A stretch of 37,573 bases of DNA, taken from the NCBI GenBank assembly GCA_020355945.1, contig CP070627.1:6993632-7031204 (forward strand), given 5' to 3'. A model generated the notes under the pieces. The model ran no database searches. It had not been told where the DNA came from and saw only the letters and a list, made by a program, of their open reading frames with translations. The translations under genes and the position numbers were made by a program. This DNA is from Candidatus Aminicenantota bacterium. Lineage in GTDB: Bacteria > Acidobacteriota > Aminicenantia > UBA2199. Below are positions 1-37,573 of the stretch, in pieces; positions within the stretch are counted from its first letter, which is position 1; every line of letters begins with the position of its first letter.

Positions 1-639
1 AAGATATTCATCATTTTAGGAAACGACGATGCCAGGATAGAAGAAGAAAAAATGTCGGAAGCAGAAAACCGGGGTATCTGGGAATACTGCCACAACCGTC
101 GCTTCCAATGGCACGATTTTTCCATCTACGGCTATACCTATATCCCCCCTTCCCCCTTCCGGTTAAAAGACTGGGAACACTATGATGTGACCGATTATGT
201 AAGGCCGGGATGTATTGACCCCAATGACCAAAAAGGAGTATTTACCGTACAGGTGGATGAGCATGAATTACGAACCGCCACCATTGAAAAAGACTTGAAA
301 AAACTGACCGGAGAAGATAACCTGGAAAAATCGATTTTTCTTTTTCACTCCCCGCCCCACCGGTGCAAACTGGACCGCGCCGCTTTGGACGGTCACCGCA
401 TCAACGATATCCAGGTGGATGTGCATGTGGGCAGTGCAGCCATTCAACGGTTTATTACCAAACGCCAACCCTTAATCACCCTGCACGGTCATATCCATGA
501 ATCCACCCGGCTGACCGGTTCTTGGCGAGAAACCTTCAACAAAACCACAGCATTTAATGCCTCTCATGACGGCACGGAATTATCGCTGATACGATTCGAC
601 CCCTATTCCCCGGAAAACGCCGCACGAGAATTAATTTAA
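1..639 (+). CDS. Calcineurin-like metallophosphoesterase, 5' end cut by window
   Basis: The reading frame is open from the first base, so the gene starts upstream of the window; the ATG at 52 is an internal Met. About 212 residues are visible. Seen: an ILGNDD motif near the left edge (the GNH/GND metal-binding block of calcineurin-like phosphoesterases) and LHGHIHES near the C-terminus (the GHxH block that closes the di-metal site). Both are hallmarks of the family, which hydrolyses phosphomono- or diesters. The two blocks are only about 150 residues apart, as in small phosphoesterases. Substrate cannot be told. No signal peptide can be judged because the N-terminus is missing. It is followed by a terminator-like stem at 660-691. 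Confidence 0.8.
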   Translation, partial: KIFIILGNDDARIEEEKMSEAENRGIWEYCHNRRFQWHDFSIYGYTYIPPSPFRLKDWEHYDVTDYVRPGCIDPNDQKGVFTVQVDEHELRTATIEKDLKKLTGEDNLEKSIFLFHSPPHRCKLDRAALDGHRINDIQVDVHVGSAAIQRFITKRQPLITLHGHIHESTRLTGSWRETFNKTTAFNASHDGTELSLIRFDPYSPENAARELI

Positions 640-646
640 CTCAAAT

Positions 647-709
647 ATGCCTCCGGCGGCCAGGGGCTCTTTTTGGAAAAACCGCCCCTGGACCCCGCAA
701 AAACTTTTT
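647..709 (+). terminator. Terminator-like inverted repeat after the phosphoesterase
   Basis: A perfect 8-bp stem, CCAGGGGC (660-667) with GCCCCTGG (684-691), encloses a further T5/A5 pairing, and a short T-run lies at 705-709. It is preceded by a 16-base unit (647-662) that recurs inverted at 33370-33385. This could be an intrinsic terminator for the phosphoesterase or a member of a dispersed GC-rich repeat family; the T-run is not directly next to the stem, so termination is uncertain. Confidence 0.4.
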
Positions 710-754
710 ATTAAAGATAACACCAGGTGCAGGTGACAACTTGCAGGTGGTGAA

Positions 755-807
755 TACTACCTACTACCTACTACCTACTACCTACTACCTACTACCTACT
801 ACCTACT
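755..807. repeat. Heptanucleotide tandem repeat, (TACTACC) x7 plus four bases
   Basis: Seven perfect copies of TACTACC run from 755 to 803, followed by TACT. The stop codon of the minus-strand PEP/pyruvate-binding gene (803-805, TAG on that strand) lies at the edge of this array. Read on the minus strand the unit is GGTAGTA; because the period is seven, the array contains TAG in every frame. Confidence 0.97.
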
Positions 808-2605
808 TATATATAACTCCCTGTCGTTTTCGTCCATCTACCTTGACGGAGAGAGGGGATTTTAAACGGACGTGTTTAATATATTTGCCTTCTTCGATCA
901 ATTCCTGCTGCTTCAACCATTCCCAATCAATAGGGAATCTTTCTTCTATTTTCATGCAAAAATAAAATATACCTAACGTGGAAATATTATGGAAAAAGTT
1001 CGCACCCCGGCTTAAGTCCACGGTAACGTTAGGCAATTGGGATTCAATGACAGCCCGTGCACAGCATATATTTTTCCAGTCCACGGGAATTCCCAACGAG
1101 GGCTGGGAAGTCCCCCATCGCCCGAATCCGATCAACAAATAGGCATGATTGGATTCTTTCATTTGCCGGTTGAATTTTGCGATTTCGTCGGCAATTGACT
1201 CGGTATGTCGCAAATGAAAGGTTCCCGGTTCCACGTAAATGATATCTTTAATAAAGTTTATCGATCCGTTTCCCAGGGCACTATTTGAAGCAGCCAGCAC
1301 CTTTTCCTTTGCAGATTCCAGTTGGTTTAAATCCACTACTTCCTCGGAAAGGCGCAGGGATTTGACCTGTAAGAAACCGAAGTGTGCGGGTTCTTTGTTA
1401 AAGGGATCAACGGTGATGGCAAACTCGATTTCCACTTCGCAATTAACAGCTTCCTCGCAGCATTTCAACAAAGATTTGATCAATTGATTGACCGGCAGCA
1501 GGTTCACCCGCAAAACCGGTCCGGGATCGATATGGCGTGAAGCCCTGAACTCGATACCCAACTTGATGCGATCCGATTCATAATCATAGGAGGAAGCGAT
1601 ATAACCCAGGGTGCTGTCTTGTTCGGCATCTTTTAAATTTAATTGCACCAGGTATTGGTTTTCTATTTCTTCAATTGTCCCGGGTGCAGTTGTGCCGGTA
1701 TGCCCTTTTTGTCCCAGGCGAACACCCCAGAAATCCAGTTGGGTTTGCTTCAACATTTCATTAATAGAATTAAAGGGGGGGTTCACTTCCGGGTATTTGG
1801 GCGAATAAGTCCATACCGCCTCACCATCTGTAATGGCTTTTCCCAGCCCCAATGCCAGGCTCACCACACCTTCTCCGGGTTTGGCATGACCAAAGGGATA
1901 AAAATTATAAGAACGCGCCACACCGGATATATGAGGATAAAATCGGTCATGATGCCGAAACCCTACCAATTCCTGGATAATCACCGCCATTTTTTCTTCT
2001 TTCAAACTGTAGGAAGTAGTAGTGATGTAACACCTGGCTTTATAAAAAAAGGTCGATGCGTAAACAAATTTAATGGCTCCTGTTAATTGATTGAGCCTCG
2101 TGTCCAGGTGCGAATGGTTATTAGGAATTAATTTTGTCTTGTATATCCCGGCGCAAGGAAAAATCACCGCATGACACCCCCCCGGAACTCCTTCCAGGGA
2201 AATAGAAGGACGAACTGCCAATGGAGCCCGCACCCGGGTAAGAAATACCCTGAGCGCTGCAATCAAATCTCCCGGCAATTTCGCTTCCAGGAAAAGATGC
2301 AGCACTTGTTCATCACTCAACTCAGAAAAAGCAGCATCGCAGAGATTGTTTTGCTCCAGGAAGCGATCGAAATATTCAGTAGTAATAACGGTTAAGCGGG
2401 GAATATTAACTATAATAGGAGTAGTGGGGTGGCTCCCATACTCCTTATCCAGGTGGGCTATTTTTTCTTTGACAGCAACCAGTTCCTCGGCTTTGCAGCC
2501 CAATTGTCCGTTTCCGATATAAGTGAAATCATCCGTTTCGCTGTAAGAATCAGGGTTAAATTGAAGGATACGGTTTTTTACGTTCATCTCCGACACATTC
2601 GCCAT
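803..2605 (-). CDS. PEP/pyruvate-binding domain protein (PPDK N-terminal-like), 600 aa
   Basis: The family is seen in pyruvate phosphate dikinase and PEP synthase, where this ATP-grasp-like domain binds ATP and phosphorylates a mobile histidine domain. Seen: a block resembling the LAVRSS..LE motif (here LAVRPSISLEG, about residues 149-159) and a C-terminal GFGRWGTSQPSLGIPV block typical of the branch of stand-alone PEP/pyruvate-binding proteins. I see no phosphohistidine swivelling domain and no PEP-binding barrel, so it probably does not make PEP by itself. The start at 2605 is supported by AGGAGT about 10 bases upstream and a promoter at 2645-2673. The stop falls in the heptamer repeat. Substrate and partner are unknown. 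Confidence 0.75.
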   Translation of the reverse strand: MANVSEMNVKNRILQFNPDSYSETDDFTYIGNGQLGCKAEELVAVKEKIAHLDKEYGSHPTTPIIVNIPRLTVITTEYFDRFLEQNNLCDAAFSELSDEQVLHLFLEAKLPGDLIAALRVFLTRVRAPLAVRPSISLEGVPGGCHAVIFPCAGIYKTKLIPNNHSHLDTRLNQLTGAIKFVYASTFFYKARCYITTTSYSLKEEKMAVIIQELVGFRHHDRFYPHISGVARSYNFYPFGHAKPGEGVVSLALGLGKAITDGEAVWTYSPKYPEVNPPFNSINEMLKQTQLDFWGVRLGQKGHTGTTAPGTIEEIENQYLVQLNLKDAEQDSTLGYIASSYDYESDRIKLGIEFRASRHIDPGPVLRVNLLPVNQLIKSLLKCCEEAVNCEVEIEFAITVDPFNKEPAHFGFLQVKSLRLSEEVVDLNQLESAKEKVLAASNSALGNGSINFIKDIIYVEPGTFHLRHTESIADEIAKFNRQMKESNHAYLLIGFGRWGTSQPSLGIPVDWKNICCARAVIESQLPNVTVDLSRGANFFHNISTLGIFYFCMKIEERFPIDWEWLKQQELIEEGKYIKHVRLKSPLSVKVDGRKRQGVIYK

Positions 2606-2644
2606 TGTATTTTTACTCCTATCATTCTTAATTCTATATATCTA

Positions 2645-2673
2645 TATATATCATGTTTATTAAAATTTGACAA
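2645..2673 (-). promoter_or_regulatory. Sigma-70-type promoter for the PEP/pyruvate-binding gene
   Basis: On the minus strand, TTGTCA (2668-2673) is separated by exactly 17 bases from TATATA (2645-2650). Transcription would begin near 2638, about 33 bases before the ATG at 2605. Confidence 0.6.
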
Positions 2674-2684
2674 CCTTTTTATTT

Positions 2685-2815
2685 GTAACTATTCAGTTTT
2701 TGGAAGTAAAATGCAGTTCATGATCGAATGAGCCTCAGGGAGGTGGCCGAAGGACACCGTACGGGCGAATGAGACATGAACTGCATGATAAGTTTTTCCA
2801 AAACTGAAAAGTTAC
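2685..2815. other. 131-base imperfect palindrome, candidate structured RNA or MITE-like element
   Basis: Two arms mirror each other. ATGCAGTTCATG (2711-2722) pairs perfectly with CATGAACTGCAT (2775-2786), and GTAACTATTCAG plus a T-run and GGAA (2685-2704) pairs with TTCC..CTGAAAAGTTAC (2797-2814) with a few mismatches. The 52-base interior contains two direct copies of CGAATGAG (2725-2732 and 2766-2773), a GCCT/GGGC pairing and a GGTG/CACC hairpin (2742-2758). It lies in the 369-base space between two minus-strand genes. No open reading frame of note is inside. Function is unknown. Confidence 0.6.
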
Positions 2816-2974
2816 TTTTATTTTTATTCCCGGGATTTATTTTCCCTTCTCAGTGGTCTCTGGGTTCTCTGTATCCTCTGTGGCTTTTTATCCGGAAAGA
2901 TATTTTTCCTGATCCTTCCACAGGCATCAATAGAAGGGATTCTGACTTACTGATTTACTGCTTCTTCACCTCAC

Positions 2975-3790
2975 TCACCTAAAACCCAAATGATAGAGAT
3001 CATTCAAATAATGGGCCACGCCTTCTTCATAGACCGGGGGTATAATCGTATCAAATTCCTTTTTCAATTCCGGGGCGGCATTTTCCACCAGGACCGGGCG
3101 TCCCACGATGCGCATCGCTTCCAGGTCATTAAAATTATCCCCGAAATAGAGGACGTTTGCCAGGGGAATGGATAATTCCTCACAGAGCCGTTTCAATGCC
3201 AGGTCTTTCCTGACGTCAGTATGAGACACTTCCAGCCACGAGCCCCGGGCACCCCGGGTATAAATAACTTTAAACCGATCCCCGACAATCTCCTGGAGTT
3301 TAACCTTGACTTCTTTCGCCATTACATCCGGCAGCATTGTGGAAATCCCGGTGATATTCCCGCATCCATTTAACCGGAACATGCGTTCAAAGCCATAGGA
3401 CAAATCCGGTATTTCATTTCGGCTGATATAATAATTTTTAAATCCCCCGTTTTTGCCTTGATAAATAATAATAGGCAGGTCATTTTCATCCAGGTAATTG
3501 TAGAGATCATTAACATCGTATCCTGGTATGCGGTATTCCCAGACCAGTTCTTTTTCTTTAACGCACAGGGCGCCGTTTTGGGGCAGCAAGAGTATCCGTT
3601 CATCCAGGTCCCGGGCGAATTTCATGGTGATATGGTAATTGTACCCGGTAACCAGGGCCACAGGGATATTCTTTTCTACCAGTCGATTCAGGACCGCGCC
3701 AGTAAAATGAGGTATGGAATTGATACCCCGAATCAACGTTCCCCCGATATCAGACGCCACCAATTGAGGTAATTTTTTTTTGTTTACCAT
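2975..3790 (-). CDS. HAD-superfamily (Cof/IIB-type) hydrolase with altered DxD motif, 271 aa
   Basis: HAD phosphatases use an Asp nucleophile in a DxD motif. Seen: motif I is SDIGGTLI, so Asp14 is present but the second Asp (general acid/base) is Gly16; motif II Thr in VALVTGYN; a motif III Lys in HTDVRKDLAL; and motif IV GDNFNDLEAM. The C2-type cap and overall length fit the Cof-like subfamily that dephosphorylates sugar phosphates. Loss of the second Asp would be expected to weaken phosphatase turnover. The start at 3790 has no Shine-Dalgarno sequence, but a consensus promoter ends five bases upstream, so the mRNA is probably leaderless. It lies just downstream of the ABC exporter genes on the same strand. 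Confidence 0.85.
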   Translation of the reverse strand: MVNKKKLPQLVASDIGGTLIRGINSIPHFTGAVLNRLVEKNIPVALVTGYNYHITMKFARDLDERILLLPQNGALCVKEKELVWEYRIPGYDVNDLYNYLDENDLPIIIYQGKNGGFKNYYISRNEIPDLSYGFERMFRLNGCGNITGISTMLPDVMAKEVKVKLQEIVGDRFKVIYTRGARGSWLEVSHTDVRKDLALKRLCEELSIPLANVLYFGDNFNDLEAMRIVGRPVLVENAAPELKKEFDTIIPPVYEEGVAHYLNDLYHLGFR

Positions 3791-3795
3791 ACACT

Positions 3796-3824
3796 ATTAT
3801 ACGCCAGTTAGCAAAAAATTACAA
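3796..3824 (-). promoter_or_regulatory. Sigma-70-type promoter giving a leaderless HAD mRNA
   Basis: On the minus strand TTGTAA (3819-3824), a 17-base spacer and a perfect TATAAT (3796-3801) are followed by only five bases and then the ATG (3788-3790). The start point would fall on or beside the start codon. The -35 box overlaps the terminator of the upstream ABC operon. Confidence 0.7.
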
Positions 3825-3842
3825 CCCCTTCACCGAGGGGTT
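3813..3842 (-). terminator. Intrinsic terminator of the ABC exporter operon
   Basis: Read on the minus strand, AACCCCT (3842-3836), a six-base loop and AGGGGTT (3829-3823) form a 7-bp stem that ends in GTAATTTTTT. The stem begins at the stop codon of the ABC ATPase gene (3841-3843). Confidence 0.65.
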
Positions 3843-4509
3843 AATCTTCTCTTTCGATGCGGCCGTCTAAAAGATGAATGATGCGGTTGCCGTAGGCGGC
3901 TTTTTCTTTGGAGTGGGTCACCTGGAGGATGGTGGTTCCTTCCTGGTTCAGGCGTTTCAACAGTTCCATAATTTCTTGTCCTTGTTCGGAATTCAGGTTG
4001 CCGGTGGGTTCGTCTGCCAGTATAATTTTGGGTTTCATAATAATCGCTCGGGCCACAGCCACCAATTGCTGCTGCCCCCCTGACAACTGGTCCGGGAAGA
4101 GGTCTTTTTTAGCAACGATGCGAAACCGGTCCAACATTTCAGCCACCAGGCCTTTACGCTCCGATGCCTTGACCTTTTTGTACAACAAGGGTGTTTCCAG
4201 GTTTTCATAAACCGTCAGGTTGTCGATTAAATGATAACTCTGGAATATAAAACCGATATTCTGTTGGTGAAGCCGCGTCCGGTGTTTCTCATTCAGATTA
4301 TGGACCGCCTGGTCTTCAAAATAGTATTCCCCTTCGGATGCCGTGTCCAACATGCCGATGATGTGCAGGAGTGTGGATTTCCCGGCCCCTGAAGGGCCCA
4401 TAATGGTCAGGAATTCACCCTCCTCCACATCCAGGTCAACATACCTTAAAACATAGGTCCTGCCAAAACCGGTCTTATAGTACTTGGTAATATCTGTTAA
4501 CTTTATCAT
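3841..4509 (-). CDS. ABC transporter ATPase, LolD/MacB type, 222 aa
   Basis: This is the nucleotide-binding subunit that powers the FtsX-like permease encoded just upstream. Seen: Walker [10 protein letters not shown] (residues 38-46), Q-loop region [13 protein letters not shown] signature LSGGQQQ, Walker B IILADEP followed by TGNL, and the H-loop VTHSKE. Length is normal for the LolD/MacB/FtsE group. Start at 4509 is supported by AAGGAG about nine bases upstream. The 28-base gap to the permease gene and the terminator right after the stop indicate a two-gene operon. The exported substrate cannot be inferred; relatives move lipoproteins, peptides or macrolides. Confidence 0.93.
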
Positions 4510-4537
4510 ATAAATATCTCCTTATTCCTTATTGTTA

Positions 4538-6892
4538 TTACTCATATCTTAATGCTTCCACAGGATTGATGAGGGCAGCTTTGATGGATTGATAGCTGAT
4601 GGTCAACCAGGCAATCATCAAGGCCAGGATTCCTCCGAATATAAATATTTCAAGGCTGACAGCGGTACGGTAAGCAAAGTTCTGCAGCCATTTGTTCATG
4701 GCAAAATAGGCAATAGGCCATCCGATGATATTAGCGAACAACACCAACCGGGAGAATTCTTTAGAAAGCATAAGGGTAATCCCGGTAACCGAAGCCCCCA
4801 GCGTTTTCCTGATGCCGATTTCTTTGGTTCGTCTTTCAGCCATAAAAGAGGCCAGGCCAAAAAGTCCCAGGCAAGAAATAAATATAGTAAGCACGGTGAA
4901 GTATTTAAAAAGAGTACCCACTTGCTGTTCGGCTCGATAGAGACGGTCCAGCCGTTTATCCAGGAACCCATAATTAAAAGGGTAATCCGAAGCAAATTGT
5001 TTCCATTTCTTTTCTAAAAACCCAATGCTAGAGGGAATATCCCCTGATTTTATTCGTGCAATGAGGCCCCGGCAGAATCCAGGTGCAAAAATTAATACCA
5101 GGGGTTCAATCTTTTTATGTAACGAACGGAAATGATAGTTTTTTACTATTCCCACAATCGTGTATTTATTATCTCCATTGACCAGTTCCATCCCGATTGG
5201 TGATGTCACTTCCATTCGTTTCACTGCCTCCTCATTCAACACCACTGCGGATTGATCGGTGGAAAACTCTTTTGAAAAGCTGCGTCCTTCCTTTATCTTC
5301 ATACCAAAAGTTTTAAAATAATCATAACCCACAAAATTTCCGTGCATTAACACTTCTTCCTTTGGGTTTTGTCCTTTCCAGCGCCATTTGCTGTTGGAGA
5401 ACACATTACCATAAGATGGGATTGCTGTGCTCCTGGTGACGCCTAATATCCCGGGATGCTGTAAAAGATCGTTTTTTATGGCATCGTATTTTTTAAAAAA
5501 ATCTCCTCTCATCACAATGTAGACCAGGTTTTCCTTGTTATAGCCCAGTTTTTTATTTCTCATATAATCAAGCTGTTTATAAACAATAAAGGTACCGATG
5601 ATCATGATCAGTGATAAAGAAAACTGGGTAACCACCAGGATTTTCCTGGAAAGGGACTTTGAATGGCCGGTCTCAAATTTTCCTTTTAATACATGAATGG
5701 GTCGAAAGGAGGACAGGAGTAACGCCGGGTAACTCCCGGAAATTAAGCCGGTAAAAAGTGTAATTCCCAATATCCCGGCCAAAAGGAGGGGATTACTCAA
5801 GAATTTTAATGTCATTTCCTTACCGGCCAGGTTATTAAATACAGGCAGTAGTAATTCCACCAACAGGATGGCCAAAATGAGGGCCACCAGCGCAAAGAAA
5901 ATAGATTCAGCGAAAAACTGCCGGATCAAACCACTCCGTTTAGCCCCCACCACTTTTCTCATGCCCACTTCCCTGGCCCGGGTGGCAGACCTTGCTGTTG
6001 CCAGGTTCATGAAATTAATGCAGGCAATCAAGAGTACAAAAAAGGCAGTAATTGAAAAAATATGGATGTATTTAATATCCCCTCTGCCAAAGCGGTCGAA
6101 TTCAAAATTCGAGTAAAGATGAATGCGGGTTAAAGGCTGGAGTCTTAATATTGTCCCTTCCTCCAGGGTGGGTTTGTCATCAAGGAATCGGGCGATCTTT
6201 TTCTCAACCGCGGCCCGGGAAACACCTTTCTTTAGCATTACATAGGTGGTAAATTGACTGTTCCCCCAATTGTCAACGGTGTATTCCAATTCCCGACCGA
6301 AAACAAAAGGAATAATGAATTGGGGTCGTAAATGAGAATTACGGGGCACCTTTGCCAGTACCCCGCTTACAACAAAATCATATTGATCATCTGCATTAAG
6401 AACTTTTCCCAGGGGTTCTTCACTGCCAAAATATTTCACTGCCATCTCTTCGGAGATTACAATGGAATGAGGATCAATGAGAGCTCTTTTGGGGTCCCCT
6501 TTAACCAGGGGAAAGTCAAACATCTCAAAGAATGATGGGTCGGCAAATTCTACCCTTTCATCAAAACGTTTGTCATTATATTTAATCCTGAATCTCCTGG
6601 CAGTGCTGCGGGTGTAATTGACAATCTCCGGGATATCTGCCTTCAATGCCGGACCGAGGGGGCCCTGGTTTATGGCCCAGGTGACATCTCGATCCAGGTG
6701 AATATCCTGCAAAACCCGGCAAATATCATCTCCATTCTTATGAAAGCGATCAAAACTCAATTCATCCTGGACCCAGAGGAGGATAAGAATACAACAGGCA
6801 ATCCCCACAGCAAGGCCAACAATATTGATCAATGAATATCCTTTGTGTCTAAGAATGTTTCTTAATACCACTTTTAAATAGTTTTTAAACAT
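4538..6892 (-). CDS. MacB/FtsX-type ABC transporter permease, 784 aa
   Basis: A full-length permease with the duplicated arrangement of large FtsX-family proteins: an N-terminal membrane segment (about residues 20-43), a periplasmic core domain (MacB_PCD-like), three membrane segments around residues 275-420 containing ARSATRAREVGMRKVVGAKR, a second membrane segment and core domain, and a last set of three segments containing ERRTKEIGIRKTLGAS. Both ExGxRKxxGA blocks are the conserved coupling region of FtsX domains. It works with the ATPase downstream. The start is preceded by a weak AAGG and a close match to a sigma-54 promoter at 6972-6987, suggesting activation by an NtrC-type regulator not present in this window. 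Confidence 0.93.
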   Translation of the reverse strand: MFKNYLKVVLRNILRHKGYSLINIVGLAVGIACCILILLWVQDELSFDRFHKNGDDICRVLQDIHLDRDVTWAINQGPLGPALKADIPEIVNYTRSTARRFRIKYNDKRFDERVEFADPSFFEMFDFPLVKGDPKRALIDPHSIVISEEMAVKYFGSEEPLGKVLNADDQYDFVVSGVLAKVPRNSHLRPQFIIPFVFGRELEYTVDNWGNSQFTTYVMLKKGVSRAAVEKKIARFLDDKPTLEEGTILRLQPLTRIHLYSNFEFDRFGRGDIKYIHIFSITAFFVLLIACINFMNLATARSATRAREVGMRKVVGAKRSGLIRQFFAESIFFALVALILAILLVELLLPVFNNLAGKEMTLKFLSNPLLLAGILGITLFTGLISGSYPALLLSSFRPIHVLKGKFETGHSKSLSRKILVVTQFSLSLIMIIGTFIVYKQLDYMRNKKLGYNKENLVYIVMRGDFFKKYDAIKNDLLQHPGILGVTRSTAIPSYGNVFSNSKWRWKGQNPKEEVLMHGNFVGYDYFKTFGMKIKEGRSFSKEFSTDQSAVVLNEEAVKRMEVTSPIGMELVNGDNKYTIVGIVKNYHFRSLHKKIEPLVLIFAPGFCRGLIARIKSGDIPSSIGFLEKKWKQFASDYPFNYGFLDKRLDRLYRAEQQVGTLFKYFTVLTIFISCLGLFGLASFMAERRTKEIGIRKTLGASVTGITLMLSKEFSRLVLFANIIGWPIAYFAMNKWLQNFAYRTAVSLEIFIFGGILALMIAWLTISYQSIKAALINPVEALRYE

Positions 6893-6971
6893 GACGACCT
6901 TCTATAAAAAAGGATATAATAAAAGAAACTTCAGGTTTCATACCCATATAATTTCTCCTATATATAGGCCA

Positions 6972-6987
6972 TGCAAAAACCTTGCCA
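6972..6987 (-). promoter_or_regulatory. Sigma-54 (-24/-12) promoter of the ABC exporter operon
   Basis: On the minus strand TGGCAAGGTTTTTGCA matches the sigma-54 consensus TGGCACrNNNNTTGCw at every fixed position except one (A for C at position 6), with correct spacing of the GG and GC elements. Transcription would begin about 70 bases before the permease ATG at 6892. The rest of the 6893-7139 gap holds no gene I can support. Confidence 0.65.
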
Positions 6988-7139
6988 GAGTGTATCATTC
7001 TAATGAGAACCCATTTGCATAAGGTTAGTAGAAAAGGGTAAACGCTTTTTTCCCCACCCCACTCACTCAACCGCTCACCTCACACCATTCAATTTGATTG
7101 TCCGCTGTTGGCACACTGGTGTACGCCAGCGTACAGTTT

Positions 7140-8285
7140 CTAATTTTTACAGGTAGTTGTTTTCGAATATCCTGCGATTCGTTCTTTCACCTGTTCCACC
7201 GTACTGCCCCGGGATTGAACAAAGTTGATAAAATCCCGGTCATTAACGGCCTCAAAGGCCTGGTTAATAAAATTTCGATTGAGCTCCAGGGTATAATCCT
7301 GGAATTGCTTCTCTATATTACCAGAAAGGTTTGCATGGATATCCAGCATTTTTACCGGCGTTTTACAGGATAAATCAAAGGATTTTAAGTCAACATACCG
7401 AACATTTTTGCTTTTTGCTGTTTTGATGTAGGCCTTTAAATTTTTCAAATCGCAGAGAAAGGACCACTGGGTGCCGCCCCTGTTCATTTGGTCAAGAATC
7501 TTAAAACCATAATCTATTGCAGAATCCTTAGATTGATTAAAGTTTTTCAGCATATAGGCTGCATGAACAAAACGGGGCGTTTTTTGGTCTTTTAAAGAAA
7601 TGGGTTTTTTACCGCCAAATCCCTCAAAAGCTTTCAAGGTCTTCATTTCTTCTTTATATTTGGTGTTACAAAGTACCGTTATTGGCAGATCTTTTCCTTT
7701 ATAAATGACAGGCTTACCTTCGAGAAATTCGATAACAGCGGCATTTCCCTGGCGGTCCGCGGTAAAAAAATGCCAATCCCAGCCATCCAGCATGATCTCT
7801 GATGTGCTCTTAATCACCTGGTCCACGGTTTCAAAATTGTCCAGCACATACTGCATCCAATGCACCATAAAAATCAATGGTTTTGAATTATCTACAGGAA
7901 AGCGTGTTCCCTGGAGTGTCATTTCTTCGATGTAAAGTCCTGCTTCATTCATGCCCCCGTCCGGGAAATCGCGACAAAAGGGATTAAAGGTAATAGAACC
8001 GTATTGGGACACCCAGGTTAAAGGTGGGGTGGAAGCGGGTTTGCCCGACAGGATTTCGTTCCAACTTTTTCCTTTTTTAAAGACGCCTCGTTTGTTGATA
8101 ACGATAACCCCGGGTATATGCATGGGCATACCCAGGTTATGGCCGGCGATAAGCGTGTTTCCTTTTTTGAGCAAGAAGGTTTGACACGGGAATCCATTGG
8201 TTGAAAACAACAAAAGAACAGCGCACATAACAGCCAGTATTACGGCGGGCTTGCTAAATTTTACTAAAAGGTATTTTTTAATCAT
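7140..8285 (-). CDS. Secreted Ntn-type linear amide C-N hydrolase (choloylglycine hydrolase-like), 381 aa
   Basis: The family cleaves linear amide bonds such as those in bile salts, penicillin V or N-acyl amino acids, with an N-terminal Cys nucleophile freed by processing. Seen: from the chosen start MIKKYLLVKF a typical signal peptide (AVILAVMCAVLLLF) leads to GFPCQTFLLKKGN, where the Cys after the signal is the expected nucleophile; GHNLGMP and LCNTKY blocks follow. I choose the ATG at 8285 rather than 8318 because AGGAGG lies six bases upstream of it. The leader carries the CTGTGGCTAAAAAA motif shared with two other genes here. The protein is probably periplasmic. Substrate is unknown. Confidence 0.75.
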   Translation of the reverse strand: MIKKYLLVKFSKPAVILAVMCAVLLLFSTNGFPCQTFLLKKGNTLIAGHNLGMPMHIPGVIVINKRGVFKKGKSWNEILSGKPASTPPLTWVSQYGSITFNPFCRDFPDGGMNEAGLYIEEMTLQGTRFPVDNSKPLIFMVHWMQYVLDNFETVDQVIKSTSEIMLDGWDWHFFTADRQGNAAVIEFLEGKPVIYKGKDLPITVLCNTKYKEEMKTLKAFEGFGGKKPISLKDQKTPRFVHAAYMLKNFNQSKDSAIDYGFKILDQMNRGGTQWSFLCDLKNLKAYIKTAKSKNVRYVDLKSFDLSCKTPVKMLDIHANLSGNIEKQFQDYTLELNRNFINQAFEAVNDRDFINFVQSRGSTVEQVKERIAGYSKTTTCKN

Positions 8286-8319
8286 TTTAGCCTCCTTTTT
8301 TTTAGCCACAGGCTTCACA
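8286..8319 (-). repeat. CTGTGG-type leader repeat next to the ribosome binding site
   Basis: On the minus strand, CTGTGAAGCCTGTGGCTAAA is followed by an A-run and AGGAGG just before the ATG at 8285. Nearly the same arrangement precedes the Hsp70 gene (18521-18571) and the M20 peptidase (27631-27664). Confidence 0.6.
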
Positions 8320-8403
8320 GACGGAAAAAGCCTGTTAAATATATTAAACGAAATGGAGGAACGATTGGTTCAGCATTATATTTATATAGCCATCCCTCTA
8401 TCC

Positions 8404-8417
8404 TGGTCACTGGTCAC
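8404..8417. repeat. Two-copy heptanucleotide repeat TGGTCAC
   Basis: TGGTCAC occurs twice in tandem immediately before the start of the DUF418 remnant. It resembles, in reverse complement, the four-copy AATGACN array at 33325-33352. Confidence 0.6.
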
Positions 8418-8430
8418 CATCCGGGTAAAA

Positions 8431-8640
8431 TAAATTACCTGGCATCACTCATTCGGACATGGATTCGGACTATTTGGAAAAGTGGACAGAACAGGGCAAA
8501 TGATTCTTGTTTTTCTCATCTTTGGCTTCCAGGTTTGGGTATCCTCCTTCTGGCTAAAATACTTCCGTTTCGGACCCTTTGAATGGTTGTGGCGGTCCCT
8601 GACTTACAGGAAAATGCAACCTATGAGAAATAAACAATAG
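8431..8640 (+). pseudogene. Remnant of a DUF418 membrane protein (C-terminal fragment)
   Basis: In the frame ending with TAG at 8638-8640, the translation after an in-frame stop at 8431 carries FGHGFGLFGKVDRTGQ, a hydrophobic stretch, FRFGPFEWLWRSLTY and RKMQPMR. This is the recognisable C-terminal end of DUF418 integral membrane proteins, which are normally about 350-400 residues long. Only some 65 residues remain, with no upstream part in any frame and no ribosome binding site, so I call it a decayed fragment. Its left junction lies beside the TGGTCAC repeat. Confidence 0.7.
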
Positions 8641-8653
8641 ATATGGAAACAAA

Positions 8654-8691
8654 TGGCGCTTTTAAATTCCCGTGGCGCTTTTAAATTCCCG
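8654..8691. repeat. 19-base perfect tandem duplication
   Basis: TGGCGCTTTTAAATTCCCG occurs twice back to back (8654-8672 and 8673-8691) between the DUF418 remnant and the tubulin/CHAT cluster. From 8692 to 8942 I see no gene and no convincing promoter, although the promoter of the cluster must lie in or before this stretch. Confidence 0.95.
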
Positions 8692-8942
8692 GGGGCCCTC
8701 CCCTTCTTTCCCGATCTTTTTTATTTAATTGGAAATCCTCTGGATGTTTCACGGGCAGCTTTTACAAAAAGAGCCCACTGGTACTTGAAAACAATTTCAG
8801 TTTTAAAATCTTGAAATCTTTTTTCGTTTATGTTAAGGTGAAACTTCGCAAAATAAAATTGAAAATGATTGTGATACTTTCCAACAGCCAGCATGTTTAA
8901 TGGCGGAAGCTTGTCTAATGAGATGTATTAAGGGAGTGAAAA

Positions 8943-9263
8943 ATGACAAATAATAAAACACCAGGAGAATCAAGAAATCAAATCACGATCGTGGGGCCGA
9001 TTTCAGGGAATACCAGGGCCTTAAAGCGGGATATTATCGAGGATGTGGTTGATGTTTCTCATCTGCGTGAAAGTTTTTCCGGGTTTATGACCAGTCTCCG
9101 GGAAATTGTAGGCATTGATGTGCCGTCCACCGGCTCCTATGAGTTGGAGGAAATCCAATTTTCGGCGGAGATATCGGCGAACGGTGATTTTAAACTATTG
9201 GGAACCGGGGTGGGCCTTGAAGCTAAAGGTGGGGTTACATTTACTTTAAAACGAAAAAATTAA
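8943..9263 (+). CDS. Small Pepco/Trypco-like conflict-system protein, 106 aa
   Basis: The C-terminal half has the pattern of the small 'peptidase-co-occurring' domains: ELEEIQFSAEISANGDFKL followed by a glycine-rich LGTGVGLEAKGGVTFTLKR end. As known for Pepco/Trypco domains, such proteins sit next to, or fuse with, proteases and NTPases in bacterial conflict systems, probably as adaptors. I assign the family by this pattern only. Start at 8943 follows GGGAG eight bases upstream. It is the first gene of a six-gene plus-strand cluster and is 36 bases from the tubulin-like/CHAT gene. There is no signal peptide, so it acts in the cytoplasm. Confidence 0.6.
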   Translation: MTNNKTPGESRNQITIVGPISGNTRALKRDIIEDVVDVSHLRESFSGFMTSLREIVGIDVPSTGSYELEEIQFSAEISANGDFKLLGTGVGLEAKGGVTFTLKRKN

Positions 9264-9299
9264 TGTTCGATTATCAAGAATTATTGTTGGTGAATTAAA

Positions 9300-12200
9300 A
9301 TGGCAATACCAGCATTGCTAATCGGCTTAGGTGGAACCGGCCAATGGGTTCTTACCTATTTGAAAAAGGAACTCTTAAATTATAACAATGAAGATTATAT
9401 TCCCAAAGAAGTAAGACTTTTGGCTTTTGATACGGAACGGGTGATTGAAGAAGAAGCCATCACTTTAACAGGTGTGAGCCTGGATACATATGAGTTTTAT
9501 CGCCTGGGTGGAAATATTGAGAAAATTGTTCGGGAAGTTGCTGAAGAAAATATGCATCCCCATATCACCTCGTGGCTTCAGGCGAAAACGTACATTAACC
9601 GATTGAGTGCCGGGCAGTATATGTTAGAAGAGGGAGCTGGCAATATGAGGCCCTTTGGTCGAATGGCTTTGTTTAAGGATCTAGAATCAAATCCTGAGAA
9701 TTCCAAAATTTTTAGTGCAATACGTGATGCAATCCAGGATATCCGCATTGAAATGAAAGAAAATCGAAGTATAGAAATATATATCATTTCCTCTTTGGCC
9801 GGGGGAACAGGTGCTGGTATAGCGATTGATATTGCCCATATTGTGCGCACCATTGCTGAAGAGACAATCAGCTCACAAAATTTTATAATATATGGTTTTT
9901 TTGTTTTACCATCTGCGTTTCAACTTTTACCTGGTGGTGATAATGCTGAAATGAGAGCTAGAGGGTTTGCTGCCCTTCGTGAGTTGAATCGTTTCATCAC
10001 TGTTTTTGGTGACCGGGAATATCCAATGATCTATAATCTGCATCCTCAATTCAGGAGATATATGCAAAAACCAATAAAAAAAAGGCTATTTGATGCGTGC
10101 TATTTAGTGGATGCCCGTCGTGAACGAAACACCCTTATGGACATTGAGCCAAAATTTGGCGTCTTCCCATCAATCGCTGATGCAATGATGGTATTACTGG
10201 ATGAAAAGAGTGGACAGGATTATACTGAGCACCTCATTAACATGATGCCTATGTTCACCAGGGGGGATGATGCAGCCTATTTTAATGCCATTGGAACATA
10301 TACTTTTGTACTTCCCATAAGTGACATTGTCGAAGAAAATAACTGCAAACTGGCTATTGATTTTTTAAAACGGTTGGTTCCACCCGAATTGGATAATAAC
10401 GGACAGATTAATAAACTCTCTTCAACTCAAAACCAAGAAATACCTGGAAAACGGGGCAGAGATTTGGTGGAAAACTTCATGAGAAAGCCATGGACTATTG
10501 AAGAATTACAGGGCACATTGTACTTATCGGAAGCGGTAAAACTATTGGAACAGGGTGGTGTTGGAAATAACCAACTACTTGAAGAGGCTGCAAGTAGAAA
10601 TTATTGGTGGTGGGGATTTATAGTACCTGATGATGACACTGAGGAAATCAAAAATTTACGTGCTGAAGTTCACTCTATACTGGAACACTCTTTGATTAAA
10701 AATGTAGAAACCTCTCGAGGATTAAAAGAGAAAGTTGAATTCGGATGTGAGCGAATTGAAAAGGAAGTAGAAGAATACCTGGGCAAATATTTAGGGAAAA
10801 AACAGACAGGGGAAAGCAATTCCAGTGGCAAATTTCATGATGCACTGGATCGTTACGCATCATTTCATATTGGACGATTTCAAAAGGCACTTGGGGGATA
10901 TTGCATTAAGCTACTCAATGGAACCGCATACAATAAGCCTGAAGTATCAAAAGGCGGAAAACTGGGATTTGTCCGGGAATTTTTAGAAGGACTTTCTCAA
11001 CAGATTGAAGCATTTTGTAAATTTATGGAAAAAGTGAGCGAAATTCGTTTTCGTGAAAGGCATTTGTTTTCAAAACAACAAGAGGTTCGAAAGTCCAGGA
11101 GCCAGATGTTTGAAAAATGCAAAAAAGCCAGACGCTTTAACAGGGCTGCTTATGGCTCTCAAGTAGCATATCTAAAAAAGATGGAAGAACTGGTGGAACT
11201 GCAGAAAAACGAGCTGCTTTTTGACTATGTTTATCGGATTGCACGCCGCTTTAGAGACCATACGAATACAGTCCGAGAGAGTATTAATGACTGGGCAAAA
11301 GCACTTGTAGTGGGATCAGAAGAGCAGCCCAGTTTATATGATTTACTTAATAAAAAATTGCAATGGATCAAAGAAAAACGTCAGCAAACAAAAAATTTTT
11401 CCAGGGTTCGTCATGAAGAAACCGATGATGAATTTGAGCAAAAATTATATACTCGAATTGCAAATCAAGAGCTTTCTAATATGTTCAGGGGTGTGTATTG
11501 GAAACTGAGTGAAGATGGTAAAACTGTGGCGCTCGAAGTATTTGGAGAGGAGCTTTTATGCCAGAGAATCAAGGATCAAGACCGCGACACTGAACATCAT
11601 AATGTAGGAACCATTCTTAAAGGAACACGACGGCCCGTCCAACGATTGATTCATGAAGAAACGATTGGTAAACGGTTAATGAACCGATACAACGATGAAG
11701 AATTGGCAAAAAAACTTTACGAAAATGGCTGCCCATTGATAAATTTTTTTAAGAAACCAGTATTCGGACAAACTACAAATTTTCTTGCTGTTCAGCATGG
11801 GATTACACAAGGAGATGAGCGTTATTTTAGAGAGGTGGCAGAAAAAATAAGTTATATGACAGGGACAGGGGGCAGAGGGGTGAAATTATCGCAATACCAG
11901 AACGCCCATAAATGTACCATGATATATTCTATTGATGTAATAAATGTAGATTGCTTGACCGCCTATGAAGATATGGCAAATGCATATAAACAATATTTAG
12001 ATGATCGACGGCTTCTTCATATCTTCCCTGCGGAAGTTAATGCCGCATATTACGAACAACAGGTTCAAAACAGATTGAATGAGGAATACCGGTTGTTCAA
12101 TCCACGCATTGTGTTTATATTGGAATATAAGGACCTGGTAAAACTGTTTACACGATGTATGGTATATGATATTATTAAGTTAGTCAATGATGTGGAGGGA

Positions 12201-14468
12201 AATTCTTTTTGGAGTCTTCAATTACCCAAATGTGAGCATAAAGGGAAACTATATAAAGATGAAACCATAGAACTAACCCCACACACACCAGGCAAAGCTG
12301 ATTTCCATAGGGCAATGCATACCTTTGTTTTCAAACAAGAAGATTTCAGAGAGGATTTTGAAACTTTCATTCAATATGACCATGTTGATAAGGCATTGAT
12401 GTTAGCGGAGGAGAAGGTAGGGGATGAAGCCGAAAATATCGATAAACTCAAATCAAAAACAGATTCCGATCTCATTCGAGATTTAAAGAACTCTAATCCA
12501 GGGTATGAGCAGGATCTGGGTGATTTAATGCATATAATGATCCTGGAAGAAATCGATCGATTATCTGAATTAACGGAGAAAAAAACCACAACCTATCACA
12601 TGGTCCTGATGGTTACCCCAAATATAATCGCTGTGGGCCAGAAACTAACACTAAGAGTTGAAATCCGACCTGGAATGTTAGAGAAAAATTCCTTTAAACT
12701 AAGCAGGGACATTCCCGAGCTTTACTGTTTCGTTGATGTTGATGGTCTCCAACTGGTAGGTGATGAAGTGGCTGCAATCCCGCGAGATCCGAAAACCGGT
12801 CATCCAATCCCCGTGGAATTTGAATTACAAGGCCATGTGCAGGGAAAACAAACATTCACCGTTGAACTCTTTTTTGAAGATAGCGAATCAAAGCGATTAC
12901 ATATTATCAAATCCAACAGCCAGGTCAGCGTAGTTGCTCCAAAACCCACCCAGGAACCACAAGTTATCTTACCTCAAATCGATATCCGCGTTGCACCCCA
13001 ACCTGATTTCTTACTCCAGGTGGAGTCTAATATAAAATATAAAACCGACATTCGTTATTATCAAGTCGCCTTAAACTACCGTTTAACCAGTTATCTCCCT
13101 GAGGTCCGCTGTAAACAGGATAAAGTCGGAGAAGTCGTATTGAATTCCACAGAACTGCAATATTTCCGAACGATGATAAACCAAGCCATGGGACAAATCA
13201 CCAATGCTCAACCGGAAGATATAAGGCAGAGAATGCTTTCGCTGGGAACCTATCTTTTTGATCGGCTTTTTCCACCGGATACCACAGGGAAATTCCGTAC
13301 GATGTTTTGGAAAGTCAGAGATCAAATCAACACGTGGTTAATGATTGAGGATGTAATTAAAAATGGGGTCAACTGGATACCCTGGGAATTGGTTGTACCT
13401 TATGGAAAAGGCGAAGATTCTTCTCTATCATTCCTGGGGGAACGATATCATTTAAGCCGCTGGGTCAATGGATTGGGCACCACTCTCTATGGAGAATTCC
13501 CTTTTGGTGATATCGCTTTGATTGATTATAAACACCAAACTGTTTCAGAGGGTGAAGAGCACTCAGAAAGGATAGCCTGGCAGCGCAGATTAAATGCCCA
13601 TAAGGCCAGGCACCTTCGAGAAGTGGTTCAACCGGAAACTCCTGTTTATGCTGTACATTTATTACGCTATGCCGAGCAGATTAGCCGGCGAGAAATTGTC
13701 GATCGGGATCAAACGGACCGAAGCGAAGAAGTATCTCCTGAAGAAGACGCCCAACAGAGGGCGAAACTGGATATTAAACTCAAACGTCCCGTTATCACTC
13801 TTAGCATTCTCAATCAAAACAGCATTCATTCCTCCGTCACTCTTCATGATGTAAGTCTTTCTGATCGGGTATTACCTTTTTTACGAGCTGGTGCCAGCGC
13901 CGTGATTTGTCCCTGGTGGTCAACCAGCGAAGCCGCTGATCAAGTGTTTTGGAACACTTTTTACGATTTGTTGGAACGTCGTGTTCCACTTGGCGAAGCA
14001 GCACTGCGGGCGCGATTGTCAGTGAGAGATGCTTTTCCCCATCTTGCCGATTGGCTGGCTTATAGTGTTTTTGGAGACCCACGGGCGCGGATCTATAGGC
14101 CGGAAGACAGCCAGGGATACACTGCCCTGGAATGTCTGTCTCCTGATAAATATTTGCGTCCGGGAAAAACCTACTCTTTCCGGGCAAGCATCAGTACTTT
14201 TCCACCAGTGGGTTTTAAAGGGCGGCTGGTCAGGTCTTCAGCTTTACCGGATGAGGTTCAAGCCCTTTTCTTAGCACCGGGATTGCAGGAAAAAATACCG
14301 GAACCTATTCCAATGGTCCCAATCAATCCCGGTGGAACGATACGTGAAGCAACGCAGCAATTTAAAGCCCCACAATTTCCCGGCAAATATCCTATCTTAG
14401 TACAATTCTTTGCAGACGAAGAACATATAAAAACATTAAAATTAATGCTTAGCGTTGACTACGACTAA
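9300..14468 (+). CDS. Giant tubulin/FtsZ-like GTPase fused to a catalytically degenerate CHAT domain, 1722 aa
   Basis: Domains in order: residues 1 to about 380 resemble the bacterial tubulin-like family (Tubulin_2), with IGLGGTG at 8-14 and the tubulin signature GGTGAG at 168-173, which bind GTP phosphates. A long, mostly helical, charged middle region (about 400-1080) follows, then a beta-rich section (about 1090-1230), then a CHAT-type caspase fold (about 1240-1610) with WIPWELVVPYGKG, the late LRAGASAVICPWW block and the closing FGDPRARIY. A short beta-rich tail ends the protein. Where active CHAT domains have HFxCH and LNAC, this one has VHLLRY and LNQN, so Tyr1457 and Asn1507 replace the catalytic His and Cys: a pseudoprotease. 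No strong ribosome binding site is seen. It may polymerise or scaffold the active CHAT protein encoded next. Confidence 0.85.
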   Translation: MAIPALLIGLGGTGQWVLTYLKKELLNYNNEDYIPKEVRLLAFDTERVIEEEAITLTGVSLDTYEFYRLGGNIEKIVREVAEENMHPHITSWLQAKTYINRLSAGQYMLEEGAGNMRPFGRMALFKDLESNPENSKIFSAIRDAIQDIRIEMKENRSIEIYIISSLAGGTGAGIAIDIAHIVRTIAEETISSQNFIIYGFFVLPSAFQLLPGGDNAEMRARGFAALRELNRFITVFGDREYPMIYNLHPQFRRYMQKPIKKRLFDACYLVDARRERNTLMDIEPKFGVFPSIADAMMVLLDEKSGQDYTEHLINMMPMFTRGDDAAYFNAIGTYTFVLPISDIVEENNCKLAIDFLKRLVPPELDNNGQINKLSSTQNQEIPGKRGRDLVENFMRKPWTIEELQGTLYLSEAVKLLEQGGVGNNQLLEEAASRNYWWWGFIVPDDDTEEIKNLRAEVHSILEHSLIKNVETSRGLKEKVEFGCERIEKEVEEYLGKYLGKKQTGESNSSGKFHDALDRYASFHIGRFQKALGGYCIKLLNGTAYNKPEVSKGGKLGFVREFLEGLSQQIEAFCKFMEKVSEIRFRERHLFSKQQEVRKSRSQMFEKCKKARRFNRAAYGSQVAYLKKMEELVELQKNELLFDYVYRIARRFRDHTNTVRESINDWAKALVVGSEEQPSLYDLLNKKLQWIKEKRQQTKNFSRVRHEETDDEFEQKLYTRIANQELSNMFRGVYWKLSEDGKTVALEVFGEELLCQRIKDQDRDTEHHNVGTILKGTRRPVQRLIHEETIGKRLMNRYNDEELAKKLYENGCPLINFFKKPVFGQTTNFLAVQHGITQGDERYFREVAEKISYMTGTGGRGVKLSQYQNAHKCTMIYSIDVINVDCLTAYEDMANAYKQYLDDRRLLHIFPAEVNAAYYEQQVQNRLNEEYRLFNPRIVFILEYKDLVKLFTRCMVYDIIKLVNDVEGNSFWSLQLPKCEHKGKLYKDETIELTPHTPGKADFHRAMHTFVFKQEDFREDFETFIQYDHVDKALMLAEEKVGDEAENIDKLKSKTDSDLIRDLKNSNPGYEQDLGDLMHIMILEEIDRLSELTEKKTTTYHMVLMVTPNIIAVGQKLTLRVEIRPGMLEKNSFKLSRDIPELYCFVDVDGLQLVGDEVAAIPRDPKTGHPIPVEFELQGHVQGKQTFTVELFFEDSESKRLHIIKSNSQVSVVAPKPTQEPQVILPQIDIRVAPQPDFLLQVESNIKYKTDIRYYQVALNYRLTSYLPEVRCKQDKVGEVVLNSTELQYFRTMINQAMGQITNAQPEDIRQRMLSLGTYLFDRLFPPDTTGKFRTMFWKVRDQINTWLMIEDVIKNGVNWIPWELVVPYGKGEDSSLSFLGERYHLSRWVNGLGTTLYGEFPFGDIALIDYKHQTVSEGEEHSERIAWQRRLNAHKARHLREVVQPETPVYAVHLLRYAEQISRREIVDRDQTDRSEEVSPEEDAQQRAKLDIKLKRPVITLSILNQNSIHSSVTLHDVSLSDRVLPFLRAGASAVICPWWSTSEAADQVFWNTFYDLLERRVPLGEAALRARLSVRDAFPHLADWLAYSVFGDPRARIYRPEDSQGYTALECLSPDKYLRPGKTYSFRASISTFPPVGFKGRLVRSSALPDEVQALFLAPGLQEKIPEPIPMVPINPGGTIREATQQFKAPQFPGKYPILVQFFADEEHIKTLKLMLSVDYD

Positions 14469-14484
14469 TCAGTGGAGGAATATA

Positions 14485-15675
14485 ATGGCGAATACGATGA
14501 GCGTTTACGGTACGATTCCTTCAAAAGAGATATGCAAACATAGTCCTCAAAGAATTGATATCCAAATCTCTAATGGCAATGCACCATATGTTTCAATTGA
14601 ACTTAAACCTTTCCCTATTACTTTTTCTCCCGGAGATGTTAATAATCTAAACGATCGATTCATTGGTATCCTGGAAGATTTACGATTGGATGTACAAAAG
14701 AAAGGCATTGATCTTACAGGCTATAACCATGATTATCTCGCCCAACTACGCAATATTGGACGAGCAGCATATAATAAAATATTACCGGAAGAAGCTCATC
14801 GTTATATCAAAGATCTCGAGACCCGGGCCCGTGAAAAAAAGCGTAATCTAAGTTTAAACTTCATTATACCGTCTGAATTCTCCCTATTTTGGGAGATGAT
14901 CTATACTGGTACGCCATTTAAAATAGAACAAGATCAGTTCTGGGGATTTCGCTACCCAATCGGTCGTATATATTGGAGTCTTGAAAGAAAAGAAGATCTT
15001 GTTCATCTCCAGGAAGGAGTCTTTTCCGCCATCCATAATAAACTAAAGTACTCCAGGCAAGAGATTGAGGAGATTAGTAAATTCCTGGCTGTGCTCAGCC
15101 AGGATTTAGGATTAAATCTTGCAATAAAGCTGTTAGATGAGCTGATCCCTGCTAATTCATTATCATTTGAGAAGATGGTTGAGTTATTTCATAGTGAGGA
15201 GTTTCGTTATGGAATGGTTCATTTTGCCTGCCACCATGAGAATCCTGAGCAGGCTAGTGCTACACAGGCTTATCTGAGTATAACTTCTCATGAACAAGAA
15301 TTGGATATAAGTCTTGAACAAATATTAATGTGGAAAGGCTTTGGCTTTTGCAATCAACCCCTGGTATTTCTTAATGCGTGTGAGTCAGCAACCCCCGGGC
15401 ATCTTTTGCAAACCAGCAGTTTTCCATACGATATGCTTAATTTTGGCGCGGCAGGGGTTATTGCTACTGCTTGTACTGTACCCGATAGTTTTGCCAGCCG
15501 CTTTGCTGCTGAATTTTATCGACGCTTATTTAAAAAACCTTCTGCCAATAAACCAATTTATATCAGCGAATCGTTATGGGAAACCCGGCGTTATTTTTTA
15601 GAAAAATATAATAACCCGCTGGGGTTGGCTTACAGCCTCCATGCTGTTGTAGACCAACAACTCATATTTAATTAG
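14485..15675 (+). CDS. CHAT-domain (caspase-like) protease with intact active site, 396 aa
   Basis: CHAT proteins are clan CD cysteine proteases related to caspases and separase. Seen: VHFACHH with His250 and FLNACES with Cys299, the complete catalytic pair, preceded by a CHAT-like N-terminal half with a SEFSLFWEMIY block and followed by FGAAGVIATACTVPDSFAS and a LGLAYSLH end. The first 80 or so residues are a separate beta-rich region. I chose 14485 over 14455 because GGAGG lies seven bases upstream and no overlap with the previous gene is needed. It follows the tubulin-like/pseudo-CHAT gene by 16 bases, so they are surely co-transcribed. It is the likely effector of the cluster; its target is unknown. 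Confidence 0.9.
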   Translation: MANTMSVYGTIPSKEICKHSPQRIDIQISNGNAPYVSIELKPFPITFSPGDVNNLNDRFIGILEDLRLDVQKKGIDLTGYNHDYLAQLRNIGRAAYNKILPEEAHRYIKDLETRAREKKRNLSLNFIIPSEFSLFWEMIYTGTPFKIEQDQFWGFRYPIGRIYWSLERKEDLVHLQEGVFSAIHNKLKYSRQEIEEISKFLAVLSQDLGLNLAIKLLDELIPANSLSFEKMVELFHSEEFRYGMVHFACHHENPEQASATQAYLSITSHEQELDISLEQILMWKGFGFCNQPLVFLNACESATPGHLLQTSSFPYDMLNFGAAGVIATACTVPDSFASRFAAEFYRRLFKKPSANKPIYISESLWETRRYFLEKYNNPLGLAYSLHAVVDQQLIFN

Positions 15676-15690
15676 CTAAAAGGGCAGCGC

Positions 15691-16476
15691 ATGACAGATA
15701 TTCAATCCAAAATTAATCATTTATTTAACATTTTAAAAAGCCTTTTAGAACAAATTACTCCATTACGCCAGCAAGTGGAGACCCTGGAAAAGGAGCTCAC
15801 CTATGTACAGCGTGAATATGATCGGATAGTGGGTCCTTTTAATGCTGAAGCGGATCGCCTGGAAATTCTCAGATCGTCCCTTCGCGCACGTCTTGAACAA
15901 CCACGGTCTCACACGCCATCTCCAATTCCATCAACACTGCAGCAAGAAAAACCCCAACCACCTCAAACGTTAATGGATACTGCTAATTCCAACTCCTTAT
16001 CATCTCCTTCACCGTCTCCGCTCCCAGAGGACCCCCGAAGTAGACGCAAACGTTCCCTGGCGGATCATATCGATTATTTTGTGGCTACTGATGATCGGGA
16101 AACTGTGATGCAAGTGATAAATGCTGTTTTAGCAGATGATCATCGAGACATCGGTGATATGCTGGAACTTTTATCCTGGGGGGATATATGGACTGCCCGC
16201 CCTGATTGGGAGACTCCCGAGGAACAATATGTGCGACTTCAAAACTGGGAGTCTACTTTAAAAGAACGATTGGAGTACTGGCAAAACCGATTCCAGCAGT
16301 TAAAAGATGAGCCCCGGCAAGGGTTATTACAAGAAATGAAATCACGAAAGCCAGAGGAATGGTCGGTTTATCTCGATGAATTGGCCCGGAAACAAGAAGA
16401 ATACAACAAAAAACTCAGCCAGGAAGTTGATTTTCTGGAAAAAGAATTGGCAAAACAGTCAGAAAACGAGGATTAA
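15691..16476 (+). CDS. Coiled-coil protein of the tubulin/CHAT cluster, 261 aa
   Basis: I do not recognise a named family. Seen: an N-terminal coiled coil (about residues 5-68), a Pro/Ser/Gln-rich flexible linker (about 70-115), a central helical segment containing DDRETVMQVINAVLADDHRD (about 130-150), and a C-terminal coiled coil rich in Glu and Lys (about 180-258). There is no signal peptide or membrane segment. It is 15 bases from the CHAT protease and one base from the propeller gene, so the three are translationally coupled. An adaptor or oligomerisation role between scaffold and protease is an inference from shape and position. Confidence 0.75.
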   Translation: MTDIQSKINHLFNILKSLLEQITPLRQQVETLEKELTYVQREYDRIVGPFNAEADRLEILRSSLRARLEQPRSHTPSPIPSTLQQEKPQPPQTLMDTANSNSLSSPSPSPLPEDPRSRRKRSLADHIDYFVATDDRETVMQVINAVLADDHRDIGDMLELLSWGDIWTARPDWETPEEQYVRLQNWESTLKERLEYWQNRFQQLKDEPRQGLLQEMKSRKPEEWSVYLDELARKQEEYNKKLSQEVDFLEKELAKQSENED

Positions 16477-16477
16477 A

Positions 16478-18454
16478 ATGAAAAAAACCAGGTCAACCAC
16501 CAGGGAAATTAAACCCTATAGTAAAGAACTGGGTTTACGCCGTATTGCGATTCAACTGGAACAAGAAAGAACCCGACACCAGAGATTTTCTTCGACAAAA
16601 TTACCTTTCCCTGACTGGACCGGTTACAGCAGCCAACGACATATAAGGGATATCGCTTTTGATGCCCATCATCATTGCATCTGGCTGGCCACCTGGGGTG
16701 GGTTACTCCGATGGGAACCGGAAACGGATAGAATCACCCGTTACACCAGTGAACATGGACTATTGGGGAATGCAACCAACAGGATAGCAGTGGATCATAA
16801 AGGAATTGTTTGGGCTTGCGGTCATGGGTTTGGCCTTTTTTACCTATTACCAGACAAGGGCGCAAATTGGCAATCAATCCACCAATTTAACTCCTGGTCT
16901 ATCCTTTGCCTTTTACCTTGCCCGGAGTGTGGAATTTATGCTGCTTTACGCGATCTGGACGGACGCTCTGTGTTGGGAGTTCTTGAATCTCCCCAGGCTG
17001 ACTTAAAACTTTTACTAAAAAACAACCTGGCAAATAAAGACATTGATGCCTTAGTCATGGATACGGAAGGTGTCCTTTGGATAGGCAATGCCTGGGGACT
17101 GCATTGTTATATTAACCCGGAAAAGACTCTTCATTACGATCTGGATGGTGCCCGTGTACGGTCATTGGCAGCAGGTCTGGATGGAACCCTTTGGATTGGC
17201 AGTAATCGTGGTCTTTATGGTTTTCGTAAAGATAAAACTCCAACCCATTTCCAGGAAAAGGACTGGCCCGGGGATGAAGTGTTTGCACTTACTATGAATC
17301 CTGGAAGCGCGGATTTATGGGTGGTGACATCGCGGGAAACCGGGAAAATTTCAAACAACCGATGGCAAAAAATATATGACTCTCAACCCAATCGTTTGAA
17401 TGTCCTACTTACAACTAAAAATGATGATAAATCGATCACCTGGGGTGGTGGGGCTAACGGGCTATTTAAGCTTGGCTTACCCAAACTTGAAAAGGCATTT
17501 ACCTGGAGCCAGGCAGATGCGTTAAGTAACGCTGTCCAGTGCCTGGAAATTGATAATGATGCGCTGTGGGTGGGTACAGCCCGGGGACTATATCATTTTC
17601 AATTTGAATCTCAAGATTGGACAGATTATAATGCCGAAATACCTGGTCTTTTTCACGATGTACGAGCCCTTTTGCCTATACCTTCCAAGCATCGGGTATG
17701 GGTTGGCAGTTGGAGCAGTGGCCTGCGATCGTTGGTACATGGTTACGATTTACCCGATCCCCTGCTGCCTGCTGTTCCCATTGTTTCCTTGGCTGCCAGT
17801 GAAAATGGGATATTATGGGCAGCTACTATTGACATGATTTATTGGAAGAAACCCGATACCCAAACGTGGGAACCGGTACCGGGTGCTTTACCGGGCCAAC
17901 CGCCGAAAACATTAAATTTAGGAATTATCCAGGTAATTTGTCCCCAAATGACTGGCAGCGGTCAGGGTCTTTCCCGCACCACCCTCTGGATTGGCACATC
18001 CAATGGTTTATTGCGTTACCGGCCGGATGGTCCGGTCAATTGGGATTCACCCCGTGAATGGGGTGCGCCTTCTATCCTGGAACAGGATTCCATCCAGGCT
18101 CTAATTGTTGATCTAAATAATCGATTATGGATTGGGACTTCACATGGTTTGTATTGTCAACGTACCTGGAAGTGCTGCCGGGAAACCGATGTTCGTGCCC
18201 TGGCCTGTACATCGGAGGGAACGTTGTGGGTAGGCACCTCCACGGCCCTGGAAGAGTGGCACCTCCCCAAACGTACAACCAAATTTTCCGGGGAACCTAA
18301 AAAGCACTTTACTGTTAATAACTCCGGGATGGCTGCCAATAGGGTAACAGATCTAGCTCTTCGAGAGATCCACAGTGATTGCACGCGGGAAGTTTGGATA
18401 GGTTCGCCAAATGGACTGAGCTGCTATCGCTATCCAATATCCAGGGAAAAATAA
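16478..18454 (+). CDS. Cytoplasmic double beta-propeller of the two-component-regulator-propeller type, 658 aa
   Basis: The protein is made of repeats of the 'regulator propeller' kind. I count 13 blade motifs of the form LW(I/V)GTxxGLxxY, for example LWIGNAWGLHCY, LWIGSNRGLYGF, LWVGTARGLYHF and LWIGTSHGLYCQ, enough for two seven-bladed propellers. In typical relatives these repeats are the periplasmic sensor of a hybrid histidine kinase; here there is no signal peptide, membrane segment or kinase, so the propeller is free in the cytoplasm. The ATG at 16478 is one base after the previous stop; the longer in-frame start at 16376 would overlap the coiled-coil gene by 101 bases. Probable role: ligand or protein recognition for the CHAT system. 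Confidence 0.85.
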   Translation: MKKTRSTTREIKPYSKELGLRRIAIQLEQERTRHQRFSSTKLPFPDWTGYSSQRHIRDIAFDAHHHCIWLATWGGLLRWEPETDRITRYTSEHGLLGNATNRIAVDHKGIVWACGHGFGLFYLLPDKGANWQSIHQFNSWSILCLLPCPECGIYAALRDLDGRSVLGVLESPQADLKLLLKNNLANKDIDALVMDTEGVLWIGNAWGLHCYINPEKTLHYDLDGARVRSLAAGLDGTLWIGSNRGLYGFRKDKTPTHFQEKDWPGDEVFALTMNPGSADLWVVTSRETGKISNNRWQKIYDSQPNRLNVLLTTKNDDKSITWGGGANGLFKLGLPKLEKAFTWSQADALSNAVQCLEIDNDALWVGTARGLYHFQFESQDWTDYNAEIPGLFHDVRALLPIPSKHRVWVGSWSSGLRSLVHGYDLPDPLLPAVPIVSLAASENGILWAATIDMIYWKKPDTQTWEPVPGALPGQPPKTLNLGIIQVICPQMTGSGQGLSRTTLWIGTSNGLLRYRPDGPVNWDSPREWGAPSILEQDSIQALIVDLNNRLWIGTSHGLYCQRTWKCCRETDVRALACTSEGTLWVGTSTALEEWHLPKRTTKFSGEPKKHFTVNNSGMAANRVTDLALREIHSDCTREVWIGSPNGLSCYRYPISREK

Positions 18455-18520
18455 AGTGATCTTGAAAATAACACTCACAAAAGTACTGGTTGGCAGGGAG
18501 AACAGGGCAAATTCCCAAAA

Positions 18521-18571
18521 ACTCTCTGTGAACTCTGTCCTCTCTGTGGCTAAAAAATTAAAGGAGAAAAT
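18521..18571 (+). repeat. CTCTGTG leader repeat and ribosome binding site of the Hsp70 gene
   Basis: Three spaced copies of CTCTGTG/CTCTGTC/CTCTGTG lead into GGCTAAAAAATTAAAGGAG directly before the ATG. The same leader style is found before the Ntn hydrolase and the M20 peptidase genes. I see no promoter in the 117 bases between the propeller gene and the Hsp70 gene, so read-through from the cluster is likely. Confidence 0.6.
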
Positions 18572-20365
18572 ATGACCAACATAATTGGAATCGATCTTGG
18601 TACCACCAATTCGAGTGCGGCGGTTTGGCGTGATGGGTCACCGCATATGATCCCCAGTGCTGATGGAAGTTTTGTAACCCCATCAGTGGTGGCCTTTGAT
18701 CCGGAAAAAGAAGAATGGGTGGTGGGGCAAAAAGCTAGGGATATTTTGCAGCAAGATCCCTGGCATGTGGTAAAATCAATCAAACGCTTTGTTGGCCGCC
18801 GCTTTCGGGGTAAAGCATTTCAAGAGGAGTTGGAAAAACTCCATGTGTTGTATAAAGTCGAAGAATCTAGCCAGCGTAGAGGTGGAATCGATGTGGTTTT
18901 GGGCAGCCGTCATTTAACTCCCCAGGAGGTCTCTGCCAAAATACTACAAAAAATTAAGTCAGATGCAGAGATATACCTTGACCAGGAAGTCACTGAAGCA
19001 GTCATTACCGTACCTGCTTATTTTAATGCTTCCCAACGCCAGGCCACTCGTGACGCTGGCCGTATCGCAGGTTTAGAGGTAAAACGAGTCCTGAACGAAC
19101 CTACCGCAGCTTGTTTGGCCTTTGGCTATAAAAAGCTAGCGGAAGAGAGGAAAACAGTGGCAGTTTATGATCTGGGAGGGGGGACATTTGACATTTCTAT
19201 CCTTGATGTGGGCCGCGGACCATTCCGAGTACGGGCCACCAATGGTAATACTCTTTTGGGGGGCGATGACCTGGACTGGATGATCTTAAATTGGGTTTTA
19301 GACCAAATAGGTGAAACTGAAAAAGAAAAATTAACCAAAGATGTGGTTGCCCAGGCACGCATACTCGCTGCTGTTGAGCAGGCCAAAATAATCTTATCTG
19401 AAGACGGAGAAGCCATGGTAGAAGTACCTGGACAACTGAGTCCTACCTGCCAGTTAAATGATCTGGCTTTGAAACTGACAAGAGCGCAATTGGAACATTT
19501 ATCCGAATCCCTTATTGAACAAACACTGGAACCCTGTGGTCAAGCGCTTCATGATGCTAAACTTTCCACCTCTGAAATCAAGGAAGTTTTGATGGTGGGG
19601 GGACAAACCCGAATGCCAGCGATTCGTCATGCTGTGAAAGAATTTTTTGGAATCGAGCCCAATATTAATGTCAATCCTGAGGAAGTGGTGACCCTGGGTG
19701 CGGCTGTTCAAGCCGGTATCCTTGCCGGTGACACCATTGGCATTGTTCTCTCTGACGTGGTACCCCTTACCCTGGGTGTGCGAGCCCAGGGCGGCCTGAT
19801 GGACACCCTGATCCCCCGTAACACTGCAATACCGATACGTAAAACCAAAATCTATACCACCACTACTGATGATCAGGACTCGGTTGAAATCCGGATTTAT
19901 CAGGGAGAAAAACCGCATGTGGCAGATAATGTTAAATTGGGTTCCTTTACTTTAAGTGGCATCGAACCTGCCCCTGCCGGACAACCGGAAATCGAAGTAA
20001 CCTTTCAAGTGGATGAAAATGGTATTTTGCATGTAAGCGCAAAAGATATCTATACCGAACAAGTTCAAGAAATAGATGTCGATACGGTGCAATTGAGCGA
20101 CAATGAAATCAAAAAAATGATCCAGGATGCTGAAAAGCATGCGGTTGAATATGCGAAAAAACGACGCCAAATTGAATTAAGACAACAAGCCGAACAACTA
20201 TGTAGCCGTCTTAATCATTTGTTAGTGGAAAAAGGATCAAACTTAAGTGCAGAACTTGTTACTGCCATTCAAAAAGTCCAGGATATTCCCACTGAAAAAA
20301 ATTTAGAACCATATATTTCTGACCTGCGTGATTTATGGCGAAAAGTAAACGAGGCTGTTCAATAA
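18572..20365 (+). CDS. Hsp70-family chaperone (DnaK-like) of the tubulin/CHAT cluster, 597 aa
   Basis: An ATP-driven chaperone. Seen: GIDLGTTNSSAAV at the N-terminus (phosphate loop 1), AVYDLGGGTFDISILDV (phosphate loop 2), VLMVGGQTRMPAI (adenosine motif), the interdomain linker DVVPLTLGV, and a substrate-binding beta domain ending ENGILHVSAKD. The helical lid is short and charged and the usual flexible C-terminal tail is absent, making it about 40 residues shorter than housekeeping DnaK. No dnaJ or grpE is in the window, so this is unlikely to be the main DnaK operon; I therefore give no gene symbol. Its position suggests it folds, disassembles or activates the tubulin-like/CHAT complex. Start supported by AAAGGAG. 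Confidence 0.92.
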   Translation: MTNIIGIDLGTTNSSAAVWRDGSPHMIPSADGSFVTPSVVAFDPEKEEWVVGQKARDILQQDPWHVVKSIKRFVGRRFRGKAFQEELEKLHVLYKVEESSQRRGGIDVVLGSRHLTPQEVSAKILQKIKSDAEIYLDQEVTEAVITVPAYFNASQRQATRDAGRIAGLEVKRVLNEPTAACLAFGYKKLAEERKTVAVYDLGGGTFDISILDVGRGPFRVRATNGNTLLGGDDLDWMILNWVLDQIGETEKEKLTKDVVAQARILAAVEQAKIILSEDGEAMVEVPGQLSPTCQLNDLALKLTRAQLEHLSESLIEQTLEPCGQALHDAKLSTSEIKEVLMVGGQTRMPAIRHAVKEFFGIEPNINVNPEEVVTLGAAVQAGILAGDTIGIVLSDVVPLTLGVRAQGGLMDTLIPRNTAIPIRKTKIYTTTTDDQDSVEIRIYQGEKPHVADNVKLGSFTLSGIEPAPAGQPEIEVTFQVDENGILHVSAKDIYTEQVQEIDVDTVQLSDNEIKKMIQDAEKHAVEYAKKRRQIELRQQAEQLCSRLNHLLVEKGSNLSAELVTAIQKVQDIPTEKNLEPYISDLRDLWRKVNEAVQ

Positions 20366-20420
20366 GCTTCATTATCTCACGACAAATTTTGAATTTTTTC
20401 AAGAATATCCATAATTCCTC

Positions 20421-20449
20421 TTTACAACGTTTGTGGCTTCTTATAAAAT
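20421..20449 (+). promoter_or_regulatory. Sigma-70-type promoter giving a leaderless ATPase mRNA
   Basis: TTTACA (20421-20426), a 17-base spacer and TAAAAT (20444-20449) are followed by six bases and the ATG at 20456. No Shine-Dalgarno sequence is present, so the transcript is predicted to begin at or next to the start codon. Confidence 0.65.
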
Positions 20450-20455
20450 AATACT

Positions 20456-21787
20456 ATGAATAAGAAGGATTTTCCAGAAGGAAAAATAATTTTTGAAATC
20501 GAGTCGCTGGGCCCAATGCGGGAGAGCATTATAAATTTTAGACCTTTCTTATTGTTTTCAGGGGAGAGTAACACGGGCAAAAGTTACACAGCCATGGCTG
20601 TGTATTACCTTTTCTATATGCTGGATAATGAAAAAATAATCTCAGAACTAACACCTAAACTATTCAATATTAAGAAGATTGAAAATGAATTAAAAAGCAA
20701 AAAAGAGATCCAGGTGGATTTTCCCAAAAAATTGCCAGGAGAACTGGAAAAGCTTTATAATAATAATATCAGCCGTTTTATGGCTTATATTTTAGGTTAT
20801 GATGAATTCTCATGTAAAGTAGTGTTAAAGTTGAACATCCCACTGGACACTAACTGTAAAATTCACATCTCTCTCAATAAAAAGAAAAATGGGAACCAGT
20901 TTCTTGCTATAGAAGGAAACTCCGTTGGTGTTATTTCAAATATTACATCATCCGACAAAATAAAGAAATTAGAAGATGCTCTAAATAACTGGTTTTACTC
21001 TTCTTTAAATCGTATTGTTTTTGGAAAAGATATCATCCGCAAATTTCTATTACCTCCGGCACGAGGTGCTTTTAGCGGATTGACGCCATCGATGTGGAAA
21101 CATTTCTCAGGGATTGGGATGTATAACGAATTCCTGGAAGGTATTGACAGCGTGAGATTCAGTGATTTTGATATACCTGAACAACTCGAAGTACAGAAGA
21201 AATTGATCAATCCTTTGTTTGAAAAGCTTTTGCAAGGGAAAATAATGATAGAAAGAGATAAAGCTTCATATACAATTTCCAGTTCAAATAAAAAAATTCC
21301 ATTGTCTGCCGGTTCATCTTCTGTAAAAGAACTTTTCCCATTATATCTTCTATTAAACAGGGTGCTCATCGACGAAATTTCAGTCTGTATCGAAGAACCC
21401 GAAGCGCACCTGCACCCTGAATTGCAGCGCAGTACAGCACTGCTTTTATCCTACATCATCAACCACGGTGGATTTGTCCAGGCTACTACTCACAGCGATT
21501 TTTTTGTTAACCAGGTCAATAACCTCTTAAAACTTCATTTCTTAAAGAATAAAGAACACCATCGGTTTTTGACCGCTTTAAAAGAAACCGGTGTCCAAAG
21601 AGAATTCGTGTTAGACCACCATGATCTGGGCGCTTATTATTTTGAGAAAAATAAGGATGGCGTTCATGCCAGGAAACTTGAAGTGTCTGAAAAAGGGATA
21701 CCACTGGAAAGTTTTAAACATGCATATGAACAATCAGTAGAAGAGACCAGGAATTTGCGAGAGGCATTAATAGAAGATGCAGAATGA
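20456..21787 (+). CDS. AAA/SMC-like ATPase (OLD-type fold, no nuclease domain), 443 aa
   Basis: Seen: Walker A GESNTGKS (residues 36-43), an ABC-type signature-like LSAGSSSVKELFPL, Walker B VCIEEPEAHLHPEL (from residue 310) and the switch His in ATTHSDFF. This is the ATPase architecture of OLD/RecF-type proteins used in many phage-defence modules, where it senses DNA ends or phage components and licenses an effector. It carries no TOPRIM domain itself. The next gene overlaps it by 11 bases and encodes a putative nuclease, so the pair is likely one functional unit. The gene has its own promoter and is separated from the Hsp70 gene by 90 bases, so it may be an independent module. Confidence 0.85.
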   Translation: MNKKDFPEGKIIFEIESLGPMRESIINFRPFLLFSGESNTGKSYTAMAVYYLFYMLDNEKIISELTPKLFNIKKIENELKSKKEIQVDFPKKLPGELEKLYNNNISRFMAYILGYDEFSCKVVLKLNIPLDTNCKIHISLNKKKNGNQFLAIEGNSVGVISNITSSDKIKKLEDALNNWFYSSLNRIVFGKDIIRKFLLPPARGAFSGLTPSMWKHFSGIGMYNEFLEGIDSVRFSDFDIPEQLEVQKKLINPLFEKLLQGKIMIERDKASYTISSSNKKIPLSAGSSSVKELFPLYLLLNRVLIDEISVCIEEPEAHLHPELQRSTALLLSYIINHGGFVQATTHSDFFVNQVNNLLKLHFLKNKEHHRFLTALKETGVQREFVLDHHDLGAYYFEKNKDGVHARKLEVSEKGIPLESFKHAYEQSVEETRNLREALIEDAE

Positions 21788-22451
21788 AAAACTGGAAAGT
21801 CAATTATTAAAACTCTTTTCTCAGCCCACCAGAAAAACAAAAGAGGATTATTTAATCGAGAAAGTCGAAGGCACTCATCTTACGATTTATGAAAAGGAAA
21901 AGAGCGGAGAATATCAAGTTTCATTTAAGAATGGCTGTTTTATCCGGTTCTCCGAAAAAATGCTGGGAACCAATAAAATCATCGCTCTTTTTAACAAGAG
22001 ACAAGGGGATGTCATGCGGAGAATATGTGACGGAATTTTCCTGGCACGGTTAAACGACAAAATCATTCTTTGCCTGGTGGAACTTAAAAATAATATTAAC
22101 AATAATTTTGAGAGAGCGATCAAACAAATTGAAGGAAGTTATCTAAAAACAGCCATGCTATTAAGTCTCTTGTGCAATATAAAAGAAATCGAACTTAGAG
22201 TCTTTATTGGTGATGGGCTGGAAAAAATAGTTGATGATCCCGATATTGATTACCTGGAAAAAGTAGAAGAGTTTAGAGAAAAAGCTGATAACCTGGAATC
22301 AAAACTAAAAGAATTTTCTCATAAAAGGGAAGTACAAATAAATTTTCCTTTTTTCCTGGGAGATTCAATTCATGAAAGTTATCAAAAGAAAGATATAAAC
22401 GTGTACCACCTACAACACGGAGATACCTTTGATATGCAAATTTTTAATTAA
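21777..22451 (+). CDS. Putative PD-(D/E)xK nuclease partner of the ATPase, 224 aa
   Basis: I recognise no named family. Seen: CDGIFLARLNDKIILCLVEL with Lys104 next, giving Asp85, Glu102-x-Lys104 and a downstream Gln117 on a helix (AIKQIEGSY). That is the spacing and secondary-structure pattern (strand with Asp, strand with ExK, helix with Gln) of the restriction-endonuclease-like PD-(D/E)xK fold. The C-terminal part is helical and charged, ending in a short beta-rich segment. The start codon lies inside the last codons of the ATPase gene, which indicates translational coupling. A nuclease effector controlled by the ATPase is the likely role; the motif call needs structural confirmation. Confidence 0.6.
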   Translation: MQNEKLESQLLKLFSQPTRKTKEDYLIEKVEGTHLTIYEKEKSGEYQVSFKNGCFIRFSEKMLGTNKIIALFNKRQGDVMRRICDGIFLARLNDKIILCLVELKNNINNNFERAIKQIEGSYLKTAMLLSLLCNIKEIELRVFIGDGLEKIVDDPDIDYLEKVEEFREKADNLESKLKEFSHKREVQINFPFFLGDSIHESYQKKDINVYHLQHGDTFDMQIFN

Positions 22452-22502
22452 AGAATTGGAGAATGAGAGGAAAGGCTAATCCCGATTAATCCAGATTATT
22501 AT

Positions 22503-22805
22503 CTACTGTTTGGCGATCCAGATGGCTTTTTCTAGAAACTCATCCCGTCCTTGTTTGACCCCTTTGATGGTGCGTTCTACCCGGACATGGGGAATAATGC
22601 CTATCCCGTGATGCTGCGAACCATCGTGTTTCAACACCCGCATGCCGGTCCAGCTAACCCTGTATCCTCCGGGTAAAGTAAAAGGATTGACATTGCCATT
22701 GGTACCGGCAGTGGGCTGCCCAACAATCGTTGCCAATTGAAAACCTTCAATGTAACTCATAAACGATTCCGCGTAACTGATGACCCTACCCTCTTTTGTG
22801 GTTTA
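22503..22805 (-). pseudogene. C-terminal remnant of an S41 (tail-specific) peptidase
   Basis: The frame reads back from the stop at 22503 through VISYAESF (around the catalytic Ser region), LATIVGQPTAGTNGN, FTLPGGYRVSWTG and HGIGIIPHVRVERT to an in-frame stop at 22803-22805. These blocks are typical of the C-terminal end of S41 peptidases, which are normally 350 residues or more. The N-terminal two-thirds is missing, and the break falls beside a CCACAAA-type repeat (22795-22818). A nominal Met at 22760 has no ribosome binding site. It is a gene fragment, not a working gene. Confidence 0.8.
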
Positions 22806-22891
22806 CTTTTTGTGGTTAATTGTCTTTTAAAATGAGGATTGATGAGGAGAAGGAGAGATTTGCAGATTTATAGGGATTATGTTAAAATGGT

Positions 22892-22919
22892 TTGACATTC
22901 GACATTCCGGACTTAACAT
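22892..22919 (+). promoter_or_regulatory. Sigma-70-type promoter for the 25-residue-repeat protein
   Basis: TTGACA (22892-22897), a 16-base spacer and TAACAT (22914-22919) put the start near 22926, about 20 bases before the ATG at 22947, which has GGAGG about nine bases upstream. Confidence 0.55.
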
Positions 22920-22946
22920 CAATGAATCGAATGGAGGATTAGAGTT

Positions 22947-23219
22947 ATGAAAAAATCAAGTAATGATGACCGTGGTAAGGGAAGAACAGACCGGGGTGGC
23001 TTAAAAAAAAACACCTATTATGACCGGGATGGCCGTAAGACCGGGGAAACGTGGGAAAAAACAGATCCATTTGGTCTAAAAAAAATCGAGTATTATGACC
23101 GGGATGGCCGAAAAGTTGGGGAAAGTCGAGAAACAACCGGTGGTTTCGGATTCAAAACCATTGAACATTTTGATAGGGATGGACACAAAACCGGCGAAAC
23201 TCGAGTAAAAACCGATTAA
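22947..23219 (+). CDS. Small protein with three 25-residue YYDRDGRKxGE repeats, 90 aa
   Basis: After a charged head (residues 1-17) the protein is three tandem units of the form GLKKxxYYDRDGRKxGE (residues 18-42, 43-67 and 68-90). The pattern, an aromatic pair, DRDG, then a conserved GE, recalls MORN/YwqK-like or RHS-type short beta-hairpin repeats, but I cannot assign a family. It is very basic and hydrophilic, with no signal peptide or membrane segment. The units are 75 bases long at DNA level (22998-23216), so copy number could vary between strains. It has its own promoter and a GGAGG site, so it is probably expressed. Confidence 0.75.
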   Translation: MKKSSNDDRGKGRTDRGGLKKNTYYDRDGRKTGETWEKTDPFGLKKIEYYDRDGRKVGESRETTGGFGFKTIEHFDRDGHKTGETRVKTD

Positions 23220-23259
23220 TCTTATTTTCTTCGTATATTTACCCCTTTTCTCATTGTTT

Positions 23260-23823
23260 TTATTGTAGTTTCTTACTCAAAAAAACCGCACGGCTTCGTT
23301 TGATTTGGGGATGATCCATCACCTCAAACCCACACTGTCGCGCAGTGGCAATCGTTTTTCTAAAATCACTTTCCGATACACGTCCCCGGGGTTCACCCAG
23401 CAAAAGTTTACCGGCGGGTTTCATGGCCAGGTGAACCTGGGAAAACAAGGCTTCACTGTCCGGTACCTCATGAACCACGGCAAATACCAGGGCGAAGTCG
23501 ATTTCCCCTGGAATATCATCTATTTCAAGAGATTTTTCAGAACAGACACGGGTCTCGATCCTGGGGGATAACCCGGCTTTGGCAGCTCTTTTTTTGAGGG
23601 AGGCGATCATTTTTTCCTGTAGGTCAATGCATACCACCTGGCCTGTTGATCCTACCATCCTGGCCAGGGGCAGGCTGAAAAAACCCATGGCACAACCCAC
23701 ATCCATGACTTTCATGCCTTCTTTGATATAAGGACGCAAAATTTTTCCAGGGTCCTGGCTGCAGCGCCTTAAGGGACTGGCTAAAAAATATCCGAGCCAC
23801 CAGGGACATACGTGACGCTCCAT
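23260..23823 (-). CDS. Class I SAM-dependent methyltransferase, 187 aa
   Basis: Seen: the SAM-binding motif I VMDVGCAMGFFSLPLA (about residues 39-54), motif II acidic end VVCIDLQ, a DFALVFAVVHEVPD motif (post II) and LLLGEPRGRV (motif III) typical of UbiE/Methyltransf_11-like small-molecule methyltransferases. Length is short but complete for a soluble enzyme. The N-terminal WWLGYFLASPLRR block resembles uncharacterised relatives found widely in bacteria and archaea. Substrate unknown. Start at 23823 has AAGGAG about eight bases upstream. It lies downstream of groEL but behind a strong terminator. Confidence 0.85.
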   Translation of the reverse strand: MERHVCPWWLGYFLASPLRRCSQDPGKILRPYIKEGMKVMDVGCAMGFFSLPLARMVGSTGQVVCIDLQEKMIASLKKRAAKAGLSPRIETRVCSEKSLEIDDIPGEIDFALVFAVVHEVPDSEALFSQVHLAMKPAGKLLLGEPRGRVSESDFRKTIATARQCGFEVMDHPQIKRSRAVFLSKKLQ

Positions 23824-23837
23824 TTTTCGATCTCCTT

Positions 23838-23880
23838 AAAATAAAAAAAGGCAGCCCTGGGGACTGCCTTTTTTATTTTA
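23838..23880 (-). terminator. Intrinsic terminator after groEL
   Basis: A GGCAG/CTGCC stem is flanked by long A- and T-runs on both sides (23841-23855 and 23864-23879), so it can end transcription from either strand. It lies 25 bases after the groEL stop. Confidence 0.85.
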
Positions 23881-23904
23881 GCTTTTATTAAATTTAAGGT
23901 CTTC

Positions 23905-25527
<1,623 letters not shown>

Positions 25528-25604
25528 TCATGTCCTCCTTACTTCAATTTTAAATATTTAAACACCTTAAGTCGTTATGGTTATCACTACGCCGGACAGT
25601 CTGC

Positions 25605-25871
25605 CTATTCTATCCTGGCAAGAATGTCCGATCGTTGAATAATCAGGTGTTTTTTTCCTTCAATTTTGATTTCTTCACCGGCATATTTACCGAAGATTAC
25701 CTGATCTCCAACTTTGAGCAGTTTTTGAATTTCTTCATCCGTCCCAACTGCAATCACTTTTCCTATCATGGGTTTTTCTTTGGCCGTGTCAGGGATGATG
25801 ATAGAACCTACTTTCTCTTCCTGTTCCATTGGTTCTACCAATACCCTCTCATCTAACGGTTGAATCTTCAT
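25605..25871 (-). CDS. groES: Co-chaperonin GroES (10 kDa), 88 aa
   Basis: The lid of the GroEL chamber. Seen: [10 protein letters not shown] at the N-terminus, the mobile loop reduced to [17 protein letters not shown], then [22 protein letters not shown] and the closing [13 protein letters not shown]. It is slightly shorter than the usual 94-97 residues, mainly because the roof hairpin region is compact. The start is preceded by AGGAG and a consensus promoter at 25946-25974. It forms a groES-groEL operon. Confidence 0.97.
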
Positions 25872-25945
25872 TTTACACCTCCTATATATTTTTCAATATC
25901 TTCTAGTAAATCCAAACTTGACATTGCCTTAATTTTAGGTTAAAG

Positions 25946-25974
25946 AATATATAACAAATTTCACTATTTGTCAA
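25946..25974 (-). promoter_or_regulatory. Strong sigma-70-type promoter of groES-groEL
   Basis: On the minus strand a perfect TTGACA (25969-25974), a 17-base spacer and TATATT (25946-25951) give a start near 25939 and a leader of roughly 68 bases. I searched the leader by eye for the CIRCE inverted repeat (TTAGCACTC-N9-GAGTGCTAA) and do not see it. Confidence 0.75.
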
Positions 25975-26037
25975 CTATCTTATTGATTTTTTGTAAAATT
26001 AATCTGAGTCCGTTAGTATAAGATTTTTATGCTAGAG

Positions 26038-26081
26038 ACACACCCCGGCTTTTTCATCGTCTCAGTGGAGGCGGGGTGTGT
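26038..26081. repeat. 10-bp perfect inverted repeat upstream of groES
   Basis: ACACACCCCG (26038-26047) pairs with CGGGGTGTGT (26072-26081) across a 24-base loop, in the gap between divergent groES and the CapA-like gene. It lies upstream of both promoters. It could be a regulatory site or an orphan terminator; there is no T-run directly after either arm. Confidence 0.55.
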
Positions 26082-26115
26082 GAAAATCAGTATTCCTGTT
26101 TTTTTCGTTTTTCAA

Positions 26116-26144
26116 TTGAATTTAATTCTTATTCTGGGTACAAT
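26116..26144 (+). promoter_or_regulatory. Sigma-70-type promoter of the CapA-like gene
   Basis: TTGAAT (26116-26121), a 17-base spacer and TACAAT (26139-26144) place the start near 26151, some 45 bases before the ATG at 26196, which has AGGAGG about six bases upstream. Confidence 0.6.
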
Positions 26145-26195
26145 ATTAGTGGAAAATTGATATTTTTTTATAAAGATTAGACAGGAGGTATTATT

Positions 26196-27539
26196 ATGAA
26201 AAGTCGGTTACCGGCAACGCCCCTGGAGGCGTTGTCCATTTCCGGGGTGTTGAAATTTATTGTTAAAACCATCCACGCCTGTGCGGATGTTTTTGGGTTC
26301 TGGAAGTCCCCCTCTAAAAAAGCTGCCGCTGATTTCGAGGATATGTCGCTGTTAGCTAAAATCTATTGGGGGTACAAAAGTAAAAATCCCGTTTTAAAGG
26401 GTGAAAAAGGTGCCCATTTGGAAGCATTTTTTAAGAATCACCAGAAAGGGCTTTCACTTCCCGAAAGTTTTGAAAAAAGACATTCGCTTACGTTTAGTGC
26501 CGTGGGAGATTTGATTAAAGTAGAGGGGCTGGAGAATTCCAGGGATAAGTTATATGAAAAGGTAGTGGATTTAATATTTGATAGGGATATTTCTTATGCC
26601 AACCTGGAATCCCAGTTGACTACCCGGGACATCGGGGGATACACATTTAGTGAAAAAGAGGCACCACCATTGTGTTTATCAAAAGAGCAGTACGATGTTC
26701 TCAAAGGTTATCGGGGAAAGCAATTCACTTTGATGCATACTGCATGCAACCATACGTTTGATGTGGGAATGGAAGGAGTGGAAACTACATTGGCTCAACT
26801 GGAGAAGGATCATATCGTGGACCTGGGTACCAACCGCAATGCATCTGATCAGCAAAAGGGAAGAATAATTGAGAAAAATGGCATCAAAATCGGTTTTGTT
26901 TCCGCTACTTATGGCCTCAATGGCAAAGAGGTTCCCGGAGGCAAAGAACACATGGTGAACATGGTAAGATTTCACCGCGGTCAAAAGGGCAGGGTTGATA
27001 GTGATAGAAATATTGATCTTACATTGTTAAATAATCAAATTTCTTATTGTAAGGACCAGGGATGCGATATGGTTATTGCTTCAATTCATTGGGGCTATGA
27101 GTATGAATTTTTCCCCAGGCAGCATCAAGTGGAGATCGCTCACACCCTGGTGGAATCCGGTGTGGATGTGATTGTGTCCCATCATGCTCACGTGGTCCAG
27201 CCGGTGGAATATTACCGCCCCCGCAGGGACCCGGACAGGACTGCGGTTATTGCTTATTCATTGGGTAATCTTACCACCTCTTTTTCCGCCCCTCACCTGG
27301 TATTAAGTGGTGTTCTTAATCTAACTATTGTTAAGGGAAGTGTGAATGGAGAAGAGAAAACATTTGTTCAAGATGCTCAATTGGTGCCTGTGGTTCAAAG
27401 AGATTTCATTGAAAGTGATTTGCCTGTAATTCAATTGGAAAAGCTGGAAACCTTTTCTGCCGGTAAGGATGAAAATAAAACCAGGGAAGAAATAGATTAC
27501 ATATCCGCGGTTGAAGGGTATGCAAAATTGGTGTTATGA
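26196..27539 (+). CDS. CapA-family (PGA_cap, metallophosphatase-like) protein, 447 aa
   Basis: The family has a calcineurin-like phosphatase fold and includes CapA/PgsA of poly-gamma-glutamate capsule synthesis, though most members are of unknown function. Seen: FSAVGDLI (metal-binding start), YANLESQLT, ACNHTFDVGMEG, IASIHWGYEYEFFPRQHQ, SGVDVIVSHHAHVVQP and VIAYSLGN, the full ordered set of PGA_cap motifs. There is no clear signal peptide, unlike exported capsule-type members; the first 120 residues are a helical extension. Its position alone, divergent from groES and upstream of an M20 peptidase, does not reveal a substrate. Confidence 0.85.
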   Translation: MKSRLPATPLEALSISGVLKFIVKTIHACADVFGFWKSPSKKAAADFEDMSLLAKIYWGYKSKNPVLKGEKGAHLEAFFKNHQKGLSLPESFEKRHSLTFSAVGDLIKVEGLENSRDKLYEKVVDLIFDRDISYANLESQLTTRDIGGYTFSEKEAPPLCLSKEQYDVLKGYRGKQFTLMHTACNHTFDVGMEGVETTLAQLEKDHIVDLGTNRNASDQQKGRIIEKNGIKIGFVSATYGLNGKEVPGGKEHMVNMVRFHRGQKGRVDSDRNIDLTLLNNQISYCKDQGCDMVIASIHWGYEYEFFPRQHQVEIAHTLVESGVDVIVSHHAHVVQPVEYYRPRRDPDRTAVIAYSLGNLTTSFSAPHLVLSGVLNLTIVKGSVNGEEKTFVQDAQLVPVVQRDFIESDLPVIQLEKLETFSAGKDENKTREEIDYISAVEGYAKLVL

Positions 27540-27550
27540 GAAAATGTATA

Positions 27551-27584
27551 TCCACGGATTTACACGGATGCGCACGGATGAGAG
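27551..27584. repeat. Tandem CACGGAT repeat
   Basis: CACGGAT occurs three times within about 30 bases after the CapA-like gene. It belongs to the same class of short, imperfect intergenic repeats as ATCACAGAG at 29006-29038 and CACGAAGGA at 33201-33220. Confidence 0.7.
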
Positions 27585-27664
27585 AGAAAAAGTTGAGAGG
27601 TTAAGAAAGTCATAAAAAAGTCCCTGAAAAACTGTGTAAACCTGTGGCAAAAAAGGAGAGTGTA

Positions 27665-29005
27665 ATGAATTTAGAAATAGATAAAACAATATATCAGCGG
27701 CCGGTGGACCTGCTGCAAAATTTAATTCGTTTTGATACCAGCAATCCACCGGGTAATGAGCGGGAATGCGTGAGGTATATCAGTAAATTGCTTTGCGCGG
27801 TGGATATCGAAACGCATTTGCTGTCCAAAGACCCGCATCGTCCCAACCTGGTGGCACGGTTAAAGGGCAAGGACAAAGATGTACCGCCGCTGCTGATTTA
27901 CGGGCATGTGGATGTGGTTCCTGCCGGTGATGTCAAAGTGTGGAAATACCCACCCTTTGAAGGCAAAATTGCCGATGGGTTTGTCTGGGGCCGCGGTGCA
28001 TTGGATATGAAAGGCCCGATAGCTATGATGGTGAGTGCCTTTATGAAGGCGAAAGTGGAGGAAACAAAGCTGCCTGGTGATGTTGTACTGTGTATACTCA
28101 GTGACGAAGAAGAAAAGGGGGATTGCGGTGCCCGGTTCCTCGTGGAGCATCATCCTGAATTGTTTAAAGGCATTCGTAATGCATTGGGTGAATTTGGTGG
28201 ATTTACCTTCTATGTGGGGGGTAAAAAGTTTTATCCCATTGAGATGGCCCAGAAGCAGAAATGTGGTCTTAAGGCCATTATCCGCGGTCCTTCCGGTCAT
28301 GGTGCCGGTCATATGCGGGGTGGTACCATGGCAAAGCTGGCCAAATTCCTGGACCAATTGGATAAAGCCGCGCTGCCGGTTCATGTCACCCCAGAAGCGG
28401 AAAAAATGTTCGAGGCAATGGCAGATGTCCTGCCTTTTCCCACGGGTTGGGTCCTGCGTCAACTGCTGAAACCCAAACGCACTGATTTTATTTTAAAGCG
28501 CCTGGGAAAAAAAGGCGAGATCTTTATCCCCTTGTTTCACAACACGGTAAATGCCACCATTGTGCAGGGAGGGGATAAGATTAACGTTATTCCCGATAAA
28601 GTCGAAGTACAGTTGGATGTTCGTTTGCTGCCCGGTTTTGAACCCGATGATGTGGTTAAGGAGCTGCGGCCCATTATCGGGTATGATGTTGAACTGGAAC
28701 TACTGTTTTTTGATGAGGGACCCAGGGAGTTGGAGATGGGATTATTCGATACCCTGGCAGGCATTTTAAAGGAGGCAGACCCGGGTGGAATACCTATACC
28801 ACTGATGATAACGGGTTCCACTGATGCTCGTTTTTTCTCACGTTTAGGCATTCGCACCTACGGGTTTATTCCCATGCAGTTGCCTGAAGATATGAATTTT
28901 TTCAACCTCGCCCATATGCCCAATGAACGTATCCCGGTAGAAGCCCTGGAATTCGGCAGCAAAGCCATCTTCCAGGCCATGCAGCGCTTTCATGAAAGGG
29001 TATAA
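27665..29005 (+). CDS. M20-family metallopeptidase (ArgE/DapE/carboxypeptidase-like), 446 aa
   Basis: Zinc-dependent peptidases or deacylases of this family use two metals. Seen: YGHVDVVPAG with His81, GRGALDMKG with bridging Asp114, and SDEEEKGDCG with Glu148/Glu149 (general base and ligand), followed by a dimerisation domain with GPSGHGAGHM and a C-terminal GSTDARFF with the closing histidine in NLAHMPNERI. All catalytic positions are intact. I choose the ATG at 27665 over 27644 because it follows AAAAAAGGAGAG. The leader contains the CTGTGGC motif shared with the Hsp70 and Ntn hydrolase genes. No signal peptide is seen, so it acts in the cytoplasm. Substrate unknown. Confidence 0.9.
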   Translation: MNLEIDKTIYQRPVDLLQNLIRFDTSNPPGNERECVRYISKLLCAVDIETHLLSKDPHRPNLVARLKGKDKDVPPLLIYGHVDVVPAGDVKVWKYPPFEGKIADGFVWGRGALDMKGPIAMMVSAFMKAKVEETKLPGDVVLCILSDEEEKGDCGARFLVEHHPELFKGIRNALGEFGGFTFYVGGKKFYPIEMAQKQKCGLKAIIRGPSGHGAGHMRGGTMAKLAKFLDQLDKAALPVHVTPEAEKMFEAMADVLPFPTGWVLRQLLKPKRTDFILKRLGKKGEIFIPLFHNTVNATIVQGGDKINVIPDKVEVQLDVRLLPGFEPDDVVKELRPIIGYDVELELLFFDEGPRELEMGLFDTLAGILKEADPGGIPIPLMITGSTDARFFSRLGIRTYGFIPMQLPEDMNFFNLAHMPNERIPVEALEFGSKAIFQAMQRFHERV

Positions 29006-29038
29006 GCCACAGAGATCACAGAGATCACAGAGATGAAA
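29006..29038. repeat. Tandem ATCACAGAG repeat at a convergent junction
   Basis: ACAGAG occurs three times at a nine-base period between the convergent M20 peptidase and propeller genes. The last codons and TGA stop of the minus-strand propeller gene (29025-29027) lie inside it. Confidence 0.8.
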
Positions 29039-31382
29039 TAATAAACAATTTGCCTGCCAGGTAATCGGTAATCCAGAGCCTGCCTTTTTTATCCTGCTTA
29101 ATTTGATTGAATGTAAAGATACCGTCGGCAAATTGGCCCCGAAGGTAAAAAGCAGAATTATTCGTATCCACCGTGGTTTCGCCGTAGGGGTAAACCTCTC
29201 TATGTACCAACTGAAAAGATTTTTTGTCAGGGCAGAAGGAAAGGATGTGTAAAGTTTTAGGGGTATTACTGGTAATAATCAAATTTTTGCCAGTGCTAAA
29301 CAAATTTCCGGGTTTTCCCGGGTAGGGGAGGGGATAGGTGATAGGCTGATTTCCAAACATTTGCAGGGAATTGTCGTTGTGATTGATGCAATAAGGAACA
29401 TTGTTTAATAATACCAGTTTAAAGGGTTTTTGACCGGTTTTAATCTTTTGGACTGAAAAATCATCCTTGTTAACAACCGTGATGGTATTGGAGTCAAAAT
29501 TAGCAACGTAGATAAAGTTATCATCAAATACCAGGTCCGTAGGGGTTTGCCCGGTGGGATATTTTAGTAATATTTTTTGTAATTTTAGGTCAAAAATTTG
29601 GAGAATCCCCGGTTCTTGGTCTGTTTCTCCCACCCGGGCGATATAGAGCCAGTGTCTTTTTTGGTCGTATTTAAGGATGCGTTGGCTGGTTTCCCGCAGC
29701 ACGGAGTCTTCCAGTTCCACTCGCATTTGGTGCAGGTTGGGGACGCGAACTTCATCCGGGAAGGAGATTAAAAACTGTTTTTCTTGTCCCCAGTTATTTT
29801 GCAGGGCATAGAGCGCTCCGTTTTTATCCAGTATCATTTGATGGGCCATTCGGGGAATACGGCGGTCATAAAAACTCATGGCATTGGTATTGGCGTCGAA
29901 ATTGATACTCATGATACCGTTTTTAGCCGCCCAGATGTAAACCACCGGCCAGTAGGATTGATGGGGGCCGTAAGAGACATAGATGCTGCCGGAGGGGCTT
30001 TCAATGGCATTATTAATATATTGACAGGGTAGGGGATGGATTTTTACACTTCCATCTGCCAGTACTTCGGCAGCCTGGTCTTCCGAATTAAAGACCAGGA
30101 AGCCATCTTTTGTTCTCATTTCCACCAGGGTTGTCGGTGCCCAGCCGGTATAAATCTTGTTCTTTTTTTCGGTTTCCGGGTCTAACACAGTTAGTGCTGC
30201 TCCGAAAGAGCCGTTCACTGCGGTGGCGCCGATGGGAATGATTAATTTGCCGGTGTGGGGATTAAAGGTCATGTTAAACATATGGGGGATAATACCCACA
30301 TTAGGGATACGTTTAACCAGTTTCCGGGTTTTCAGATCGATGGCGTTCACTTCGCCGAAGCCCCAGGAGGCCACATAGAGCCGGTGGTTTTTTTCATCGA
30401 TGGCAGAGGCATCGTTTCCATAGATGGGGATTTTGATCTCTTCGATTTTGCCGTTGTTTTTAAAATCCACTGCATGAACGGTGGGGTGGTTATCGTAGGG
30501 GATATAGATTTCATCTTGTTGGGTGTTGTAATTGACGCCCACAGCTTCGGTGAGGCCCGGGAGTTTTACCACGGAATCATTGCCGTGCACCACATCGATT
30601 TTGAGTGCTTCGTTCACCAATCGTTCTGTTGTTTCGATCACGGTGTAGAGGTGGTGGGTTTTTTGGTTATAGCCAGCCATATGCCAGCGGCTGCCGCCTT
30701 TAACTGCCAGTTTTCTTTTCTTTAACAACTTAGCGGATTTGGCGGAAAACAGGTAAAGATCAGCGTTATAGCCGTCAATGGCAATCACCTGCTGTAATGT
30801 GGTGTCACAGACTACTTTTCGAATAGGCGGCGGTGGTGTTTGGTTGAGGTTGATCATTTTTTCTACTTTGTTTACCCAGGGAATTGGTTTGAATTTTTGG
30901 GATTTTAAAGGGATCATTGCCAGGTATTTGCTTTCCCTGCCCACCAGGAAGGCGTCCCCGTTTTTTTCATTCACGGTGACCATTTCGTATTGTTTGTTGG
31001 TATTGATGGTGACAGCGGATTTTTTGTCCGGGAAAACAATGTGCAGGCTTTTGTTACCGATAACGTAAATATTCCCGGTGCTTTTATCGATGGTCATGGC
31101 TTCCATTTTTAGGTATTGGGGTATCCGGGTTTTGATGGGGATATTGGTGACGGAATAATTGTTTCCATCAATAAGAGAGATGGAAGAAGTGTTGGTATTG
31201 ACCAGGATGATGCGGTTCCTGGGGATATCGGTTTTGACCAGTAGGGGGCCGGCGGCGTTTACTTTAAGACCGTAATGGGAGAGTAAGTCAATGGTTTTGA
31301 CGTGGTAATCGGCGTCACCATTTGCAAAGTAAAAGAGGGGTAAAAAAACGATTAGATAGAATAACCTTAATAATTTAGACAT
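29025..31382 (-). CDS. Secreted YVTN/NHL-like beta-propeller protein, 785 aa
   Basis: An N-terminal signal peptide (LLRLFYLIVFLPLFYFANG) is followed by many four-stranded repeats such as RNRIILVNTNTSSISLID, HRLYVASWGFGEVNAIDL and NFIYVANFDSNTITVVN, typical of YVTN-type propellers. Two to three propellers would fit the length. No catalytic motif or membrane anchor besides the signal is visible. Start at 31382 has AAGGAGG six bases upstream. The gene begins only 16 bases after the TOPRIM gene on the same strand, so it may be transcribed with the ATPase/TOPRIM pair, which is odd for a secreted protein. Function unknown. Confidence 0.8.
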   Translation of the reverse strand: MSKLLRLFYLIVFLPLFYFANGDADYHVKTIDLLSHYGLKVNAAGPLLVKTDIPRNRIILVNTNTSSISLIDGNNYSVTNIPIKTRIPQYLKMEAMTIDKSTGNIYVIGNKSLHIVFPDKKSAVTINTNKQYEMVTVNEKNGDAFLVGRESKYLAMIPLKSQKFKPIPWVNKVEKMINLNQTPPPPIRKVVCDTTLQQVIAIDGYNADLYLFSAKSAKLLKKRKLAVKGGSRWHMAGYNQKTHHLYTVIETTERLVNEALKIDVVHGNDSVVKLPGLTEAVGVNYNTQQDEIYIPYDNHPTVHAVDFKNNGKIEEIKIPIYGNDASAIDEKNHRLYVASWGFGEVNAIDLKTRKLVKRIPNVGIIPHMFNMTFNPHTGKLIIPIGATAVNGSFGAALTVLDPETEKKNKIYTGWAPTTLVEMRTKDGFLVFNSEDQAAEVLADGSVKIHPLPCQYINNAIESPSGSIYVSYGPHQSYWPVVYIWAAKNGIMSINFDANTNAMSFYDRRIPRMAHQMILDKNGALYALQNNWGQEKQFLISFPDEVRVPNLHQMRVELEDSVLRETSQRILKYDQKRHWLYIARVGETDQEPGILQIFDLKLQKILLKYPTGQTPTDLVFDDNFIYVANFDSNTITVVNKDDFSVQKIKTGQKPFKLVLLNNVPYCINHNDNSLQMFGNQPITYPLPYPGKPGNLFSTGKNLIITSNTPKTLHILSFCPDKKSFQLVHREVYPYGETTVDTNNSAFYLRGQFADGIFTFNQIKQDKKGRLWITDYLAGKLFIISSL

Positions 31383-31398
31383 AATGCCTCCTTTGAGT

Positions 31399-32016
31399 TT
31401 ATTTCAACTGTCTGAGAAAGTTAATTAAGGGCTGCAATTTTTCAGAATTAAAATTCCAATACCCTTTCTGTGCCGCCAGCCCTATGGAATTTGCAATCCT
31501 GGGTTTTGCTGCTAAGAATACTTGAACTTTGGCCTTTGAAATATTTTTAGGTCCTTCTGGTAATTTTTGGGAGCAAGCAATAAAATCGTCCACACACCTC
31601 ATTGCCTCGTGATCTTTAACAGATTCAAGGCAAAGGTCCTCAAGCATTCCTTTTGAAGAATTATCAGGCATGATGAAAACACCTAACGAGGGGCAGCCGC
31701 TGGAAAATTCACCTGGTCTTTTCGGTGATTGAAATCCTGCTTTTTTCAGGACCCCGGTTACACTTTTAAACGCATCTTTGGCATTTTCATCCGCATCACG
31801 GATAACAGCAATTTTTTCGATGTTTTTGAAGCCCGTGACAAACTTAAAACCTGGCATTAAATTTTTGAAATTATCTTTGCCTTCTGAACATCGTATATCA
31901 ACGCTATCTAAGATGCCGATATATTCCAATAATTTCTCGGAAAAATTGATTCCATCTTTTCCTTCAACCACCAGGAGCCTTTTTTTTGTAAAAAGTTTAG
32001 GAAGGGATTCAGGCAT
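31399..32016 (-). CDS. TOPRIM-domain protein, DUF3226-like, 205 aa
   Basis: The TOPRIM fold is used by topoisomerases, primases and OLD-type nucleases. Seen: LLVVEGKDG with Glu18, and VIRDADENA with Asp74 and Asp76, the Glu and DxD metal-binding elements. The remainder matches my memory of DUF3226 proteins, including GVFIMPDNSSKGMLEDL. Its start overlaps the stop of the upstream ATPase gene (TAATG), so the pair is translationally coupled. ATPase-TOPRIM pairs are a recurring defence layout (OLD split systems, and AriA/AriB of PARIS, where AriB is DUF4435). Nuclease action on host or phage nucleic acid is inferred, not shown. Confidence 0.8.
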   Translation of the reverse strand: MPESLPKLFTKKRLLVVEGKDGINFSEKLLEYIGILDSVDIRCSEGKDNFKNLMPGFKFVTGFKNIEKIAVIRDADENAKDAFKSVTGVLKKAGFQSPKRPGEFSSGCPSLGVFIMPDNSSKGMLEDLCLESVKDHEAMRCVDDFIACSQKLPEGPKNISKAKVQVFLAAKPRIANSIGLAAQKGYWNFNSEKLQPLINFLRQLK

Positions 32017-33095
32017 TAGCGTATCTCCAGTCCGTTTTCCAGTGTGATTTTAAGCATTTCATGATCGATGCTGATTAATTCCAATCTTTCTTCTTCCTTT
32101 TCAAGGCGATAGAGCCTCATGTTGTCCTTTTTATTTCCCAATTTCTCATAAGCGGAACTGTAAGATTTTATATTCTCAAACGAATGGGTAGTGGCGAAAA
32201 CCTGGACATTAAATTCCCTGGCAGACTCGAAAATTGCTTCCCATAGAAATTCCAACGCAGAATAGTGAAAACCGTTCTCCACTTCATCGATTAGTACAAC
32301 GCCATTGGAAGCTTCGTATATTGCCAGGACAATGGACAGCAATCGGTTAATCCCCTCTCCTACAATATTTACAGGAACCAATTCATTAAAACCCACATCG
32401 CAATATAATATATCGTCAGAGCCCACGGACAAATCCTTGATACCTGGTTCGATTTTCTGCAATATTCTTAATATTCTTTTTTCCTGTTTTTTAATTTGGA
32501 TATCGTTAAATCTCCGTGTATTATCTCCAAATCCATAATTGGGATAAATGAATATTCCATTTAGTGAATTTTTGTAATTATTCGGTAGGTTCTTTTGCAG
32601 ATCTTTTCCATTCCGTCTTATATCCGAGTGGAATTTAAGGGTTTCTTTTGAGTTTCCTTTTTTTATCGAATATTCGAAAGATAAGCCATTTACCCGATCA
32701 ACAGGGGCTGTATGACTGCTGTTAACTACAATGTGTCCATTGTGTTTCCTGGGGTCCTGGGGTTTTAGAATTGCGGTTTCTTTTAGCGGTCTTATTGTTA
32801 AGTCTCGCTTTTCTTTTGGATTAATTACTTCTCCATACAATTTTGAAGATAGTTGGATGTCCAACTTGTAAAAAATAAGAGACCATGAATAGTCGTTGAT
32901 GAGATGAAAACCCCGAAAGCTATTGATTCTTATAGGAATATCAGGATTGGTTGGTCCTGTAAGTAGAAAGATACTTTCCAATACGGTTGTTTTGCAGCTA
33001 TTATTTTTTCCTACAATTAGGTTAAATTGTTTAAGGTCTTTGAATTGCAATTGGCTGATGCCCCTGAAATTTTCAATTTTAATCTTCTTGTACAT
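32016..33095 (-). CDS. AAA15/OLD-like ATPase with Cys in Walker A, 359 aa
   Basis: Seen: an FRGISQLQF start typical of AAA15 ATPases, Walker A GKNNSCKT (residues 29-36), in which the usual Gly before Lys is Cys34, ESIFLLTGPTNP, a C-terminal Walker B LIDEVENGFHYSALEF and the switch VFATTHSFENI. I use the ATG at 33095, which has a perfect AGGAGG five bases upstream; the longer frame to 33245 has none and includes low-complexity intergenic DNA. The family acts as sensor or cage for a TOPRIM effector, here encoded by the overlapping downstream gene. A TATAAT lies upstream but without a good -35 box. Confidence 0.85.
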   Translation of the reverse strand: MYKKIKIENFRGISQLQFKDLKQFNLIVGKNNSCKTTVLESIFLLTGPTNPDIPIRINSFRGFHLINDYSWSLIFYKLDIQLSSKLYGEVINPKEKRDLTIRPLKETAILKPQDPRKHNGHIVVNSSHTAPVDRVNGLSFEYSIKKGNSKETLKFHSDIRRNGKDLQKNLPNNYKNSLNGIFIYPNYGFGDNTRRFNDIQIKKQEKRILRILQKIEPGIKDLSVGSDDILYCDVGFNELVPVNIVGEGINRLLSIVLAIYEASNGVVLIDEVENGFHYSALEFLWEAIFESAREFNVQVFATTHSFENIKSYSSAYEKLGNKKDNMRLYRLEKEEERLELISIDHEMLKITLENGLEIR

Positions 33096-33200
33096 CGCAG
33101 CCTCCTGGACAATTTTAAATTGGCCATTACCTATTATAATATTTTTTTCAAAAGAATGAAAGCCCCCCATGAACCCAAAATCCACCATCAAAATATGTAA

Positions 33201-33286
33201 ACCACGAAGGACACGAAGGAAAAAAGAGTATCTAAACCACCCCAATGAAAAGCTTTTGGAAGTCCAGAAAGGGGCTGGCAGCCCCT
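33201..33286. repeat. CACGAAGGA tandem repeat and a GC-rich hairpin
   Basis: CCACGAAGGACACGAAGGA (33202-33220) is a two-unit imperfect repeat. AGGGGC-TGGCA-GCCCCT (33270-33286) is a 6-bp hairpin. Both lie in the 355-base gap between the divergent ATPase and QueG-like genes, which holds no gene I can support. Confidence 0.7.
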
Positions 33287-33324
33287 GCCTATTAATTTAA
33301 CTTTAATGTTTTCCTTTTTTCACC

Positions 33325-33352
33325 AATGACTAATGACAAATGACCAATGACA
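33325..33352. repeat. Heptanucleotide repeat (AATGACN) x4
   Basis: AATGACT, AATGACA, AATGACC and AATGACA follow each other without gaps. Period seven, last base variable. A copy of the 16-base GCCGCCGGAGGC unit (33370-33385, inverted relative to 647-662) follows. Confidence 0.9.
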
Positions 33353-33389
33353 TTTGTTGCAAAGGTTTTTGGCCGCCGGAGGCATTTTA

Positions 33390-33418
33390 TTGAAAATCAG
33401 TAAAAGATAGATTATAAT
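33390..33418 (+). promoter_or_regulatory. Strong sigma-70-type promoter of the QueG-like gene
   Basis: TTGAAA (33390-33395), a 17-base spacer and a perfect TATAAT (33413-33418) place the start near 33425, about 25 bases before the ATG at 33451, which has AAGAGG upstream. Confidence 0.75.
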
Positions 33419-33450
33419 CTTTAGCTAGAACGTACCACAGAAGAGGTAAA

Positions 33451-34170
33451 ATGAATTTGAATGTTGAAGAGCGAGTTAAGCAAATCATTGGCAATGAGGA
33501 TGAGTACATCATTGGTTTTGCGCATTTAGCCGGTTTACTACCTGTAGAGTATGGCAATCACAACTATGCCATTGTGATTGGAAAGAAACTGGACGACAGG
33601 ATCATTGATTCCATCGAATCAGGCCCAACCCTTGAATATCTGCAGCATTATTACCAGGTCAATCGAGATTTAACGGCTTTAATCCATCGGATTGCCAATG
33701 AGTTGAAGGACATGAATATTTCTGGCATTGCCATCGAGCCTACTGTAAGCGATGATGAACTGGATGATGAGTATTTTAAAACGTTACGAGTGGATGTTTC
33801 TCATAAGATGGCAGCGACGCGGGCGGGTTTAGGGTGGATTGGCAAGACAGCATTGTTTGTCTCTAAAAAATTCGGTCCCCGGCTGCGATTGGCCACGATT
33901 CTTACCAATCATCCCCTGGAGTGCGAAAATACCCCTATCAATGAGAGCAAGTGTGGAAATTGTAAGGTGTGTGTTGAAAAGTGTCCGGCGCAAGCAGCCA
34001 ATGGAAAATCATGGAACATCAATGTGTATCGGGACGAATTTTATAATCCTTTTAAATGTAGAGAAAAATGTCTTGAGCTTTCGTGGCATAATATGAAACA
34101 ACGGACCAGTATCTGCGGGATATGTGTTTCGGTCTGCCCGGTTAGCCCCGGGGTAGGTGGAACCGAATAA
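33451..34170 (+). CDS. QueG-like 4Fe-4S double-cluster protein, 239 aa
   Basis: Related to epoxyqueuosine reductase, the last enzyme of queuosine synthesis, but shorter than QueG (about 350-380 residues) and lacking its full cobalamin-binding part and C-terminal repeats. Seen: MAATRAGLGWIGKTALFVSK, a block shared with QueG, then two ferredoxin-type clusters, CGNCKVCVEKCP (from Cys168) and the CREKCLEL/CGICVSVCP set near the C-terminus. Such short relatives are common in anaerobes and may be general iron-sulfur oxidoreductases. It is transcribed alone from its own promoter, convergent with glnN. I do not give a gene symbol because queG function is not assured. Confidence 0.8.
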   Translation: MNLNVEERVKQIIGNEDEYIIGFAHLAGLLPVEYGNHNYAIVIGKKLDDRIIDSIESGPTLEYLQHYYQVNRDLTALIHRIANELKDMNISGIAIEPTVSDDELDDEYFKTLRVDVSHKMAATRAGLGWIGKTALFVSKKFGPRLRLATILTNHPLECENTPINESKCGNCKVCVEKCPAQAANGKSWNINVYRDEFYNPFKCREKCLELSWHNMKQRTSICGICVSVCPVSPGVGGTE

Positions 34171-34192
34171 GGTCTTCTTAACCATATTCTTT

Positions 34193-36280
34193 TTAACGAA
34201 ACAGGATATCGATGATTCGCGGCATTTCCCAGAAACCTTTATCCACCCGCTCTTCAATTTTTTCCACCAGTGCAGCCGTTTCAAAAATATGCGGTCGAAT
34301 GGTCTGGCAGCATAAATCTGCCTTTTCTCTATCACTTCTTTGCTTCAGTTTTTCATTATCTTCATCCAGGATTGAAAGCATTTTCATCGCATTATCGATT
34401 TTTTGTGTGAATTTCCTGATAAATTCCCGCTGTCTATCCAGGATAGAGGGCTCTTTTTTTAGCACTTCCGCTGGAAAACCATTAACTGCATCCAGGAGCA
34501 GCTTCTGGTTTTTTAAAGCCGCCGGGATGATATAGGCCCTGAGTAAGTGACGGGCCACCCGGAGTTCCATTTCAATGGTTTTCACATACATTTCCATCTG
34601 TATATCGGCCCGCGCCTCGATCTCATCCTTATTAAGGATATTGTAGGCTGCAAATAGAGAGATATTTTTTTTATGTTTCAGTTGGTCAATGGTTTGGGGA
34701 AGAGATACCGGGATGAAGATCCCTCTTTTTTTTGCTTCATTCCTCCACGCCTCATCGTAATTATCCCCCTCAAAGATAATGGCTGAATGTTCATGGATTA
34801 ACTGGTTCAGCGCTTCTAATATTTTTTTGTCATCATCCCAGGGAGAGATGTACTGGTACACTTTATTTAAGCCATCCACCACTGCCAGGTTAATGGCGGC
34901 GATAGGAAAGGCAAGGGATGCAGATGAACCCGGCATGCGGAATTCAAATTTATTCCCTGTGAATGCCACCGGAGAGGTTCGATTCCTGTCAGACATGTCA
35001 TGAAGAATGGGAGGTACAAAGGCTTCTATTCGAATCACCGTGGTTTTTCTGGCTTTACCTGATACAAAATCATCAAGGTTTTTAAGTATACCTTGCAATT
35101 CTTCACCCAGGTATATGGAGATAATGGAGGGAGGTGCTTCGTGCCCGCCAAGTCGCAGTTCGTTTCCCGGTGAAGACAGCACAGACTGGATAAGATCATT
35201 GTGACAATTGATTCCCACGATAAAACCCGCCAAAAAACTTAAAAAAATAAACTTAGACGCTTTTGAATCCCCTGAAGTTAAAAGATTTTTATAATTACTG
35301 TCCATCAATGACCAGTTCAAGTGTTTACCACTCCCGTTAAAAAAAGAAAAGGGTTTCTCATGAAGCAGACAGGCCATGCTATGTCTCCTGGCAGTATTGG
35401 TTAACAAATCCATTAACATCTGGTTATGGTCGGCGCTAATATTGGCTTCTTCATATATTGGCGCCATCTCAAACTGGTTGGGGGCCACCTCATTATGCCG
35501 GGTTTTTATGGGTATCCCCAGTTTTAATGCTTCTTCTTCCACATCTTCCAGGAATTGTAAAACCTTTTCCGGGATGGCTCCAAAATAATGATCTCCCATT
35601 TGCTGTCCCCTGGGAGGACGGGCGGCAAAAAGTATCCGGCCCAGGGTTTTAAGGTCCGGCCGTTGATGATAGTCCTCGCGGTTGACTAAAAAAAATTCCT
35701 GTTCCGCACCCGCCATGTTTTTGACCCAGTTCACCTTCCGGTTAAACTTCCTCAATAGTTTCAAGGATATCTCATTGATAAGCTTTAGCGATCTGAGAAG
35801 CGGTGTTTTTTTATCCAGGACTTCCCCGTTATAACCGAAAAAAACCGAAGGAATGTATAGAATGCACCCTTTCTCCCGTTTGCCGATAAAAACCGGTGAC
35901 AGGGGGTCCCAGGCCGTATAGCCCCGGGCTTCAAAAGTGGAGCGCATACCGCCGTGAGGAAACGAAGAAGCATCCGGTTCTCCCTTGATCAACTCACGGC
36001 CTGAAAACTTTGAAATCACGTTTCTCTTTTCATCCCTGTCCAGGAATGTATTTTGCTTACCCGCGGTTAAACCGGTAAGTGGGAGAAACCAATGGGTATA
36101 GTGGGTTACCCCCAGGGATTCCGCCCATTTTTTTATCTCTGTGGCGATGGCATCGGCCACATCGGAGTCCAGGCTCTTTTTTTCATCCACGGTTTTTTTG
36201 AATTTTTTAAACACGTGGGGAGGTAGTCTCTCCTCCATCTTGTCTACACCAAACACATGAGTGGCAAAGTGAGATTGCAT
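34193..36280 (-). CDS. glnN: Type III glutamine synthetase (GlnN), 695 aa
   Basis: It makes glutamine from glutamate, ammonia and ATP. Length near 700 residues is diagnostic of the GSIII class. Seen: THWFLPLTGLTAGKQNTF near residue 80, the GSIII signature FPHGGMRSTFEARGYTAWDP, EQEFFLVN (metal ligands), KTRHNEVAPNQFEMAP, NGSGKHLNWS and NRTSPVAFTGNKFEFRMPGSS. The C-terminal 150 residues are the long helical region typical of the class. Start at 36280 follows AAAGGAGG. A promoter with a tandem 14-base repeat lies upstream, a candidate site for nitrogen control. Confidence 0.96.
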   Translation of the reverse strand: MQSHFATHVFGVDKMEERLPPHVFKKFKKTVDEKKSLDSDVADAIATEIKKWAESLGVTHYTHWFLPLTGLTAGKQNTFLDRDEKRNVISKFSGRELIKGEPDASSFPHGGMRSTFEARGYTAWDPLSPVFIGKREKGCILYIPSVFFGYNGEVLDKKTPLLRSLKLINEISLKLLRKFNRKVNWVKNMAGAEQEFFLVNREDYHQRPDLKTLGRILFAARPPRGQQMGDHYFGAIPEKVLQFLEDVEEEALKLGIPIKTRHNEVAPNQFEMAPIYEEANISADHNQMLMDLLTNTARRHSMACLLHEKPFSFFNGSGKHLNWSLMDSNYKNLLTSGDSKASKFIFLSFLAGFIVGINCHNDLIQSVLSSPGNELRLGGHEAPPSIISIYLGEELQGILKNLDDFVSGKARKTTVIRIEAFVPPILHDMSDRNRTSPVAFTGNKFEFRMPGSSASLAFPIAAINLAVVDGLNKVYQYISPWDDDKKILEALNQLIHEHSAIIFEGDNYDEAWRNEAKKRGIFIPVSLPQTIDQLKHKKNISLFAAYNILNKDEIEARADIQMEMYVKTIEMELRVARHLLRAYIIPAALKNQKLLLDAVNGFPAEVLKKEPSILDRQREFIRKFTQKIDNAMKMLSILDEDNEKLKQRSDREKADLCCQTIRPHIFETAALVEKIEERVDKGFWEMPRIIDILFR

Positions 36281-36303
36281 TCTATCCTCCTTTCAATATA
36301 CAC

Positions 36304-36357
36304 CCTGCTATTGTCAAACAGGCTATTTATTATGAAATAAATTCCTCCTATTGTCAA
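36304..36357 (-). promoter_or_regulatory. glnN promoter with duplicated TTGACAATAG element
   Basis: On the minus strand TTGACA (36352-36357), a 17-base spacer and CATAAT (36329-36334) form a good promoter with a start near 36322. A 14-base element TTGACAATAGGAGG (36344-36357) is repeated with one change as TTGACAATAGCAGG at 36304-36317, 40 bases downstream and inside the early transcribed region, where a repressor could bind. Confidence 0.6.
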
Positions 36358-36392
36358 CTTTCCTGCCGATATTGCAGCAATTCTTATTTGTG

Positions 36393-36429
36393 ATATTGGC
36401 ATATTGGCATATTGGATATTGGATATTGG
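36393..36429. repeat. Short tandem repeat (ATATTGG/ATATTGGC) x5
   Basis: Two eight-base units ATATTGGC are followed by three seven-base units ATATTGG upstream of glnN. Confidence 0.9.
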
Positions 36430-36462
36430 TGCCAGGCAAAATTTTTTACCGCCCGCTTTTAT

Positions 36463-36565
36463 TGTTAAAAATAAACTAAAGTATAGGTATTTCTATTTAT
36501 TTTTTTTTAAAAGTTGATTTTTTTTAAATTTTATACTACTATTTTATGGTATACCCAATTTTAGT
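36463..36565. repeat. Duplicated A/T-rich promoter-like segment, copy 1
   Basis: Shares GTTAAAAATAAA, ATAGGTATTTCTA, AAGTTGA, AAATTTTATA and ATGG.ACCCAA in the same order with copy 2 at 36896-37016. It contains TTGATT upstream of an A/T-rich -10-like region, a weaker version of the promoter in copy 2. Confidence 0.75.
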
Positions 36566-36895
36566 GATCGAGAGGCCATTTGAAAAGGCTGAATAAAAGT
36601 TATTCATAATCCTGTCCGGTCTGGCATAGAAAATTATTTCTAGCAATTCTATTATATCCAAATAAGGAGGTGATGCCAGGGAAATGGTCTCTATAATGAT
36701 CATGCGGGTAACCGGGTGTCCCGGGAACGGGGCACTCTTTGGGCGTTGACCGGTGAGTAAATTTGACCCGCTGGTTACGCCTGAGAAGTAGAAGAAAGTA
36801 AGGGATTGAATGTAAAATGAGGTAGCAATAATTGCTGTTGCAGGGGGCTGCGGGCTGCATGTGTCGTAATCATGTAACCCGCAGCTAGATTAAAA
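36566..36895 (+). ncRNA. Candidate structured RNA between the two promoter-like copies
   Basis: No convincing reading frame. Strong hairpins: GTGTCCC (36716-36722) with GGGGCAC (36729-36735); a roughly 13-bp stem from 36742-36755 to 36769-36781 closed by GGCGT/ACGCC; and GCTGCGGG (36847-36854) with CCCGCAGC (36878-36885), with an inner CATG/CATG pairing. GTAACC (36708-36713) can alternatively pair with GGTTAC (36773-36778), competing with the second stem. The + strand is assumed because copy 1 of the promoter-like segment would read into it. I recognise no known RNA family. Confidence 0.4.
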
Positions 36896-37016
36896 ACGTT
36901 AAAAATAAATGAAAAAATAGGTATTTCTACTTGTTTTAAAGAAAATGCCTTTTTTTTTAAAAAAAAAGTTGACAAATTTGAAATTTTATATTATTACATT
37001 ATGGTTACCCAAAATC
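36896..37016. repeat. Duplicated A/T-rich promoter-like segment, copy 2
   Basis: About 430 bases after copy 1 (36463-36565), with the same ordered blocks. It contains TTGACA (36969-36974), a 17-base spacer and TATTAC (36992-36997), a plausible promoter for the hydrolase gene at 37231 with a 5' leader of some 225 bases. Confidence 0.7.
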
Positions 37017-37041
37017 CGGATGAGGGGCACCAAAAGAGAGG

Positions 37042-37168
37042 CGCTCAATACGAAGGCATTACATTATCTTTCTTGTTCAAGAGGTTTATACTCACGTTCT
37101 TCGCGCTAAGAACTCCCTTCACAATAAAGTTGTCTGAATAAGTGGTCAATACACTGGAATATTGAGCG
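37042..37168 (+). promoter_or_regulatory. Candidate structured 5' leader of the hydrolase gene
   Basis: CGCTCAATA (37042-37050) and TATTGAGCG (37160-37168) are perfect complements and would close a domain containing the hairpin GTTCTT-CGCGCT-AAGAAC (37096-37113). It lies between the promoter in copy 2 and the ATG at 37231. I do not recognise a known riboswitch. Confidence 0.4.
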
Positions 37169-37230
37169 TTTCAACCAGAGAGAAGCTTTAAGGAGCAGCA
37201 TAAAGAAAAAATAAAATGTAGGAGGAAAAA

Positions 37231-37573
37231 ATGAAACTAAAAAAAGAGTTTATTATCACGTTTTTACTGGTATCTGTCCTTTCCTTTGTTCCTACAGGAG
37301 AGGTAAAGGCTAACAAGTATAGCAACGGTCATGATTTGGAGGCGATTTATGAAAACATTAAGTATTCCGGCCCTGTCTATGAATGGGATGAGAGCATTGT
37401 CACCTTCCAAAATGAAGGCATGACAGTGGTCTGTTCGTTAACCATTCCCCAGACTCATCATTTGGCTCCCATTGTTATTACCTTAAATGGCTTTGCCGGA
37501 GACAGGAATGACGTCGTTATTCCCGGGACTGACGAACCCCTCTTTAAGCGATTTGCCCGCATACTGGCAGAGC
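37231..37573 (+). CDS. Secreted alpha/beta hydrolase-like protein, 3' end cut by window
   Basis: The frame is open from an ATG with AGGAGG five bases upstream to the right edge (114 codons visible). Seen: a clear signal peptide (KKEFIITFLLVSVLSFVPTGEVKA), then a beta-rich stretch with VTFQNEGMTVVCSLTIP and APIVITLNGFAGDRND, where LNGFAGDR fits the oxyanion-hole strand-turn of alpha/beta hydrolases of the S33/dienelactone hydrolase type (usual form HGFxGxR). The nucleophile Ser region is beyond the window. Probably an exported esterase or peptidase. Confidence 0.75.
   Translation, partial: MKLKKEFIITFLLVSVLSFVPTGEVKANKYSNGHDLEAIYENIKYSGPVYEWDESIVTFQNEGMTVVCSLTIPQTHHLAPIVITLNGFAGDRNDVVIPGTDEPLFKRFARILAE

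Follow-up and report, generated by a model that had tools for sequence, protein, structure and literature searches.

Several described systems share parts with the locus analysed here, which lies in a stretch of 37,573 nucleotides (hereafter the window). In Craspase (TPR-CHAT/Csx29) and in the SAVED-CHAT (CalpL-type) systems, the protease reportedly acts under the control of a partner that assembles or senses a target. The CHAT of the window has the same fold and dyad, but a pseudo-CHAT fusion would take the part of the activating partner, and no SAVED, TPR, gRAMP or CRISPR component was matched in the CHAT or in the seven scanned neighbour genes (Pfam, PADLOC). The likeness to NLR/STAND immune ATPases lies in the relatives of the module carrying this pseudo-CHAT, several of which are NACHT proteins with recognition domains; the window protein differs in having a tubulin GTPase in place of NACHT and is not a STAND protein, no NACHT/STAND ATPase being found in it by Pfam. 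In the DO-GTPase/GAP1-N2 conflict systems, as presented in the main text of Kaur et al. 2020 (PMC7159879), tubulin and HSP70 belong to separate, non-overlapping themes, and caspase-superfamily peptidases occur in other systems of that study; the word CHAT is absent from this main text, where CHAT proteins could count as 'caspase'. To judge from the same text, the window shares with these systems a conflict-type operon in which a tubulin-family protein or an HSP70 stands beside variable parts, but whereas they are built on DO-GTPase and GAP1, the window operon is CHAT-centred: no TRAFAC-type P-loop GTPase was seen in the eight operon genes, where the tubulin is the sole GTPase match (Pfam), and GAP1, so far as Pfam models cover it, had no match among the scanned window genes. 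Likewise, the MoxR-vWA ternary systems (Kaur 2020) have no vWA/MoxR counterpart among the scanned window genes (Pfam).

The tubulin part of the window belongs to the FtsZ-like 1 (FtsZl1)/Tubulin_2 family, for which Makarova and Koonin 2010 (PMC2875224), to judge from the available text, were unable to locate some portions of the nucleotide-binding and filament region. Unlike the loci described in that text, it forms one protein with the pseudo-CHAT module and lacks vWA/kinase/phosphoesterase partners. More specifically, no vWA plus kinase/GTPase neighbours were found among the scanned window genes, while the same Pfam library found vWA and kinase in locus L007, where a close module-less tubulin has a vWA protein, a kinase and a calcineurin-like phosphoesterase as neighbours, an arrangement resembling the FtsZl1 loci of that paper. 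Filing the locus under the DO-GTPase, MoxR-vWA, Craspase or FtsZl1 operons was rejected because the core genes of each are missing. The view of the preliminary description that no described system has all these parts agrees with this comparison, in which the locus fits none of the systems considered (DO-GTPase/GAP1, MoxR-vWA, Craspase/SAVED-CHAT, FtsZl1, NLR/STAND), and no description of the gene combination was found in the available text of the open-licence PMC literature (including PMC7159879, PMC2875224, PMC9871819, PMC10907252 and PMC8195603).

As first described, the cluster comprises six plus-strand genes lying together, and an ORF check of the window recovered all of them at the positions given earlier, with matching Pfam families. 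They encode (i) a small Pepco-domain protein of 106 aa (8943..9263), a member of PF24393 (E 5.5e-15, 56.3 bits against a cut-off of 27); (ii) a fused protein of 1722 residues, consisting of an FtsZ-like-1 part (residues 1–1097, 9300..12590), a member of Tubulin_2 (PF13809, residues 6–348, E 1.6e-43, 149.7 bits against a cut-off of 27), and of a C-terminal transferable module (residues 1098–1722, 12591..14468); (iii) a CHAT cysteine protease of 396 aa (14485..15675; PF12770, E 1.6e-13, 51.2 bits against a cut-off of 24); (iv) a coiled-coil protein of 261 aa (15691..16476), whose Pfam matches are weak and all below cut-off; (v) a β-propeller of 658 aa (16478..18454; Reg_prop, PF07494, E 3.9e-19); and (vi) a system-specific Hsp70 of 597 aa (18572..20365; PF00012, E 2.5e-191). 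The gaps reported earlier (36, 16, 15, 1 and 117 bases) are reproduced with ATG 14485 as the start of the CHAT gene and ATG 16478 as that of the propeller gene, both chosen by eye from a purine-rich stretch upstream; the mechanical ORFs start at TTG 14455 and at 16376, respectively. Database entry P0044 gives the CHAT a length of 396 aa, in agreement with ATG 14485. Promoter and terminator scans gave the same result as shuffles. The upstream neighbour gene lies on the minus strand (7140–8318), 624 bases from the cluster.

The CHAT protease looks active, as had been proposed: the dyad formed by H256, which by analogy with the family would be the catalytic histidine, and C309 (numbering from the TTG start) is kept in all 27 CHAT sequences compared, and by profile match and dyad the protein is a member of the CHAT peptidases. 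By PDB comparison, its fold resembles Craspase, separase and the SAVED-CHAT filament, and the anti-sigma factor 8rot (DdvA) is a further CHAT protein. By sequence, the solved structures closest to the propeller come from the sensor regions of two-component regulators (e.g. 4a2l); no signal peptide was seen in the propeller by eye. Searched against the PDB by sequence, the tubulin part had zero matches, and the coiled coil a single weak one, to a nanobody, judged to be chance. The Hsp70 does seem to stand without partners, no DnaJ or GrpE having been matched among the window ORFs scanned with Pfam (short ORFs left out). Nor was a membrane partner recognised among the scanned window genes from their domain matches.

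The order X-module protein, CHAT, coiled coil, Reg_prop propeller, Hsp70, all on one strand and overlapping or closely spaced, is also found in two Chloroflexota loci, L032 and L033; the core order is thus met in three genomes from two phyla. Chance clustering is rejected because of this recurrence, and the five-gene core is well supported; five of the six families first grouped into one system do recur together. To its L032 counterpart, the coiled coil shows 33% identity (phmmer, 1.2e-40), and it matches that of L033 at 9.6e-8 by phmmer only; the L033 relatives are distant (propeller 23% identity, Hsp70 33%). A dedicated Hsp70 is present in all three operons; in a tree, that of the window is sister to the L032 operon Hsp70 with a support of 99/100, apart from nine other Hsp70s, so that two of the three operon proteins form a sister pair. 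Two of the three loci also have a second protease nearby (caspase C14, clostripain C11).

While three operons were read directly, a broader spread of the core is inferred from contigs of equal size. Among the relatives listed (the best 120 of 267 for CHAT, the best 120 of 256 for the propeller), 20 of 119 propellers, the window left out, lie on a contig equal in size to that of a listed CHAT relative. These propellers rank high: 12 are among the first 20, 19 among the first 40 and all 20 among the first 60, which leaves a single one for the 79 listed beyond rank 40 (rank test, p 5e-9). As a negative control, none of 27 tubulins without the module lies on a contig equal in size to that of a listed CHAT relative. 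Note that one propeller–CHAT pair (3,463 bases) brings together different sources, possibly by coincidence. Module–CHAT pairs on equal-sized contigs, among the matches listed, are P0022/P0069, P0023/P0051 and P0024/P0155. If the system is real, its five genes would offer a defined signature for genome surveys.

The module, which makes up roughly the final 620 residues of the tubulin protein, comprises an Ig-like domain, a CHAT-like part and another Ig-like domain. Given the hhalign-step alignment of module and CHAT, the histidine is retained in 11 of 11 modules and the catalytic cysteine, expected where the central strand ends, in none of the 11. The CHAT-like part is therefore probably a pseudoprotease, and the pseudo-CHAT proposed earlier for this end of the protein looks right. 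The kinship of the module to the CHAT superfamily is detectable, if weak for the window sequence alone: the window's own module matches PF12770, near the C-terminal end of the fused protein, below cut-off (E 0.023), and a profile–profile comparison gives little signal (hhalign probability 2.5%, E 0.019, one template), while P0036 exceeds the Pfam CHAT cut-off inside its module (25.1 versus 24 bits) and weak module relatives, e.g. L027 and L030, match module and CHAT profiles alike. In an AF2 model of the module (9 rows), the ends are fair to good and the centre is poor, residues 283–445 being unreliable; the VIA-align rows cover mainly residues 1–119 (Ig-like), so that the CHAT-like part is barely tested by fold.

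Elsewhere, the module carries NACHT-FGE, NACHT-Macro, NACHT-HEAT, WD40-amylase or another tubulin, and CHAT is also among the N-terminal parts of its relatives. NACHT, FGE-sulfatase, Macro, HEAT, WD40 and CHAT are kinds of domains known from conflict systems. NACHT is present in P0023, P0024 and P0025, while no NACHT or tubulin is seen in P0036, P0037 and L033; an NTP-driven switch is thus not common to all versions.

Relatives of the tubulin part, 1098–1103 aa long and without the module (P0005–P0019), show 47–64% identity, the same fusion is found full-length in P0002 (61% identity) and P0003 (58%), P0022, a long branch in the tubulin tree, has a different tubulin fused to the module, and P0020 is a tubulin of the same clade fused to TPR-NACHT-pentapeptide-WD40. 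The fused state is scattered in the tree, where four changes are required to explain it, each of them forced by starred branches. A tubulin query of 142 genomes of the class matched four, one of them closely, namely the genome of L007 itself. No window-type CHAT, coiled coil, propeller or Hsp70 was found near tubulin relatives in 13 loci, several of them cut by contig ends, and the X-module proteins of L032 and L033 have no tubulin match. From these comparisons, the tubulin is one of several interchangeable N-terminal parts, outside the conserved core; its fixed membership is not borne out, and of the families said to be neighbours, the five of the core travel together while the tubulin is mostly found apart.

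The Pepco protein also leaves the core. It was found in neither of the Chloroflexota genomes that hold L032 and L033, the same search being positive in two of two genomes known to have Pepco, and in none of nine genomes of tubulin loci. In L057 and L058 (contigs of 10,958 and 9,382 bases), a Pepco gene lies immediately 3' of CHAT, and no coiled coil, propeller or Hsp70 was found there. Pepco is thus, as far as sequence comparison tells, an optional accessory of the system. The six genes as a unit are rejected because no Pepco was found in the L032/L033 genomes and no tubulin match in their X-module proteins. Altogether, the earlier overall interpretation holds for a single system that fits none of those compared, with a pseudo-CHAT and a dyad-bearing CHAT, and is not supported for 'tubulin plus five' and for Pepco membership.

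We consider it probable that the locus represents the tubulin form of a polymorphic, NLR-like five-gene protease system, in which the exchangeable part triggers a CHAT docked on the pseudo-CHAT, and whose role would likely be immunity or programmed dormancy/death. The pseudo-CHAT would pair with its active CHAT relative and thereby tie the protease to the N-terminal part. The latter, in several relatives a NACHT ATPase equipped with recognition domains and here a tubulin-like GTPase, would act as a sensor and/or NTP-driven assembler, and its assembly would gather and activate CHAT copies, by analogy with caspase activation platforms. Possible roles for the coiled coil and the propeller are those of scaffold, trigger recognition or first substrate, the Hsp70 might keep the complex inactive or dismantle it, and the neighbouring second protease could perform a downstream step. 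More tentatively, and with less confidence than for the five-gene system as such, a tubulin-family GTPase may have replaced NACHT as the switch, its GTP-driven filament gathering pseudo-CHAT/CHAT pairs and firing the protease, with resetting by the Hsp70; both the immune role and the tubulin switching are inferred. Since the N-terminal switch is exchangeable, the same protease core could in some bacteria answer to ATPase rings and in others to tubulin polymers. The system may then be an undescribed immune-type protease machine, in which a tubulin relative takes the place of the NLR-type switches of others. If so, active and inactive CHAT, coiled coil, propeller and Hsp70 would form the unchanging core of a modular death-protease platform whose switches can be swapped, and a tubulin relative would serve in immune-type signalling; FtsZ-like-1 tubulins, so far unexplained, CHAT proteases and system-specific Hsp70s would be linked in one testable machine.

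The dedicated Hsp70 of all three operons, the closeness of the CHAT fold to separase, a housekeeping protease, and the CHAT nature of the anti-sigma factor DdvA would also suit a regulator of proteostasis or of cell state, in which Hsp70 and a separase-like CHAT control client turnover and the N-terminal part picks the client. Yet such widely varying N-terminal parts (NACHT, FGE-sulfatase, Macro, WD40) would be unusual for housekeeping, as would the patchy occurrence of the module, found in 8 of 400 Chloroflexota (two strong matches, six weak ones, E 1.4e-16 to 4.2e-9), and we regard this explanation as unlikely. It seems still less probable that in this locus a protease was added to an FtsZ-like-1-type machine for the cytoskeleton or for membrane remodelling: the tubulin part does belong to Tubulin_2, and the L007 relative lies in a locus like those reported in the available text of PMC2875224, but the window genes scanned include neither a vWA/kinase match nor a recognised membrane partner, and the other four core genes accompany the module where tubulin is absent. 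The GC step inside the fused gene, from 38.9% (tubulin part) to 45.2% (module), and the scattered fused state could mean that a tubulin gene was recently fused into a CHAT-propeller-Hsp70 operon, as one of two unrelated abutting units, and is non-functional there. However, the recurrence of tubulin–module fusions, with the full-length fusion in P0002 and P0003 and the different tubulin in P0022, argues for function, and we give this last explanation slightly less credit again. Our preference thus remains with the five-gene protease system.

In genome searches, CHAT was found at 13 places in 12 of 396 Anaerolineae genomes and in 5 of 158 Chloroflexia genomes, three of the Chloroflexia genomes having longer ORFs (763–774 aa); G001 has a single match, short and weak. 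Of the Anaerolineae places, two were read with a larger neighbourhood, namely L057 and L058. The CHAT profile matched none of 396 Acidobacteriota and 369 Gammaproteobacteria genomes, searches run without a positive control. No coiled coil, propeller or Hsp70 was found in L034–L038, i.e. in five of the six neighbourhoods of weak module matches (G267 left out; most are cut by contig ends). The tubulin part had no match in phages, CHAT and module were not confirmed in viral_contigs, and in plasmids, where the module had no match, CHAT gave partial matches in four records (27–36% identity, none covering 80%). In PADLOC, the six cluster proteins had nothing significant (best E 0.0089). Finally, two overlapping plus-strand genes downstream of the cluster (20456..22451) encode an AAA_15 ATPase of 443 aa, which matches PADLOC PD-T4-4_A (E 2.5e-37), and a 224-aa protein, for which nothing matched in PADLOC; they are possibly a separate defence pair, and both are low in GC (36.3 and 33.5%, respectively).

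The tubulin protein of the operon (1722 aa) is composed of two parts. Among the 43 proteins matched by the whole sequence in a database search, 16 (P0005-P0019 and P0021; 1098-1103 aa) cover just the first 63% of the query, and five (P0023-P0025, P0036 and P0037) align with its C-terminal end only, over 30-38% of the query, and are listed without a tubulin domain. Because tubulin-only and C-end-only relatives both exist, residues 1098-1722, an Ig-like/pseudo-CHAT/Ig-like stretch, form a separate, transferable module. The GC content is 38.9% in the tubulin part versus 45.2% in the module part. As assigned from alignment, Pfam and neighbourhoods, the module follows (i) tubulin in the window protein, P0002, P0003 and P0004 (the latter recorded as partial); (ii) a different tubulin with zinc ribbons in P0022; (iii) NACHT-FGE-sulfatase in P0023, NPHP3/NACHT-Macro in P0024 (plus a sub-threshold TIR match) and NACHT-HEAT in P0025; (iv) Macro proteins in P0036 and, via a precomputed domain, P0037; (v) in the Chloroflexota locus L032, taken as Herpetosiphon, a CHAT-WD40-alpha-amylase protein with a STAND-like stretch (PADLOC STAND_TPR, E 4.2e-5); (vi) in a second Chloroflexota locus, L033, a 1786-aa protein mostly without assigned domains, with a sub-threshold C25 match. 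In the Herpetosiphon protein (L032:11046-17744), the alpha-amylase/GlgB-like domain has the WD40 repeats on one side and the module on the other, and would be an unusual recognition or decoy domain. The partial P0004 (1247 aa), a second tubulin-module protein from Candidatus Aminicenantes bacterium, stops inside the module; its contig is as long as that of the window (9,131,798 bases).

The preliminary description had proposed a six-gene system, and an ORF check found its six plus-strand genes (8943..20365) as stated, with gaps of 36, 16, 15, 1 and 117 bases reproduced when the preferred starts were used. Pfam matches among them are Pepco, Tubulin_2, CHAT, Reg_prop and HSP70, the fourth gene (coiled coil) giving weak matches only. 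Five of these genes form a conserved core. Of 400 Chloroflexota genomes, 8 gave a match to the module query, two of them a strong one. Both strong matches, L032 and L033, carry on one strand, in this order, a module protein with an exchangeable N-terminal part, CHAT, coiled coil, propeller and Hsp70. These are followed by a second peptidase, which in L032 is a caspase C14 that also has an alpha/beta hydrolase match and in L033 a clostripain C11. Identities to the window are 40, 43, 33, 34 and 54% for the L032 module, CHAT, coiled coil, propeller and Hsp70, and 27, 29, 23 and 33% (BLAST) for the L033 module, CHAT, propeller and Hsp70, the L033 coiled coil being found by phmmer only (E 9.6e-8). 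The remaining gene, Pepco, has no match in either genome (0/2). Of the six weak module matches, the five whose neighbourhoods were looked at did not show the core. A CHAT search matched 5 of 158 genomes of the L032 class; CHAT-sized ORFs (423 and 471 aa) occurred only in the L032 and L033 genomes, the other three matches lying within ORFs of 763-774 aa. Two of the weak module matches, L035 and L036, contain neighbouring CHAT-like protein pairs, with coiled coil, propeller and Hsp70 absent from the fetched stretch; these are possibly simpler CHAT/pseudo-CHAT pairs.

A tree of 12 Hsp70s, including nine encoded elsewhere in three genomes, joins the operon Hsp70s of the window and L032 as sisters (support 99/100); that of L033 is too divergent for placement. 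A Pepco gene lies directly 3' of CHAT in two Anaerolineae loci (L057 and L058) lacking other core parts, and is the sole Pepco match in each genome; Pepco is best regarded as an optional partner of CHAT genes.

The tubulin, which the preliminary description also counted as a member of the system, is a guest in it: it is fused to the module in the window protein, P0002 and P0003, but none of 13 tubulin loci from genome contigs (several ending at a contig edge) contains a relative of the window CHAT, coiled coil, propeller or Hsp70. In another Aminicenantes genome (L007), a tubulin 61% identical to that of the window stands in a row of vWA, tubulin, kinase, weak-SH3-match protein, TPR-like protein and calcineurin-like phosphoesterase genes, which resembles the FtsZl1 setting described in PMC2875224. 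In P0020, a tubulin that belongs to the same clade is joined to TPR, NACHT, pentapeptide and WD40 domains. In a tree of 40 tubulin parts, where P0022 is a long branch and contigs were read for a minority of the proteins scored as alone, the fused state requires four changes, all forced by starred branches; fusion or loss on several occasions, or exchange among copies, could account for them.

Contig sizes provide indirect evidence for a wider propeller-CHAT linkage beyond L032 and L033. When the best 120 of 267 CHAT relatives were compared with the 119 propeller relatives listed without the window (of 256 including it), 20 of the 119 propellers lay on a contig equal in size to that of a listed CHAT relative. 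These 20 rank high, 12 being among the 20 best propellers, 19 among the best 40 and all of them among the best 60 (rank test, p 5e-9). None of 27 module-less tubulins used as a control lay on a contig equal in size to any in either list. One linked pair (3,463 bases) joins different sources and may be a chance match. The linked contigs bear the names Herpetosiphon giganteus, Scytonema, Competibacteraceae and Nitrospira; in Nostoc linckia both relatives occur, but on contigs of unequal size. P0003, a full-length relative of the window tubulin protein, and propeller P0165 both lie on contigs of 14,827 bases, and the module proteins P0022, P0023 and P0024 each lie on a contig equal in size to that of a CHAT relative. 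Five contig sizes (164598, 74446, 112244, 719435 and 15809) each have two CHAT relatives among the best 120 of 267, so that some of these loci may contain two systems or a CHAT pair.

Several proteins have an NTP-driven assembler as their N-terminal part, either NACHT (P0023, P0024 and P0025) or a tubulin GTPase (window, P0002, P0003 and P0022), which suggests that tubulin stands in for NACHT, with putative GTP use and polymer formation; in P0036, P0037 and L033, neither NACHT nor tubulin was seen. We propose that the N-terminal part would sense or assemble and that the pseudo-CHAT would hold CHAT, a putative protease that would be activated by nearness. The propeller and coiled coil could serve as scaffold, sensor or first substrate, Hsp70 would restrain or reset the complex, and in some versions a further protease would follow downstream.

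We would place the system among the polymorphic conflict systems of NLR-like kind that employ caspase-type proteases, with a putative role in phage defence. No description of this combination of parts was found in the open-licence PMC literature. Unlike in the window operon, tubulin and HSP70 belong to separate themes, with DO-GTPase and GAP1, in the relevant parts of Kaur et al. 2020 (PMC7159879), the main text of which treats caspase-superfamily domains and does not use the word 'CHAT'.

Elsewhere in the window, a DUF3226 gene shares a single base with the gene of an AAA_15 ATPase (31399-33245, minus strand; PADLOC PDC-M38B, E 1.3e-16, and AbiLi/PDC-M38A, E 2.6e-58), and the two look like a separate defence pair. 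An AAA_15 ATPase resembling PD-T4-4_A and a 224-aa protein without clear family (20456-22451), whose GC content is below that of the operon, may make up a second defence pair or, alternatively, a downstream part. Finally, a TCP-1/cpn60 chaperonin gene (PF00118; 23905-25524, minus strand) lies near the Hsp70 operon on the opposite strand.
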